A DNA stretch of 64,000 nucleotides from Crocinitomicaceae bacterium. GTDB taxonomy: Bacteria; Bacteroidota; Bacteroidia; Flavobacteriales_D; Crocinitomicaceae. The translations under genes and the position numbers were made by a program. Location of the stretch: positions 124,001-188,000 of the forward strand of contig JAGYIR010000010.1 in NCBI GenBank assembly GCA_018402525.1. The letters run 5' to 3'. Below, piece after piece: positions 1-64,000 of this stretch; the stretch's first letter is position 1, and each line of letters begins with the position of its first letter. Under the pieces are notes generated by a model. The model saw nothing but the letters and a program-made list of their open reading frames with translations. It searched no databases and was not told the origin of the DNA.

Positions 1-730
1 ATTTGGTTGAATAATCCTTTGGAGAGATGACCAAACCCCTACCCTTCCTGGCACCTCTGTACACAGTCTCAACAATGTCTATAAATTCTTGTTTGTCAGT
101 CATGGCCCAGTTGATTTTATTATTATTTCCCGTGCCGAGATCAATCATTATATGCTGCAGAGTCATAGACATACAGTGAAATTAGTAGCCTATCGATGAC
201 TGTGCTCTCCATGCACACGAGTGTCATACTACACGACGCCCCTCCAACAATTGAAGAGGCAGCAATGACACAAAAGGGGCATGGACAGATGTTGCTGTAG
301 CAAAGTGACTGCCTTGGATGTCATGGACATACTACACAGATCCAAGGTAATTTCTTTGCATAGATCTCGACCATTATCCATTTCCACGCACCTTGTTACG
401 AAAAAAAAACATGACTGTGCAAGGGTCATACAATTCATACATGGCGTTGAAATCTGGCACTTCCGTTATGTCAACAAGATATATGACAGCAAAGTTCTTT
501 GTTTTATCTGCGACAGAGGCCAATGTCTCATCCATTTGCATGCACGTATCATCCCAGTCATGTCCAAAACGAATGACGACAACTCTCGACTCCTCCTGCG
601 ACAATATACAATATACTAGGTCAACAATGGCATTAAAACACAATCCATTGTTACAGAATCAAGTACATACCGTCAAAATGGCCTGGTCCACGGCAAAACC
701 GGAGTGTAAATGAGGCAAGAGAAAGCTCAT
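1..730 (-). CDS. TXNL4A: Dim1/TXNL4A, U5 snRNP 15 kDa thioredoxin-like protein (3 exons, 3' end cut by window edge)
   Basis: Spliceosomal U5 snRNP protein of the Dim1 family, needed for pre-mRNA splicing in the nucleus. I assembled three exons by hand: 671..730, 392..595 and 1..154, joined by GT-AG introns of 75 bp (596..670) and 237 bp (155..391), all in phase 0. The product starts MSFLLPHLHSGFAVDQAILT and continues with VVVIRFGHDWDDTC, NFAVIYLVDITEVPDF, MYELYDPCTVMFFF, then IMIDLGTGNNNKINWAM and GLVISPKDYSTK. These match the almost invariant Dim1 family from end to end, with 139 of about 142 residues visible. As in other Dim1 proteins the thioredoxin fold has no CxxC redox pair. The last few codons lie beyond base 1. 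The start lies only 41 bp after the stop of the transportin gene on the same strand. Confidence 0.93.
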
Positions 731-771
731 GTTTTATGATTCCATCGACTCTATCCCCGGAGGGATCTCTT

Positions 772-3526
772 TTACAAATTCAATTTTTTTCTGACTGCTG
801 AATGCACGCATGCTGCTATAGAATCCCATTGTCCATCGGCTTCGAATTGGAACTTGTATCCAGAAATGATGTGTGCCATGAGGGAAGGCAGGGGATCCCT
901 TGGTGTGTGGCTCCATGATGCGAAGCATTCACATATACCTGCAAAATGGGATGTAGCAGCCAGGGGATTGGCATTGATGACGCTGCACAAGCCTTCCTGA
1001 GCATCCTGCTTTTCCTCTCCATCTCGCAACCCCCTGAGGGCAGCACACCACCCACCCATGAAAGTAGATGCATGCGGGGCTATTGTGTCAGGTGTAGATT
1101 TACCAATTTGCCCCAAACATACAGCTGCATTTTCAACTAGACTTCTCGGAAGCGCGCCGACAGGGGCTGTGAGGATTGGCAATAGTCGATCAAGTGATAT
1201 CATGGCAAATTGAGCAACATCTTGAGAGGAGCACATCTTTGCAATAACTCCTAATGCCCATACGGCATTATTGCAGGCGTCAATATTCTCTCCTGTTATA
1301 TTTTCTGGCTGTATGCATTCCAAAATAGCTTCCATGAGTGGAGAGAGAAAGGGTAAGAGTTCAAGCATGCAGGCATCTGCCAAGTCACCAACAAGTCCAA
1401 AGACACTTTGTCGTAATGCAGGACTTGAATGCACGGAAACCTTGACCAATAGCGATCCTAAGGAGCTTGAAGAAAATAAAGGGGCAATGGATGTGCCCGC
1501 TCCTTGAATAATCCCCCCCAAGGTATCTAGCGTATGCTCTATGAATTTGACCTGTTCCTCTGGGTCAACAGCTCTGGCATCTCCAGCGTGATAATACCCT
1601 TCCGCCAAAGTCATGCACGTATGGAATATATTTTCAGCATAAGGCACAAGTGACGATCCAGCCTCTGACCCAACTGTCGCAATGCAGTCCAACAATGGCA
1701 GAATCTCAGGGTCTTCAGCAGAGACTGGAGAGGCTTTGAATGAATCCAGCTTACCAAGGAGCGAGGGCAACAGAATCGATGCATATTCTTGCCTCTGTAT
1801 TATATCAGAACTTGATAATGCTATGATACTTATTGAATCGTAGACTGCTCTCAACGATCCTTTCCCGTAATGCTGGAGTCCAAATGATAAGGCACCAAAA
1901 ATCTCTGCCATGTACGCTTTGATCAATACCGGATCTTCCTCGACTAGGGTTGCCAAGCTACTACATGCAGCTATCTGGACTATTTTATTGTGGTCTTTTA
2001 CGACTCTCTCTATGATACCGCGAGTCACTCTCTCTAATAAAGTTCCATCACCCTCTGACTTTTTGCTATACACATGCCTTGAATACCTTGACAACGTCCA
2101 ACAAGAAATACAGCGAACCATCGGCCGCTGATCAACAAGACCAGGCATAACAGCAGATATAATAGCATGAATATGCTCCTTTAAACCAGCATGGCACCCA
2201 TTGCTTACAGCCCCAAGTGTCAAGATGGCAGCTTCCCTTGCTTTCCAACTCTCTTGTTGCAGGTTACTTTCTACAACAGGAAGCAGTGTCGGAAGAATAT
2301 CATCCCCTAGAAGCCCTGAAAGCATATCGAGACCAGCCGCAGAGCTTTTCCGCAGATTCCATTCCACATCTGCCTCCTGATCCTTCTCCATGTCTCCATC
2401 CTTGCCAGGAGCATGGGACACTGATGCATGAAGATGAGGCCGCAGCTCGGATGCATTCTCATTTCTCACTTCCTCGTTTGCTTCTGCCTCGGCAACTTGT
2501 TCATCAAAATCATCAAACTCCATATTTTTCACCAACAATGGAATGATTCGTGGCACAAATGGTTTGAGCAAATCACCATCAAAACCTGCTTCAGGAAACA
2601 CCGACCAGAATTCAGACGCTTCGATAGCAACATCATGATGTGGGTCTTGCATCGCATCAATCATGTATTGAATTAGAAGCGACAATTCCCCCTCAAGTTG
2701 GGTTGGCGCCAACTCGGACAGATGAATCAATCCAATGCACACCACGCGTCTCACAGCAGCCTCTGGATGGCGCGCCAACGAGAACAACCCCGCCTTGTAC
2801 GCAGAGATCAACTCATCCATCTTTGACGATTGATTGAATAAAGCATAATTCAATACAGTGATGGATGCCACTTGAATATCCAAGGTAGCATTCCCCATCT
2901 GTGCCAGAACCAGTGGCAATAGACAATCATTGGCACTTTCAGAAGCTCCCAAATCCTCCTCCATCCTCCCCGGAGAATCTTCCCATGCCTTTTGAATAGC
3001 ATTTAATGCACCATCCATGGCACACTCATCCCCTGAATTCAAACACACCTGCAAGTCACGCAGCAGAGATGGCCACTTTGAAAACCCCAGGCAAGACGTC
3101 AATGTCGCCACACAAGTTGCAGCCGTATGCCTCAACGTTCGATCGGTACATCTGAGCCCATGAGACAGAATCACATGAACTGTTTCAACCACATCAGGTG
3201 CCGTATTCGAAAGAATACCATTCCTCAGGCTATTCTTAAGAAACAGTCCTGCACTTTGCCGCACAGGCCCAGCAAGCCCATCCCCTGAAACCAATATATA
3301 TGCCAAATAGCTTGGGTAATCCCGGTATGAGCTACACCATTCATCCAAATGGGATAATATCTACACATAAAGGCATCCATCGTCTATAAAAGCATCATCC
3401 AACCCCTACCAGTCGATCCAAACACTACCGCACCTGGTGCTGATTGGCCCCTGGGCTCTGAAACTCATTCAGCAACCCTGCAACCCTCTGAATGCAGGCA
3501 TCATCTGGTTTCCAACCACCATCCAT
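772..3526 (-). CDS. TNPO1: Transportin-1 type importin (karyopherin beta-2), two exons
   Basis: Nuclear import receptor that binds PY-NLS cargo and RanGTP. Exon 1 is 3434..3526 and encodes MDGGWKPDDAC...SPGANQHQ, resembling the MEWKPD...ESQSPD start of human transportin. A 73 bp GT-AG intron (3361..3433) follows, and exon 2 (772..3360) begins ILSHLDEWCSSYRDYPSYL. The assembled protein is 893 residues, close to the family's roughly 890. It is built of HEAT repeats throughout. An acidic loop (FDDFDEQVAEAEANEE) sits just before the conserved WNLRKSSAAGLDML block, and MVRCISCWTLSRYSRHV follows, all diagnostic of transportin over other importins. The C-terminal NPLAATSHFAGICECFASW block also fits. 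The uninterrupted frame alone would begin at a non-ATG codon, which is why the upstream exon was sought. Confidence 0.92.
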
Positions 3527-3860
3527 TTCTCAATCAGAGGTGATCCATGCACTAGAGAATTCGCCCATTCTATTCTTCTGTATCCGCAATGCGTCTGTAG
3601 AATACTCTGTACATGCACAGGCACAGGCACAGGCACAGTCTTCTTCTCTAAATATGTCAATAATAAAACAATAGTATAGCCTGGTAGATCACAGTTCCAC
3701 CCTGCATGGCTCCAGGAATGGAGGATGCATTCCTTGAATAAAATAGCATCCCTTTTCTTCAGAATACCTGTGCCATCGTCAAGGATGCAGGTATTTCAAT
3801 TCATCAGATGTATATATAGTAGTATAGAGTATTTATTTATTGGTGGTTTGATTGGAAAGG
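3527..3860. promoter_or_regulatory. Divergent intergenic region between transportin and SF3B2
   Basis: This 334 bp gap separates two divergently transcribed nuclear genes and must hold both 5' ends. A TATA-like stretch, TATATATAG, lies at 3811..3819, 42 bp before the SF3B2 ATG. A four-copy hexamer repeat (GCACAG) lies at 3615..3638. Promoter function is inferred from position only. Confidence 0.4.
3615..3638. repeat. Microsatellite, four tandem copies of GCACAG
   Basis: Four perfect hexamer copies lie in the non-coding gap between transportin and SF3B2. Simple repeats of this kind are common in nuclear DNA. Confidence 0.85.
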
Positions 3861-5795
3861 ATGGTGAGAGCGACGAGGAGTCGCAGGGGTGCTTCAAAGA
3901 AGGCAGACAATGACAGTGACCCCAAGGTGGAGGAACCTGCGACAAGAAGGAGCAGGAGGTCGACAACAGTCAATACAAATGAAAAGAAGGGGGAAGGAGC
4001 GAGAGAGAAGGGGAAGAATGCACCTCGGGGGGGTTTAAAAAAGAAATCTTCTCAGTCGACAAAGGTAAAACCCGAGAGCTCTGGTCATGAGAAACTGACA
4101 ATGGCACAGAAGAAAAATAGGAAGAAAAAGCTTCGAAGGGCTGCGAAGAGGGTGGAAAGGCAGCAGGGGGGTACGTCGTTCTCCGGTGGAAGGGATGCTG
4201 GGGAGAGCACTCGCGGTGATTTTGAGATTGAATACGTCGCTCCGCCTTCGGAGATGATTCTGGATACACTTAAAAATATAGATGCGGGTGGAGTAGATAT
4301 AAATCAAGATTCGGCTGTAATTGGGGAGTTTGCAAAGATTCTGGAGAGGTTTGGTCACCCCTCTTCTGCAGAGGAGGAGATGGCTGATGATCGTTTGCGA
4401 TCTGACGGTGAAGGCCAGGGCGATGGGGAGGGTGTGTTGCATCAGGAAAAGGATGAATCACGGGGGTCAAGAAGAGAGAAAAGGGGGAGGAAGAGGATGA
4501 CTATTGGAGAGTTGAAGCAGTCCTCTTTGGTGCCTGAAGTTGTAGAGGTGTGGGATGCTACGGCAATGGATCCTCTGCTGTTGGTTTATCTCAAGGCATA
4601 TAGAAATACAGTTCCGGTTCCTCGGCATTGGAGTCAAAAGCGAAAGTATCTCCAGGGGAAGAGGGGGTTGGAAAAGCCTCCGTTCAAGCTTCCTGCTTTT
4701 ATCGCTGCGACTGGGATTGGTGAGATGAGACAGGCATATCTTGAAAAGGCAGAAGCGCAAAATATAAAATCAAAGGGGAGGGAGCGAACTCAGCCTAAAA
4801 TGGGCAAGCTGGACATTGATTATAGAGTGCTGTATGATGCATTCTTCAGGCATCAGCAAAAGCCTTTGCTATCAAATCCTGGGGAATTGTACTACGAAGG
4901 AAAGGAGTTTGAAGCTGCACATTTGAAGAAGTTTAGGCCTGGAATTTTAAGTGACTCGTTATCTGAAGCTTTGGGAATCCAGAGAGGGGCACCTCCTCCT
5001 TGGCTTGTGGCAATGCAACGATATGGTCCACCACCCAGTTATACATCTCTTCGGATCCCAGGATTGAATGCTCCCATTCCACCGAATGCACAATTTGGAT
5101 ATCATCCTGGAGGCTGGGGAAAGCCACCTGTGGATGAATTTGGCAATCCAATCTATGGAGATGTGTTTGGGGAGCAGATGGATGATGATGAGGAAGAAGA
5201 CATCCACGTGGTACATTGGGGAGAAGCTGACGTAGAGGAGGAGGAGGAAGAAGAAGAAGAAGAGGAAGAAGAATCTGATAGCGATGAAGATGCTGAAGAA
5301 GAAGAGGAGGAGGAGGAGGAAGAGAAGACTAATGTAGAGGGTGATCAGGCAGAAGGGATGGCAGGCCACATCTCAGAGCTGGAAGCCCCAGGCGAGGTGC
5401 AGATAAGGAAGGAAGACAGTTCTGATCGCCAACCGAAGCAGCTTTATCACGTGCTAGAGCAGAAGAAGGTCGACATGACCAGCACTGGAATCATGGGCTC
5501 GGACCATGTCTACAATGTCCCAGGCAAGAAAGGTCTCTCTAGTGTGGCAGCAAAAAGGTTAGAAGCACTACGACGAGGTATTCCAGAGGATTATGAAATT
5601 TCGATTGACCCTGCTGACCTGGAATCCCTTGATGACGCGTCTCTGAAGGAATTATATGATGCCAAAGTAGCAGAGCATAGAGCCTCATCTGGTACTCAGG
5701 ATTTCTCGGATTTGGTCGCTGCAAGAGCTGCTTCTGATAAGAAACGGAAAGCTGGGGATGCTTCTAGTTCAAAAGATAAAAAATTCAAATTTTAG
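3861..5795 (+). CDS. SF3B2: Splicing factor 3B subunit 2 (SF3B2/SAP145/Cus1)
   Basis: Component of the SF3b complex of U2 snRNP, contacting pre-mRNA near the branch site. The first in-frame ATG is at 3861 (MVRATRSRRG), giving 644 residues in a single exon. The N-terminal region is highly basic. Residues about 220 to 330 form the DUF382 core (VPEVVEVWDATAMDP, FKLPAFIAATGIGEMRQAY, KLDIDYRVLYDAFFRHQ). A PSP motif follows at about 358 to 407 (RPGILSDSLSEALGI, PPPWLVAMQRYGPPPSYTSL, IPGLNAPIPP). A run of Glu/Asp sits at about 459 to 489, and the conserved tail has DMTSTGIMGSDHVYNV. The order and motifs match SF3B2 of other eukaryotes. No intron was needed. Confidence 0.93.
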   Translation: MVRATRSRRGASKKADNDSDPKVEEPATRRSRRSTTVNTNEKKGEGAREKGKNAPRGGLKKKSSQSTKVKPESSGHEKLTMAQKKNRKKKLRRAAKRVERQQGGTSFSGGRDAGESTRGDFEIEYVAPPSEMILDTLKNIDAGGVDINQDSAVIGEFAKILERFGHPSSAEEEMADDRLRSDGEGQGDGEGVLHQEKDESRGSRREKRGRKRMTIGELKQSSLVPEVVEVWDATAMDPLLLVYLKAYRNTVPVPRHWSQKRKYLQGKRGLEKPPFKLPAFIAATGIGEMRQAYLEKAEAQNIKSKGRERTQPKMGKLDIDYRVLYDAFFRHQQKPLLSNPGELYYEGKEFEAAHLKKFRPGILSDSLSEALGIQRGAPPPWLVAMQRYGPPPSYTSLRIPGLNAPIPPNAQFGYHPGGWGKPPVDEFGNPIYGDVFGEQMDDDEEEDIHVVHWGEADVEEEEEEEEEEEEESDSDEDAEEEEEEEEEEKTNVEGDQAEGMAGHISELEAPGEVQIRKEDSSDRQPKQLYHVLEQKKVDMTSTGIMGSDHVYNVPGKKGLSSVAAKRLEALRRGIPEDYEISIDPADLESLDDASLKELYDAKVAEHRASSGTQDFSDLVAARAASDKKRKAGDASSSKDKKFKF

Positions 5796-5864
5796 CCTCA
5801 GCGCAGTGCCAATAGTAGGGAAACTGACAGTGTCAGGTTGTACAGATTCAACTCGGCTGGCACG

Positions 5865-6709
5865 ATGAGTGCGGTATTTGCCCTCTCGAGGGCATTCATC
5901 TACCAGCCGAAGAGGGTTTGGACTTCGTATTTGCAAATACTAGAGAAAAAGCCAGTCCAGACGAAGATATCCACATCTATAGCGGCAGCTTTTCTGGGAG
6001 ACACGATTGCTCAAAGGCTGAGCAAACGCAAGGAAGACGTTAAATGGAGGTACTGTGTGCTTATCTGCCTATGATTTAAATATGTAAACGATAGGATTGG
6101 GTGACTTGAGTGTCGATGGCGCTTTTAGCGTAACCATGGGCTTTCTTGGTTGAACTTTTGGTCTCAGTTGACCCACGGGGTTTATGTATCTGCAGACCCG
6201 ATTGGGGAAGAACTGCTCGCCTCTGTGCCTTTAATGGCGCAATGGGATTATTTGGACACTACTACTATGCTATACTAGATAAATCCATAGTGATTGGGAC
6301 AGCCAAAAGTGCCATCACTGTCCTGGCCAAAGTTGGCATTGATCAGTTCATCTTTGCGCCAGTGTGTACCATGTTATTTTATCTATTCAAGGTATCGACA
6401 GAAGGGCGCCCATCGGAGTTTGTTGGAGAGATGCAGGCAAAGTATGTGCCAACTCTTCTGGCTGGCTGGAAACTGTGGCCTGCAGCCCATGTTGTGAATT
6501 TCCTTTTCATTCCCAATCAGCACAGGATTCTGTATACGAACATTATTTCTGTGGGTGGGACGTATATTTTATCTATGGCTGCAAGCGGCGACCATACGGC
6601 TCAGAAAAGGGATTCAAAAACGAAAAAGGCAAAGAAATCTGAACGCATACTTGAGGCACAGAGTCCGAATGAAGTACTTTTCGACGGTGTCACGGTCAAG
6701 ATTGATTGA
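5865..6709 (+). CDS. Mpv17/PMP22 family membrane protein (2 exons)
   Basis: Small integral membrane protein of the Mpv17/PMP22/Sym1 family, whose members sit in peroxisomal, mitochondrial or plastid membranes. Exons 5865..6049 and 6196..6709 are joined by a 146 bp GT-AG intron and give 232 residues. The splice restores Arg in KWRPDWGRTARLCAFNG; both flanking frames are blocked by stops, which supports the intron. Family hallmarks are SYLQILEKKPVQTK near the N-terminus, GDTIAQRL, GHYYYAILDK, KVGIDQFIFAP and GWKLWPAAHVVNFLFIP. The exact family member and organelle cannot be read from the sequence. A lysine-rich tail follows the last membrane segment. The gene converges on the next gene with 79 bp between the stops. 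Confidence 0.88.
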
Positions 6710-6788
6710 TGTAGATTATAATTGGGTTGGTAACAGGGTAGTAATAAATATATGTATCATTATTATTGGGTAAGTAGGGTATGGGCTG

Positions 6789-8594
6789 CTACTGCGGTAA
6801 ATCGTCAGCATTGAATTCAGCAAATATTGCGTCAAAGTCCTCTGGCGACAAGTTGATATCTTGTAGCTCTGTCAGTACAGGCTCATTAGTCCCGTTTTTA
6901 TGAAGTTCTCTAGGTGCATCCTCTACTGCATTCTTGGGACATTCTGTTTGGATTATTTTTGCATCGGGTTGTGGACATGTCACCATCCTATCCACAACTG
7001 CTGGTTTGTGTAAAAATGTTGCATTGCCGTTTCCCGCATAGACAGGCTTTACGCTTTGCTTAACCTGCACAGGCTGAGCTCCCTGATTACTCTGGGTGGG
7101 GGCAAATTTGTTCATTGGGCGGTACATTGTACCTGGTCCTTGTTGGGGCATCCTCACTGGGTACTGCTGTTGCTGTACATGCGGATTCATCTGCATTGGC
7201 ACATATGGGTCTTGCATCCTGTTAAACTGGTATGGATCTTGCATCATTGGTACCCTGGAGCCATACGTATGAGGCAAGACTCTCTGACAATTAGCATTCT
7301 GCAGCCCTGCATGCCAAGGTCCAGGCATAGCTTGTTGAATCTGCTGAGAAGGCCCGAATCCTTGAGGTGGACCTGCTTGTACACTAAACTGTTGAGGAAA
7401 TCTACCATGAGGGACAGAGCACTCATGTGCATACTCTGAAGATGTGCTGTACCTGTAAGCATCCTCATGACAGAAATCTTGGTATGACATATTTCTCGGT
7501 CCCATTCTCGGTCTTTGATGATCACGGTCAAATTGGCTATGTCTACCTTCGCGGCAGTAATCTGCGCACGGAATGTGGGCAGATGAAGATTTGCCTGACG
7601 AGCGATTGGATCCCAACCTTTTATCCATTCCATGTATGCTATCAGCCAGGTATCCCTTGTTGAATGGCACATACTCTGGTAACACATTCTCACCCGACTC
7701 ATTCATTCTCACTTCTTCGTCAAATTCCCCTTGATTTCCTTGCACTGGATTCACAGGGGTGCACAGTGACAATTGGTCATCCTCTACATCAGTGCCATGA
7801 ATAGCTCTCCCATCCTTCTTACCACTCGTGATGCTTTGTGATCGATGTTGTGCACGGCCAGCAACATCAGCAACTTTCTCATCAATCGCATGCATGTGTC
7901 GCCTTGGCTCGAGTGACTGGGCTTCTGGTTCGCTACTATGCCTAGACAGGTACCCTCTGTTCTCATAGGCTTGCGCTGTATCATCCTTGAACACCTTGCT
8001 TTTCTTCCGCATCTGGTCATCTTCAGAGGGTTTCTTCCCACAGGAACCATGGACTTGTGCCTGCAATGTCATCAGATATCTAGATCAACCAAGCACAATC
8101 TCCAAACCAGTCATGACAAGATAAAAAGCAAATCCATACCTTGATTCTTTCAATCTCTTCTGACAGAAGCTTTTGCTGTTTGATCAAGAAATTTAAATGC
8201 ATAAAAGCACTTGAACGATGAGCGTCTTCATCCACACGAGGCTGAGATTTCCCATCCGAGTTTGCCTTCTCCAGGAAAGGAGACTGTTCAGGAGAGCCAG
8301 CCGCATCGGCAACGAAAGACTGCAGGGGCACCATTGATCAATAATATTAGCTACAATTCCACATATGATATACCCAGAGGAGTATGATATACAAAACCAA
8401 AGAGCGCAGTTGCTGTGAGTCAGCACTCACTATTTACGAATACCCCCAATCGTTACAAAGATGTCATCTTTACGTACTTTATAATTTTTATTCCCACTAG
8501 TATCGTTCCCAGCACCCATATCTAGGGCTGAGTCTCGACTTCGCTTCAGTCCAATGGGACCAACGTCCTCGAGGATCTCAAGTTCTTCCTCCAT
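6789..8594 (-). CDS. Unidentified Gln/Met/Pro-rich nuclear-type protein (3 exons)
   Basis: I do not recognise this protein. Three exons fit together: 8478..8594, 8140..8319 and 6789..8060, with GT-AG introns of 158 bp and 79 bp, all in phase 0, for about 522 residues. The start MEEELEILEDVG is the most downstream plausible ATG; in-frame ATGs at 8633 and 8645 are alternatives. A short helical segment with coiled-coil character is encoded by exon 2 (MHLNFLIKQQKLLSEEIERIK split at its ends). The second half is low complexity, rich in Gln, Met, Pro and Tyr (for example MQDPY repeated, QQQQYPVRMPQQ). The C-terminus is a short acidic/hydrophobic motif (INLSPEDFDAIFAEF) that resembles activation segments. 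A transcription or RNA-processing role is only a guess. Confidence 0.6.
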
Positions 8595-8781
8595 ACAGCG
8601 ATTCACTTTACAACATACATTATTATCTTTCATCAAATTATTCAATTATGTATACATCAGGCCATCGGGCATGGACATGATTGTCTTCTTGGCCTTGGCT
8701 ACCATGTGTGGCAGTTTCCTATCCACGAGGCAGCTGAGGAAGGGGACGCGGGATAACATTACAGCTGATGCTCATACTGGC

Positions 8782-11288
8782 TCATTGAGTTTGGTCCCGA
8801 ACATGATTCTGATCCCATCTATCCATCAGTTTGGTTAGCATATTAGAGGAATTCGATAGTTCATCTTTCGCTCTCATAGCCATCTCCCCTGATTTGAGCA
8901 TTTTCATGGACACAATAGACGCGTGGAAAGGCAAAGTTGTCTTCTGCACTTTGTTGGATGGTCGAGCATGCGACAGTCGCTCTGCCATTAATGCGGGGGA
9001 TTGGAGCTTCCATGATAGTATGCTACCGTGTTGAGAGTGGTCAATCGAATGCCAGATCCTAAGAAACTGTTCAGGAGGCAGACATGGCCATGCAGTTTTG
9101 CCCTGTACCTCGGTCTGGTGGTCCTGGGGCGGGTTCACATTCTCCGAAACAGTAGGTAACATTTGCATCAACTCGATCAATGTGCTAAGATCGGGTTTCT
9201 CGGATTTCGAGTTGATCTTTGCATTTCTTGATGTGTGCCTCTCTGGCAGATACCCTTTGATTCCTTCAAGGTGAGGTATACGGCCCTCCAGATCATGAGC
9301 AACATGATCTTCATCAACATTCTGACGTTCATCTACGAGGCATCGTTGCAATATGCTCCAGGCTTCATAGGCAGATATTGGGAACCCTGGTGAGCTTTCA
9401 AGGAGCTGTTTTAGAAAGCTCTCCACACGCTGCTCCGGGATTCCAATCGCACGATTCTCGGAGAAATTGTTGGCATATTCCAGTTGAGATGCACGAAAAA
9501 GCGACCCATGCATCGGCGCTTCCACTCTATTATCTGCACAGACATGAAATTGGATATCAGTCACATTCTCCAATGAGGCCATCACTGACGCTAGGATTAT
9601 CACGACATACCACGTGAAGCTGCATATGAATTTGAATCAAGATAGACGCGAGATTCGTCTACCTTCCTCTTTGTCGACACTGATGAAGTGGTGCTAGATA
9701 TTGGTCCGAGTACAGTCAGTTTGTGCTGTCCTGCTGTTGCTCTAGATGGCAATGTGGACATTTTCCGCGACGCTATAGTTTGTACTATTATGTTTCCTTT
9801 TGCATTTAGTCGATATACTAATGGATTCTCAGTTGGCGCACCAAGTTCCCATGCTTGATCCAAAATGGAAATGCCGAGGTCTCTGTCACTTCCAGAGTCC
9901 ATGTTTCCTAAAAGCCTACACACCCTTTCTTGTCCCGGGGTATCCGAGTCTGCATACAAGATTTCATATTCATTATCCCAAAGCGATTGTAGCATCGTCT
10001 TCTCAGCAGATATAGTATCATAGGCTACCTCAGGTGGCTCAATAGGGTTCACGCTATCAACATCAGTGGGCTCAAAATGAAAGGAAAAAGCACTCTCACA
10101 GGACGATATCGACCCCCCTTGATCATATTGACCAAAATTTCCATTGTTATACGCGATACTTGCGGCATTCTTTGTAGAGTTCCAGTGCAACTCAACACCT
10201 TTGCCCTGGAATGAGCTTGTTGCAAGCAGAAAATCTCTACCGCCATCAGACGAAAAATCAAGCCCATCAGGGCCTGCTGTGCAAAACTCAATCAACGATC
10301 TGTCTTGTGTAGAAGATGAATTAATGTAATGCTCCCATGATGCCATAGGTCGCAATGCTTTCCTCATGTCAAATAAATGAACATGCGAGGCAGTTGATGC
10401 AGCAAAACTGTATTGATTCGTGCACACATGCCTCTTCGAGACTGCCAATGCCGTGATAAAATTGCTCTGAGAAAATCTGTATAATGTATTCGCAGATGTG
10501 ATCGACTGTTTCTCTCGAAAATCAACTCTGACGAGAGATTGGTACATTGCTGCTAGTGACAGGGAGGGATGCAATGAAGAGCACCTGCATCGAACGGTCC
10601 CCAACCTATGCGTGCTATTCCCTGTCGAAGCATCATATGGTGAGACATCAATCTTTTGCACCGTAAGCGAATGAGCATAGTCACAATCACATTCATGCAT
10701 ATTACCAGAGGCAGTAACCACAACTCCATTCTTCGACATGTACTGGTTCCACGAATAATCTTCCAACCTATTGGTGCTGCACTTGAATCCTGGACCTAAT
10801 TGATTCAATGTGAATGTTCTTGATTGCCCATCCTCGTCATAAAGCCTAAAAAATTCAACAGAATCTGCAGTCTTTGCAGCAAAGATAGGCCTCCTCCTCT
10901 CTGCTCCTTGCAACCCATCGTCCACGTTACAAAAAATCCCTTCAATCGAACTATTGCATTGCCTCACAGCACATGAGCCTCCTTCGCCGTTACCCCTGCC
11001 AAGACGAGTGAGCCTAATCTGCCTCCTGTCTGTGCCAGCTGCAGAGACACAATACTGCCTCCCTTCCCAGCAAACCGCACTCAAAAGGCGGTTTGAGTAC
11101 GAGTATATATCTGTATGATGACCATATATCGTCTCCAATAAGGTCGTCTGCGGAATGTACGAATCCGGTAAGAATTTACCATATGCCACAGCCTGCTGAA
11201 CTGAAGTGGCCAAGGGAATCCGGCGACGCCCAACACTCCCATTCTCCCCATACACATCATATCCATCTATAAGCGTATTACTATCCAT
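8782..11288 (-). CDS. Possible RNA polymerase I initiation factor, TAF1C/Rrn6-like (2 exons)
   Basis: Two exons, 9611..11288 and 8782..9533, are joined across a 77 bp GT-AG intron. The 5' site GTATGT and the phase 1 junction restore GAT (Asp), and the total of 2430 nt gives 809 residues. The ATG is at 11288 (MDSNTLIDGYDVYGENG). The middle of the protein has propeller-like repeats including SHVHLFDMRKALRPMASW and FLLATSSFQGKGVELHW, which recall the WD region of TAF1C/Rrn6 proteins of the Pol I SL1/core factor. The C-terminal third is Ser/Pro-rich with a helical block (VESFLKQLLESS). The family call rests on a few motifs and is weak; the exon structure is more secure. Confidence 0.55.
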
Positions 11289-11597
11289 ACGCGGGGTCAC
11301 AGGTCGTCATACGACCACGACAAGTTTCATATCCTGCCCTCGTTGCGTGAAATGTGTCATTTGAACTCTTCCCGCTCTGATTAGATCACTATAGACTGAA
11401 GCTGCAACTACAATCAAAACATAACATTAATGCATACTCATTTCTGTAATATAATGGCTCGATCAAATGCTCGAGATGTCCATCTAGCGCAAATGGATTC
11501 CGCTACCGATCCACATCAGGATTTGGATCTAGTTTCCCGATGTAATACCACGATAAACCTCTGAATTTGACTGCATTGTATTTCTTATTGTCAGATC
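11289..11597. other. Divergent intergenic region, TAF1C-like gene / NXD1
   Basis: This 309 bp gap lies between divergent nuclear genes. It is AT-richer than its neighbours. A short open frame near 11455 (MARSNARDVHLAQ) ends without a splice site that would join NXD1 in frame. I see no other feature. Confidence 0.4.
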
Positions 11598-12538
11598 ATG
11601 GGCTATTCTGATCCTCCTTGGGTATTTACAGGGGATGCTCTCTATCAGCTATCTCTGGTTCGGGTGGAAGAGGTGCGTTCTGTGCACGATGAGAAGCTCA
11701 AACACTATTGATGCTCGATTCTAGAAGATTTTTGTCTTGTATGTAGGCTAGAAAGTATGTGCCCGCAAACATTCCACTCGTCAACTTTCTGGGATACACC
11801 TTGGGAGGTTTCTATTTAGCTCGGTATTCTGATTCCCCTGCTGGGTCTTTCGATGAGCTTGTTGCTCTAGCTGGCTTGGCTTGGAACTTTCCTACATCAT
11901 GTGCATGGGCTGCGAGGGTTTATGTGAACAATGTGGAGGCTCGAAATCACGGAATAGGAGTGGTTGGCCTGCCATCACGATTGGCAAGTTTCAAGGCAGT
12001 GCAAAAACCAACATGTTGCAAAGGAGAAAGACGGAATCCGTTAAAATCTAGTATAGAATCTAATTTAGATTGGTGGTCGTCGTCTGGTGGGAGACGCGAC
12101 AAGGGGGAAGGAGCAGAATGGGTTGAAATTCGAAATAGAGAAGCATGCCGTGTTCCCTTCCTGAGGCGAATTACGTCTGGCTTGAAACGGGTATGCAGGA
12201 TGAGAAGCGATGCATATATTACTAAAGGACTCAAAGATCCTGTGTGTGCTATTCAAATCCCGAGATTACAGCCCCAATGGGGACCAGTTATCCAGCTCCA
12301 TCTACCAAGTTACAGTGGAGCAACACCAGCCTGCCCAGACTTGCTAAAGTATTCTTTGCGTATGTTGACGAAAATAAGATTCATTAAACCTCTTAAAATT
12401 CATGTAGAAAACGAGAAGAGCGTGTCAAATTCAATGGAGGCTTTAGGCACAGTGTTGGGAGGGAAACCACTTCTCTGCATGTCATTTGAAAAGATGAATA
12501 TTCAGGTGGAGGCTCCAGAGTACCTTGATATGAAGTAG
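11598..12538 (+). CDS. NXD1: NXD1-type protein required for neoxanthin synthesis (2 exons)
   Basis: Homologue of plant NEOXANTHIN-DEFICIENT 1, an acetoacetate-decarboxylase-fold protein needed for neoxanthin accumulation in plastids; its biochemical role is not settled. Exons 11598..11672 and 11747..12538 are joined by a 74 bp GT-AG intron in phase 0, giving 288 residues. Exon 1 encodes PPWVFTGDALYQLSLV. Exon 2 begins ARKYVPANIPLVNFLGYTLG and continues with GGFYLARYSDSPAG, FDELVALAGLAWN, PTSCAWAARVYVNN, GLPSRLASF, WGPVIQLHLPSYSGATP, LLKYSLRM and MNIQVEAPEYL. These match the plant protein in order and spacing. The segment after GLPSRLASF is longer and more basic than in plants. This gene is the evidence that the eukaryote is photosynthetic. 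Confidence 0.88.
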
Positions 12539-12823
12539 AGTGCAGTATCCAATATTAAACATTTCATATCTTTAAGAACTACAGTAAATAGTTGTCGTTA
12601 TATTCGATAAAAAACAGATTTCGAGCGCAAGGAAATTTTGCTCCAGAACTGGTCATCAAATTTTGTTGGTCAGCCTGAGATGCCCTACACCCCACCCGAC
12701 TTAATTTTCGTCAGTGTCACTTCTTGCCGACCTAACATGGGCACTGGATAAGGTATCTGATAGATTTGTGCTGCCACTGGACTGTATAAATTCCCTGCCC
12801 ATTGGCTAGCAACATGCATGCAC

Positions 12824-12843
12824 ATAGGTGCAGTAGCACCTAT
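12824..12843. repeat. Short inverted repeat, 8 bp arms, 4 nt loop
   Basis: ATAGGTGC and GCACCTAT flank the loop AGTA in the non-coding region after NXD1. The role is unknown. Confidence 0.6.
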
Positions 12844-13050
12844 AGTGCCTGTCAGGACGGACATTTGATGGGAAAGGAAGATGATCGATGGAGGGAAGAC
12901 CAATGTACTGGGTCAAATGGACAGCTTGACAGAAACGAGTCTGTCAGAAAAAAACAGAACTAAAATTGGAACTTTTAATGTTCGTTGGCCTCCAAAATTA
13001 CACTGTACTCATTTGATTCGAGGAATGGAAGAGGTCTTGTTTTGGACCCC

Positions 13051-13064
13051 TACCCTATAGGGTA
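13051..13064. repeat. 14 bp perfect palindrome
   Basis: TACCCTATAGGGTA reads the same on both strands. It lies in the eukaryotic non-coding stretch before the junction. It could be a protein-binding site or chance. Confidence 0.5.
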
Positions 13065-13210
13065 TCTACCCCTCTCCGGTCAACCCAGAATTTAGTGGGA
13101 AGAAGAGGAATAGTAGTGGTCCAAAAAAAAAACAAATGTTTTTTTAACACTGTCGTGTTCGCACTACCGTGATTTTTAGCCTTAGAAACCTGTTTCTAGA
13201 CTAATTACAC

Positions 13211-13545
13211 ATGGCAGAACACAATCTTCCACATGGAACCTCGGGTCTGATCGCCGAACCGCCAAGCGGATCTCGACAGTCAGCCAAATGGGCCGTGTGG
13301 GGTATACCAGCAACTACGGTTGCCACAGTATACCAAATATTCAAGGATATGCTCCCTGAGGACTCCCTGGTGAGTATCGAACACATTGAACGGAAAAGGA
13401 TTGGACGCCCCAACCGTTCTAGATCTCGGCAGATCTCGAGAGAGATCCGCCCAACGGTCATGTTCGTCATTACCACCAGTGCCCCTCGAAAGGAGTCGCT
13501 CCCTGCCCGCACACAGTTCCCTTTGGGGAGAGTATACTGTCGTCG
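13211..13545 (+). CDS. Possible first exon of a eukaryotic gene, cut off by the junction
   Basis: An ATG at 13211 opens MAEHNLPHGTSG and runs 53 codons to DMLPEDSL. A consensus 5' splice site, GTGAGT, follows at 13370, in phase 0. A CAG acceptor candidate lies near 13435. The rest of the gene would lie beyond the point where bacterial sequence begins, so no product can be assigned. The segment SAKWAVWGIPATTVATVYQIF could be a membrane helix. Support is the start, the splice signal and the position only. Confidence 0.3.
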
Positions 13546-13560
13546 GAACCTTTTCTTGGG
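13535..13560. other. Junction between eukaryotic and Bacteroidota sequence
   Basis: To the left lie intron-containing nuclear genes. To the right, the reading frame of bacterial holB is recognisable from about 13552 (FLGKPGYGG) but its first part, which should encode roughly 40 residues, is absent. Beyond this point codon use, base composition (visibly more AT-rich) and gene content change at once. The exact base cannot be fixed without a reference; it lies within a few tens of bases of 13545. No insertion sequence, tRNA or repeat marks the join. Confidence 0.85.
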
Positions 13561-14580
13561 AAACCTGGATATGGAGGGCTTCCTTTAGCGCTTGCCTTTG
13601 TGCAGTTTCTGTTGTGTGAGAACAGGTTGGAAGAGGATAGTTGTGGTGCGTGCCCTTCCTGTGTGAAAATATCTAAAAACCAGCATCCAGACGTTCATTT
13701 TTCGTTTCCAACAGTTCAAACAATTAGTCAAAATTCTGACGCACTTTTAAAGGAGTGGCGAGAAATAATAGCTGAGAACCCCTATTTTGATTTAAATGCA
13801 TGGATAAAAAAATCAGATGAAAAGGAGCGAAAACCGATTATAAGTGTTCACGAAAGTCAACAAATTATAAAAAAATTAAGCTTGAGATCCTTTGAGGGAG
13901 GATACAAGGTGATGATTATTTGGTGCGCAGAAGAGATGAATGTTGCTTGTGCCAATAAGCTGTTAAAAATAATTGAAGAACCGCCAGCAAGAACGCTTTT
14001 TATTCTACTGGCAGAATCCCAAGATAAATTACTTCAAACGATATTGTCTAGAACGCAAACGACATTAGTACCGAGACTTTCCATCGACGACATGCGAAAT
14101 TTTATGGTTGAACAAGGTTTAGCAAGTAAGAGTGTCGCTGAAAGTATTGCTTCACGATCAGATGGTAATTTGATAGAGGCACTTCAGTTGGTTACTGAAA
14201 ACGCTGAGAAGGACGAAAATTATGTGTTATTTACTCAGTTAATGCGGGTTTGTTATCGAAAAAACGTAATTGACATGATGGAGTGGAGTGAAGAAGTAGC
14301 CGCCACAAGTAAGGAAAGTCAAAAGGTGTTTTTGAGCTACTCCCTGCACATGTTTAGACAAAGTATTTTGCGTAACTATACTGAGAATCATCTTACCCGG
14401 GTTTCCGAAGAGGAAAATGGATTTTTGGAAAATTTTGCGCGATTTATAACAGGAAACAATGTTCAAGACTTTTTGCAGGCGTTTAGTGATGCACATTATC
14501 ACATTGAAAGAAATGCGAACAGTAAAATTTTATTTACCAACCTTTGTTTTCAGGTAATGCGGTTCATTCATGCGGCCTAA
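13552..14580 (+). CDS. holB: DNA polymerase III subunit delta' (N-terminus missing)
   Basis: Clamp-loader delta' subunit of the replicative polymerase. The visible part begins FLGKPGYGGLPLALAFVQF, the remnant P-loop region of delta', which lacks the Walker lysine as is usual for this subunit. A Cys cluster follows (LLCEN, SCGACPSCVK), fitting the AAA+ zinc module. KLLKIIEEPPARTLFIL and ILSRTQ correspond to the Walker B/sensor region and the degenerate SRC motif. About 40 N-terminal residues are missing because the eukaryotic sequence joins here; a GTG at 13600 is in frame but is internal to the family alignment. It is followed by ricT and gldH, a frequent neighbourhood in Flavobacteriia. Confidence 0.87.
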   Translation, partial: FLGKPGYGGLPLALAFVQFLLCENRLEEDSCGACPSCVKISKNQHPDVHFSFPTVQTISQNSDALLKEWREIIAENPYFDLNAWIKKSDEKERKPIISVHESQQIIKKLSLRSFEGGYKVMIIWCAEEMNVACANKLLKIIEEPPARTLFILLAESQDKLLQTILSRTQTTLVPRLSIDDMRNFMVEQGLASKSVAESIASRSDGNLIEALQLVTENAEKDENYVLFTQLMRVCYRKNVIDMMEWSEEVAATSKESQKVFLSYSLHMFRQSILRNYTENHLTRVSEEENGFLENFARFITGNNVQDFLQAFSDAHYHIERNANSKILFTNLCFQVMRFIHAA

Positions 14581-14688
14581 TAAGCATGAAGAAAAGTTGT
14601 TAAAACGTTGTCGTTAATTCAATAGAGGCGCCAAATGATTTTAGAAGTAATTTTATGTTTACCTTTATCGTAAAGTAAAGAGAAAACT

Positions 14689-15966
14689 ATGGCATGTACA
14701 AGTTGTAGCAGTGGCGGTGGGATACCTGGAGGTTGTCAAAACAACGGCAATTGTAGTTCTGGAGGCTGTAACAAGCTTGAGGTATACGACTGGTTGGCAA
14801 ATGTTTCGCTTCCAAGTGGACAGAAACCATACGATATCGTTGAAGTTAGATTTAAGAACAGTCGAAAGGAATTTTATAAAAACATTAAAGAAATAGCACT
14901 TCAAGCTGGAGATGTCGTTGTGGTTGAAAGTTCACCTGGCTTTGATGTTGGCGTCGTTTCGGTTGTAGGTGAGTTGGCGCGGATTCAAGTCGCAAAAAAG
15001 GAATCAAACTTTAAACCAAACGAAGCGAGAAAGATCAAGGGTAAAGCTGAACAGGAGCATATCGACAATTGGATAAAGGCACGATCACTTGAAAAAGAAG
15101 TGATGTATAAATCAAGAACGCTGGCCGTGAATCTTGGTCTTCAAATGAAAATTTCAGATGTTGAATATCAAGCGGACCTTTCAAAAGCAACGTTTTATTA
15201 TACTGCAGAAGGTCGGGTGGATTTCAGACAATTGATTCGCGACATGGCAAATGAATTTAAGATTCGCGTTGAAATGAAACAAATTGGGTCCCGTCAAGAA
15301 GCTTCTCGTTTGGGTGGTATTGGATCGTGTGGTAGAGAGTTATGTTGCTCGACATGGTTGACAGATTTTAGATCTGTTTCAACCTCCGCAGCAAGATATC
15401 AGCAATTATCACTGAACCCACAAAAGTTGGCTGGGCAATGTGGTAAGCTTAAATGTTGTTTGAACTACGAGCTCGACATGTACTTGGATGCGCTTAAGGC
15501 TTTCCCGAAGGGGGAGTTGAAGCTTAGAACAGAAAAAGGAACAGCGATGTATGTTAAAACGGATGTGTTTAAACAGCAAATGTGGTATGCCTATGATGGT
15601 GGTACGGGGTCAACATTGGTTCCGCTTAGCCCAGAACGAGTGCGGGAAATTTTACGCTTGAACAAGGAGGGAAAGAAACCTGTCGATTTAAAGGAATACA
15701 TAGAAGTCGAAAAAGTTGTTGAATCAGGTTATGAGAATGTCGACGCACAAGATAGCTTGACGCGTTTTGAACATATTTTCAAAAACAAGAAGAAAAAGCG
15801 ACCGAATAATAATAGAAAGGGTGTCGGATCAAATCGATCCGTAGAAGGAAACAGGTCAAAACCAACAGTAGAAGCGAAAGTGCCAGAGAATAAGCCGCCC
15901 CAAAATAAAAGGCGCAATAACAGAAGAAAGAAGAACCCCAACAATCCTAACAATGAGGCAAAATAG
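14689..15966 (+). CDS. ricT: PSP1-domain protein, RicT (YaaT) family
   Basis: 425 residues. The N-terminus is Cys-rich (MACTSCSSGGGIPGGC then NCSSGGCNK), followed by the PSP1 domain (DIVEVRFKNSRKEFY, GDVVVVESSPGFDVGVVS). The core motifs GSCGRELCCSTWL and GQCGKLKCCLNYE carry the conserved Cys that bind Fe-S clusters in the Bacillus RicAFT complex, where the protein acts in RNA maturation and development. The extended lysine/asparagine-rich tail after about residue 365 is typical of Bacteroidota versions. The function in this phylum is not established. The last 14 bp overlap the start of gldH, which suggests one transcript. Confidence 0.85.
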   Translation: MACTSCSSGGGIPGGCQNNGNCSSGGCNKLEVYDWLANVSLPSGQKPYDIVEVRFKNSRKEFYKNIKEIALQAGDVVVVESSPGFDVGVVSVVGELARIQVAKKESNFKPNEARKIKGKAEQEHIDNWIKARSLEKEVMYKSRTLAVNLGLQMKISDVEYQADLSKATFYYTAEGRVDFRQLIRDMANEFKIRVEMKQIGSRQEASRLGGIGSCGRELCCSTWLTDFRSVSTSAARYQQLSLNPQKLAGQCGKLKCCLNYELDMYLDALKAFPKGELKLRTEKGTAMYVKTDVFKQQMWYAYDGGTGSTLVPLSPERVREILRLNKEGKKPVDLKEYIEVEKVVESGYENVDAQDSLTRFEHIFKNKKKKRPNNNRKGVGSNRSVEGNRSKPTVEAKVPENKPPQNKRRNNRRKKNPNNPNNEAK

Positions 15967-16423
15967 TTGGTTAATGGTTGTTGCACTTTTTGCAATGCTA
16001 GGGTGCGGAAAGGCACCTGTTTATGAAAAGTCGTATTCATTCAAAAACAAGGAGTGGATCAGAGAAGTTAAGCCTTTTTTTGAAGTAGAAATTACAGATA
16101 TAAAAAAGGAATATAACTTCACCATACTCTTAAGAACAACGACGGACTATAATTTTAGCAACCTGTGGATTTTCCTTAAAACAGAAGCTCCTGATGGAAC
16201 AACTGCGCGGGAACCATTTCAAATTCACCTAGCAAGCCCAGACGGAGCGTGGTTGGGAAACAAAACAGGAACTATTGTGGAAACGGCACTTTATTTCAAA
16301 GAAAGAAAGTTACCATTAAAAGGAAAATATAAGTTTACTATAGAGCAGGGGATAACATCAGCTCAAGTAGATGAAGTACTAGATATTTCTTTTATTGTCG
16401 ATGAGGTTGTAAAAGGCAATTAA
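15953..16423 (+). CDS. gldH: Gliding motility lipoprotein GldH
   Basis: 156-residue lipoprotein with a signal peptide and lipobox (FAMLGCGK). The family is required for gliding in Flavobacterium, with gldK-N and other gld genes, though its exact role is unknown. Recognisable segments are YEKSYSFKNKEWI, ILLRTTTDYNFSNLW and LPLKGKYKFTIEQ. It follows ricT with a 14 bp overlap. Its stop interlocks with that of the opposite-strand DUF2490 gene over TTAA. Gliding itself also needs the gldB-N and spr genes, which are not in this window. Confidence 0.85.
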   Translation: MRQNSWLMVVALFAMLGCGKAPVYEKSYSFKNKEWIREVKPFFEVEITDIKKEYNFTILLRTTTDYNFSNLWIFLKTEAPDGTTAREPFQIHLASPDGAWLGNKTGTIVETALYFKERKLPLKGKYKFTIEQGITSAQVDEVLDISFIVDEVVKGN

Positions 16424-17079
16424 AATTTATAAGAGTAAGACACTGAGAAGACATGTCTCAAGCTTCTGGAATAGTCTTGGAGCCATTTGTCAACAAGGTA
16501 CTTTATACTTACACCATGTGGTCCATTCAGTTCTAATTTTGTTCCTAAAATAAACCGGATTTTATTTAGTTCACGGCCATTTTCACCGTATACAGGGTTA
16601 TAAAATATTTCAGCTCCTACGGTAGGTGAAAAAATGCTGTTTTTAAAATCACACTCAAACTCTGGTTTAAATCGAAGGGCCTGGTCAAAATCGGCATCAT
16701 AGCTCGTGGAGTTAAGTCGGTTAAATGAATATTGGTAGCGCAACCGTAATTCAATCTTTAGACGATTAATTTTCTCGCTGAACTCAGCATTAACATTCAC
16801 CCTGTGTGAAAGCTTGTAATTAGTGTATTTATTCTTATCAATCACCAGGCGGTAATCAACTGACGGTTCAAACCATTTGTTGACTTTGTATTTTAGTTTT
16901 GCTTGTGGAAAGAAAGTTTGAATACCTGAATTGTTGAACCGGGTATTTAATTCTGTTGCCCAACTTAAGTCCTTGGTTAACTTTCCTTTTACCCCAAGTT
17001 CTGTCCATACCATGAAGTCATGTTGTGAAAGTACCCATTGAGAACAGGCAAGAAAAAATATAAGTACAACAGACCTCAT
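16420..17079 (-). CDS. DUF2490 family outer-membrane protein
   Basis: 219 residues with an N-terminal signal peptide (VVLIFFLACSQWVLSQ). The rest alternates short hydrophobic and polar strands and ends in an aromatic residue after VSYSYKF, as outer-membrane barrels do. DUF2490 hallmarks are HDFMVWTELGVKGKL near the start and RLRYQYSF in the middle. The function is unknown. It is co-directional with the lipoprotein at 17079..17474, overlapping it by one base. Confidence 0.75.
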   Translation of the reverse strand: MRSVVLIFFLACSQWVLSQHDFMVWTELGVKGKLTKDLSWATELNTRFNNSGIQTFFPQAKLKYKVNKWFEPSVDYRLVIDKNKYTNYKLSHRVNVNAEFSEKINRLKIELRLRYQYSFNRLNSTSYDADFDQALRFKPEFECDFKNSIFSPTVGAEIFYNPVYGENGRELNKIRFILGTKLELNGPHGVSIKYLVDKWLQDYSRSLRHVFSVSYSYKF

Positions 17080-17474
17080 TAATCAATAACTGTTATTGTT
17101 CCAACATCAACGGTGGACTTTTTATCCGTAATCTCCACGTTTGTGATGAGCGCCTTTTTTCCACCGGGACAGGTGTTACACTTTTCATAAACAAATAGTT
17201 GATAAGTGCCTTCTTCTAGATAATCGAACTTAAAACTACCGTCGTATGAAGTTTCAACATCATCATCAAAGGAAACCCCATCTGTGCCATAAATAATGTA
17301 TACATCAAACTTTTGTGCGTCATATTCAGTGATAATATTTCCCGCGGCATCCTTGTCAATAATGTATACCTTTCCAATAATAGAAGATGAGCCACCGGGA
17401 CCCTCCACTTTCTTACACCCACCTAGAAATAGAGGAACAGCAAGAAAAAAAAGAAAAAATTTGAGAGTTTTCAT
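17079..17474 (-). CDS. Small lipoprotein with a carboxypeptidase-regulatory-like fold
   Basis: 131 residues. The signal peptide and lipobox are PLFLGGCKK. The mature part reads as a single beta-sandwich domain (SSIIGKVYIIDKDAAGN, SYDGSFKFDYLEEGTYQLFVYE) of the type often found in cell-surface lipoproteins, with a CNTCPGGKK loop. It shares a stop/start base with the downstream DUF2490 gene, so the two are likely co-transcribed. No specific function is assignable. Confidence 0.7.
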   Translation of the reverse strand: MKTLKFFLFFLAVPLFLGGCKKVEGPGGSSSIIGKVYIIDKDAAGNIITEYDAQKFDVYIIYGTDGVSFDDDVETSYDGSFKFDYLEEGTYQLFVYEKCNTCPGGKKALITNVEITDKKSTVDVGTITVID

Positions 17475-17604
17475 AGATAATCAAGTGTTAAATAATGCAA
17501 TAAGAGCACAACCTTTTTTGTAAAAAATACGTTACGAATATACAATAATGCCATAATATTTCTTAATATTGATATAACATTCCGTTAATTTTAAAACGAA
17601 CTAC

Positions 17605-20598
17605 ATGAAAACTTTCGCTATAAAGCAGCCCTTTAATCAATTAAACAGATCGCTCTTTATTCTTTTTATCCTACTTTCTCTAACGGGAAATACTCAAGTA
17701 ATCATTAATGAATACTGCGTTTCCAATATGAATGGATATGTAGATAACTTTGGTGAGCGTGAAGATTGGGTGGAGTTATATAACGTCACCGGTGCCCCTG
17801 TAGATTTAACGGGGTACTACCTTTCTGACAAGGCAGGGAACCCTCTAAAGTGGCAAATTCCGAGCGGAATAATTCCAGCGAATGGTTTTATGATGGTAGT
17901 TGCTTCAAGAAGAGATGTGGTAAGCGGAACAGAACTACACCCAAATTTTAATTTAAAGCAAACAAGAAACGAGTGGATTATTCTTTCAAATAATCTAGGA
18001 AATTTAGTAGATGAAATTCAAATGACTCAAATGACCAAATCAGATCACTCTGTGGGTCGAACAACGAATGGAGCTGCTACGTGGAGTTTGTTTACCACAC
18101 CAACGCCAGCTGCCAACAACGTCGGAGGACAAAATTTTTATGAGCCAACACCGACCATGGACTTGGCACCAGGTTTTTATGTAGGACCGCAAGTGGTTTC
18201 TTTGGCGTGCTCAAACCCAGGAGCAACAATTCGTTACACACTCAATGGCTTTGAACCAACCGCCGCTTCGCCAATTTATTCAGGACCGATTCCTATTAAT
18301 GCTACCACTGTAGTTAGAGCAAAAGCGTTTGGAGCAAACCCTCCAAGTTTTAACGAGACGAATACCTATTTTATCGATGTCACGCATAATGTACCTGTTG
18401 TTTCTGTGAGTGGTCAAGAAGTTGCTACTTTGCTAGGAGGAACCCAAATTGAAATACAAGGTGCATTAGAACTTTTTGAAGAAGACGGAACATTTGTTGA
18501 TGAAGGAGAGGGAGAATTCAATAAACACGGAAATGATTCTTGGGCTTATCCTCAAAGGGGATTTGACTTTATATTGAGAGATCAATTTGGTTATAATTCA
18601 GACTTGCGTCATGAGATTTTCCCCGAAAAAGACAGGGATGAATTTCAACGAATTATGTTGAAACCAGGAGCAAGCGATAACTATCCTTTTGAGAGTGGTG
18701 GAGCTCATATTCGTGATGCGTTTATTCACACCCTTTCCATTCGATCTGATTTACTTTTGGACGAGAGAACCTGGCGACCAGCAATTGTTTATTTAAACGG
18801 TCAATATTGGGGAGTTTATGAAATTAGAGAAAAAGCAGATGATCATGATTATACCAATCACTACTATGGACAAGACAAGTTTAATCTACAGTATTTAAAG
18901 ACATGGGGAGGAACTTGGCAAGAGTATGGTGCCCCAAATGCACAACCTGATTGGAATGCGCTTCGTAATTATATTTTAACGAATAACATGGCACCGGGAC
19001 CGGCGTTTGACAATGTGGATACTTTGTTGAACTGGCGTTCACTTGCCGACTACTTTATGATTAATTCATACACGGTGAATATGGATTGGTTAAACTGGAA
19101 CACAGCCTGGTGGAGAGGAATGGATCCAACAGCGACGAAGAAAAAATGGCGTTACGTATTGTGGGACATGGACGCAACGTTTGGACATTATGTAAACTAC
19201 ACCGGTATTCCCGATGTGAGTCCAAACGCAGATCCATGTAATGCGGAGAACCTTCCAAACCCTGGGGGTCAGGGACACACAGACATTTTAGAAAAGTTAA
19301 TAGATGAAAATCCAGCGGTAGAACAATATTACATTACTAGATATATTGACCTTATTAACACCTATTTTTCATGTGACTATATGAACCAGTTGCTAGACAG
19401 TATGCTCAATGAAATTACACCTGAAATGCCGGCGCAAATTGCACGCTGGGGCGGTTCGATGGCTGGTTGGAACAACAACGTTCAGGATTTGAGAGATTTT
19501 ATAGATGCAAGATGCTTGGCGCTTGAACAAGGGTTAATAGATTGTTATGACTTAACAGGACCTTACGATGTTACATTTGATGTGAGTCCAGTTGGTGCCG
19601 GAGAGATTAAAGTAAATTCAGTTTGGGCACCATTCTACCCATGGTCGACCCAATACTTTGGAGGAATATCAACGAACCTGGTCGCTGAGGCAAACCCAGG
19701 CTATATTTTTGACCATTGGGAATATACGGTCGGACCAATGAACAGTGCTATTACAGAAGACACTAACAGTATAGAAATTAATGCGCCCGAAACCATCGTT
19801 GCGGTATTCATTCTTGATACGCCACCAGTAGACTCAGATGGTGATGGCTTATATGATCATGAAGAAACTGGATGTACTGACCCGCTCAATCCAGATACAG
19901 ATGGGGATGGGATTAACGACGGTGATGAGGTTGCGAATGGTACAGACCCGTGTGACCCATGTGATCCGAATTTGAATGCAGGTCCATGTGATCAAGATGG
20001 AGACGGACTAACAAATGACGAAGAAATTGCACTAGGAACGGATCCAACAAACCCTGATACGGATGGAGATGGATTTACAGATGGAGATGAGGTAACTAAT
20101 GGAACAAACCCGCTAAACCCATGTGATCCTGATGATTCGTCAGAGGATTGTCAAATTGACTCGGACGGTGATGGTTTAACAGACATTGAGGAAAACTTAC
20201 TTTGCACGAATCCTAATGATCCAGACACGGATGGCGATGGCATTAATGATTATGATGAAATAGTAAACGGTTCAGACCCATGTGACCCATGTGACCCTGT
20301 CGAGACAGGAATAGACTGTGTAACAGGAGTCCACATTCCGACAGGGTTCTCTCCAAATGGAGATGGACAAAATGACATGTATACGGTGATTATAGGACTC
20401 GATGTTCTTAATTTTAAATTCTTTATCTATGATCGATGGGGGAATAGAATGTTTCACTCGGATCAAAAAGGATTTGAATGGGATGGGACAATTAATGGAG
20501 AACCTTGTAATGCAGGAGTTTATCCATACATGATGGAGGTTACGTACATTAACGGTTCATCAGAACTTAAGTCTGGTAACATAACATTAATGAAGTAG
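17605..20598 (+). CDS. Secreted CotH-kinase surface protein with lamin-tail, TSP3 repeats and type B sorting domain
   Basis: 997-residue modular cell-surface protein. After a signal peptide (about 1 to 31) come a lamin-tail domain (about 32 to 150, [12 protein letters not shown]), a chitobiase-type C-terminal domain (about 175 to 255), a CotH kinase domain (about 265 to 650; [16 protein letters not shown] carries the DxD metal site), a bacterial repeat-type domain (about 655 to 735), calcium-binding TSP3 repeats rich in [12 protein letters not shown] (about 737 to 905) and a gliding-motility-associated C-terminal domain ([16 protein letters not shown] to the end), the type B sorting signal of type IX secretion. 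CotH proteins phosphorylate proteins in Bacillus spores. The porP gene begins one base after the stop, so the pair is probably one operon in which the PorP protein serves this cargo. Confidence 0.85.
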
Positions 20599-20599
20599 G

Positions 20600-21649
20600 A
20601 TGAGAAAGAGATATTTAATAATTCTGTTTGCGCTAATCGGCAGTCAATCGACTGCGCAAGACCTGCATTTTGCGCAGTCTTCGCAAACACCATTGTTTAT
20701 TAATCCAGGTGCGACAGGTGTGTATGATGGCTGGGAACGGTTTATTATTAACCATAGGAATCAGTGGTTGGGAGCTACAACGCAGTTTATGACCACGGCT
20801 GTTGCCGCAGATGTCAACTTTTTTAAATCGGAACTTGGTGATAAAGCCCATATTGGTTTAGGGGTGTTATTCTTTAATGATATCGGAGGTGATTCAAACT
20901 TTGGAAATCAAACAGGTGCGATATCCGTATCAGGAATTTTACCGATGGGAAGATCTGGGCATGTACTATCTGCGGGAATTCAAGGTGGTTTGGGTATGCG
21001 TAAAGCTACTTTGGCAGGGGTTTCTTTTATGTCGCAATGGGACGGGTCTAGTTTTAATCCACAAGTTGCAAGCGGAGAAGATAATACACTGTCTTCTTTC
21101 ACATACCTGGATGCATCTGCGGGGATTCACTATGTTTTTAACGGTGGAAGGAATAACTTTTCGAGAAAAAACAACCTTAAATTTACATTGGGTGTAGCAG
21201 GATACCACTTAAACGCTCCAGAAATGCGCTACGTAAATGGTTCGGGAGATAGATTGCACCGAAAATATGTAGGGAACATCGGTATTGTTTCAGATATTGG
21301 CACAAGTCGCATGTCGATTGATGCAAACGCGGTTCAATTTGTACAAGGGGGACACTATGAAACGTTGTTTGGGATGATGTTACGTTACCGATTTGAAGAC
21401 AACACAAAGCTAACAGGACATTCGCAAGACGCCTTCATTGGATTTGGTTGTTATGCACGATTGCGCGATGCTATTATTCCATCAGTCATGATCGACTGGA
21501 GAGGGTTTCAGTTTGGAATATCTTATGATGTGACGGTTTCTGCACTTAGAAGAGCCTACGGAGGTGGGTCTTTAGAGTTTTCACTCGCTTATACGAACAG
21601 AAATACAGCGCTGTTTAAAACGAGAAAAAAGACATCAAAAAAATTCTAA
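20600..21649 (+). CDS. PorP/SprF family type IX secretion membrane protein
   Basis: 349 residues. The N-terminus after the signal peptide is DLHFAQSSQTPLFINPGATG, then RFIINHRNQW, the PorP/SprF signature. The protein is an outer-membrane barrel associated with the type IX machinery. In Flavobacterium, SprF is dedicated to the type B cargo SprB, and here the gene sits one base downstream of a type B cargo (CotH protein), so the same pairing is likely. The C-terminus is lysine-rich (KTRKKTSKKF). Its stop overlaps the opposite-strand small gene by 4 bp. Confidence 0.88.
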   Translation: MRKRYLIILFALIGSQSTAQDLHFAQSSQTPLFINPGATGVYDGWERFIINHRNQWLGATTQFMTTAVAADVNFFKSELGDKAHIGLGVLFFNDIGGDSNFGNQTGAISVSGILPMGRSGHVLSAGIQGGLGMRKATLAGVSFMSQWDGSSFNPQVASGEDNTLSSFTYLDASAGIHYVFNGGRNNFSRKNNLKFTLGVAGYHLNAPEMRYVNGSGDRLHRKYVGNIGIVSDIGTSRMSIDANAVQFVQGGHYETLFGMMLRYRFEDNTKLTGHSQDAFIGFGCYARLRDAIIPSVMIDWRGFQFGISYDVTVSALRRAYGGGSLEFSLAYTNRNTALFKTRKKTSKKF

Positions 21650-21894
21650 ACGGGTTTATTTGTTAGTCTTTTGAAAAACTGAAAGATTTTTTTCCTAAAC
21701 AGAAAGGCAAGCAATAAATAGGGAACTGCCATTAAATACAAGATTCCAGTATTAATAGTGGATCCAAAGGAAGCTTCATCAAGTTCACTTCCTTGTTCTG
21801 CAAGAAGTTTGCATTGAGAACAACCCTGACCAAAAGTCATGTCCACTATTAAAATGGCAACGATAAGTAAGGTGTATTTTTTCCAACTTTGCAT
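21646..21894 (-). CDS. Small membrane protein, unknown function
   Basis: 82 residues with an N-terminal hydrophobic segment (LLIVAILIVDMTFG, probable signal peptide), a CSQCKLL motif and a C-terminal transmembrane helix (ILYLMAVPYLLLAFLF) followed by a basic tail. Short proteins of this layout are common in Flavobacteria. Its stop interlocks with that of porP. No function can be inferred. Confidence 0.6.
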   Translation of the reverse strand: MQSWKKYTLLIVAILIVDMTFGQGCSQCKLLAEQGSELDEASFGSTINTGILYLMAVPYLLLAFLFRKKIFQFFKRLTNKPV

Positions 21895-22013
21895 ACAACA
21901 AAATTACATAATTTATTCGCTTAAATGGTAATTTTTCTTGGGTCAACCGCGCATCAAAGAGCCAAGGGTAAGAACGAACTACTCTATGGTTACGGAGAAT
22001 CAAAAAAATCGAA

Positions 22014-22021
22014 TAAATTTG
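22014..22021 (+). promoter_or_regulatory. Candidate Bacteroidota -7 box
   Basis: TAAATTTG matches the TAnnTTTG consensus of the Bacteroidota housekeeping sigma factor. It is only 4 bp upstream of the ATG at 22026, so the transcript would be nearly leaderless or start within the gene. No clear -33 element is seen. Confidence 0.35.
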
Positions 22022-22025
22022 TAGT

Positions 22026-23039
22026 ATGAAAAAATCGATCATTTATGTGTTGCTAAGCAGTTTTATTTTCGTTGGACTGACGTCGTGTGAGAGTAGCACT
22101 GAAAATCAAACAGTGGAGCAAGGTGAAAGGAATTTGGACAGTCTGTTGCTGATTACACCAAATGATGTGGAGTTACTGCTAGAAAGAGGAAACAAGTATT
22201 TTGCGCGTTATGAGTATGATTTAGCACTGAATGATGGGGCAAAGGCGTTTAGACTGGACTCGAATAGTATAGAAACCCGACTGCTGTATGCGGAAGTATT
22301 GAATAACCGAGAACAACGCACAACCCAGGAGGTTGAAATCGCACAAAAACACTATAAGTGGATAATAAAGAAGGATGCGAAACACCTAAGAGCGCTTGTT
22401 GGGCTAGCCGGAACATATGGTTTCCAGCAAGATTTTGAGAAAGTTTTTCTTTATGCAAACGAAGCATTGAGAATTGATTCCAAGTATAGAGATGCATATG
22501 TAATCAAAGGATCCACTTATTTACTTCTTGGAAAAGTTGATCTAGCAAAATCGTCCTATCAAACAGCCATTCAACAAGATCCAGAATTTTTTGAAGCATA
22601 CTTTTTATTGGGACAAATTTACCAATCAGAGAACGATCCATTGTGCATAGAATATTTCAATACAGCTCACGAATTGTATCCAGAACAAATGGAATTTACC
22701 TATCAATTGGCTTATTCTAAACAGATGTTCGATCAATATGACTCAGCAAAGGAAATCTATAGAAAAATGACGAAAGACTCGAGTGATCTTTACGTTTCCC
22801 GCGCATTGTTTCATCAAGGGTATATTCAGCATTTTGTGGATAACAATATAGATAGCGCAAAGTTTTTTTACATCAGAGCTATAGAAAGAGAACCTCGAAT
22901 GTATGAAGCGTGGCACAATTTGGGCATGTGTCATGAAGCAAAGGGAGATCGATTGAATGCCATTCAATCGTATGCAACAGCGCTGAAGCACAACCCTGAA
23001 TTTACCCTTTCCCGAGAGGCTGCAGAGCGACTTCGTTAA
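22026..23039 (+). CDS. TPR-repeat lipoprotein
   Basis: 337 residues. The signal peptide ends in the lipobox GLTSCES. At least seven tetratricopeptide-like repeats follow, for example RDAYVIKGSTYLLLGKVDLA, FFEAYFLLGQIYQSEN and YEAWHNLGMCHEAKGDR. It is probably a periplasmic or inner-leaflet scaffold, with no known partner. The TAA overlaps the next gene's ATG by one base, so the two are translationally linked. Confidence 0.75.
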   Translation: MKKSIIYVLLSSFIFVGLTSCESSTENQTVEQGERNLDSLLLITPNDVELLLERGNKYFARYEYDLALNDGAKAFRLDSNSIETRLLYAEVLNNREQRTTQEVEIAQKHYKWIIKKDAKHLRALVGLAGTYGFQQDFEKVFLYANEALRIDSKYRDAYVIKGSTYLLLGKVDLAKSSYQTAIQQDPEFFEAYFLLGQIYQSENDPLCIEYFNTAHELYPEQMEFTYQLAYSKQMFDQYDSAKEIYRKMTKDSSDLYVSRALFHQGYIQHFVDNNIDSAKFFYIRAIEREPRMYEAWHNLGMCHEAKGDRLNAIQSYATALKHNPEFTLSREAAERLR

Positions 23040-23632
23040 TGCGGATTCAACCCAAATACGTTCAACTTGTCGGTGATGCGGTTATACCGCTATTGGGTTT
23101 GTTTCTATGGGATTGGAGCCTTTATTTTATTCTTTTGTTTTATTTTTTGGACATCTTAGTCAATGAGCTAATTGTTCATTTAAAGTCGCGCAGAATAGTA
23201 CAGTTCTACGAACAGAAAGCATCTACAAAAAGGTGGATATTGTATGGCTTTCTTAGTGCGGCGGTGTTGACGATTGCTTTCCTTATGATTCACTTTTCTA
23301 TGCGTTTCATCACTCCAGAAATTAATTTTAGTGATGAGCTAGTTGCATTTTGGAACTACGAAGAGATGGGAATAAAACAAGGTTATGTGCTGTTACCCTT
23401 GGTCCTTTTGGTTGGAGTTCAGCAGTACAGAATGACGTTTTTGATGGTGGGAAAATATAGGAACTTAAGTTTATCCAATCTTTGGAAGGATCACATTCAA
23501 GCACTTATTTTCACGTTGGCGTTTACAGGTATTGTAATAGGAATAAGTTATTTTTTCCAGCTTTCGGAAATGATTTATGTATTAGGAATTGTTGCCGTAT
23601 CCACGGTGTACAAACTGCGGTTTAGCGAATAA
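23039..23632 (+). CDS. Hypothetical membrane protein
   Basis: 197 residues with about six hydrophobic helices (for example LYFILLFYFLDILV, FLSAAVLTIAFLMIHF, ALIFTLAFTGIVIGISYF) and little soluble sequence. I recognise no family. It overlaps the TPR gene by one base, and its stop directly abuts the stop of the YbhN-type gene on the other strand. Confidence 0.6.
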   Translation: MRIQPKYVQLVGDAVIPLLGLFLWDWSLYFILLFYFLDILVNELIVHLKSRRIVQFYEQKASTKRWILYGFLSAAVLTIAFLMIHFSMRFITPEINFSDELVAFWNYEEMGIKQGYVLLPLVLLVGVQQYRMTFLMVGKYRNLSLSNLWKDHIQALIFTLAFTGIVIGISYFFQLSEMIYVLGIVAVSTVYKLRFSE

Positions 23633-24805
23633 TTACTTTTTATATCCAGTGCGTTTTATCCATCCAGGCAACAAGAATGCTCCAATAAACAAGTAAGGGA
23701 AATAAGAAATCAAACGCCAAAGTACGGCAAGAGCAGCAATCAACAGAACGGATGAACTAAACGGAGCTAATAATTCACCGAAGGCATACTCTGCAACACC
23801 ACTTCCTCCAGGAGTTGGACTAACCAGCATAAACAACCAAAGCACCAATTGTTTTCCAAGTACATGCATATTATCAATAAAACCGAGTGATAGAAACGCA
23901 TTTAGAATAGCGTTGATGACAAGGTAGCGTGAAATCCAACTTAAAAAAGTACTTCCGAATACGGCAAGCCAAAACCGAGGAGATTCCTTTTTGAAGATTT
24001 TTGCAGCTCGCTCAATGTCCTTTCCCCATTCAACCGCAATAAACTTCCAACGCTTCAAGAGGGGAAATCGAAAAATAAAGGTTAAGAAAATAGTGGCGAA
24101 GCGAGGAAACCAGAAGATTGTGAGGTAAAGAAGTAAACAAACCCCGAAAATTATTGAAAATCCAATCCAAAACCACCAAGAAAGAGCAAGGGAAGCGCCG
24201 TTTTCAACTGGAAATAACGTAGCGTGGGAAACAAACAGAAACACAAGTGGAATCATTAGTACAAAGAACAAATTATCCATGAAGGCAGTAATGATTACAA
24301 TTGCCGTAGCTCTTCCAAAAGGAATTGTTTCACGATTTAAAATGAACATTGCAACTGCTGCCCCACCAACAACGCCAGGAGAAAGCGCTGATGCAAATTC
24401 CCAAAGAAGAATGACATATAGCGAAGCTTTCCAACTCAATTGATGCTTCGTTAAAAGTCGAATGCGCACCATGTAGAAAAAATCACGACTCACCATAAAT
24501 ATCAGTGCCGCGATGAGCCAAAAGTATGTGTTGGAATCCCACACAATTGCCTTAAGACTTTCAACCGCACTCACACGACGAAATCCACCTTCTGTAGAAA
24601 GCAAAAACTCATTTTCATCAGCATAGTCTATGGTGTTATTGTTGTTGGCGTCTATCCATTTGTGAGTAGCCGCCTTCTCATCTGCAGCGATAAATTGTGT
24701 TGTACTGAGTCCACGGTACAACATCCATGAGGAAATAAGTAAACCAACGGCGATAGCCAATGCAATTTTCCATCCTTTAAATGCGCTATGGATCGGCGAC
24801 TTCAT
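23633..24805 (-). CDS. YbhN/AglD-type flippase-like membrane protein
   Basis: 390-residue polytopic protein of the lysylphosphatidylglycerol-synthase transmembrane (flippase-like) family. Family features are GVVGGAAVAMFIL and the C-terminal FMLVSPTPGGSGVAEYAFG, the PGGxG segment typical of these proteins. A non-membrane segment after the first helix carries an EF-hand-like loop (DANNNNTIDYAD), which is not part of the core family. The substrate is unknown. It is co-directional with, and one base away from, the Ig-like lipoprotein upstream. Confidence 0.75.
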   Translation of the reverse strand: MKSPIHSAFKGWKIALAIAVGLLISSWMLYRGLSTTQFIAADEKAATHKWIDANNNNTIDYADENEFLLSTEGGFRRVSAVESLKAIVWDSNTYFWLIAALIFMVSRDFFYMVRIRLLTKHQLSWKASLYVILLWEFASALSPGVVGGAAVAMFILNRETIPFGRATAIVIITAFMDNLFFVLMIPLVFLFVSHATLFPVENGASLALSWWFWIGFSIIFGVCLLLYLTIFWFPRFATIFLTFIFRFPLLKRWKFIAVEWGKDIERAAKIFKKESPRFWLAVFGSTFLSWISRYLVINAILNAFLSLGFIDNMHVLGKQLVLWLFMLVSPTPGGSGVAEYAFGELLAPFSSSVLLIAALAVLWRLISYFPYLFIGAFLLPGWIKRTGYKK

Positions 24806-24806
24806 T

Positions 24807-26366
24807 TTAATCAGCAGGAATTAGCGTTACTTCCATGTCCCAATTTGCCCTGAGTTTGGATACTGTTGAGTACGAATCAACACGCTCAGGTTGCAACCGC
24901 TCGGCAAAATCACCCACATCCCATTGACCGTTATTGTTTGCATCTCTGATTACTTTAAATGTGTAATCACCTGGTTCAAGCTCGGAAATCACAAAAGGAG
25001 CAGAAGGTTCTAAAACAGGAAGCGTTTCAACGATTTTGCCATTCATATACAACTGTAACAAGACAGGCTCTGTGTAATAAGTTAAATCCATCTTTAGCCC
25101 ACCATACTTGCGTGATTCGTGGAGTTGAATAGTGATTTTTTGCAGTGAATTACTTCCATGGCTTGTGATAATAGCACTATCGTTAAAGGTAAATGTTAAC
25201 TCCGAAAGATCCGTTTTATCAAACAGAACAGATAGTTCATTGAGGTGTGTTTTGCATGTATATAAGTGGAATGATACAGAATCTTTAGGATTAAACACAT
25301 CAATTAGGGCTGTGTCAATGCGTTGAATAAAGTCGTTGGTAACAAACGAAATGGTATCGCTTGGAGCAAAACTATTATTCGTTTTTTTTGCAGAAAAAGA
25401 AATAGGAGAGGGAGTTTTTGCAGAACGAATACGCACTTTCGAGGTATCATTGACAAAATCAGAGGAGAGAACTAGTTCAACGAAACTTGAGTCGGGCTTT
25501 GGAATAAACACCTGAAGACTATCGCGCAGAATCCGTTGGTAGTGGGCTTTTGGGATCAGTTCACCATTTATGAAGACGCGCTCATTTTCAATAGGTCGTG
25601 TTGCTCCGATTAATAGTGTGCCCGGATGGTTAAATGCAGCAGCTCGAATTTTCGCTTTTGGAAGGGGGGTATACAAACGTAAAGGTATGGAGTCCACCAC
25701 CGAAGAATCAATATCGACAACTCCATTTGTTTTAAAACCCACGCGCTCATGTGGTTGCACAATCAAATCTTTGTTTTCATCCACGAAAGCAACGAGCTGA
25801 TAACTTCCTTTTTTGATGTAATTTAATTTGGCTTGACCGTTTACTCCAGTTTCAGCAAAGTTTTTGATAGCATTTGTGGTCGTATCATACAGCCCTACAA
25901 CGCACTTGTTGATGGGGTCATTTGACCAAGCGTCAATAACTTGCACGGTATAATTCAAGCTGTCCAATGTTTCACCCGTACTAAATACGTATTGAATGAT
26001 GGTATCGTTTCCTTCTGAAATGTCCTTTACGGCATTGTTGAGGTAAATGGCGTAAGTTGTATTGGCTTGAAGCGTATCTTCCCAACTTAGAACCAATGTC
26101 TTTTTCTTCATTTGCGCCTTGATCTTCGCGTGCGGAGGAACGATACGAATGTTTTCAGCAGGATTGTCCAACTTAAAAAACTCATCGAATGGAATTTCTA
26201 TCTGTTTTGAGGTGAAGTTAACAGTTTCATTAGGTGGATTCACACGATGCATAATAACTTGAGGAGCGGCGTTATCCTTTTCTCCGCCACTTATCGTGCC
26301 GACTTGTGCGCACGAAGAGACAAGCAGCCCAAGAAAAATTATAGAACGGAAACCAGCCATTGACAT
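24807..26366 (-). CDS. Ig-like domain lipoprotein
   Basis: 519 residues. A lipobox (LLVSSCAQ) is followed by GTISGGEKDNAAPQVI and an Ig-like domain (FDEFFKLDNPAENIRIVPP, TYAIYLNNAVKDISEGND) seen in a common Bacteroidota surface lipoprotein family. Further beta domains follow, and an EF-hand-like DANNNGQWDVGD loop lies near the C-terminus. An ATG at 26360 is an equally good start. It overlaps the downstream end of the methionine sulfoxide reductase gene by 28 bp on the same strand. Confidence 0.72.
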   Translation of the reverse strand: MSMAGFRSIIFLGLLVSSCAQVGTISGGEKDNAAPQVIMHRVNPPNETVNFTSKQIEIPFDEFFKLDNPAENIRIVPPHAKIKAQMKKKTLVLSWEDTLQANTTYAIYLNNAVKDISEGNDTIIQYVFSTGETLDSLNYTVQVIDAWSNDPINKCVVGLYDTTTNAIKNFAETGVNGQAKLNYIKKGSYQLVAFVDENKDLIVQPHERVGFKTNGVVDIDSSVVDSIPLRLYTPLPKAKIRAAAFNHPGTLLIGATRPIENERVFINGELIPKAHYQRILRDSLQVFIPKPDSSFVELVLSSDFVNDTSKVRIRSAKTPSPISFSAKKTNNSFAPSDTISFVTNDFIQRIDTALIDVFNPKDSVSFHLYTCKTHLNELSVLFDKTDLSELTFTFNDSAIITSHGSNSLQKITIQLHESRKYGGLKMDLTYYTEPVLLQLYMNGKIVETLPVLEPSAPFVISELEPGDYTFKVIRDANNNGQWDVGDFAERLQPERVDSYSTVSKLRANWDMEVTLIPAD

Positions 26367-26818
26367 AAAAGAGTTAAATATTTTTCGTCAGTTGCATCAA
26401 AGGTAGCCAATTCATCGCTATCTATGTCTAACACCCCGATTACCACATTGTTTTTAATCAACGGCACAACAATTTCACTTTTCGAAGCTGAACTGCACGC
26501 GATATGCCCTGGAAACGCATCTACATCATCCACAATAATTGTCTGCTCTTGTTCCCAAGCACTTCCACAAACACCACGCCCTTTTTGGATTCTAGTGCAA
26601 GCAATAGGACCTTGAAATGGACCTAGCACTAATTCATCGGATTTCACAAGGTAAAACCCCACCCAAAAAAAGTTGAAGGTTGATTTGAGTGCAGCAGAAA
26701 CATTGGCCAAATTAGCAATCGCATCTGATTCGTCACCGACCAAAGCTTCTAGTTGTGGCAAGAGTTGTAAATACACTGTTGCCTTGTCGCCTTGAATTAT
26801 TTGTAAGTCTTCTGCCAT
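26339..26818 (-). CDS. msrC: Free methionine-(R)-sulfoxide reductase (GAF domain)
   Basis: 159-residue GAF protein that reduces free methionine-R-sulfoxide. It carries the three redox cysteines at residues 74, 84 and 108 (PIACTRI, GVCGSAW, HIACSSA), spaced as Cys84, Cys94 and Cys118 of the E. coli enzyme. The substrate-site motifs FWVGFYL and EIVVPL, and the closing IGVLDIDS, are present. ATG at 26818 is preferred over the in-frame GTG at 26821. The neighbours do not indicate a pathway. Confidence 0.87.
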   Translation of the reverse strand: MAEDLQIIQGDKATVYLQLLPQLEALVGDESDAIANLANVSAALKSTFNFFWVGFYLVKSDELVLGPFQGPIACTRIQKGRGVCGSAWEQEQTIIVDDVDAFPGHIACSSASKSEIVVPLIKNNVVIGVLDIDSDELATFDATDEKYLTLLCQWLVSVL

Positions 26819-26998
26819 CACTAATTTTTATACAAAAATGCTTTTTTTAAGGGGGATTCGCAATTTTTCTTTTGCAAAGCAAAAGGATATATAAGTTGTG
26901 TCCATGTGCATCAACAAATTAAAAAACACCATTTTGTAACTCACATTTTTTTGTATCTTAGGTAGTAAATTATTTACCTAACGAAAAAAAGTAACACT

Positions 26999-27721
26999 AT
27001 GTTTATTAATTCTATCAACCTTGACAAGGTTTTATTTCTTGACATTGAAACAGTTCCACAAGTTTATAAGTTTAACAAGCTTGAAGAAAAGGCAAAGGGC
27101 CTGTTTGAATCTAAAACTCGGTTCATGCAGAATGAGGAAAAATCCTTTGATGATTTGTACAACGACCGCGCTGGAATTTATGCAGAATTTGGAAAAATTG
27201 TATGTATTTCTGTTGGATTTGTGCACGAAACAACACATGGAAAACAGATCAGGATGAAATCGTTTTACCACGACGATGAAGAAACGCTATTGAAACAGTT
27301 TAAATCATTGTTAGACGAGCGATACAACACACCGTACCATATTCTTTGCGGTCACAATGCGAAGGAATTTGACTTCCCGTATATCTGCAGAAGAATGTTG
27401 ATACATGGAATAAGCTTACCCGAGACGCTCAATATTGCAGGAAAGAAACCGTGGGAAATTAATCACCTCGATACCATGGAGCTATGGAAGTTTGGAGATT
27501 TCAAAGCCTATACTTCCCTTGCTTTGTTATGTCATGTGTTTAATATACCAACACCAAAGGATGATATCTCTGGAGCAGATGTTGCACGTGTATATTACGA
27601 AGAGAATGATCTAGAAAGAATCAAAGTCTACTGCGAAAAGGATGTAGTTGCACTGATACAATTATTCTTGAGAATGAGAGGTGATGCTTTGGTGGAAGAA
27701 AGCGAAGTGCATTATTCTTAA
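26999..27721 (+). CDS. DEDD-family 3'-5' exonuclease (PolB-like exo2)
   Basis: 240-residue RNase H-fold exonuclease. The metal-binding motifs are visible: DIET (residues 15 to 18), GHNAKEFDF (Exo II) and YCEKDV (Exo III, the YxxxD form of DEDDy enzymes). It is likely a nucleic-acid proofreading or repair exonuclease; the exact substrate is unknown. A strong hairpin terminator follows the stop. Confidence 0.82.
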   Translation: MFINSINLDKVLFLDIETVPQVYKFNKLEEKAKGLFESKTRFMQNEEKSFDDLYNDRAGIYAEFGKIVCISVGFVHETTHGKQIRMKSFYHDDEETLLKQFKSLLDERYNTPYHILCGHNAKEFDFPYICRRMLIHGISLPETLNIAGKKPWEINHLDTMELWKFGDFKAYTSLALLCHVFNIPTPKDDISGADVARVYYEENDLERIKVYCEKDVVALIQLFLRMRGDALVEESEVHYS

Positions 27722-27742
27722 TTGAGTTAAATAAAAATCAAT

Positions 27743-27775
27743 AAAAAAGGGGTCAATTGCTTGACCCCAAAATTA
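27743..27775. terminator. Bidirectional intrinsic terminator
   Basis: Stem GGGGTCAA (27749..27756), loop TTGC, stem TTGACCCC (27761..27768), with an A run before and an AT-rich stretch after. It lies between the converging exonuclease and lipoprotein genes. Confidence 0.85.
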
Positions 27776-27793
27776 TTTTAAGAGAGTGATGTA

Positions 27794-28171
27794 TTATTGG
27801 ATAAACACCGTTGTTTCTGATTGTACTTCTTCTTCAACTTTAATAACGCCTTGTCCAGCACTTCCGTCTTTCGTTGCTTCAATATTCAACACAACGACTC
27901 CTGCTTGACCGAGCTGATACGTTTCATTGAAGTGAAAAGTAGCATACCCCTCAGGATTTGTGTATGACGTGTCATAAACGTCCACATTGATTTCTCCTCC
28001 TGGAACAGTACCAGTTGGATACAAAACAACGCGTGCGTTAGAAACCCCGTTATTATTAGAGTCCTTCACATAAATTTTTGCCGATGTATCTTTCTTTTTT
28101 CGACACCCCACGAAACCGTAAACACCAATCGATAAGAAGAGTCCTAAAATGATAAAATTATTTAAACGCAT
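27794..28171 (-). CDS. Small lipoprotein, tandem paralogue A
   Basis: 125 residues. Signal peptide with lipobox (YGFVGCRKKKD), then one beta-sandwich domain (KIYVKDSNNNGVSNARVVL, YTNPEGYATFHFNETYQLGQ). It is clearly related to the next gene upstream, which has the same length and the matching segments VKVYVRSES, ITNESGFATFSLNEHFEEG and a closing TTVFIQ/ETVVIQ. No function can be assigned. Confidence 0.72.
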   Translation of the reverse strand: MRLNNFIILGLFLSIGVYGFVGCRKKKDTSAKIYVKDSNNNGVSNARVVLYPTGTVPGGEINVDVYDTSYTNPEGYATFHFNETYQLGQAGVVVLNIEATKDGSAGQGVIKVEEEVQSETTVFIQ

Positions 28172-28189
28172 AATAACTTTGTTTTAATG

Positions 28190-28570
28190 TTATTGAATAA
28201 CCACAGTTTCAACAGCAGTGGTGTTCACACGAGTTCTTATATAACCCGTTCCTATTTTTTCAGTAGTTTTTGCAATTATGTCAAAATAAGCAACTTCGTA
28301 ATCTTTTTCTCCTTCTTCAAAATGCTCGTTTAAACTAAACGTAGCGAAACCAGATTCGTTGGTGATCACGGTATCAACAAAGGCATTTGTTGCTGGATCA
28401 GAACTTTGATCACCAATCAGAATAACTTTTACACCAGATAAAAGAGCATTGCTTTCAGAGCGCACATACACCTTTACAATTGACGGGTCTTTATTTTTAC
28501 AGGACTGAAGAAAACCGATTGAAAGTGCCAGCAATGACAGTAGCGCAAAAAGTCTCGTTGTAGTGTTCAT
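28190..28570 (-). CDS. Small lipoprotein, tandem paralogue B
   Basis: 126 residues with lipobox FLQSCKNKD and a single beta-sandwich domain. The order of motifs mirrors paralogue A 18 bp downstream, so the two arose by duplication and are probably one transcript. Charged residues after the lipobox (CKNKD, CRKKKD) differ in number between the copies. Confidence 0.72.
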   Translation of the reverse strand: MNTTTRLFALLSLLALSIGFLQSCKNKDPSIVKVYVRSESNALLSGVKVILIGDQSSDPATNAFVDTVITNESGFATFSLNEHFEEGEKDYEVAYFDIIAKTTEKIGTGYIRTRVNTTAVETVVIQ

Positions 28571-28774
28571 AAGCTAAATAAATAAAACTTGAGGACCAAA
28601 GATAGTCTATTTTTTAATTAATAGACACCATCTTTCTGCCTTAATTCTTAACTTCGTACGCTATTTGAACGTATTAAGTTACGTTAATAGAACAAATTCA
28701 CATGGTAAAAAGTTACATTGTGTTTTTGGAATTAAGACGAATAATGTTTAGTCATAGTTGGCAACTCAACAAGG

Positions 28775-29797
28775 ATGAGAAATAAAATAAAAGAAATTGA
28801 GCAGCAAATTCAACAGTTTTCAATTGTAAATAAGGAGGAATTGGAAAGGTTTAGAATTCAATTTTTGGGTTCTAAAAATTGCATTAAGGAGCTATTCTCG
28901 GAGTTGAAAAATGTACCGAATGAAGATAAGAAGGAAGTCGGACAATTAATGAATGCACTTCGAGGTACCGCACAAGAGAGATTTGATGATGCAAAAAATC
29001 ATTTGGAAGAAACGCGGATAGATGATAGTAAAATAGATTTGTCTAGACCCGGAGATCAAATAGAAATTGGTGCACGTCATCCGCTCTCCTTAGTGCGAAG
29101 CGAAATTATAGAAATTTTTAATAGAATCGGATTTGTGGTTTCGGAAGGTCCAGAAATAGAAGACGATTGGCATAATTTTTCTGCACTCAATTTTCCACCA
29201 GAACATCCTGCACGTGATATGCAAGATACGTTCTTCATTGAGAAAGGAGCGAATGAAATGGCGCTAAGAACACACACCTCTTCCGTGCAAGTGCGAGTCA
29301 TGGAAAACTCAAAACCACCGATTCGAACAATTTCACCGGGACGTGTATACAGAAACGAGGCCATTTCTGCTAGAGCTCATTGCTTTTTTCATCAAGTGGA
29401 GGGGTTGTATATTGATAAGGACGTTTCTTTTGCGGATTTAAAGCAAACACTGCTTTACTTTGCCAAAGAAATGTTTGGAGAAAAGGCGCAAATCAGATTG
29501 AGACCGTCTTACTTTCCCTTTACAGAGCCAAGTGCGGAGGTTGATATTTCATGCACGATTTGTAACTCAAAAGGATGCAACGTCTGCAAGTACACTGGCT
29601 GGCTAGAAATTCTAGGGTGTGGAATGGTAGACCCGAATGTGCTCGAAGCAAGTAACATTGACAGCAAGGAATATTCAGGGTTTGCGTTTGGAATGGGAGT
29701 GGAGCGCATTGCTCAGTTGAAGTATAGAGTAAACGATTTGAGGTTGTACTCAGAAAACGATGTCCGCTTTTTAAAACAATTTACTGCAGGGATGTAA
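28775..29797 (+). CDS. pheS: Phenylalanine-tRNA ligase alpha subunit
   Basis: 340-residue class II aminoacyl-tRNA synthetase subunit that pairs with PheT. The N-terminal coiled coil (KIKEIEQQIQQFSIVNKEELE) is followed by the catalytic core: GFVVSEGPEIEDDWHNF, LNFPPEHPARDMQDTFF, LRTHTSSVQVR, VYRNEAISARAHCFFHQVEG, the IRLRPSYFPFTEPSAEVDI block and the motif 3 region GFAFGMGVERIAQLKY. The Cys segment CNSKGCNVCKYTGW is usual for the subunit. PheT is not in the window. Confidence 0.95.
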   Translation: MRNKIKEIEQQIQQFSIVNKEELERFRIQFLGSKNCIKELFSELKNVPNEDKKEVGQLMNALRGTAQERFDDAKNHLEETRIDDSKIDLSRPGDQIEIGARHPLSLVRSEIIEIFNRIGFVVSEGPEIEDDWHNFSALNFPPEHPARDMQDTFFIEKGANEMALRTHTSSVQVRVMENSKPPIRTISPGRVYRNEAISARAHCFFHQVEGLYIDKDVSFADLKQTLLYFAKEMFGEKAQIRLRPSYFPFTEPSAEVDISCTICNSKGCNVCKYTGWLEILGCGMVDPNVLEASNIDSKEYSGFAFGMGVERIAQLKYRVNDLRLYSENDVRFLKQFTAGM

Positions 29798-29798
29798 T

Positions 29799-30176
29799 AT
29801 GGGATTATTCACTAGAAACACAGAGAAAAGTACATTTCCTTGGGAGTACATCACTTCAACAGAACAGTTGACGGAGGTACTTGCAACAACCGAGCAGCAA
29901 CCCGTGCTTTTATTTAAACACAGCACGCGTTGCAGTATTTCAAGTATGGCATTGCATGGTTTTGAGAGAAATTGGCAGGCTGAAGGAAACTTGTGTGGAC
30001 TGTACTTTATTGATTTATTAAAACACCGAGAAGTTTCTAATTTAGTAGCAGAACTAACAGGTATTGCACATCAGTCACCACAAGTGATTGTGATCAAGGG
30101 AAAAGAAATTGTGTACGACGCATCACATTCCTCCATTGACGCTAGAAGAATCGAATCAATCTTGAGGAAAGGATGA
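29799..30176 (+). CDS. ytxJ: Bacilliredoxin-type protein YtxJ
   Basis: 125-residue thioredoxin-like protein. FKHSTRCSISSMA (about residues 44 to 56) is the monothiol active-site segment of the YtxJ family, which acts with bacillithiol in redox control. The DUF2847 core also contains LYFIDLLKHREVSNL and GIAHQSPQVIVIKGKEIVYDASH. Presence in a Bacteroidota genome suggests the organism makes bacillithiol; the bsh genes are not in this window. It follows pheS by one base and overlaps the cyclotransferase gene by 4 bp. Confidence 0.85.
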   Translation: MGLFTRNTEKSTFPWEYITSTEQLTEVLATTEQQPVLLFKHSTRCSISSMALHGFERNWQAEGNLCGLYFIDLLKHREVSNLVAELTGIAHQSPQVIVIKGKEIVYDASHSSIDARRIESILRKG

Positions 30177-31252
30177 AAAAATATATAGTTGTCGGCTTAA
30201 TCGTTCTTGTTGGAGCCGTTTTATTGTTAAGACCATTATTTGGAACAGATGAGATAGCTGCAGGAGAAGGAGATGAATTACCAGCAATTTTTACTTTTCA
30301 AGAGAACTTAGCAACGGTGGGAGACGAGACTGCGCCCCTAGAAATTGAGATTGTCTCAGAGGTGGCTAAACTCGAACTTTTTTACAATGATTCGTTGCTA
30401 AAGACATGGAACGACCCAAAGGAAACGGTGCAGTTTACACTAGAGGCCGGAGCATTTGGCGTGGGAACACGAACGTTGAATTTATTATCTACCCTAAAAG
30501 ACGGATCTTCATTTGTTGATAATAGAATGGTTAGAGTTCTGTCTGATATCATTCCTGTGAAAAAAGTAGCGAAGATCGTCGGTGAGCACCCACACGAAAT
30601 GACGAGTTTTACGCAAGGATTGGAATTTTACAAAGGTAAATTGTACGAGGGGACAGGAGATCCGGGCGACCAGGGTAAAACGGTTGTGGCCGAAGTAGAT
30701 TTAGCGACAGGAAAACACCTGAAATCGATAGGTTTGCAAGCTGGATATTTTGGGGAGGGGATTACTATTCTAAATGACACGCTGTACCAGTTGACTTGGA
30801 AGAATAACAAATGCTACTATTACGACGTCAACACACTGCAGTTGTTGGGCGAATTTAACTACAAAGGCGAAGGTTGGGGACTATGCAACGATGGAACCTC
30901 GTTGATTATGTCTGATGGAACAGAACGTATTGTGTTTAGAAATCCATCGACGTTTGCGATAGAAAGAACGATTGAAGTCTACAATAACGAAGGACCTATT
31001 AACTACCTCAACGAACTGGAATACATTGAAGGAAAAATCTACGCCAACGTGTGGACCACTGCTTCACTTGCAGTGATAGATCCAGCATCAGGGAAGGTTT
31101 TAGAGCAAATAAATGCGAAAGAATTGTTTGAAAAAGGACGAGGTTACGGCGAGGTAATGAACGGGATTGCACACAATGCACAAACTGGAAAAACCTACAT
31201 GACAGGAAAGAATTGGATCAAACTTTTTGAGGTTCAGTTTGTAGAACCCTAA
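30173..31252 (+). CDS. Glutamine cyclotransferase (five-bladed propeller)
   Basis: 359 residues with an N-terminal hydrophobic anchor (IVVGLIVLVGAVLLL). After an Ig-like extension comes the QC propeller: HPHEMTSFTQGLEF, LYEGTGDPGDQG, FGEGITILNDTLYQLTW, GEGWGLCNDGTSLIMSDGT, LNELEYIEGKIYANVW and a final VMNGIAHNAQTGKTYMTGKNW. These match the plant-type glutaminyl-peptide cyclotransferases that make N-terminal pyroglutamate. Probably periplasmic. The stop is interlocked with ftsE over CTAA. Confidence 0.85.
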   Translation: MKKYIVVGLIVLVGAVLLLRPLFGTDEIAAGEGDELPAIFTFQENLATVGDETAPLEIEIVSEVAKLELFYNDSLLKTWNDPKETVQFTLEAGAFGVGTRTLNLLSTLKDGSSFVDNRMVRVLSDIIPVKKVAKIVGEHPHEMTSFTQGLEFYKGKLYEGTGDPGDQGKTVVAEVDLATGKHLKSIGLQAGYFGEGITILNDTLYQLTWKNNKCYYYDVNTLQLLGEFNYKGEGWGLCNDGTSLIMSDGTERIVFRNPSTFAIERTIEVYNNEGPINYLNELEYIEGKIYANVWTTASLAVIDPASGKVLEQINAKELFEKGRGYGEVMNGIAHNAQTGKTYMTGKNWIKLFEVQFVEP

Positions 31253-31947
31253 CCCATCGGGTTAAATTGGTTGATACTAGAGATTTCTTGCACAGTTCCA
31301 TTTGCAACACGTAGCGTCTTACCTGGAAACTTTTCGATGAGCGTCATGTCGTGCGTAGCCATTAACACAGCGGTTTTTTCTTCTTGCGCCACAGCGATAA
31401 GTAAACGCATGATTTCTTCGGAAGTTTCAGGGTCTAAATTTCCAGTGGGTTCATCCGCCAAAATCAACTTAGGGTAATTTAACAAGGCCCGAGCAATAGA
31501 GACACGTTGTTGTTCACCACCTGATAGCGCATAAGGCATCGCATTTATCTTTTGTTCAATACCCACAAGTTGTAAGACTTCTTTGGCACGTTTTTCCATT
31601 AATTTTTTGTCTTTCCATCCTGAAGCACCCATGACAAACATCAGGTTTTTAAGCACTGAACGATCCGTCAACAACTGAAAATCTTGAAACACAATACCAA
31701 TATTTCTTCTCAACTTTGGAATGTCTCGCTTCTTTAATCTATTTAGGTCAAATTCTGCAAGGCGACCCTCACCCAGGGTCAACTTCAGTTCACCGTAAAG
31801 CGTTTTTAACAAACTGCTCTTTCCGCTTCCTGTTTTTCCAATGAGGTAAACAATATCGTTGGAACCAATGGAAATATTAATGTCCTTTAGCACAACAACT
31901 TTATTTTGTTGAATTTCTCCTGATGATATTTCAATAACGTTGTCCAA
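31249..31947 (-). CDS. ftsE: ABC-type ATPase FtsE
   Basis: 232-residue nucleotide-binding subunit of the FtsEX divisome transporter. Walker A GKTGSGKSS, the Q-loop region VFQDFQLL, signature LSGGEQQR, Walker B LILADEPTGNLD and the H-loop MATHD are all present. The frame opens with TTG at 31947 and no nearby ATG gives the expected N-terminus (DNVIEISSGEI...VVLKDINISI), so a TTG start is likely. FtsX is not adjacent. The stop interlocks with the glutamine cyclotransferase gene. Confidence 0.85.
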   Translation of the reverse strand: MDNVIEISSGEIQQNKVVVLKDINISIGSNDIVYLIGKTGSGKSSLLKTLYGELKLTLGEGRLAEFDLNRLKKRDIPKLRRNIGIVFQDFQLLTDRSVLKNLMFVMGASGWKDKKLMEKRAKEVLQLVGIEQKINAMPYALSGGEQQRVSIARALLNYPKLILADEPTGNLDPETSEEIMRLLIAVAQEEKTAVLMATHDMTLIEKFPGKTLRVANGTVQEISSINQFNPMG

Positions 31948-32072
31948 TTTATCTTCTTTTGTGTAAAGGTGCTAAATGACAAGCAAAGAATCACTCATGA
32001 CAATGAAATAATCTTAACAAGATTGCGTTTAAAACTTTTAAACTCTCTCTCCAAAACCCGCATCAAGTAAGT

Positions 32073-32080
32073 TAATTTTG
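32073..32080 (+). promoter_or_regulatory. Candidate Bacteroidota -7 box for the TPR gene
   Basis: TAATTTTG fits the TAnnTTTG -7 consensus and lies 20 bp before the ATG of the large TPR gene. A conserved -33 TTTG could not be located with confidence. Confidence 0.4.
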
Positions 32081-32100
32081 CTTGATTAAACGCAGTTGAT

Positions 32101-35100
32101 ATGAACAGAATTCTCTTTATTCTATTTTTAATGTGCAGCTCTCTGACTTATTCTCAGTCAACAGAGAAGTATGATGGAGAATATGAGAATTTTTACCGAG
32201 CCGAAGAATTGTACCAAAAGGAACAATACGGTGCAGCACGGAGAGAGTTTAGGATCTTTTTAGACGGGTTCAATAAGCCAACAGACCCCATGTATATCAA
32301 GGCGCTGTTCTACGAAGCGATCTCAGCATTAGAATTGTACAACAACGATGCAGAGAACATGCTGTTGGAATTTAACCGCAATTATCCTGAAAGCATTTAT
32401 AAAAAGACCATTTACTTCCGACTTGGAAAGCACTATTATTATAAAAAGGATTTCGAGGATGCGCTCGTGTGGTTCAATAAAATTTCGGCACAAGATGTCG
32501 AAGAGGATGAGCGTGATGAATACAATTTTAAGGTCGGATATGCCAACTTCAAGGAAGAAAAATATGAAGAAGCAAGAAATGCATTTCATGAAGTAAAAGA
32601 TGGTGACTCACAATACACAGCGCCAGGATTGTACTATTATTCACATATCGCCTACCAAAACAAGAACTATGAAACCGCCCTCAATGGCTTTTTAAAATTG
32701 GAGAACGATCCTAAGTTTGGGGCAATTGTACCTTACTACATTGCGCAAATTTATTACCTGCAAGAAAAATACGAGGAAGTAACGACGTACGCAGCGAAGA
32801 TTAAATCAAATGAGAGCATTGTCAACGAAAAGAACATGAACCACCTCATTGGTGACGCATACTACCGTACAGAAAAGTACGAAGAGGCAGTACCATTTTT
32901 AGAGAAGTACGATAAGGAAGCAACGACGACGCGTGACGAGGATTATCAACTGGGATATGCTTATTACAAAAGTAAAGCGTATGAAAAAGCGATTCGCTTG
33001 TTTGATCGTGTAAAAAAAGTGGAAGATAGTTTGGGGCAGGTGGCGTATTACCACATTGGTCAGTGCTTGTTGGCGCTGGACAATAAAGTTTCAGCTCGAT
33101 CTGCGTTTGAAGATGCAGCAAAAATGGAGATGGACCCAATTGTGCAGGAGGATGCGTTATATAATTACGCAATTTTATCGTACAAATTGGACATCAACCC
33201 TTACAACGAAGCGGTTGAGGCCTTTGAAATGTACTTGAACAAGTTTCCGAATTCTCCAAGACGAGATGATGTTTACCAGTATTTGGTCAATGTTTATATG
33301 AGTACAAATAGCTATGAAAAGGCACTTGCTTCACTTGATAAGATCCCGCAAAAAGACATTCGCTTAAAAACGGCCTATCAACACGTGGCGTTTAATCAAG
33401 GGGTGCAGCGATTCCAAAACAGTGATTTTACAGGAGCGATTGCATCGTTTAAATTGGTGGATAAATTTCCAGTAGATGTGAATCTTTCAGCGCAAGCGGC
33501 TTATTGGATAGCTGATGCCCACTTTCGTTCTAACAACTACAATCAAGCGATTGATGCATACAAAAAGTTTGCTGTTCTACCAGGTATAAAAGACAAGTCG
33601 CTACAAGCCGAAGCACAATACAACATTGGTTATGCGTATTTGGAGTTAAAGGAATTGGAAAAATCAATAGAGGCGTTTCGTGTGTTTACACAAGCTGATC
33701 CGATTCATCCCCCTAAAAAGTCCGACGCCTTGATGCGCATTGCTGACAACTATTTCGTACTGAAAGAAAATGAATTGGCAGTAAAGCATTATCAAGATGT
33801 AGTTGCTTTGCGTGCAGGAAATGAAGACCAAGCATTGTTCTATATGGCGAAGACGTATGGTTACATGCTGGGGATGTCCAGTCAGAAAATTGCGCGATTA
33901 CAAGATCTTTTGGATAACTACCCTAGCTCAAAATACATACAACCAGGTGTTTACGAAATTGCGGAAAGCTATAAAGTTGACGGTAAATGGGACCAAGCAA
34001 TGAAATACTACAAAAAAATAGTATTTGATTACCCAAGCTCGCAACAAGTGGTGCAGGCAAAACTCAATATCGCCGACATTTATTACAAACAAGGAAACTA
34101 CACCAAGTCAGCGGAAGAGTATACATCTGTTTTAGATAAACATTCTGCAGATCAAGCAGTTTGTGAAAAGGCAGCGCGCGGAATAATTGATATCTATAAA
34201 GTGACCAATCAACAAGATAAAGTCGGTGCAATAGCGGCAAAATATCCATGTGCAAACTTTACTGAGGATGAGCAAGAGGATATTTATTATACACCAGCCA
34301 TGGACGCCTACAATGCTGACGAGTATGAATTATCGATAGGTTTGTTTGAAAAGTATCTGGCGAATTACCCCAACGGTAAATATGCGAACGAAGTAAAAAA
34401 CTACATAGCTGACGCCCACTACCAAACAGGCAATATGGTCGAAGCTGTCAGGATTTACAGAGAAACACTCGAAGGACCAAACACAGGTTTCACAGAAAAA
34501 GCAGCAGCACGAGTATCATTTCACTTGTACAATGAAGAACAGTATGCAGAGGTAATTCCTTATTATGAACGATTGGAGGTTGTAAGCTCAACTCCAGAGG
34601 TTATTTTCAATGCACGAATAGGTGTAATGCGAAGTGCGTTTTTAACGGAGAATTGGAGTAAATCGGCAGCGTATGCTGAAAAAGTATTGACAAATTCCTC
34701 CATGAATGAATCAATAGCGCTAGAGGCATACTACGCAAAAGGAATGGCGAATTATTACCGAAAGAATTATGACGAAGCAAAATCAGCGCTAGTCTGGGTA
34801 ATTAAAAACACGACAACAGTGAAAAGTGCTGAAGCACGATACGCTCTAGCAGACAGTTACTTTCAGCAGGATTATTTGGAAAATGCCAACGATGAGGTAA
34901 CGGGTATTTTAAAACAAAAACCGGCATACAACTATTGGATTGCTAAAGGGTTGATTTTACGTTCACGTATATACATCAAACAAAACAACTTATTCGAAGC
35001 AGAACAAACGTTAAAGTCAGTTATTGAGCATTATCCAAACAGTGATGATGGAATACTCGACGAGGCAAATGAGTTGTGGAACGAGCTGATGCAACTTAAG

Positions 35101-35163
35101 GATACGCCTAAGAACGTGACACCAGATACGAACCCAATAATTGAAGTCAACGATGGAAATTAA
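32101..35163 (+). CDS. Large TPR protein, cell envelope
   Basis: 1020 residues with a signal peptide (LFILFLMCSSLTYSQ) and no lipobox. Almost the whole mature protein is tetratricopeptide/YfiO-like repeats, for example YKKDFEDALVWFNKIS, YKSKAYEKAIRLFDRV, FRSNNYNQAIDAYKKFA and YRKNYDEAKSALVWV. It is likely a periplasmic protein-interaction scaffold. The downstream barrel gene starts right after its stop, suggesting a fixed pair in one operon; such TPR/barrel pairs occur widely in Flavobacteriia, but their task is not known. Confidence 0.8.
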   Translation: MNRILFILFLMCSSLTYSQSTEKYDGEYENFYRAEELYQKEQYGAARREFRIFLDGFNKPTDPMYIKALFYEAISALELYNNDAENMLLEFNRNYPESIYKKTIYFRLGKHYYYKKDFEDALVWFNKISAQDVEEDERDEYNFKVGYANFKEEKYEEARNAFHEVKDGDSQYTAPGLYYYSHIAYQNKNYETALNGFLKLENDPKFGAIVPYYIAQIYYLQEKYEEVTTYAAKIKSNESIVNEKNMNHLIGDAYYRTEKYEEAVPFLEKYDKEATTTRDEDYQLGYAYYKSKAYEKAIRLFDRVKKVEDSLGQVAYYHIGQCLLALDNKVSARSAFEDAAKMEMDPIVQEDALYNYAILSYKLDINPYNEAVEAFEMYLNKFPNSPRRDDVYQYLVNVYMSTNSYEKALASLDKIPQKDIRLKTAYQHVAFNQGVQRFQNSDFTGAIASFKLVDKFPVDVNLSAQAAYWIADAHFRSNNYNQAIDAYKKFAVLPGIKDKSLQAEAQYNIGYAYLELKELEKSIEAFRVFTQADPIHPPKKSDALMRIADNYFVLKENELAVKHYQDVVALRAGNEDQALFYMAKTYGYMLGMSSQKIARLQDLLDNYPSSKYIQPGVYEIAESYKVDGKWDQAMKYYKKIVFDYPSSQQVVQAKLNIADIYYKQGNYTKSAEEYTSVLDKHSADQAVCEKAARGIIDIYKVTNQQDKVGAIAAKYPCANFTEDEQEDIYYTPAMDAYNADEYELSIGLFEKYLANYPNGKYANEVKNYIADAHYQTGNMVEAVRIYRETLEGPNTGFTEKAAARVSFHLYNEEQYAEVIPYYERLEVVSSTPEVIFNARIGVMRSAFLTENWSKSAAYAEKVLTNSSMNESIALEAYYAKGMANYYRKNYDEAKSALVWVIKNTTTVKSAEARYALADSYFQQDYLENANDEVTGILKQKPAYNYWIAKGLILRSRIYIKQNNLFEAEQTLKSVIEHYPNSDDGILDEANELWNELMQLKDTPKNVTPDTNPIIEVNDGN

Positions 35164-35164
35164 C

Positions 35165-36868
35165 ATGAAGAAGACACTATACCTCTTATTTTTGGTGAGC
35201 TCTTTCTGGGTTTCCGGACAGAATGGAGTTGATCTAACTGCCGATGGTGATAGAACGGTGGAGAAAGCGTATCGCATTTCAAGGGTTCCCTTAATACTTG
35301 ATACCACAATTTCTACTGTGGAAATTGAATACCCTTTGCTAGTTTTAAAATATGAAACGAAGACAGAGGTCGAACAAATCAATCCTGCATCAATAAAAAC
35401 GATTGATAAATTGCCCGAACTGTACAATACGTACATCAAACTGGGGGTTGGTACGAAGCTTATGCCACTCGGAGAAATATATTACGACGCGGACCGTTCG
35501 CGCAAATTCATCTATGGTGCCCATTTAAAGCATTTGAGTTCATTTGGCGACATTAAAGATTATTCTCGTTCCCAATTCGACAGAACTAAGTTTGGGGTTT
35601 ATGGAGGGATAAACGAACGACGCTATACCGTCCGTGCAGACATCAATTACAACAATCAAGGTTTACATTATTACGGAATTTCAGACACGCTTAATATTCC
35701 TGGGGATAGCATTGCTCAGCGCTATAGTGATTTTGGAATTTCTGGAAAATACATTTCACATATTAAGGACAGTGCAAAGGTAAATTACAGCATTGGTTTG
35801 AAGTACAACAATTACCAATCGAAAAGACCAGAACGAGAAGCAGATCAATACTGGAGGGCTCGAGAGAATTTCTTTGGCGTTGAAACAGGTGTTTGGTACA
35901 AGTATGGAAAGGAAACGTATGCATTGGATTTCGACATCCGAAACAATAATTACAAATACGGAGAAAAGTATAAAAGCTTGACAGGATTGGATACTGGGTT
36001 AGTGCTGTCAAACACAATTATTAACCTTCGACCACACATTACAACGCGTCTCCAAAATGATCGATTTAAAGCAAAGGTAGGCGTTGACGTGGCTTTGGAT
36101 GTGCACAATGTGACAAAGGCGTATGTGTTTCCATTGGCGGAAGTGAAATACAGTATGTTTAATGATATTTTCATTCCTTACTTAGGAGTTCGAGGAGGAA
36201 TTAACCAAACGACCTTTAAAAGCTTAACGCAGGAAAATGAATTTTTACTACCCAATGTTGCGTTGAATAACGAAAAAACAGCGATTGATTTTTACGGAGG
36301 GATAAAAGGAACCCTGAGTAAACGAATGAGTTTTAATGCCGGAATTAGTTTTGCAAATGTGCGTGACAAAGCACTTTTCGTGACAGATACAATTCACTCA
36401 ATGCGCAATAAGTTTGATGTCATTTACGATACGATCACTGTAACAACTGTGGAAGGAGGTATTTCTTATCAACTCAAAGAGAAAATTAAGATAGACGCCA
36501 TTGGTCGTTTCTATTCATATTCTGCGCTGAATAATACATACGCATGGAACTTACCAAGATTGGAGATTATTCTAAGAGGAGCTTACAACCTGTATGAAAA
36601 GTTTTACTTCAACTTGGACCTTACCTTGCAAGAGGGAAGAAGGGCATTGGTGTACGAAGATGGACCAGGCATTACGCAAGAAAGCGGTCAATTCATAGAA
36701 TCAATGACCTTTATTGCAGACGTGAATTTGGGTGTTGAATACCGCTACAACAAAAGAATTTCAGCCTTCATTCAGTTCAACAACCTCGCCGCACAAAGAT
36801 ACATCAGATGGCATAATATGCCCGTGCAGGGATTCCAGTTCTTGGGTGGGGTAACGTATAGATTTTAA
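35165..36868 (+). CDS. Outer-membrane beta-barrel protein (TonB-receptor-like, without plug)
   Basis: 567 residues from ATG 35165 (MKKTLYLLFLVSSFWVSGQ signal peptide); an ATG at 35153 overlapping the TPR gene is an alternative. The long series of amphipathic strands ends YIRWHNMPVQGFQFLGGVTYRF, with a terminal Phe, as in barrels. There is no recognisable plug domain at the N-terminus, so it is not a standard TonB receptor. It begins just after the TPR gene. Its stop interlocks with lspA over TTAA. Confidence 0.75.
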   Translation: MKKTLYLLFLVSSFWVSGQNGVDLTADGDRTVEKAYRISRVPLILDTTISTVEIEYPLLVLKYETKTEVEQINPASIKTIDKLPELYNTYIKLGVGTKLMPLGEIYYDADRSRKFIYGAHLKHLSSFGDIKDYSRSQFDRTKFGVYGGINERRYTVRADINYNNQGLHYYGISDTLNIPGDSIAQRYSDFGISGKYISHIKDSAKVNYSIGLKYNNYQSKRPEREADQYWRARENFFGVETGVWYKYGKETYALDFDIRNNNYKYGEKYKSLTGLDTGLVLSNTIINLRPHITTRLQNDRFKAKVGVDVALDVHNVTKAYVFPLAEVKYSMFNDIFIPYLGVRGGINQTTFKSLTQENEFLLPNVALNNEKTAIDFYGGIKGTLSKRMSFNAGISFANVRDKALFVTDTIHSMRNKFDVIYDTITVTTVEGGISYQLKEKIKIDAIGRFYSYSALNNTYAWNLPRLEIILRGAYNLYEKFYFNLDLTLQEGRRALVYEDGPGITQESGQFIESMTFIADVNLGVEYRYNKRISAFIQFNNLAAQRYIRWHNMPVQGFQFLGGVTYRF

Positions 36869-37563
36869 AGGCTTTCCTCAGTTGACTCCTCAGCTGGCGC
36901 CACTTCTTCTGGAGTAGTTTCAACTTCTTTTTTCTTAGGAAAGTACTTGCGCTGACGAATAAAAATTAGCAGTACACCACTCGTAATAGAAGCATCGGCA
37001 ACGTTCCAAATGGCAGGAAACACTTCGCTTCCACCAAGCCATGGAATCCACTCAGGCCAAGAGGCCTCGAATTTAAACATGTCCACTACATTGCCCATTA
37101 GAAATCCAGTGTGTCGGGTTTCTGTTTCGCCAAAAAAGCCACAATCAGAAACTACTCCTGAGCCCTCTAAATGATTAAACACCATACACGGATCATAAGG
37201 AAATGCAAAGTCATAGAACATGGAATCGATTAGGTTGCCTGTAGCACCTGCGAAAACTAGACCTATAGCAATCAAGAATTCTAAGCGCACACCCTTTTTT
37301 GCTTGTAGAATCCAGTAATAAACCAACGCACTGATCGCAATAACTCGAAAAATGCTGAGCGCCAGCTTATGCCACATTTGTGAACCGAAAGTTGTGCCAA
37401 ATGCCATCCCTTGGTTTTCGATATATTGGAGAATGAACCAATCCCCAAAAAGAGGTAAAGACTCACCAGGTTCGAACGTTGATTTTATATAGACTTTTAG
37501 AACTTGATCAAAAATCAGTATTAGCAATACAATGATTGCAACGACAAACAATTTTTTTTTCAT
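36865..37563 (-). CDS. lspA: Signal peptidase II (lipoprotein signal peptidase)
   Basis: 232 residues from ATG 37563 (MKKKLFVVAIIVLLILIFDQ); the longer open frame would start at TTG. Four membrane helices. The two catalytic aspartates are in GNLIDSMFYD and NVADASIT, and ENQGMAFG is the conserved first-loop motif. The loop between the catalytic residues is enlarged and holds two Cys (YDPCMVF, VSDCGFF), and a Glu/Pro-rich cytoplasmic tail ends the protein. Many Bacteroidota enzymes have such a long loop. It is the enzyme that matures the lipoproteins of this window. Confidence 0.92.
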   Translation of the reverse strand: MKKKLFVVAIIVLLILIFDQVLKVYIKSTFEPGESLPLFGDWFILQYIENQGMAFGTTFGSQMWHKLALSIFRVIAISALVYYWILQAKKGVRLEFLIAIGLVFAGATGNLIDSMFYDFAFPYDPCMVFNHLEGSGVVSDCGFFGETETRHTGFLMGNVVDMFKFEASWPEWIPWLGGSEVFPAIWNVADASITSGVLLIFIRQRKYFPKKKEVETTPEEVAPAEESTEESL

Positions 37564-37567
37564 TCGA

Positions 37568-37942
37568 TTATCCTTGCGCGTTCTTCGCTTCAATGCTCAA
37601 AGTAGCATGCGGAACTAGTTTCAACCGTTCTTTTTGAATTAATTTTCCAGTCACACGGCAAATTCCATACGTCTTATTTTCGATACGAATCAAAGCGTTT
37701 TGTAAACTTTCTATGAATTTTTCTTGGCGCGAGGCTAGTTGAGCAACTTCTTCACGAGACAAGGTGTCTGAACCGTCTTCCATCATGTTAAACGTTCTTC
37801 CCGTATCATTTGTTCCGTGATCATCGTTGTGTGAAAGCGAACCTTTCAGTAGGGCCAAGTCCTCTTTTGCCTCCTCCACTTTTCTTAAAATTAGCTCTTT
37901 AAACTCCGCTAAATCACTATCTGAATATCTCGCTGTTGCCAT
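37568..37942 (-). CDS. TraR/DksA family protein lacking the zinc finger
   Basis: 124 residues. A helical hairpin (about 10 to 85) is followed by the DksA C-terminal segment YGICRVTGKLIQKERLKLVPHATLSIEA. Only one of the four usual zinc-finger Cys is present (YGIC), as in the Bacteroidota branch of this family. The role is presumably RNA polymerase secondary-channel regulation, not shown here. It lies 4 bp upstream of lspA, so the two form a likely operon. Confidence 0.8.
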   Translation of the reverse strand: MATARYSDSDLAEFKELILRKVEEAKEDLALLKGSLSHNDDHGTNDTGRTFNMMEDGSDTLSREEVAQLASRQEKFIESLQNALIRIENKTYGICRVTGKLIQKERLKLVPHATLSIEAKNAQG

Positions 37943-38059
37943 GGTATTTATCGTTTAATTTGATTGATTTTATTTTAGAAATCAATTTGAAAGTTTAAAT
38001 ATAGAATTCTACTCAATACGAACCAATAAAGAGCGGATAAAAAATGTATCTTCGTTCTT

Positions 38060-39031
38060 GTGATACAGTTATTTTTTGGAAATAGATCCTTTTCGTTACT
38101 TCTTCTTCCGGTAATTATTGCTGGTTATTATTGGAGCAACAGTATTTTTCAATTTCACGTGTCAAGCGAACTAATGAACCTTGGTATGTGGGGAAACATT
38201 GCCCGCCAAAACCACTGGGTATTTCAATTGGGAGCTTTTGCAATCATTTTGATGAACGCATTGCTTTTGAATACCATTTTCAACCGCAATGAATTTATGG
38301 AAAGAAACAGCTACTTGGTGCCATTTTTTTACGTGGTGTTTATGAGCTTTTTTCATTCTTTTTATTTTTTAGAAGGACTGTCCATTGCCCAAAGTTTCAT
38401 GGTTTTGATGCTTTATCAGCTATTTAAGTTAAACCAAAATGAAGACGGAAGAAGAGCAACGTTCAATGTTGGGCTTTTTTATGGAGTAGCTTGTACTTTT
38501 TTTCCAGTACTGATGTTGGGGTTTCCCTTTGTTTTTTGGATGGTATGGGTCATGCGACCGTTTGTATTACGGGAGTCAATGCTTATTGCAGCTGGATTTA
38601 TTGTTCCCATTTTGTACAGCGGGGTTTATAGTTTGTTTGTAAAAACGCGCCTCGATAAAACCGAGTTTAGCAGTTCATCAACCGAGCTACATTGGTTAAA
38701 CACCTTGGTTTTGATTGTAGGTGTTACAATCCTTGTAATGCTAAGTTTAAGGGGGATTTACGCTAAGATTTCGGCAAGTTCTATTCGCATGAAAAAATTA
38801 TTCAGACTACTTCTTCTTTTTGTAGTCATGAGTGTTTTAATTGTTCTTATCGATTTCTTTCTTTTTCATAAGGTAGAACCCATTGGAATACTTTTGGCGC
38901 TCATAGTGTTGCTTTTACCGTACGGATTTGGAGAAAAAAAACAAAAGGTGCTTCCCTCCGTATTATTTTACCTCATCTTTTTCTATTCTCTTACTAAGTT
39001 TTTTATTCCTTTTGAGTCAATAACTTTCTAA
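38060..39031 (+). CDS. Polytopic membrane protein, DUF6427-like
   Basis: 323 residues with about nine hydrophobic helices (for example LLLLPVIIAGYYW, AFAIILMNALLL, PVLMLGFPFVFWMVWVMRPFV, VLIVLIDFFLFH). The start is GTG at 38060. The NxxFxxRN segment (FNRNEFMERNSYLVPFFYV) resembles a Flavobacteriia membrane family often placed near pur genes. No function is known. A -7-like TATCTTCG lies at 38047..38054. Confidence 0.6.
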   Translation: MIQLFFGNRSFSLLLLPVIIAGYYWSNSIFQFHVSSELMNLGMWGNIARQNHWVFQLGAFAIILMNALLLNTIFNRNEFMERNSYLVPFFYVVFMSFFHSFYFLEGLSIAQSFMVLMLYQLFKLNQNEDGRRATFNVGLFYGVACTFFPVLMLGFPFVFWMVWVMRPFVLRESMLIAAGFIVPILYSGVYSLFVKTRLDKTEFSSSSTELHWLNTLVLIVGVTILVMLSLRGIYAKISASSIRMKKLFRLLLLFVVMSVLIVLIDFFLFHKVEPIGILLALIVLLLPYGFGEKKQKVLPSVLFYLIFFYSLTKFFIPFESITF

Positions 39032-39037
39032 TTATCG

Positions 39038-39045
39038 TAATTTTG
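39038..39045 (+). promoter_or_regulatory. Candidate Bacteroidota -7 box for purQ-purD
   Basis: TAATTTTG matches TAnnTTTG. A TTTG lies at 39011..39014, 23 bp upstream, as a possible -33 element. The box sits 23 bp before the purQ ATG. Confidence 0.45.
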
Positions 39046-39068
39046 TACTAACCAATTGAAATGATAAA

Positions 39069-39758
39069 ATGAAATTTGGAGTAGTTACTTTTCCAGGATC
39101 AAATTGTGATGAAGACGTCACGTATGTGTTAGAAACACTGTTAAATCAAAAAGTAGAGCGATTGTGGCACAAAGACACTGATTTAAAAGGTGTTGACTTC
39201 GTGGTGTTGCCTGGGGGCTTTTCCTATGGTGACTACTTGCGCTCAGGTGCAATCGCTAAATTATCTCCAATTATGGGAGAAGTAATTAAGCACGCAAACA
39301 ACGGTGGATATGTTCTGGGAATTTGTAATGGATTTCAAATTTTAACGGAATCTGGTTTATTGGAAGGGGCGTTGTTGCACAATAACAATCAAAAGTTTAT
39401 TTGTAAGAATGTTTACCTTAAATCTGCCACGGCAAACACAGCGATTACAAAGGATTTAAACGCGACAAAAGCATATAAAATTCCAATCGCGCATGGTGAA
39501 GGAAGATTTTATGCCTCTGAAGAAACGATGCAGAAATTGATTGATAACGATCAAATTTTATTCAAATATTGTGATCAAGATGGAAGTGTTTCTGATGCAG
39601 CAAATCCAAATGGATCACTCGAAAATATAGCGGGAATTTGTAACGCAGGGAAAAATGTGTTTGGAATGATGCCCCACCCAGAGCGTGCTGCAGACCAAGA
39701 GTTAGCAAACACGGATGGAGCAGAAATGTTTCGCTCGATTTTAAATCACTGTAACTAA
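39069..39758 (+). CDS. purQ: FGAM synthase glutaminase subunit PurQ
   Basis: 229-residue class I glutamine amidotransferase subunit supplying ammonia to PurL in purine synthesis. The start is VVTFPGSNCDEDV. The nucleophile is in GICNGFQIL, and the catalytic His/Glu are in MMPHPERAADQE; LPGGFSYGDYLRSGAIA is also conserved. A separate PurQ means this organism uses the multi-subunit (PurLQS) enzyme and not the fused large PurL common in many Bacteroidota. purD follows after one base. Confidence 0.93.
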   Translation: MKFGVVTFPGSNCDEDVTYVLETLLNQKVERLWHKDTDLKGVDFVVLPGGFSYGDYLRSGAIAKLSPIMGEVIKHANNGGYVLGICNGFQILTESGLLEGALLHNNNQKFICKNVYLKSATANTAITKDLNATKAYKIPIAHGEGRFYASEETMQKLIDNDQILFKYCDQDGSVSDAANPNGSLENIAGICNAGKNVFGMMPHPERAADQELANTDGAEMFRSILNHCN

Positions 39759-39759
39759 G

Positions 39760-41034
39760 ATGCGCATTTTACTATTAGGGTCAGGGGGCAGAGAACATGC
39801 CTTCGCATGGAAAATTGCTAAAAGTTCAGCGCTGGATGAGTTGTTTATTGCTCCAGGAAACGCGGGAACCCAGCAATTTGGAAAAAATGTAAAAATTACT
39901 CCTACTGACTTCGAGGCGATTAAGAGTTTCGTAATAGAGAATACAATCAACATGGTTATCGTTGGGCCTGAAGACCCACTAGTAAAAGGAATTGTCGATT
40001 TCTTTGAAGCCGACGAAGAACTTAAAAATATTTCAGTAATTGGACCAAATGCTCAGGCGGCTCAATTGGAGGGAAGTAAAGATTTTGCCAAGGAATTCAT
40101 GATGCGTCACAATATTCCAACCGCGAAGTACGGAACATTCACCAAAGATACACTTGAAAAAGGCTATGCTTTTTTAGAGAAGATGAAAGCTCCGTATGTA
40201 TTAAAGGCAGACGGTTTAGCAGCAGGAAAGGGAGTGTTAATACTTGATAGCCTTGCTGAGGCAAAGAAGGAATTGAAAAACATGCTGGCAGATGCCAAAT
40301 TTGGTGAAGCAAGCTCTCGTGTGGTGATTGAAGAGTTTTTGAAAGGAATTGAATTATCATGTTTTGTGCTAACAGATGGTGATGCGTACAAAATTCTACC
40401 AGAAGCAAAGGATTACAAACGAATTGGTGAAGGAGATAAAGGTTTAAATACTGGTGGGATGGGAGCAATATCGCCTGTGCCATTTGCTAATCCAACCTTT
40501 TTGGATAAAATAAAAAACCAAATCATTATACCAACGGTAAAAGGTTTGAAGTCAGAAGGAATTACCTACAAGGGGTTTATCTTTTTTGGAATCATAAATG
40601 TAAAAAACGAACCTTACGTTATTGAGTACAATTGTCGAATGGGGGATCCCGAAACGGAAGTAGTTATTCCTCGCCTGAGATCAGATATTTTAGATCTGTT
40701 CGAAGGGGTTGCGACCAATACCCTTTCGGAAAGAGATGTTCAGTTCGAAGAAAGAAGCGCTGCAACAGTCATGATGGTTTCAGGTGGGTACCCTGAAGCG
40801 TACGAAAAGGGAAAACAAATTTTTGGAATCAATGCGGTGACCGATAGCATTGTTTTTCACGCCGGAACCGATGCTGATGGACCAGCTATTCTAACAGCGG
40901 GCGGAAGGGTTTTGGCGGTAACGTCTTACGGAAAAAATGTAGAATCTGCGCTAGCAAAGTCATATAAAGCAATAGAAAAGATAGAGTTTGAAAAAGCATA
41001 TTATCGCACCGATATTGGGTTCGATGTCGTCTAG
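39760..41034 (+). CDS. purD: Phosphoribosylamine-glycine ligase
   Basis: 424-residue ATP-grasp enzyme of purine synthesis (GAR synthetase). Motifs are LLLGSGGREHAFAWK at the N-terminus, GPEDPLVKGI, YVLKADGLAAGKGV (ATP-binding loop), EEFLKGIELSCF, DYKRIGEGDKGLNTGGMGA and EYNCRMGDPETEVV. It is one base after purQ, so the two are one transcript. Confidence 0.95.
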   Translation: MRILLLGSGGREHAFAWKIAKSSALDELFIAPGNAGTQQFGKNVKITPTDFEAIKSFVIENTINMVIVGPEDPLVKGIVDFFEADEELKNISVIGPNAQAAQLEGSKDFAKEFMMRHNIPTAKYGTFTKDTLEKGYAFLEKMKAPYVLKADGLAAGKGVLILDSLAEAKKELKNMLADAKFGEASSRVVIEEFLKGIELSCFVLTDGDAYKILPEAKDYKRIGEGDKGLNTGGMGAISPVPFANPTFLDKIKNQIIIPTVKGLKSEGITYKGFIFFGIINVKNEPYVIEYNCRMGDPETEVVIPRLRSDILDLFEGVATNTLSERDVQFEERSAATVMMVSGGYPEAYEKGKQIFGINAVTDSIVFHAGTDADGPAILTAGGRVLAVTSYGKNVESALAKSYKAIEKIEFEKAYYRTDIGFDVV

Positions 41035-41073
41035 TTCACAATATTTTGTATCTTTCATCTGTAACAACGGTTA

Positions 41074-42321
41074 ATGGAAGTCCCACTGATAGGAATAATT
41101 ATTACACTTATTTTCTCTGCTTTTTTTTCAGGGATGGAGACGGCATTTATCTCCTCAAACCGCCTAAAATTAGAATTAGACAAGTCAAAGGGAACGTTTA
41201 ACAGTAAATTATTGACGTTGTACTACCGACATGAGTCCTACTTTATTGCCATGCTTTTGCTGGGAAATAACGTTTCACTCGTGTTCTTCGGATTGTTTTC
41301 AGCGCAAGTACTTGAACCCGTCATTACATCTTGGGGGATCGATGGTGGACTTTTACTGTTTACACAAACCATTCTTTCAACCGTCGTTGTATTAATTACA
41401 GCAGAGTTCTTGCCCAAGGCCTTTGTACAGATGAACCCCAATGCATACCTCAGGTTTACAACGCTTCCGATGTTTATAGTTTACCTGGTTTTATACATTC
41501 CAACGTTCATCATTCTAGGCATCAGCAACGTGTTCCTGAAAATTTTAAAAGTAGACAGTTCAAACGTGGAAAAAGCATTTTCTAAAGTAGACTTGGAACA
41601 CTATGTGCAAGAAATCAATGGGCGATTAGATGAAGAACAAGAATTTGGGAATGAAGTGCAAATTTTGCAAAACGCGTTGGATTTCGACATGGTCAAGGCA
41701 AGGGATTGTATGGTACCTAGGACCGAGATTATTTCTGTGGATATAGAAGATGAAATTGATACATTGATGAAAAAGTTTATCGATACTGGAAAGTCAAAAA
41801 TTGTGGTATACCGCGAAAACATAGACAACATTATCGGTTATGTGCATTCGTTTGAGATGTTTAAATCACCCCAGTCTATCAAGCAAATTTTGTTGCCAAT
41901 TGGATTTGTACCTGAAGCAATCCCAGGAAAGGAGTTGCTTGAACTTTTCACCAAAAAGGGAGCGACAATGTCTGTTGTTGTGGATGAGTATGGAGGAACG
42001 TCAGGAATTGTAACGATTGAGGATGTAATAGAGGAGATTTTTGGAGAAATAGAAGATGAGCACGACAAAGAAGAATTGCTAGAGGAAACAATTGGAGAAG
42101 GTGAGTATCGCTTTTCTGCCCGTATGGACATCGATTATTTGATAGAAGAATATGATTTTGGTATTGATCAAGGCGAGGAATATGAAACGCTTGGTGGTCT
42201 AATATTACATCATTTAGGCTCGATTCCAGAAGCAGGAACCCGTCTCACTATCAACGATTTAACTTTTGACATTGAAAAAGTAAGTGACAACCGTATCGAA
42301 ATAATTCGAATCATCGAATAA
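41074..42321 (+). CDS. CorC/HlyC-type membrane protein with CBS pair
   Basis: 415-residue CNNM-type protein. DUF21 with four membrane helices occupies about 1 to 190 (FSAFFSGMETAFISSNRLKLELD), two CBS domains lie at about 210 to 330 (MVPRTEIISVDIEDEID, VVVDEYGGTSGIVTIEDVIEEIFGEI) and the CorC_HlyC domain is at the end (YETLGGLILHHLG). Family members are Mg2+ exporters or regulators; some Flavobacteriia relatives (GldE) are gliding-associated, but this one is not next to other gld genes, so that name is not used. Confidence 0.85.
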   Translation: MEVPLIGIIITLIFSAFFSGMETAFISSNRLKLELDKSKGTFNSKLLTLYYRHESYFIAMLLLGNNVSLVFFGLFSAQVLEPVITSWGIDGGLLLFTQTILSTVVVLITAEFLPKAFVQMNPNAYLRFTTLPMFIVYLVLYIPTFIILGISNVFLKILKVDSSNVEKAFSKVDLEHYVQEINGRLDEEQEFGNEVQILQNALDFDMVKARDCMVPRTEIISVDIEDEIDTLMKKFIDTGKSKIVVYRENIDNIIGYVHSFEMFKSPQSIKQILLPIGFVPEAIPGKELLELFTKKGATMSVVVDEYGGTSGIVTIEDVIEEIFGEIEDEHDKEELLEETIGEGEYRFSARMDIDYLIEEYDFGIDQGEEYETLGGLILHHLGSIPEAGTRLTINDLTFDIEKVSDNRIEIIRIIE

Positions 42322-42323
42322 TC

Positions 42324-43169
42324 GTGATCAAGATCTTACAACATAGCATAATTTTTACAGTTTTCTTATATTCAACGGTAGTCTTTGCGCAGCAAATAAA
42401 GAGCGTTGACCTGGGAAATAAACTCACTGAAATTTCAGGACTTGCACAACTTGCCACTAATGTTTTTGTTGGAATAAATGATAGCGGAAATAAAGCCGAA
42501 TTAATTCTTTTCAACGAAAATGGCGAATCTATAAAAACGGTGGCTATAACAAACGCCACAAATATAGACTGGGAAGATTTGGCTATGGACGATACGTACC
42601 TATACATTGGAGACATTGGCAATAACCTCAACAAACGTAAAGACCTATGCGTGTACCGTGTGCTAAAGTCAGACGTGCTGAATCAAACGAAGGTGTTGGC
42701 AGAGAAAATAAGTTATGCATACAGCAACCAAACTGACTTTCCACCTAAGAAAAGAGATTACAATTTTGATGCTGAGGCACTGGTAGTCTTAAACGACTCG
42801 TTATGTATCATAGCCAAAAACAATGCTGAACCATGGAATGGAAACGCTGCAGTGTATATGATTCCAAAAACGCCTGGAAATCACGTTGCAGAAGAAAAGG
42901 GAACTGTTTTTACGGGCAATGTTGACTGGTGGGAAGATGCTATTACAGGGGCAGATCTTTTTGAAGGTAGACTGTATATTTTAACCTATAATAGAGTGTT
43001 GGTTTTTAACCCTAACAGACTTCATGAACCCTCCAAGCTTCTTGTGAAATTTGAGAGGATCACACAAAAAGAATCCATCGTTGTTGTGGATAAAAACACC
43101 CTTTATATCGCCGACGAAAAGCAAATGATTATTGGAGGGGGAAAACTTTACAAAATAGAATTTAAATGA
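42324..43169 (+). CDS. Secreted beta-propeller-like protein of unknown function
   Basis: 281 residues with a signal peptide (IIFTVFLYSTVVFAQ). The start is GTG at 42324, only 2 bp after the CorC-type stop. Short repeats such as LTEISGLAQ, NIDWEDLAMDDTYLYIGDIGNN and YNFDAEALVVLNDSL recall propeller proteins of the esterase-like or SdiA-regulated type. The next gene overlaps it by 4 bp (ATGA), so the three genes form an operon. Confidence 0.65.
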   Translation: MIKILQHSIIFTVFLYSTVVFAQQIKSVDLGNKLTEISGLAQLATNVFVGINDSGNKAELILFNENGESIKTVAITNATNIDWEDLAMDDTYLYIGDIGNNLNKRKDLCVYRVLKSDVLNQTKVLAEKISYAYSNQTDFPPKKRDYNFDAEALVVLNDSLCIIAKNNAEPWNGNAAVYMIPKTPGNHVAEEKGTVFTGNVDWWEDAITGADLFEGRLYILTYNRVLVFNPNRLHEPSKLLVKFERITQKESIVVVDKNTLYIADEKQMIIGGGKLYKIEFK

Positions 43170-43828
43170 AGTTAAGTGATTTTGAGGCGGTAATTTTTGA
43201 CATGGATGGTGTACTCATCGATTCTGAACCGTTGTGGAAAATTGCCATGGAAGAAGTGTTTCTGTCTGTAGGATGTAACCTTACACGTAAAGATTTTCAA
43301 CGCACGGTGGGCTTGCGACTTGATGAGGTTATCTCATATTGGCACAAGGAGACTGGTTGGGAGGAAGTATCCCCAAAAGAGGTTGAAAATAGGATCGTTG
43401 AGCGAATGATTACTTTGATTCAAGAAAATGGTGCGCCACTTATTGGAGTGATAGAAACCTTGAACTATCTTTCTGAACACTCGTTTAAAATTGGTTTGGC
43501 AACATCCTCCTACCATATTTTGATTGAGACCGTGCTAACAACACTTAACATTCAAGATCGTTTTGAGGTGGTTAACTCCGCAGAAGACGAAGAATATGGG
43601 AAGCCACACCCGGCAGTGTATTTAACTGTTGCCAAAAAATTAGGTGTAAATCCGCTAAAATGCATGGTTATTGAAGATTCCTTGAACGGTATAATTGCAG
43701 GGAAGGCAGCACGAATGAAGGTGGTGTGCATACCCGAAAAAACACATCATCCTGAGCCAAAACTGATCGTAGCTGACGCTACATTTGAGAACATGCAACA
43801 AATGTTAAAAGCATTGCGAAGTTCTTGA
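43166..43828 (+). CDS. HAD-IA phosphatase, hexitol-phosphatase (HxpB)-like
   Basis: 220-residue haloacid dehalogenase superfamily hydrolase. Motif I is FDMDGVLIDSEPLW, motif II is LATSSY, and motif III/IV are GKPHPAVYL and VIEDSLNGIIAG. This pattern resembles the sugar-phosphate phosphatases HxpB and YqaB. The substrate is not determinable from the sequence. It is translationally coupled to the preceding gene. Confidence 0.85.
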   Translation: MKLSDFEAVIFDMDGVLIDSEPLWKIAMEEVFLSVGCNLTRKDFQRTVGLRLDEVISYWHKETGWEEVSPKEVENRIVERMITLIQENGAPLIGVIETLNYLSEHSFKIGLATSSYHILIETVLTTLNIQDRFEVVNSAEDEEYGKPHPAVYLTVAKKLGVNPLKCMVIEDSLNGIIAGKAARMKVVCIPEKTHHPEPKLIVADATFENMQQMLKALRSS

Positions 43829-43895
43829 TTTTACTCGATTATTGGGGTACCTTTGACCCTAATTAGTAGTGATTTTGAATTAAATGATAAATAGT

Positions 43896-44486
43896 ATGAA
43901 GAAGATTGTTTTAGTAGTGTTGTGTGGGTTTTTCATTAACTCATTGAATGCTCAAAGTTTTGAAAATGGCGGAAATTATATTACACTAGGTTTTGGCGTC
44001 GACCCTTATGGAAGGTCTGGGGTGCCAGGTGCTGGTTATGGATACCGCAATGCAGGAGTAGGGCCAATAATGTTGACTTATGAACGCGGGATCACTGAAC
44101 TTCTCGGAATCGGAAGAATTGGAGTTGGAGGTGGAGTTGCTCAAACGTTCTATACAACCAAGTACACTACTGCATATTGGGCTGCTGGAATTCACGAGGA
44201 AAAATACACTAGGTCTAGAACGTCACTTGTAGTTAGAGCGGCTTACCATTTTGATTTTGGCATTGACAAAATGGACGTCTATGCTGGCGTTGGAGGAGCT
44301 ATACATGTGTTTAGTGATAAGAACACATCTTCATATGCTCCGAACAACTATCGAAGCACATCAATTGGTGGTGGACATTACGTGTTTGGTGGAATTAGAT
44401 ATTATTTCACGGACAATTTTGGCGTGTACGCAGAAGCAGGACATGGCATATCTGCAGTTAACGGTGGTGTGGTTTTCGCTTTTTAA
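43896..44486 (+). CDS. Outer-membrane beta-barrel protein
   Basis: 196 residues from ATG 43896 (MKKIVLVVLCGFFINSLNAQ); an in-frame ATG at 43884 precedes it. Alternating strands with Gly/Tyr/Phe (YITLGFGVDPYGRSGVPG, LVVRAAYHFDFG, VYAGVGGAIHVF) and a terminal VVFAF mark a small barrel. No specific family is recognised. A hairpin terminator follows. Confidence 0.7.
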   Translation: MKKIVLVVLCGFFINSLNAQSFENGGNYITLGFGVDPYGRSGVPGAGYGYRNAGVGPIMLTYERGITELLGIGRIGVGGGVAQTFYTTKYTTAYWAAGIHEEKYTRSRTSLVVRAAYHFDFGIDKMDVYAGVGGAIHVFSDKNTSSYAPNNYRSTSIGGGHYVFGGIRYYFTDNFGVYAEAGHGISAVNGGVVFAF

Positions 44487-44501
44487 GAAAATAAAAAAAA
44501 T

Positions 44502-44537
44502 AAAAAAAGGGTCGTCAATACTGACGACCCTTTTTTT
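44502..44537. terminator. Bidirectional intrinsic terminator
   Basis: Stem GGGTCGTCA (44509..44517), loop ATAC, stem TGACGACCC (44522..44530), with seven A before and seven T after. It serves the barrel gene and the convergent ompA-family gene. Confidence 0.92.
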
Positions 44538-44554
44538 ATTGATGTCTATAGTGC

Positions 44555-45529
44555 CTAATCGTTTGAAATTAGTTCAAACAAGGAGTTAAGATTGGGCGAA
44601 ATGATGATTTCAATCCTTCTGTTCTTCGCCTTGTCCGATGAGTCTACAGGAAGAAAAGAAGATCGTCCAGCCGCCATAAGTTGTGTGGGGTTGATCTTCG
44701 AATTCGCCAGCATAATTTCAATTACAGAGGTCGAACGTAACACAGAAAGCTCCCAGTTGTTTTTCGGATGATTCGCACTTGCTAACTTATCCGTATCGGT
44801 GTGACCTTCAACAATAATTTCCAATTCAGGCTCTGTTTCCAACACACGTGCAAGATCAATCAAAGCTTTCTTTCCCTCGGTTTCTATTGCTGTACTTCCA
44901 GAGCCAAAGAGCAACTTTGCTTCCAAACTTACGTAGATTTTGCCGTTGCGCTCTTCCACAGTAAGTCCCTTGTTTTCAAATCCTTTTAAAGCAAGCATCA
45001 CCTTTTCTTTTAGTGCCTTGGTCGCATTTTCTTGGTCCTTGATAATTTGTTCCAATTCATTTACACGCTGTTCTCTTGCTGCAAGTAAATCTTGTTTTTC
45101 CTTCAATTCTTTTGCGAGAAGGGTTAATTCATTTTCCCGTTTCTGTAGTTCGATTTGTTTCGCTTTAAGTTCTGCGTGCAATGTCGCCGCTTCTTGTGCC
45201 CCTGACAAACGTAGGCGGTCGTAGTTCGTTTCAAGCGACTCGTTAATAGCAGCCATTTTATCGTATTTAGCCTTGAGTACGCGGTACTGATTTCCTAATG
45301 AGGAGGTATCAGACTTTAATTCCGTAACTTGCTTTAACAGCATACTTTCGTGTGATTTTAGTTCAGCAACTTGTCCCTCGAAATTCAAAGCGCTCGTTTT
45401 GTATTTTGTGAGTTCATCACTGCACAACTTTTCACGCTCAACTAGTTCATTGTATTTCTTGGCAGGAACGCACGCCGTTATAAGAAAAATTGTTGTTAGG
45501 GCACCGACTACTAATTTCATATTATTCAT
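44555..45529 (-). CDS. OmpA-family lipoprotein with a long coiled coil
   Basis: 324 residues from ATG 45529 (ATG 45520 also possible). A lipobox (LITACVPAKKY) is followed by a coiled-coil region of about 150 residues (for example ELKAKQIELQKRENELTLL). The C-terminal OmpA domain has LLFGSGSTAIETEGKKAL, IIVEGHTDTDKL and NWELSVLRSTSVIEIML with AAGRSSFLPVDSS and NRRIEIIISP, the peptidoglycan-binding layout. It probably anchors the envelope to the cell wall. Confidence 0.87.
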   Translation of the reverse strand: MNNMKLVVGALTTIFLITACVPAKKYNELVEREKLCSDELTKYKTSALNFEGQVAELKSHESMLLKQVTELKSDTSSLGNQYRVLKAKYDKMAAINESLETNYDRLRLSGAQEAATLHAELKAKQIELQKRENELTLLAKELKEKQDLLAAREQRVNELEQIIKDQENATKALKEKVMLALKGFENKGLTVEERNGKIYVSLEAKLLFGSGSTAIETEGKKALIDLARVLETEPELEIIVEGHTDTDKLASANHPKNNWELSVLRSTSVIEIMLANSKINPTQLMAAGRSSFLPVDSSDKAKNRRIEIIISPNLNSLFELISND

Positions 45530-45611
45530 TTTACACAAAGATGTAAAGAAGCCTGACGCCCCAGAAGAAGAACCTTAGATTTTATGCACACTCCAACGTT
45601 GAAGAATAAGA

Positions 45612-45760
45612 TTACTCGAAAAGAGGACAACTTGCAGTTGATCTTCGTTCAGGCCCATATGTTATAAAGCGCAAGTACAACTCATGGGTGTTCTGATTTC
45701 TGAGTTGGATCTCTGTATAACCAAAACGTTTATTATTGCCTGTGAGTGAAGGCCTTTTTT
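45612..45760 (-). pseudogene. Orphan 3' fragment of a porP/sprF gene
   Basis: The minus-strand frame ending at 45612 reads THELYLRF...GPERRSTASCPLFE, nearly the same as THELSLRF...RPERRSTASCPLFE at the C-terminus of the full porP at 47779..48708. A 40 bp block (45616..45655 against 47783..47822) is identical. Upstream of about 45760 the similarity stops and the frame is not porP-like, so only the tail of the gene is here. It is a remnant, not a functional gene. The open frame extends to 45884 by chance. Confidence 0.75.
45616..45655. repeat. Direct repeat, left copy (porP tail)
   Basis: 40 bp identical to 47783..47822, in the same orientation, with weaker similarity on both sides. The two copies flank the LamG cargo gene. 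Confidence 0.9.
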
Positions 45761-45892
45761 GATAAATATGAGAATAGCAAAATTTTTTACTGAAAATGAA
45801 AGAAAAATGATCTAGGTCACTCATACTTGAGTTATTATCATTTACATTTGTCAAACTTTTTGAAAGTAAACCAAACATTAACAAACTACATT

Positions 45893-47572
45893 ATGAAGAA
45901 AATTTTCACACCAATTTTTGTTGCTGGAGCTATGTTGCTTAGCAGCTATAACACGAACGCTCAATGCTATTCTGCTGTTAGTCTCGACGGAGTAAATCAG
46001 TACCTCCACACTCCATTTGCAAATTATGCCTTTTCGAATTTCACCATGGAAATGTGGATCAGTTCGGCGGATTTCAACCCCAACGAGCACTATATCAGTC
46101 TGTACCAAAACGCTTACATAGTCTTGGGCGGATGGAATTCGGGCGGCGTGTTCGATACTTGGGCTGATGGATTAAGTCCTATTTCTATAAGTACGAATCC
46201 TGTCAATACTCCCGCTGTTGGAACGTGGCATCATGTGGCTTTTGTTTTCGACGGAACGAATCAAATTATATACATCGACGGTGTTGCAGTAACGACTACT
46301 CCAACGGGTGGCGCTGTTAACAACACAACAGCTTTTGCTTCTGGACTGGTAATTGGTGCTCGTTACACACAAAACACTCAATTTACGCCTACGACTTTTG
46401 AAGATGTACGGATCTGGAATGTGGCGAGAACTCCCGCTCAATTGAATGCTTATATGTCCTCTAATTTAACTGGTTCTGAGCCGGGATTACTCGCATATTA
46501 TCGTTTTGAAGATGGTGCTGGAAGCAATACTGTTACAGATTTAAGTGGAAACGGAAACACATTGACAATGTTCAATATGGACCCAGCAACTGATTGGATT
46601 CCAGGACCGTTCGGAGTGGCGCAATCAACAGATGTTCAGAACTCTTGTGGACCGATTACATGGATTGACGGGAATTCATACGCTGTCGATACCTTGGGAG
46701 CAACTTATACGTATTTAGGTGGTTCAGTCTTTGGCTGTGATAGTATTGTTACTTTGGATTTAACGATCAACTCAGCATCACAAGCAACTGATATTCAAGC
46801 GGCATGTGAGTCATTTACGTGGATAGATAACAATACTTACACGTCGAATAACAACACGGCTGTTTATACAATCATGGGTGGTGCAGCGAATGGGTGCGAT
46901 AGCATTGTGACGCTCAATCTTACCATAAACAATTCAGGGCAATCAACCGATACGCAAATGGCGTGTGATTCGTATACTTGGATTGATGGAAACACCTATA
47001 CTGCTTCCAATAGCTCTGCAACGTACGCTGTTCCTGGTGGATCTGCAAACGGATGTGATAGTATTGTAACACTTGAGTTAACGATTAATTCCATAGACGC
47101 AACTGTATCGACGAATGCACTCGAGCTTACAGCGAACGAGTCTGGGGCTCAATATCAATGGGTAAATTGTGACAACAACTATGAAGCAATGAATGGTGAA
47201 ACCAACCAAATGTTCACCGCAACGGCAAATGGAAACTACGCCGTGATTGTTACTGGCTCAAACGGGTGTTCAGATACCTCCGCATGCATCGCGATCACTA
47301 CGGTTTGGGTAGATGAAATAAACCTCGAAAATGGAATTGTGGTTTCGCCAAACCCAACATCTGGAAAGTTTACTATTTCAACACAGAACTATTCTGGTGA
47401 AGTACGAATTGAGGTGTTGGATGTAACTGGTAAACTCATTTACCAAACAAAGGCTGATTTAAATCCAAATTCTGAGAAGCAAATCGACTTAGGTGCGGCT
47501 GCGGATGGAATTTATATCGTAAATATTTCTGATTTGAACCAATCGCAATCAATTAGAGTGGTCAAGAATTAG
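45893..47572 (+). CDS. LamG-domain surface protein with type A sorting domain
   Basis: 559 residues from ATG 45893 (MKKIFTPIFVAGAMLLSSY signal peptide). The LamG/concanavalin-like domain is at about 25 to 230 (AVSLDGVNQYLHTPF, FTMEMWISSADF, TWHHVAFVFDGTNQIIYIDG, FEDVRIWNVARTPAQL). Three repeats of about 45 to 50 residues follow, each with TWIDGNxY and GCDSIVTLxLTIN. The C-terminus is a type A sorting domain (VVSPNPTSGKFTIST, VLDVTGKLIYQTK, ADGIYIVNISD). Probably a surface protein or adhesin exported by the type IX system. It is flanked by a direct repeat. Confidence 0.85.
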   Translation: MKKIFTPIFVAGAMLLSSYNTNAQCYSAVSLDGVNQYLHTPFANYAFSNFTMEMWISSADFNPNEHYISLYQNAYIVLGGWNSGGVFDTWADGLSPISISTNPVNTPAVGTWHHVAFVFDGTNQIIYIDGVAVTTTPTGGAVNNTTAFASGLVIGARYTQNTQFTPTTFEDVRIWNVARTPAQLNAYMSSNLTGSEPGLLAYYRFEDGAGSNTVTDLSGNGNTLTMFNMDPATDWIPGPFGVAQSTDVQNSCGPITWIDGNSYAVDTLGATYTYLGGSVFGCDSIVTLDLTINSASQATDIQAACESFTWIDNNTYTSNNNTAVYTIMGGAANGCDSIVTLNLTINNSGQSTDTQMACDSYTWIDGNTYTASNSSATYAVPGGSANGCDSIVTLELTINSIDATVSTNALELTANESGAQYQWVNCDNNYEAMNGETNQMFTATANGNYAVIVTGSNGCSDTSACIAITTVWVDEINLENGIVVSPNPTSGKFTISTQNYSGEVRIEVLDVTGKLIYQTKADLNPNSEKQIDLGAAADGIYIVNISDLNQSQSIRVVKN

Positions 47573-47601
47573 GGCACGAATACTATTTAACAATTGATTA
47601 T

Positions 47602-47634
47602 AAGGAGTTTTTCGTATGATTAACTCCTTTTTTA
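47602..47634 (+). terminator. Intrinsic terminator after the LamG gene
   Basis: Stem AAGGAGTT (47602..47609) and AACTCCTT (47622..47629), loop of 12 nt, followed by a T run. Confidence 0.75.
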
Positions 47635-47778
47635 TTAAGCTGTTTAATCCCCATCAAGCTTAATTCCTTTACAAAAACGTATAAATATCTAGCCATTTCA
47701 AAGTTCTGTACCGTTTTCTTTGCGAACATAAGTGAAGAGAAATTAACGAGTGTTTTACCCCAGCGTTGAATAAAGATA

Positions 47779-48708
47779 TTATTCGAAAAGAGGACAACTT
47801 GCAGTTGATCTTCGTTCAGGCCTACAGGTTGTAAAGCGTAGCGAGAGTTCGTGTGTGTTCTGTGCGCCTAGTTGAATATGCGAAAGCGTATAGTCAAAAG
47901 AATAGGCTATGGAAAACTGCTCCTTAATTTTGATGTTTAGGATGGCAATTAGTGCGTCTGTGTTCCGATATCCAACCCCAATTCCAATGGTGTTTTTAAT
48001 GTCAAACATGAGGTTTAGATCGATTGCCACTGGACCACGTGGTGGAATTTTGACTTGTGCGGAAGGTAACAAGGAAAAGTCCTCCTTAATTGCAAATTGA
48101 TATCCCGCGTTGAAGCTTGCATGAAATCGATTTCTAGAAGAATAACCTACATTTTCCCAACGACTTGGGATTAAATTCAGTAGACTCAACCCAACATAGT
48201 ATTTCTCGGAATTGAACCAAGCTCCAAACGAAGCGTCGGGCGTGACAAATGAACCCTCGCTCGCTACCACTGGGTCAGGAAGTGTAGTGCTAATACCTGC
48301 AGGATCGTAACCCATTTGCATAAAACCACCATAAAGACCTAACGACAAGCGGTTGAATTTATCAAAGTTAAAATGTGCTGCATAAGCTACGTTGAAACGG
48401 TTAACATTAAACTGACCGATTTGATCGGTTTCAAATTTAAAGCCAGTACCGTGTCGACCACTCAGGTATTTTCTTCGTTTCGAGTATAGCGGAATGGAAG
48501 CTGTGAAGAACCCACTTCTAGGTGCTCCCTCAAACCCGACCCATTGAATGCGGTAAAGTGAGTGTAAGTCAATGCACTTTTTGATACCGGCATGCGCAGG
48601 ATTTCCCGCAAATTGGTGCAGTGACCATTGTGAATATTGTGGAATTTGCTGCGCATAAAAATTCAACGAAGCAGAAAGAATGAGAAATGTAAAAAGTAGT
48701 TTTCTCAT
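47779..48708 (-). CDS. PorP/SprF family type IX secretion membrane protein
   Basis: 309 residues. Signal peptide (LLFTFLILSASLNFYAQ), then QIPQYSQWSLHQFAGNPAHAGI and LHSLYRIQWVGFEGAP, the PorP/SprF signature. The barrel ends YSFDYTLSHIQL with THELSLRF, then PERRSTASCPLFE. It overlaps the type B cargo gene upstream by 4 bp (ATGA), so the two are translationally coupled and probably form a cargo and partner pair like SprB and SprF. Its tail is duplicated at 45612..45760. Confidence 0.88.
   Translation of the reverse strand: MRKLLFTFLILSASLNFYAQQIPQYSQWSLHQFAGNPAHAGIKKCIDLHSLYRIQWVGFEGAPRSGFFTASIPLYSKRRKYLSGRHGTGFKFETDQIGQFNVNRFNVAYAAHFNFDKFNRLSLGLYGGFMQMGYDPAGISTTLPDPVVASEGSFVTPDASFGAWFNSEKYYVGLSLLNLIPSRWENVGYSSRNRFHASFNAGYQFAIKEDFSLLPSAQVKIPPRGPVAIDLNLMFDIKNTIGIGVGYRNTDALIAILNIKIKEQFSIAYSFDYTLSHIQLGAQNTHELSLRFTTCRPERRSTASCPLFE
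47783..47822. repeat. Direct repeat, right copy (within porP)
   Basis: Intact copy inside the 3' end of the porP gene, identical to 45616..45655 over 40 bp. Confidence 0.9.
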
Positions 48709-50009
48709 CGAATTACCGTTATTGATCCCTTATAAGTTGCTCCGTTATCAAGTTCTAAATCCAAGACATAGTAGTACACACCTTCAGCCAACTCTCCCGA
48801 CTTAAGTCGTCCGTCCCACGCTTTTGATGATGAATATCCAGTTGTCTGAAACACCTCTTGTCCCCATCGACTGTAGATGTGTAAAATGGAATTTGGATAA
48901 TTTTCTATCCCTTCAATAATCCACGTATCATTGATATTATCTCCATTGGGAGAAATGGTATTGGGTATGGTTAAGTCATCAATTACGGTAATTGTAACAT
49001 AATCGGTTTGTGTACAACCATTTTCAACGGCTGTTAAAGTATAGGTTGTGGTTTGAGTCGGTGCCGCCACAGGATTCAGTACATTCGGGTTGCTCAACAA
49101 AAATATTGGGGTCCATGAGTAATCTGGGGCACTTGTGCTTCCATTTAGAAGGGTGTTGTTGCCTGCGTAGATTACCTGATCTTCACCAGCATCTAGCGGA
49201 AAACTGTACACTGAAATCGGCAACGAGGCAGCAGAAACAACCTCTATACACTGCAAGAAGCAAGAATTTTCCACAGAAAGAATATCACCGTCTTGCAATG
49301 ATGAAATTTGTAATTCAGGAAGTTCAGTAACAGAGGTTAAGGTACCATTTACGTACCAAGAGTAAGCGGTCGAGTCCGGGCAGTTTTGAAGAATAGCGGA
49401 AACATAAGCGATTTCATTTTCGCATGTGTTGAACGAAAATGGATCAAGTGAGATGGTAGGCATGGCGCGGTCTACGGCTGTACCACTGATAACCACTTCA
49501 AAAGTACACTCTGCAGCAGATGTAATCCCAGGCCCAGTATCGTCACCATCGACAACAATGTAATACGTCGTGTTCGGGGCAAGACCAGCAGCATTTAATG
49601 CAAAATCACCCGCGGCATTTGCTTCGCAATTTCCAACAGTTACGTACGAAGCAGAATTACAGGGCGTAGGCGCTTCAAGAATAGTGGCCTGTAAGGCAAT
49701 TCCTTGATTTGGATTAATTTCAAATACGAGACTAGAAAAGTCCACTTGAACATCGCCACCAATGTCATTGGTCGTAAAAGTCAGCCAGATGCTGTTCTCA
49801 TGGGTAAAGCAAGAGACAAAGTCGTCCTCGCAACCACCGCAAAAAGTGACATTTGCATCAACATTGTTAACTGAGTACGTGGTGTTTGGACATAGTTCTA
49901 ACGCACTTGAGCAACCGTTGTAACTCTCTTGAGAGTATAGAAAGGCAATACAAGCAAATTGCATTAACAAAAAAATAACAGGTATGCGCATAGAAATTGA
50001 AAACACCAT
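48705..50009 (-). CDS. Secreted protein with type B sorting domain
   Basis: 434 residues; an ATG at 49991 would give a shorter, more typical signal peptide (MRIPVIFLLMQFACIAFLYSQ). An N-terminal beta domain (CSSALELCPNTTYSVNNVDA, NTTYYIVVDGDDTG) is followed by an Ig-like/PKD-type region (VISGTAVDRAMPTI, DAGEDQVIYAGNNTLLNGS). The gliding-associated C-terminal domain is IPNTISPNGDNINDTW, HIYSRWGQEVFQT and LAEGVYYYVLDLELDN. Exported by the type IX system; coupled to the downstream porP. Binding target unknown. Confidence 0.85.
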   Translation of the reverse strand: MVFSISMRIPVIFLLMQFACIAFLYSQESYNGCSSALELCPNTTYSVNNVDANVTFCGGCEDDFVSCFTHENSIWLTFTTNDIGGDVQVDFSSLVFEINPNQGIALQATILEAPTPCNSASYVTVGNCEANAAGDFALNAAGLAPNTTYYIVVDGDDTGPGITSAAECTFEVVISGTAVDRAMPTISLDPFSFNTCENEIAYVSAILQNCPDSTAYSWYVNGTLTSVTELPELQISSLQDGDILSVENSCFLQCIEVVSAASLPISVYSFPLDAGEDQVIYAGNNTLLNGSTSAPDYSWTPIFLLSNPNVLNPVAAPTQTTTYTLTAVENGCTQTDYVTITVIDDLTIPNTISPNGDNINDTWIIEGIENYPNSILHIYSRWGQEVFQTTGYSSSKAWDGRLKSGELAEGVYYYVLDLELDNGATYKGSITVIR

Positions 50010-50226
50010 GTTTTATTAGTTATTTAGGCAAATTTAAAATAATTTTGCCGAACAATTTCTGCTTTTAAATTCTTAACCAATTGCAGTGCCTTATTTTTGG
50101 CACAATAATGGAAAGGGTTGACGTAGAAATGTAAAATCACTTTCTTGAATAACGCTATTTTATTAGGTTCAATTGCATTTGTGCCGGTAATTGTGAGAGG
50201 AAGACGGTTTATTTTAAACATACGCT

Positions 50227-53200
50227 ATGAAAAGAATTATTACGCTCGTTATTTGTTTGTCCTTCTTGCCGTCTTTACAGGCGCAAAAATTGGATTATGA
50301 CACTGATTCAAAATGGTTTTTGGGATTAAACACAGGGGGAACCTGGAATACCACAGATGTAAGAAATAAGACACACGTCGGCTGGGGTTTCACGCTTGGT
50401 CGTTCATTCAATTATAACTATGGAAAAAAGTTTAGTTTTGATTTACGGTTGCGTTACCTAGGAGGAAAATGGTATGGACAAGACTATGATACAACTTCTT
50501 TAAACGGTTATAACCCAAGTTTTGGTCCTGGAGGAAGTGTTGCGCAAGTGTATGATACTTTGGGTTATACTATCAATAATTTTCAAGCGGAAGTTCATGA
50601 ACTTGGGCTAGAGCTAGTACTCCATGCGAATGGATTAAGAGAACGAACAGGATGGGATCCATACATCTTTGGTGGCGTAAACATTGTTTGGAACCAGACG
50701 TTTGGAGACTTATACAACCAGGATACGCTGTTCTTTAACAACAGTTTTTACAACTATTCTCCAAATGGAATGTCGAAACCTGAATGGAAAGAAATGTCGG
50801 ACGGGATTTATGATACGGCTCTGGATGGAAGCGATCAAACGGACTACAATGTAAACTTTATGCCAAGTTTGGGAATTGGGTTGGCATACCAAGTTGGTCC
50901 AAGATTTTCATTGGGAATTGAGCACAAAACGACCTTCGCCTTGAAAGATGTCTTTGATGGATATGAAGACAACACATTGAGATGGGGGATGTTTGAAAAT
51001 GACATTTACCATTACACCGCATTGATGTTAAAATTTAACTTTCGTGCGAGAGCAACGGCAGATCAGATAAAGCCAGAGGAGGTTGACTGCTTAAAACCAG
51101 CAATTAATGTACAAAAACCAAGAGGAAAACGTGTAAATACGAGTACGCCTGTATATGAATACGAGGCGGTCGTTTCGCAAATTTCAACCGTGAGCAACCT
51201 CCAACTGTCGATTAATGGGGAGTTGTCAAACAATTTTACCTATGATCCAACATCAAGCAAGGTAAACTCATCATTTGCGTTGGTGCAAGGTGAAAATAGA
51301 GTTAAGTTAACCGCTTCAAATGAATGTGGAACCGTTTCTGAAACGGTGGTTATTTTTTATGAAGAATGTGTGCCTCCTACGGTGGTAATTACCATGCCGG
51401 CATCACAAAAAATCGTTGTTGAACAACCTACATACACGCTGTTTGCGCAATTAACGCATCCAAAGGAGATTATGTACTCAATTAATGAACGTCCGTTGAA
51501 CAACTATAATTTTAATGAGGAAACAAATGTGTTTAGTAGTACCATCACCTTGACGGAGGGAATTAACCGCGTTAGGATTCAAACATCAAATGAGTGCGGT
51601 ACGGCAGAACAAATCGTAGAAATTGAGTATGTGAAATGCGATGCCCCGAAAATTTCAACGACGTATCCCGGTAATGTAGCTACAGCTGAGAATAAAACGT
51701 TTGATTTAGTTGCTCAATTTGAAAATGTTGTAGCAAAGAACCAGATCACTCTGAAGTTGAATGGAATAACTCAAGTGTTTACGTATACAACAGCAACAAA
51801 AAAGTTGACAAAACGATTAACCCTTGAGGAAGGAGTCAATGTTGTTGAAATTGTTGCTAAGAATGAATGCAGTGAGCTAAAGGAAATCATTAATATTGAT
51901 TACAGCCCTTGTGTAACGCCTAAAATCACCATGATTGCGCCGCAAACAAGTCAGGTGGAATCTCAAGTATCCACGTACACAGTGAAGGCGACGATCGAAA
52001 ACATTGATTTTCCAAGTCAAGTCGTGGTGAAGGTAAACGGGCAGTCGGTAACAAATGGTTTTTACAATGTAGTGACGCGTGTGTTTACCAAGGACATTTC
52101 ACTTACGCCAGGGTCGAACAATGTTACATTGACTGTAACTTCTGATTGCGGAACGGTAAATTCTAGTTTTATTATTAGCTACACAGTACCGCAAATTGAG
52201 AACAACATTACAATTTGCTTCAAAGGACAACAATTGGTGATCAAAGAAAGCCAATGGGCAGCATACCAAAGTCAAGGTGCAACAAAAGGTGACTGTCCAC
52301 CAGTGGTTGACAACAACATTACAATTTGCTTCAAAGGACAACAATTGGTAATCAAAGAAAGCCAATGGGCAGCTTACCAAAGTCAAGGCGCAACAAAAGG
52401 AGACTGTCCACCAGTGGTTGACAACAACATTACAATTTGCTTCAAAGGACAACAATTGGTAATTAAAGAAAGCCAATGGGCAGCTTACCAAAGTCAAGGC
52501 GCAACAAAAGGAGACTGTCCACCAGTGGTTGACAACAACATCACAATTTGCTTCAAAGGACAACAATTGGTAATTAAAGAAAGTCAATGGGCAGCTTACC
52601 AAAGTCAAGGCGCAACAAAAGGAGACTGTCCACCAGTGGTTGATAACAACATTACAATTTGCTTCAAAGGACAACAATTAGTAATCAAAGAAAGCCAATG
52701 GGCAGCTTACCAAAGTCAAGGCGCAACAAAAGGAGACTGTCCACCAGTGGTTGACAACAACATCACAATTTGCTTCAAGGGTCGACAACTGGTAATCAAA
52801 GAAAGCCAATGGGCATCCTACCAAAGTCAAGGCGCAACAAAAGGAGATTGTCCAGAAGTAGATAATGACCTAGTTATTTGTTTTAAAGGAAATACAATGA
52901 CAATTAAGGAAAGTCAATGGATAACGTATCAAAAGCAAGGAGCTAAAAAAGGCGAGTGTCGGACGCCAGTGGTTGACTTAAACATTACGATTTGTTTCAA
53001 GGGACAAGAAATGGTAATCAAAGAAAGTCAATGGGCAACCTATGAAGGTCAGGGAGCAACGAGAGGTAAGTGTCCTGAGCAAGAAGCCGAGCAAATGATT
53101 ACAATTTGTCATACCAATCCAAACGATCCGGATGACAAGCAAACGATCGAGATTCCTGTCTCGGAATGGCCCGCACACCAGGCTCACGGTGATACTCAAG

Positions 53201-53334
53201 GACAGTGTGCTGAAGCAGCTGTTGTCGGAAATGATGAAATGGTCATTTGTCACAATGGAGTAACCAAAATCATCAAAAAAATTGAATGGATTCAATACAA
53301 AATGCAAGGAGCAACCGAGGGTGAATGTAATTAA
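50227..53334 (+). CDS. Outer-membrane barrel protein with Ig-like and tandem Cys repeats
   Basis: 1035 residues. After the signal peptide (LVICLSFLPSLQAQ) an outer-membrane barrel domain of about 270 residues comes first (SFDLRLRYLGGKWYGQDYD, YIFGGVNIVWNQTFG). Four Ig-like repeats of about 90 residues follow, each closing NECGT or DCGT. The last third is about ten Cys-containing repeats: five near-identical 37-residue units (ITICFKGQQLVIKESQW with a GATKGDC close), a sixth slightly changed, then four increasingly divergent ones. The units resemble the CH...AHLAHGD...C repeats of other Bacteroidota. A surface attachment role is inferred, not shown. A hairpin terminator follows. Confidence 0.75.
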   Translation: MKRIITLVICLSFLPSLQAQKLDYDTDSKWFLGLNTGGTWNTTDVRNKTHVGWGFTLGRSFNYNYGKKFSFDLRLRYLGGKWYGQDYDTTSLNGYNPSFGPGGSVAQVYDTLGYTINNFQAEVHELGLELVLHANGLRERTGWDPYIFGGVNIVWNQTFGDLYNQDTLFFNNSFYNYSPNGMSKPEWKEMSDGIYDTALDGSDQTDYNVNFMPSLGIGLAYQVGPRFSLGIEHKTTFALKDVFDGYEDNTLRWGMFENDIYHYTALMLKFNFRARATADQIKPEEVDCLKPAINVQKPRGKRVNTSTPVYEYEAVVSQISTVSNLQLSINGELSNNFTYDPTSSKVNSSFALVQGENRVKLTASNECGTVSETVVIFYEECVPPTVVITMPASQKIVVEQPTYTLFAQLTHPKEIMYSINERPLNNYNFNEETNVFSSTITLTEGINRVRIQTSNECGTAEQIVEIEYVKCDAPKISTTYPGNVATAENKTFDLVAQFENVVAKNQITLKLNGITQVFTYTTATKKLTKRLTLEEGVNVVEIVAKNECSELKEIINIDYSPCVTPKITMIAPQTSQVESQVSTYTVKATIENIDFPSQVVVKVNGQSVTNGFYNVVTRVFTKDISLTPGSNNVTLTVTSDCGTVNSSFIISYTVPQIENNITICFKGQQLVIKESQWAAYQSQGATKGDCPPVVDNNITICFKGQQLVIKESQWAAYQSQGATKGDCPPVVDNNITICFKGQQLVIKESQWAAYQSQGATKGDCPPVVDNNITICFKGQQLVIKESQWAAYQSQGATKGDCPPVVDNNITICFKGQQLVIKESQWAAYQSQGATKGDCPPVVDNNITICFKGRQLVIKESQWASYQSQGATKGDCPEVDNDLVICFKGNTMTIKESQWITYQKQGAKKGECRTPVVDLNITICFKGQEMVIKESQWATYEGQGATRGKCPEQEAEQMITICHTNPNDPDDKQTIEIPVSEWPAHQAHGDTQGQCAEAAVVGNDEMVICHNGVTKIIKKIEWIQYKMQGATEGECN
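52201..53331 (+). repeat. Tandem 111 bp coding repeat array
   Basis: Units begin at 52201, 52312, 52423, 52534 and 52645, each exactly 111 bp, then 52756 (108 bp), followed by more divergent units from 52864 to the end of the gene. The first five differ at only a few, mostly silent, positions, which indicates recent expansion or gene conversion. The reverse strand also lacks stops over much of the array, but that frame is a by-product. Confidence 0.92.
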
Positions 53335-53369
53335 ACGCAATGGTCAAATAATCTCATAAAACATATCAT

Positions 53370-53402
53370 AAAGTCGTCTAAATAATTTGGACGACTTTTT
53401 CT
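53370..53402 (+). terminator. Intrinsic terminator after the repeat-protein gene
   Basis: Stem AAAGTCGTC (53370..53378) and GACGACTTT (53390..53398) with an 11 nt loop and a T run. Confidence 0.8.
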
Positions 53403-53493
53403 TTGTATTGCAGAGCGTTAAGTTCTGTAAATTTTATTTTTAATAGTCAATTGATCTAACTATATTCGCACACTTATTTAGAATAATACAGAA

Positions 53494-55688
53494 ATGGCGA
53501 TAATAGGAAAAATTAGAGAAAAGTCTTGGTTAATCTTGATTATAGTGGGTGGAGCGCTGTTGGCGTTCATCTTAACGGATTATCAAAAAATGACGGATGC
53601 TACCGAATTAAAGTATGGATACGGTACTGTTTACGGCGAAAAGGTTGACATGGAAGAGTTTAATAAAACTGTTGCTATTGCCGAAGAAAATGCGCAAAGA
53701 AACGCACAGCAACAAGGTCAACAACCTCAACCTGTAGACCAGGATGCGGTTTGGACATCTTTTGTAGATAAATTGGTCTTGGATAAACAAATGGATTTAT
53801 TAGGTATTAACGTAGGTGACTCTGAATTTGATTCATACTTATTCGGAAGAGATGGTTTTCCTGTTTTACCAGAATTGGCGCAGGGATTTACTGATTCATT
53901 GACTGGAATGTTTAACGAGAAATTGCTTCAGTCTAGAATTGAAGAAATGGAGTCTTCAGATGATCCAGAAGTTCAAAAGCAGTGGGAAGAGAGTAAAGAG
54001 TATTACATAAGTAAGCGCAGACAGGAAAAATATTTTGCGATAGTTAATCAGGGCTTATACGTAACTAATTTGGAAGCTAAAAATGAATACTTAGCTCAAA
54101 AAGAGGTTAAAAGCATTTCGTACGTGTTTAAGCGATATTCTGACATTAAGGATGAAGATATTGATGCTTCTGAGTCTAAACTAAGAGCTTACTTTGAAGA
54201 GCACAAGAACGATAAAAAATATGAGAACAAAATTTCTTCTAGAGAAATTAAGTTTTTTGACGTTTTTATTGAACCCTCTAAGGAAGACTCAGTGAAGTTT
54301 GATGAAATGATGACAGATTTGAAGAAAGGGTTTCATATCGACAAAAAATGACTCATTGTATGTAATGAAGAACAGTGACATCAAATGGTTCTCAAGTACG
54401 CACTATGGCTACGTTTAAATCTGATAAAGATGAGAAAGCAAGAGAAGGCATGACTTATCCAAGTTATTTAGACTCTTCATTTAAATCAGCGCAGGTAGGA
54501 GACGTTATAGGACCGTATTTGGACAATGGTAACACGAGAATCGCAAAAGTGTTAGATGTAAATTCAAACTCACTAACGGCAAGACACATTCTAATTGCAG
54601 CTCAAAAGGAAGATGAAGCAGCAGTTGCAAAAGCAAAGAAAGTAGTTGATTCTATCTTGCCTTTAATTAACACGAATAATTTTGAGGAATACGTCGTTAA
54701 GTTTTCTGAGGATCCAGGTTCGAAAGCGACAGGAGGAAAATATGAAGACTTTATGGACTATGAAATGGTACCTGAGTTCAGCAAATTTGCAACGGACGAA
54801 CCAATTGGTAAAATTGGATATGTTCAAACAAATTTTGGATTCCACATCATGGAAAACATTGAACGCAAACCAATCAACGCTCCTGTATTGGCATTGATTC
54901 AAAAAACACTTACTCCAAGTCAAAATACGATTGATGATAAGGACAAGGAAGTATATGACATGCTGTTTGAATTGGACGAGAAGCTTGCTAAGAAGGAGTC
55001 CGGTATGTCTAAAGTTCAATTGTTCGATACCATTGCGAGTCGTGCAGGTAAGTTCTCTCGTGCGGTGACGATTATGGATGATGCCCCTAAGTTGTACGGG
55101 TTTACATCTAAATTCGCTGAAGATAAATTGCTTGCTCTGGCATTTAAAGAAGGTGCAGCTGTTGGAGATATGGTAAGTTCACCAATTAAGGATAAGAACC
55201 GCTATATCATCGCTATTGTTTCTGCTATTAAACAAAAGGGATCACCAACTTTTGAAGATATGGCTGATGTAATTAAACGTGATTACATCGAAGATCAAAA
55301 AGCTAAAAGAATTACAGCTAAAATGGTAGGTGCAAAATCATTAAAGGACTTATCGACAAAACTTAATCTAGGAATTCAAAAAGCTGAAGTTACATTTGCT
55401 AACCCACAGATTACTGGAGGTGGCTACGAACCTGAGGTGATTGGCGCGCTGTTTTCTGGATTGAAAGATGGTCAGCGATCACTTCCCCTGAGAGGTAAGT
55501 CGGGTATTTATGTTGTTCAAATTGAACAAACGACCAAAGCACCAGCCGCAGCCAATTATATGGTTGAAAAGGATCAACTATTGGCGAGTTTGAAGGGAGG
55601 TGCACAAAACCAAGCCAAGCGGGCACTGGTAAAAGAAGCGGAAGTTGTAGATAACAGACGTTTGTTTGAAATTAACATTAGAAGGTAA
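53494..55688 (+). pseudogene. ppiD: PpiD-type peptidyl-prolyl isomerase broken by two single-base insertions
   Basis: Membrane-anchored periplasmic chaperone/PPIase. The first part (53494..54351) has the anchor (SWLILIIVGGALLAFIL) and the SurA-like N-terminal domain. The part in the last frame, to 55688, has the parvulin domain (LTARHILIAAQKEDEA, NNFEEYVVKFSEDPGS, GKIGYVQTNFGFHIMENI). Between 54347 and 54413 a third frame reads NDSLYVMKNSDIKWFSSTHYGY, which bridges them. Two +1 insertions explain it, one in the A run 54343..54348 and one in the T run 54414..54416. With both corrected the protein is about 730 residues, normal for the family. It could be a real pseudogene or two local sequencing errors; the intact remainder favours the latter. 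Confidence 0.87.
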
Positions 55689-55710
55689 GCTGAAAAAATA
55701 GTTAAAGTAT

Positions 55711-55740
55711 GCCCCTAACACATGTGTTAGGGGCATTTTT
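55711..55740 (+). terminator. Intrinsic terminator, perfect palindrome
   Basis: GCCCCTAACACA and its exact complement form a 24 bp palindrome (55711..55734) followed by a T run. It separates ppiD from the convergent dprA. Confidence 0.9.
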
Positions 55741-56840
55741 TATGCTAAACAATATTTTTTACCGGGTAGACTTTGAATGACTCCATTCATTTCTAGTTGA
55801 AACAATTCAATGTTGAGTTGGGAAATGGGAAGTGAGGTTTTTAAAGAAAGCATGTCAATCTGCAACATTTGAGTTTCAGCAAGTAGCATTGTAATCTGTG
55901 TTTGGATAGCCGTTAAATTTGGAAACAACTGCCGCTGAACATCCTTTTTCGATTCTGACTCTTTCCAGTTCATCATCGTAAGAAAATCATCTGGAGATTG
56001 AAGTAAATGCGCTTTTTGATCTGCAATGAGTCGGTTGCAGCCCTGAGAGGTTTCTTTGTGTATCGATCCTGGGTAGGCAAACACATCACGATTGTAGTCA
56101 TTTGCTAATCCAGCAGTAATCAATGACCCACCCTTGAGTTTGCTTTCGACAACTATTGTAGCGTCTGTCATTCCAGCAACAATTCGGTTTCTTTTTGGGA
56201 AATTTTCTCGATCCGGCGTGGTGCCGGGGATAAACTCTGTTAATAATCCTCCCTTTTCCAGCATATTTTTGGCAAGTTGACGATTTGTCGCAGGGTAGAT
56301 GCGATCGAACCCGTGTCCAAGAACACCAATAGTTGGGACTTTTAAATCAACACATCGCTGATGCACATGTGTATCAATTCCTGCAGCCAGTCCGCTCACA
56401 ACAACAATGTTTTGATCCACAAATGAAGCAATAATTTCGTCACACAATCGCTTCCCATATGATGTAGCATTGCGCGTGCCAACAATTGCAACTAGTTTTG
56501 GCCGATTAATGGGTAGTTCCCCTTTACCATACAATAGCAGTGGTGCGTCAATACAATTCTTTAAACGTCGAGGAAATTCGGCCTGGTTTGAAAAAAGTGG
56601 TTGAATTTTATGTTTTTTCATGTGGTCTAGCACCATGCTGGCCATTTTGAGGGCATTTTGACGATTCATTTTGTCAATTTGTGTGCGGTTTAACTCAGAA
56701 ATTTTAGCGAGTCGTGCAGAGCTGAGAACAAAGATATCCTCAATGCTTTCAGTCCTTAACAAGAGTTCTTTTGCTTTCACTGGTCCAACGCCGTGTAGCA
56801 AAGTGAGTGCAATTTGATAGAGAAGGTGGTTACAATTCAA
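55740..56840 (-). CDS. dprA: DNA-processing protein DprA
   Basis: 366-residue RecA-loading factor for natural transformation. The Rossmann core has LVAIVGTRNATSYGKRLCDE, VVVSGLAAGIDTHVHQRCV, GHGFDRIYPATNRQLA, TEFIPGT, NFPKRNRIVAGM and VVESKLKGGSLITAGLA. The N-terminus (LLYQIALTLLHGVGPVKAKELL) is a helix-hairpin-helix-like SAM domain. The frame opens with TTG at 56840 and has no closer ATG matching the family, so TTG is probably the start. A winged-helix segment closes the protein. Confidence 0.92.
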   Translation of the reverse strand: MNCNHLLYQIALTLLHGVGPVKAKELLLRTESIEDIFVLSSARLAKISELNRTQIDKMNRQNALKMASMVLDHMKKHKIQPLFSNQAEFPRRLKNCIDAPLLLYGKGELPINRPKLVAIVGTRNATSYGKRLCDEIIASFVDQNIVVVSGLAAGIDTHVHQRCVDLKVPTIGVLGHGFDRIYPATNRQLAKNMLEKGGLLTEFIPGTTPDRENFPKRNRIVAGMTDATIVVESKLKGGSLITAGLANDYNRDVFAYPGSIHKETSQGCNRLIADQKAHLLQSPDDFLTMMNWKESESKKDVQRQLFPNLTAIQTQITMLLAETQMLQIDMLSLKTSLPISQLNIELFQLEMNGVIQSLPGKKYCLA

Positions 56841-56883
56841 AATTATTGGTATTTTGGTACATTAAATTACGAAAATATATCAC

Positions 56884-59241
56884 ATGAAAAATCTTCTACG
56901 AGTGATTTTTTTAGTGCCTTTTTCTATTTTCTCGCAAGTCGACGGAATAGTAACTGACGTAGCCACCAAAGAGCCAATTTTTGGCGCAAAAATAGTGGCA
57001 TCTTCAGGTCAAAAGACACTGTCAGATCTTGACGGAAAATTTAATTTAACGGTATCCGAATTTCCTGTTAATGTTATTGTGACAGCTCAAGGATATTTCA
57101 ACGACACTTTGACTATAGCAGAGAGAGGAACGTTAAATGTTCAGCTAAACTCGGAAGTACAAGAAATTAAAACAGTAGTTGTTACGGCAGGAAGACGCGA
57201 TCAAGACATTGAAAACGTTGCAATTTCTATGGAGATTATACGCCCAGAACTTGTTGACAATAAATGTTTAGTCGACTTGGAGCAGGCTGTTAATCAAAGT
57301 CCAGGCGTGTTTGCTATGGACGGTCAAGTAAGTATACGTGGCGGAAGCGGTTTTGCTTATGGGGCAGGAAGTCGTGTACTACTTTTGTGGAATGGTATTC
57401 CCATTATTTCCGGAGATGCAGGAGACGCAAAGTTTAATACGATACCTTTAGAAAACGCTTCCCAGATTGAGGTAATTAAAGGAGCTTCTTCTGTGTTGTA
57501 CGGGAGTGGCGCCTTGAATGGAATTGTATCACTTTCGGAGCGTGAACCCTCTACAAAAGGAGAGTTGAGAGCAAAAGTACAGGCGGGAATTTACGACAAT
57601 CCACGACGTGAAAGCTTGCGTTGGTGGTCAAAGAATCCAATGTTCTATCAAGCCGAGGCTTATTATGGAAAAATGTATAAGAAGTTTGGGTATACGTTGG
57701 CGGTAAACGGATTTACAAATGAGGGTTATAAACAAGGAGAGACAGAAGATCGCGGTCGAATTTCAGGGTCATTGTTCTTTCGTTCTGAACGATTTAAAAA
57801 ACTGAAGTATGGAATAGGGTACAACGTTCAACTTCAAAAAACCGCAAATTTTATTATTTGGGAGAGTGACTCATTGGCCTACACTCCCAGTGGTGGAGCA
57901 GATTTAAATGATCCCGCTTCCACTTTAACGGTAAACACTGGAACCACCATTAACATTGACCCCTACGTAAAGTTTTATGACAAGAAGAATAACCTCCACT
58001 CCTTGAAAACTAGGTATTACTATATTGATAGAACCAACCTAACCAATGCTGCGCAGTCTACAACATCTGCGATTATTTATGGAGACTATCAGTTTCAAAA
58101 AAAATGGGGAGAAGCTACTGTGTTAACCTCTGGTATTACAGGGATAAGAACCGATGTGAAATCGAACCTTTTTGGTGACCACTTTTCAAATAACTATGCC
58201 GTTTACACGCAATTTGAAAAGAGCTTTTTTGACAAACTCCATATCACAGCGGGAATTCGTTTTGAGTACTTTGAGCAGGATAATCTTAGGGGAGACACTG
58301 ACTTTTCGTTTAGTAAGGACTCGTCCGCAGCAACAATACCGGTTTATCCTATTTTTAGGATAGGCACGCATTATCAATTGTTAAAATATACGCATTTAAG
58401 GGCGTCTTTTGGACAAGGAATTCGCTACCCATCTGTAGCAGAACGCTACACACAAACGTCGGTAGGAGCGTTGAATATTTTTCCGAATTATAATTTACGT
58501 CCCGAAACAGGTTGGGCGGCTGAGTTGGGCATTAAGCAGGTCGTGCGCATTGGAAAAAACTGGAAGGGACTGATTGATGTTGCTGGTTTTATAAATCAAT
58601 ACGATAACATGATGGAGTTTGCCTTTGGAGTGTTTATTCCCGACACGCTGTCATCGTTAAGTTTGGTTCCTGGAGCATGGAATTATGTTGGGAATTTCTT
58701 TGGCTTTCAAGCACAGAATGCGGAGAATGCGAGAATTGCAGGGGTTGAGTTCTCATTCAACAGCCAGGGCAAAATAGGAAACGTAGAGTTAAACACTTTG
58801 ATGGGGTATACATACATGGATCCGGTAAGCCTAAATAGTGATTCGGCCTATGTATCAACCTTCTCAGATTCTAATTCAACGATGTTAAAATATAGATTTA
58901 GACACTTGGTAAAAGCAGACGTTGAAGCAACATGGAAAAATATAAGTGTTGGTCTGTCTGCGCGTTATAATAGTTTTATGGAGAACATTGACCGAACATT
59001 TGTAGAGGGAATTCCTATTGTAGACGGAACGGTTGTCGAAATCTTACCTGGCCTGGATGACTACCGAGCAAGAAACAATAAAGGTAGTTTAGTGTTTGAC
59101 GCAAGAATTGGTTACACCTTTTTGGAACATTATCGTGTTGGTTTCGTTGTAAACAATGTATTAAACAACGAGTACGATACGCGACCGGGAGATATTCAGG
59201 CTCCACGTTCGTACGTACTTCAGTTGCAATTGAAGTTTTAA
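56884..59241 (+). CDS. TonB-dependent outer-membrane receptor
   Basis: 785 residues. Signal peptide, carboxypeptidase-regulatory-like domain (VDGIVTDVATKEPIFGAKI), plug (VVVTAGRRDQDIENVAISM, QSPGVFAMDGQVSIRGGSGFAYGAG, NTIPLENASQIEVIKGASSVLYGSGALNGIVSL) and a barrel ending LQLQLKF. The ligand is unknown. kdsB starts at the base after its stop, so the two are probably co-transcribed. Confidence 0.92.
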   Translation: MKNLLRVIFLVPFSIFSQVDGIVTDVATKEPIFGAKIVASSGQKTLSDLDGKFNLTVSEFPVNVIVTAQGYFNDTLTIAERGTLNVQLNSEVQEIKTVVVTAGRRDQDIENVAISMEIIRPELVDNKCLVDLEQAVNQSPGVFAMDGQVSIRGGSGFAYGAGSRVLLLWNGIPIISGDAGDAKFNTIPLENASQIEVIKGASSVLYGSGALNGIVSLSEREPSTKGELRAKVQAGIYDNPRRESLRWWSKNPMFYQAEAYYGKMYKKFGYTLAVNGFTNEGYKQGETEDRGRISGSLFFRSERFKKLKYGIGYNVQLQKTANFIIWESDSLAYTPSGGADLNDPASTLTVNTGTTINIDPYVKFYDKKNNLHSLKTRYYYIDRTNLTNAAQSTTSAIIYGDYQFQKKWGEATVLTSGITGIRTDVKSNLFGDHFSNNYAVYTQFEKSFFDKLHITAGIRFEYFEQDNLRGDTDFSFSKDSSAATIPVYPIFRIGTHYQLLKYTHLRASFGQGIRYPSVAERYTQTSVGALNIFPNYNLRPETGWAAELGIKQVVRIGKNWKGLIDVAGFINQYDNMMEFAFGVFIPDTLSSLSLVPGAWNYVGNFFGFQAQNAENARIAGVEFSFNSQGKIGNVELNTLMGYTYMDPVSLNSDSAYVSTFSDSNSTMLKYRFRHLVKADVEATWKNISVGLSARYNSFMENIDRTFVEGIPIVDGTVVEILPGLDDYRARNNKGSLVFDARIGYTFLEHYRVGFVVNNVLNNEYDTRPGDIQAPRSYVLQLQLKF

Positions 59242-59961
59242 ATGAACATTGTAGGTATAATTCCAGCTAGATATGCTTCTTCTCGATTTCCGGGAAAACC
59301 ATTAATTGACTTAAAAGGAAGGTCAATGATACAGCGTGTTTATGAAGGGGCGGCAAAATCCGAAAAATTGACGCAGGTGATTGTGGCAACCGATGATCAG
59401 CGCATTTATAACGAGGTAAAATCATTTGGTGGAAAGGTCATGATGACCAGCGAAAGTCACACCACAGGGACAGATAGGTGCGGAGAAGTTGCAGCAACAT
59501 TAACTGCCGATGTTGTAGTAAACATTCAAGGCGACGAACCACTAATTGATTTTCGTCAATTGGATCAATTGTGCGAGACGTTTAATGATCCTGATGTAAA
59601 AATTGCAACACTTGGAATTACAGAGGTGTCGGAAGAAGACCGATTGAACCCAAATCGAATTAAGATAGTATTGGATAAAAACGACAATGCGCTTTACTTT
59701 TCCAGGAGTCCAATTCCAAACACCGTAAATGGAACGGTTGAAAGCAACAGTTTTTATAGACATATTGGGCTGTATGCCTATCGCGCAGATGTATTGAAGG
59801 AGCTCGTTAAACTTGAACCGACAAGTTTAGAGAAAATAGAGTCCCTTGAACAGCTCCGTTGGCTTTATCATGGTTACAAGATAAGAGTTGTTAAGACAAC
59901 CATAGAAACACCAAATATAGATGTTCCTGAGGACATCGCTAAAGTGCTGAATAGGCTTTAG
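59242..59961 (+). CDS. kdsB: 3-deoxy-manno-octulosonate cytidylyltransferase
   Basis: 239-residue CMP-Kdo synthetase, activating Kdo for lipopolysaccharide core. Motifs are IIPARYASSRFPGKPL, VATDDQRIYNEV, TSESHTTGTDRCGEV, VVNIQGDEPLI, YFSRSPIP and RHIGLYAYR. It follows the TonB receptor gene without any gap. Confidence 0.95.
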   Translation: MNIVGIIPARYASSRFPGKPLIDLKGRSMIQRVYEGAAKSEKLTQVIVATDDQRIYNEVKSFGGKVMMTSESHTTGTDRCGEVAATLTADVVVNIQGDEPLIDFRQLDQLCETFNDPDVKIATLGITEVSEEDRLNPNRIKIVLDKNDNALYFSRSPIPNTVNGTVESNSFYRHIGLYAYRADVLKELVKLEPTSLEKIESLEQLRWLYHGYKIRVVKTTIETPNIDVPEDIAKVLNRL

Positions 59962-59979
59962 TTTTACGTATTTTTTCGT

Positions 59980-59987
59980 TATTTTTG
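59980..59987 (+). promoter_or_regulatory. Candidate Bacteroidota -7 box
   Basis: TATTTTTG, followed by C, fits TAnnTTTG(C) and sits just upstream of the HU-CCDC81/SPOR gene start at 59994. The spacing would give a very short leader. Confidence 0.35.
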
Positions 59988-59993
59988 CAAGGT

Positions 59994-61133
59994 ATGGCAA
60001 CGATGGAAACATTAATAGGAGATTTACTTTTGAGACACAATTGTGTAATTGTGCCTTCATTTGGTGGATTTGTAGCTAAACAGGTTTCAGCGCAGATTGA
60101 TTTTGTGACGGGAAAAATGTCCCCACCGCGTAAATCACTGCTGTTTAACAAGCAACTCATAAACAATGACGGTTTATTAATAAATGAATTTGCCCGGGTG
60201 AACAGGCTTTCGTTTGATGCGGCCTCTGACACGTTAAAGAAGAAAATAGCTGATTGGAATCGGGTGTTAGCATCTGGAGGAAGAATAGAGCTAGACCGTG
60301 TTGGTTTCATTTATTTTGATGAAGAGAAAAATATTTGTTTTGAACAAGATCGCTATTTCAATTTATTGATGGCTTCTTTTGGTTTGGGGCAAGTCCACTT
60401 TGTACCGGATGTTGCTGTTAGAGAGGAGCAGAGAATTATTGATGTTGAAAGCAGAAAGGAACCCCTAATAGACACAGTTAAGGCAGGTAGAGTAATTGAA
60501 ATCGCCGCAAAGAATATTGAGAAGGTTTCAACGCCAAGGCCAGTGAATCATCCCGCTATTGAAAAGGAGCGCTCGCACACATGGAAATATATTGCTGCTG
60601 CGTGTTTTTTGCCAATTGCTTTCTATTCTGTTTGGATTCCAATGAAAACAGACGTGTTGGAATCAGGTGTGATTTCTATAAACGACTTTAACCCATTCAA
60701 AAAAAGGGGAGTGGCGGGTTTTCAACCTTCCAAAATAAAAGAAATTCAAGTTTTACCAAAAAGTGAAGCAACATTAACAGAAAAAATTGAGGAGATTTCG
60801 ACAAATGTTGATGTCTACACCTACAAGTTTGATGAGGACTTTTTTGTTCCAGTAGCAATAAAAGAATCAAAGGCGTTAAACGAGTCAAATGGATCTCAGA
60901 AAGTTTTTGAAGTGGAAAATGTCCATTACATCGTCGGTTGTTTTGTGAGTAAAGAAAATGCAAACAACTTAGTGGAAAGACTAAAAACTACTGGTCTCGA
61001 GGCAAGAATCGTGGATATTCACAACGGCCTTCATCGAGTTTCTGCCGGCGGTGCAATTTCTGCAGAAGGATTGCAACAAATAAAAATGACAGCTTCGAGT
61101 ATAAATCTTAGCGGTTGGATTTTGAAAAACTAA
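59994..61133 (+). CDS. HU-CCDC81 and SPOR domain protein
   Basis: 379 residues from ATG 59994 (ATG 60003 also possible). The N-terminal HU-CCDC81 domain pair (LIGDLLLRHNCVIVPSFGGF, PPRKSLLFNKQLINNDGLL, GGRIELDRVGFIYFDEE) is followed by one membrane helix (YIAAACFLPIAFYSVWI) and a C-terminal SPOR domain (VHYIVGCFVSKENANNLVERL). SPOR binds denuded peptidoglycan, so the protein may link cytoplasm and cell wall, possibly at division sites. This architecture is characteristic of Bacteroidota. Confidence 0.88.
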   Translation: MATMETLIGDLLLRHNCVIVPSFGGFVAKQVSAQIDFVTGKMSPPRKSLLFNKQLINNDGLLINEFARVNRLSFDAASDTLKKKIADWNRVLASGGRIELDRVGFIYFDEEKNICFEQDRYFNLLMASFGLGQVHFVPDVAVREEQRIIDVESRKEPLIDTVKAGRVIEIAAKNIEKVSTPRPVNHPAIEKERSHTWKYIAAACFLPIAFYSVWIPMKTDVLESGVISINDFNPFKKRGVAGFQPSKIKEIQVLPKSEATLTEKIEEISTNVDVYTYKFDEDFFVPVAIKESKALNESNGSQKVFEVENVHYIVGCFVSKENANNLVERLKTTGLEARIVDIHNGLHRVSAGGAISAEGLQQIKMTASSINLSGWILKN

Positions 61134-61177
61134 AGTGATATCCACTGAAATTTAAATTTCTATAATCAAGTAAAAGC

Positions 61178-62401
61178 ATGAAAAAGACCACACTATTTAT
61201 CGTTTTTGTAAGTTTGTTGAGTTACGGTTTTGGACAGTTTGGGTACACTGGACCGACAAAAAACTTAGAGAACAGCCAATATCAATTTACAAAAGTAGCA
61301 CATCTCGATGCGACACCAGTAGAAAGTCAAGGTTACACAGGAACTTGTTGGAGCTTTTCTGCATTGTCTTTTTTTGAATCAGAATTGATGCGTATGGGCA
61401 ACAAGAACCCAGACTTATTATCCGAAATGTACGTTGCCCGAAAGGCGTATGAGGGAAAAGCTGAAAAGTACATCCGCATGGATGGAAAGATCAATTTTTC
61501 GGAAGGTGGTGCCTTTCATGATATACCATATGTTATTCGTCGCTACGGCATCGTTCCCCAAGCAACGTATCCTGGGTTGAATTACGGCTCTGATAAGCAC
61601 AATCACAGCGAATTGTTTAATGTTTTAAACGGAGCCGTTCAGGGTGTTTTGACTCAAGTGAATTCGAAGGGGAGTAAAACGCTCACTCCAGCATGGAAAA
61701 GTGCAATTAATGGAATTTTGGATGCTTATTTTGGGGCTGACATCAAGGAATTCGAGTTAAATGGTAAAAAGTATACGCCAAAATCCTATGCAAAGGCGAT
61801 TGGGTTGGAAATGGACGATTACGTTTCGTTGACATCGTTTACGAACCATGAAATGAATGCCGAGTGTCTTCTTGAAATTCCAGACAATTGGGCTTGGGGA
61901 AAAAGCTACAACGTGAGCTTAGATGATTTGATGGCTGCAACAGAGTATGCACTGAAGAACGGGTATACTGTAGCATGGGGTGCGGATGTTTCTGAAAAGG
62001 GCTTTAGCTTTAGCAATGGTTTAGCCATTAATCCAGTTGATGAATTAACCATTTCTGTAAGCGGGAGTGATAACAAAAACTTTTCAGATGGTGGAGCAGA
62101 AAAACACTCTAATGCATTCGTTACTCCTGTGAAAGAGGTGGATGTAACTCCAGAGATTCGTCAAGAAGGGTATGACAACAAATCTACTACGGATGACCAC
62201 GGTATGCACATCGTTGGGATGTACAAGGATCAAGGTGGAACCAAGTATTTTTTGGTTAAAAACTCATGGGGAACAGGAAATTATCCCGAAGGTTATCTTT
62301 ACGTGTCAGAAAGTTATTTCAAGTGGAAGACAATCAATGTGTATTTGCACAAAGATGGTTTGTCAAAGTCTGTGAAGAAAAAACTTGGACTAGGAGAATA
62401 A
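61178..62401 (+). CDS. Secreted C1-family cysteine peptidase (bleomycin-hydrolase type)
   Basis: 407 residues with a signal peptide (TLFIVFVSLLSYGFGQ). The active site is complete: Gln51 and Cys57 in SQGYTGTCWSF, His in TDDHGMHIVGM and Asn in FLVKNSWG. The family is aminopeptidase C/bleomycin hydrolase-like (EMYVARKAYEGKAEKY is shared). Probably periplasmic or surface-exposed; no sorting domain is present. Substrate unknown. Confidence 0.88.
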   Translation: MKKTTLFIVFVSLLSYGFGQFGYTGPTKNLENSQYQFTKVAHLDATPVESQGYTGTCWSFSALSFFESELMRMGNKNPDLLSEMYVARKAYEGKAEKYIRMDGKINFSEGGAFHDIPYVIRRYGIVPQATYPGLNYGSDKHNHSELFNVLNGAVQGVLTQVNSKGSKTLTPAWKSAINGILDAYFGADIKEFELNGKKYTPKSYAKAIGLEMDDYVSLTSFTNHEMNAECLLEIPDNWAWGKSYNVSLDDLMAATEYALKNGYTVAWGADVSEKGFSFSNGLAINPVDELTISVSGSDNKNFSDGGAEKHSNAFVTPVKEVDVTPEIRQEGYDNKSTTDDHGMHIVGMYKDQGGTKYFLVKNSWGTGNYPEGYLYVSESYFKWKTINVYLHKDGLSKSVKKKLGLGE

Positions 62402-62540
62402 TCCGTCAGTTTTCTCGTGTCTTTTGCGACGCTAGACAAAGATTAGAAGCATTGCTTTTTAGTTTAAGTAGGAAGTAATCTACTTAGAAAGTTACGTTTT
62501 ACACCCTCCGGAGCGCGGGATCATTAAAAGCTTATCGGTA

Positions 62541-62573
62541 TAAAAAAAGCTGCTCACTAAAAGTGAACAGCTT
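62541..62573 (-). terminator. Intrinsic terminator for rplY
   Basis: On the minus strand AAGCTG, mismatch, TCACT pairs with AGTGA, mismatch, CAGCTT (62547..62573) and runs into T residues. Positioned after the rplY stop at 62598. Confidence 0.8.
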
Positions 62574-62597
62574 AAAATTATTCTATGAGAAGAAAGT

Positions 62598-63248
62598 TTA
62601 TGCTTCAGTTCCTTCTTCTGCAGGAGTTTCAGCTGCAGCTTCAGTAGTTTCCCCTTCAGCTTCTTCTTCCGTGCTTTCCTCGTCCTCATCAGCAATATCG
62701 ACAGCTCCTCTTGCCATTTTAACAGCAATAACAACAGCATTAGCTGGCTCTAAGAACTGCATACCGTCAGAGTTTAAATCAGAAACACGAATAGATTGAC
62801 CAATTCTTAGGTTTGCAATATCAATAGTTACTGATTCTGGTAAATCCCCTGGTAAACCAACCACACGTAATACACGGTAAGGTTGTCTTAATTTACCACC
62901 GTTCATCACTCCAATTGGAGCACCAACAGTTCTGATTGGCAAACTTACTTTGACTGGTTTTTTAGGATCCAATTCAAGAAAATCAACGTGATGCGCAGTG
63001 TCTCTTACTGGGTGCATTTGTTTTGCTTGAATAATGGCATTGGCCTTTTTACCATCGATGTCCAGTTGGACTTCGAATACATCTGGCGAAAAAATTAATT
63101 TTTCGATGTCTACTGACCTTACAGAAAAGTGTGTTTGTTCACCAGATCCGTAAAGCACACAAGGAACTCTTCCTTCGTTTCTTAAAGCCGAAGTGTCCTT
63201 CTTCCCTACGTTCGCTCTTAGCGAACCGCTCAATTGCGCTTTTTTCAT
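62598..63248 (-). CDS. rplY: 50S ribosomal protein L25/Ctc family
   Basis: 216 residues. The L25 domain (AQLSGSLRANVGKKDTSALR, VPCVLYGSGEQTHFSV, MHPVRDTAHHVDFLEL) is followed by the TL5/CTC beta domain (VSLPIRTVGAPIGV, PGDLPESVTIDIANLRIGQSI). A Glu/Ala-rich acidic tail (EEESTEEEAEG) ends it. It binds 5S rRNA. It lies 11 bp after prs on the same strand, the usual order in Bacteroidota. Confidence 0.95.
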   Translation of the reverse strand: MKKAQLSGSLRANVGKKDTSALRNEGRVPCVLYGSGEQTHFSVRSVDIEKLIFSPDVFEVQLDIDGKKANAIIQAKQMHPVRDTAHHVDFLELDPKKPVKVSLPIRTVGAPIGVMNGGKLRQPYRVLRVVGLPGDLPESVTIDIANLRIGQSIRVSDLNSDGMQFLEPANAVVIAVKMARGAVDIADEDEESTEEEAEGETTEAAAETPAEEGTEA

Positions 63249-63259
63249 TGTTTATTTAT

Positions 63260-64000
63260 TTATGAGATTATAAAATGCGAACTAATGGATTGATTGTTTA
63301 CCATTCTTCGAATAACATCTGCAAATAAATCTGCAGTGCTCAACACGCGAATTTTATCGTGTGGTTGTTTCAAAGGAATGGTATCTGTTACAATCAATTC
63401 TGTGATTGCTGAATTGGTTAGTCTTTCATATGCTGGACCTGAAAGCACGGCGTGAGTACAAAATGCACGTACGCTTTTTGCTCCTTTTTCCATGAAGAGA
63501 TCAGCTGCTTGTGTTAACGTTCCTGCCGTGTCACACATGTCATCTACTAGAATAACGTCCTTTCCTTTCACGTCACCAATAACAGTCATTTCTGCGACAA
63601 CATTTGCCTTCTTGCGTTGTTTGTGACACAAAGCCAAACCACAATCCAAACGCTTAGCATAAGAATTGGACCTCTTTGCTCCACCTGCATCCGGCGCCGC
63701 CATAATCAAATTACCATTGTTTAGCTTTTCAATTTCTGGAAAGAAAATGGTAGAACCAAACAAATGATCAACAGGGACTTCGAAAAACCCTTGAATTTGA
63801 TCTGCGTGCAAGTCCATTGTCATGATACGATCTATTCCTGCTGCCATTAGCATGTTTGCAACCAGCTTAGCACCGATAGCAACTCTAGGTTTATCTTTTC
63901 TGTCTTGACGCGCAAAACCAAAATAAGGAAGTACAACAATGATTTTGTTTGCTGAAGCTCTACGCGCAGCATCTACCATTAGCAATAATTCAAACAGATT
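63260..64000 (-). CDS. prs: Ribose-phosphate pyrophosphokinase (5' end beyond window)
   Basis: PRPP synthase. The visible 246 residues begin NLFELLLMVDAARRASANKI in frame to the window edge, so the start lies further right; the open frame's ATG-like start near 63985 is internal. Motifs are PYFGFARQDRKDKPR, IMTMDLHADQIQGFF, DHLFGSTIFFPEI and the PRPP loop DVILVDDMCDTAGTL. It makes PRPP for purine synthesis (purQ-purD are also in this window), pyrimidine, His and Trp. Confidence 0.94.
   Translation of the reverse strand, partial: NLFELLLMVDAARRASANKIIVVLPYFGFARQDRKDKPRVAIGAKLVANMLMAAGIDRIMTMDLHADQIQGFFEVPVDHLFGSTIFFPEIEKLNNGNLIMAAPDAGGAKRSNSYAKRLDCGLALCHKQRKKANVVAEMTVIGDVKGKDVILVDDMCDTAGTLTQAADLFMEKGAKSVRAFCTHAVLSGPAYERLTNSAITELIVTDTIPLKQPHDKIRVLSTADLFADVIRRMVNNQSISSHFIIS

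Follow-up and report, generated by a model that had tools for sequence, protein, structure and literature searches.

A one-base switch from algal nuclear DNA to a Bacteroidota chromosome inside holB, almost certainly a sequencing or assembly error

Does a contig on which spliced algal genes run straight into a bacterial chromosome record a transfer of DNA between kingdoms, or an error of sequencing or assembly? The contig, C6 (603,575 bp), belongs to the assembly of an uncultured Fluviicola-like Flavobacteriales bacterium (3,157,214 bases in 19 contigs). The stretch analysed here, called the window, has 64,000 nucleotides, agrees in every letter with C6:124001-188000 and contains the junction. 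At face value, the contig would suggest a giant bacterium-to-alga transfer. We propose, with little room for doubt, that the junction is an artefact; that is, algal DNA making up C6:1-137550 has been falsely attached, and the native chromosome runs from C15:1-53861, on a second contig, into C6:137551 and onward.

An earlier note on this DNA had placed a sharp junction within 13535..13560. The junction is indeed there, between window positions 13550 and 13551 (C6:137550 and 137551), as located by a right-anchored comparison in which the match to C15 was extended leftwards until it failed. The first base to the left of 13551 already differs from C15, and a one-gap BLAST alignment adds three bases on C6. 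The comparison of GC content across the join that had been proposed gives a clear step: in 5-kb bins, GC is 0.43-0.47 over C6:1-135000 on the left versus 0.39-0.41 over C6:140001-200000 on the right, and 0.39-0.42 over all bins examined to the right of C6:140000. GC content, protein matches and the comparison with C15 all show that two unrelated genomes meet here and that the switch occurs at one base. The join is clean, containing no Ns. The assertion that it lacks a repeat holds for repeats of at least 12 nt, none of which spans it, and no tRNA and no Rfam family was found in the 64-kb window. The join thus carries neither of the signs of transposon or phage insertion looked for, a repeat of at least 12 nt or a tRNA target within the window, and a repeat or a tRNA as its cause was rejected. 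The join and the features to its left are as follows.

13550..13551, no strand: false join, almost certainly; 13550 is the last algal and 13551 the first bacterial base, from base-by-base comparison with C15
1..13550, no strand: nuclear DNA from a photosynthetic eukaryote, probably green-algal (GC step, eukaryotic proteins, intron); the last 13.5 kb of C6:1-137550
772..3526, minus strand: transportin (karyopherin beta-2) gene in two exons; the 3′ end is the stop of the open reading frame, and the 5′ exon starts from 3526
3361..3433, minus strand: GT-AG intron of transportin, 73 bp, leading to a spliced N-terminus
3852..5795, plus strand: gene for SF3B2, a spliceosome subunit (Pfam DUF382 and PSP; PDB match, E 6.8e-115)
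6146..6709, plus strand: gene for an Mpv17/PMP22 family protein (Pfam PF04117, E 2e-18)

The assignment of the left side to the nuclear DNA of a probable green alga is well supported as regards its algal nuclear nature. The transportin frame, 772-3348(-), matches a karyopherin beta-2 of solved structure over residues 40-869 of the latter (PDB; E 4.5e-126), and the first residues of the transportin are encoded at 3526..3434(-), beyond the 73-bp intron. The SF3B2 frame was taken from a TTG, and position 3852 is therefore the start of the open reading frame, which may differ from the true start. Elsewhere on C6, the V-ATPase A gene (E 7.3e-285) is interrupted by two GT-AG introns, one of 96 and the other of 70 bp. 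The gene for RbcS, the small subunit of Rubisco (E 8.6e-20 against a chloroplastic small subunit), lies right at the start of the contig; it encodes a leader, and its GT-AG intron of 321 bp contains in-frame stops. Other genes further left encode kinesin, chitin synthase, JmjC, MCM-binding, CRAL-TRIO and SMP-C2 proteins. Introns were seen in three of the five algal genes inspected (RbcS, transportin and V-ATPase A), which bears out the description of the genes left of the join as spliced and nuclear. In the other two, a DEAD helicase with its C-terminal motifs in the same frame and the kinesin, with its motor within one frame, no intron was seen in the parts inspected. The kinesin on C6 stands alone in the assembly; among 14 control genomes, one gave a match, and none exceeded the cut-off. 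Four of the seven left-side ORFs scanned in the window have no Pfam match at E 1e-3; among 20 long frames picked elsewhere in the algal block, three have none at E 1e-8.

In red-lineage algae, RbcS is encoded by the plastid. A nuclear RbcS with an intron points instead to a green-type plastid, so that an alga of the green type is likely, and a red-lineage source, for example a diatom, was dropped. No Rfam family was detected on C6:1-140000 at gathering thresholds, and the alga is thus not nameable by its rRNA. The algal side, tested over window 5000-13540, has no second copy in the assembly, C6 being its only location. The algal DNA also holds two adjacent RelA/SpoT-type genes at C6:34206-39665(-) (L008:14206-19665), with HD_4 plus RelA_SpoT domains; these are perhaps plastid stringent-response enzymes.

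To the right of the join, NCBIfam matches were found in seven of the eight ORFs scanned, including HolB, RicT, GldH, a T9SS sorting domain and PorP/SprF. The features on this side are as follows.

13551..14580, plus strand: holB (DNA polymerase III delta prime) without its first 89 coding bases (TIGR00678, E 9.8e-42)
14689..15966, plus strand: ricT-like gene (NF041131, E 8.7e-75)
15953..16423, plus strand: gldH-like gene for a gliding-motility lipoprotein (TIGR03511, E 1.8e-21)
13551..30687, no strand: redundant stretch of 17,137 bases, equal to C15:53862-70998 and stopping exactly at the end of C15
30688..64000, no strand: bacterial chromosome past the redundant stretch (GC and ORFs)

The match of the truncated HolB falls under the full-length cut-off, and the gldH-like gene, at 76.9 bits, lies just under the TIGR03511 cut-off of 78.7. 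Stop-to-stop frames of at least 150 codons cover 90.6% of C6:137551-200000; the figures are 70.1% for the algal part and 74.7% for C15, which is thus covered less densely overall than the bacterial part of C6. The block to the right had been described as more than 50 kb of Bacteroidota genes. The genes are of that kind; the length was an underestimate, since C6 extends 466 kb past the join, where the stretches examined were C6:137551-200000 and 583576-603575. A tandem repeat was also noted by self-comparison at window 52196-53060 (C6:176196-177060), with units of about 111 bp and offset matches that are 77-96% alike.

The break had been said to fall inside holB and to remove its N-terminus. 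It does so, taking away 29 codons and two bases, and the proposal to look for the missing part on another contig led to C15 (70,998 bp). Searched with 501 bases spanning the join, the assembly gives two hits, C6 itself and C15:53862-54111, which is exactly the bacterial half. The last 17,137 bases of C15 equal window 13551-30687 with zero differences. There, holB is intact at C15:53773-54891, beginning with an ATG at 53773 and extending for 372 codons, and the sequence shared with C6 begins within it at 53862. Upstream of the shared stretch, C15 carries 53.8 kb more, the gene's own upstream DNA, with GC per 5-kb bin of 0.33-0.41 over the contig. The part of this upstream DNA that was tested, C15:52000-53850, has no second copy in the assembly, apart from a 41-base match of 88% on C7. 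When window 28000-34000 was compared with the assembly, the match to C15 ended at 30687, exactly where C15 ends; the next 3.3 kb (window 30688-34000) are single copy on C6, apart from a 96-base match of 74% on C2.

Two left flanks for one bacterial sequence would resemble two alleles, as might be expected if the bacterium itself carried algal DNA in holB, through eukaryote-to-bacterium transfer or as a strain variant. However, such an insert would consist of nuclear genes with introns over more than 137 kb, with no return to bacterial DNA by the start of C6, where RbcS sits. It would also break holB, a clamp-loader gene of which the same assembly contains the intact form. We regard the chance of this as vanishingly small. 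The false attachment of the algal DNA, by comparison, follows from what is present: because the same bacterial stretch occurs in the same assembly with a proper unbroken neighbour, the switch from algal to bacterial sequence is almost certainly a sequencing or assembly error.

Relatives of the bacterium show which neighbourhood of holB is usual. A strong HolB match was found in 26 of the 29 relatives searched, and weak, paralogue-like matches only in the other three. The 36 holB loci compared consist of 15 from the same genus, four from the same order and 17 from a named-relative search, with some genomes seemingly entered by both searches; the named-relative search may leave out the window's own record. 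The closest named relatives are uncultured Flavobacteriales (67-70% identical in HolB), and most of the other 14 of the 17 named loci come from records titled Fluviicola, Flavobacteriales or Bacteroidota and are 50-61% identical. The usual right-hand neighbour, the ricT-like gene, follows holB within 1.5 kb in 33 of the 36 loci. On C15, the gene beside holB on the other side is divergent, encodes 417 residues and is rich in coiled coil. Of the 36 loci, 18 have this gene in divergent orientation no more than 1.5 kb from holB, as follows: 13 of 15 in the same genus (three of these 13 calls resting on short matches 0.85-1.1 kb away), none of four in the same order and five of 17 in the named set. 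The other 18 loci, including 12 of the 17 named ones, do not have it in the flank compared. The next two upstream genes of C15 recur with unchanged order and direction in L018-L021, the closest relatives. Neither of the two algal-side ORFs tested lies near holB in any of the 36 loci. With the neighbouring gene present in relatives and the upstream order kept in L018-L021, the sequence comparison indicates that holB has its native context on C15 and a false one on C6.

Two titles among the named loci deserve mention. In L023 (CP034120.1), titled Glaciecola amylolytica, HolB is 59% identical to the Fluviicola-like one; since Glaciecola is a gammaproteobacterium, the title looks wrong for the sequence. 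In L029 (CAMCYF010000002.1), titled Chitinophaga pinensis, the identity is 54%.

Together, the identical 17,137-base overlap, the intact holB and the gene order in relatives join C15 and the bacterial part of C6 into the native chromosome. The earlier preference for a chimeric assembly over transfer is thus supported by an identical bacterial stretch in unbroken context. The argument then offered, that a domesticated insertion would not look like an intact block of 50 kb, is reasonable, although weaker than the direct evidence of C15.

End overlaps of contigs are typical leftovers of unresolved forks in a read-overlap graph. The overlap comparison, which covered contig ends, C6:1-200000 and C15, found several. 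At 100% identity, C2 and C10 overlap by 6,745 bp and C3 and C6 by 4,627 bp; C10 and C11 overlap by 2,399 bp at 99.9%, and at 97% there are overlaps of 1,101 bp (C11 and C12) and 934 bp (C12 and C14). C4 and C8 have 1,510 bp in common at 99.8%, though not at their extreme ends, and this may be a repeat. These end overlaps suggest the contig order C2-C10-C11. At its right end, C6 has a bacterial GC and shares the identical 4,627 bp with C3, whose own GC is 0.39-0.40 at both ends; C6 thus continues there into C3, and an order C15-C6-C3 is suggested. C15, unlike the contigs that overlap end to end, ends within C6, which is just what a false extension of C6 would produce.

These overlaps bear on the most striking reading of the contig, namely, a real integration of at least 466 kb of Bacteroidota chromosome into an algal nuclear chromosome, with C15 as a piece of the free bacterium. 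A clean join without repeat or N would suit such an event, and an intact holB on C15 would be equally expected. However, integration needs C6:137551 onward to be present twice, and of the parts tested, only the 17,137-bp overlap is doubled. A nuclear insertion is expected to diverge from the free copy unless it is very recent; here the two copies show no decay and zero differences over 17,137 bases. Nuclear DNA should also flank the insert on both sides. In what was examined to the right of the join (C6:137551-200000 and 583576-603575, and both ends of C3), no second junction was found; at its far end, the contig overlaps C3, of bacterial GC at both ends, by identical bases. We therefore consider real integration very unlikely. 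What chance it keeps, an equally slight one, lies in a recent, undecayed Fluviicola-like insertion of at least 466 kb in a green alga, whose nuclear and free copies the assembler would have collapsed except for the 17 kb beside the join; such a collapse of identical copies keeps a little probability.

If the join is an artefact, how would it have arisen? Any account of the chimeric read, the platform and the assembler is an inference from the contigs. Most likely, shearing produced an algal and a bacterial fragment whose ends were then ligated to each other during library preparation. Because of one or a few chimeric long reads, the assembler would have met a fork at holB, taken the longer branch, which is algal, and set the true one aside as the separate contig C15. 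The arms measure 137 kb (algal) against 53.9 kb (unique C15), which may be why the algal one was kept, and C15 reaches into the shared sequence by perhaps the length of one read. At the binning stage, the 137 kb of algal DNA would finally have been placed with the bacterial genome. In one comparison, putative chimeric reads made up 0.02% of an ONT rapid library versus 3.17% of an ONT ligation library, chimeras being commoner where ligation was used and rare overall (PMC8495745). In long-read data, chimeric reads are reported to stitch distinct genomes together and to complicate the string graph (PMC12424758). A related possibility is that the assembler joined similar sequences by false overlap, without any chimeric molecule. 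The product would likewise be an artefact, with the same contigs; yet no repeat of at least 12 nt spans the join, which makes a chimeric molecule likelier, and the ungapped match to the bacterial parent stops at once at 13550, so that no sequence suited to an overlap was seen in this comparison, made on the bacterial side only. We hold false overlap to be extremely unlikely and prefer a chimeric molecule.

A second contig shows a similar break. The first ~9.9 kb of C4 have a GC of 0.69, which then drops to 0.41; in 200-base bins, the fall is from 0.74 at 9601 to 0.415 at 10001, inside a Fic-domain reading frame. In a relative (G026), there is a homologue that is 53% identical; the alignment begins with residue 1 of the fragment on the Bacteroidota side, and the homologue lies within an open frame of 360 codons. 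No unbroken second copy of this join was found in the assembly, and for that reason, C4 near 9.9 kb is graded a probable second cross-species chimera rather than a shown one. This would suit a data set in which chimeras arose more than once. The GC 0.69 part (C4:1-10000, L058) encodes an AAA ATPase with a winged-helix domain and an M20 peptidase.

The join inside holB, then, is almost certainly no real biological feature but an ordinary artefact, and it serves as a warning, given what the contig would seem to show. Algal nuclear DNA amounts to 137,550 bp, or 4.4%, of this bacterial genome record, and the quality figures supplied with the assembly (98.32% complete, 1.46% contaminated) do not reveal it. 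Kinesin, chitin synthase or RbcS drawn from the record would be false "bacterial" proteins. The mixture suggests joint sampling of the bacterium and an alga; it does not imply that the two are partners.

Large Wolbachia inserts occur in the nuclear genome of Drosophila (Drosophila ananassae), and there, as here, bacterial genes are contiguous with spliced nuclear genes. Unlike those inserts, the bacterial side of this join is identical to another copy and, where tested, single beyond the overlap, and its far end is tied to a contig of bacterial GC. The closer likeness is to chimeric long reads and the interspecies contigs they cause (PMC8495745, PMC12424758). The case presented here differs from those in being known from contigs, with the chimeric read itself unseen. 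As in those, two genomes meet abruptly at a single base within a gene, likewise without a mobile element or repeat, and here the true neighbour lies elsewhere in the same assembly.
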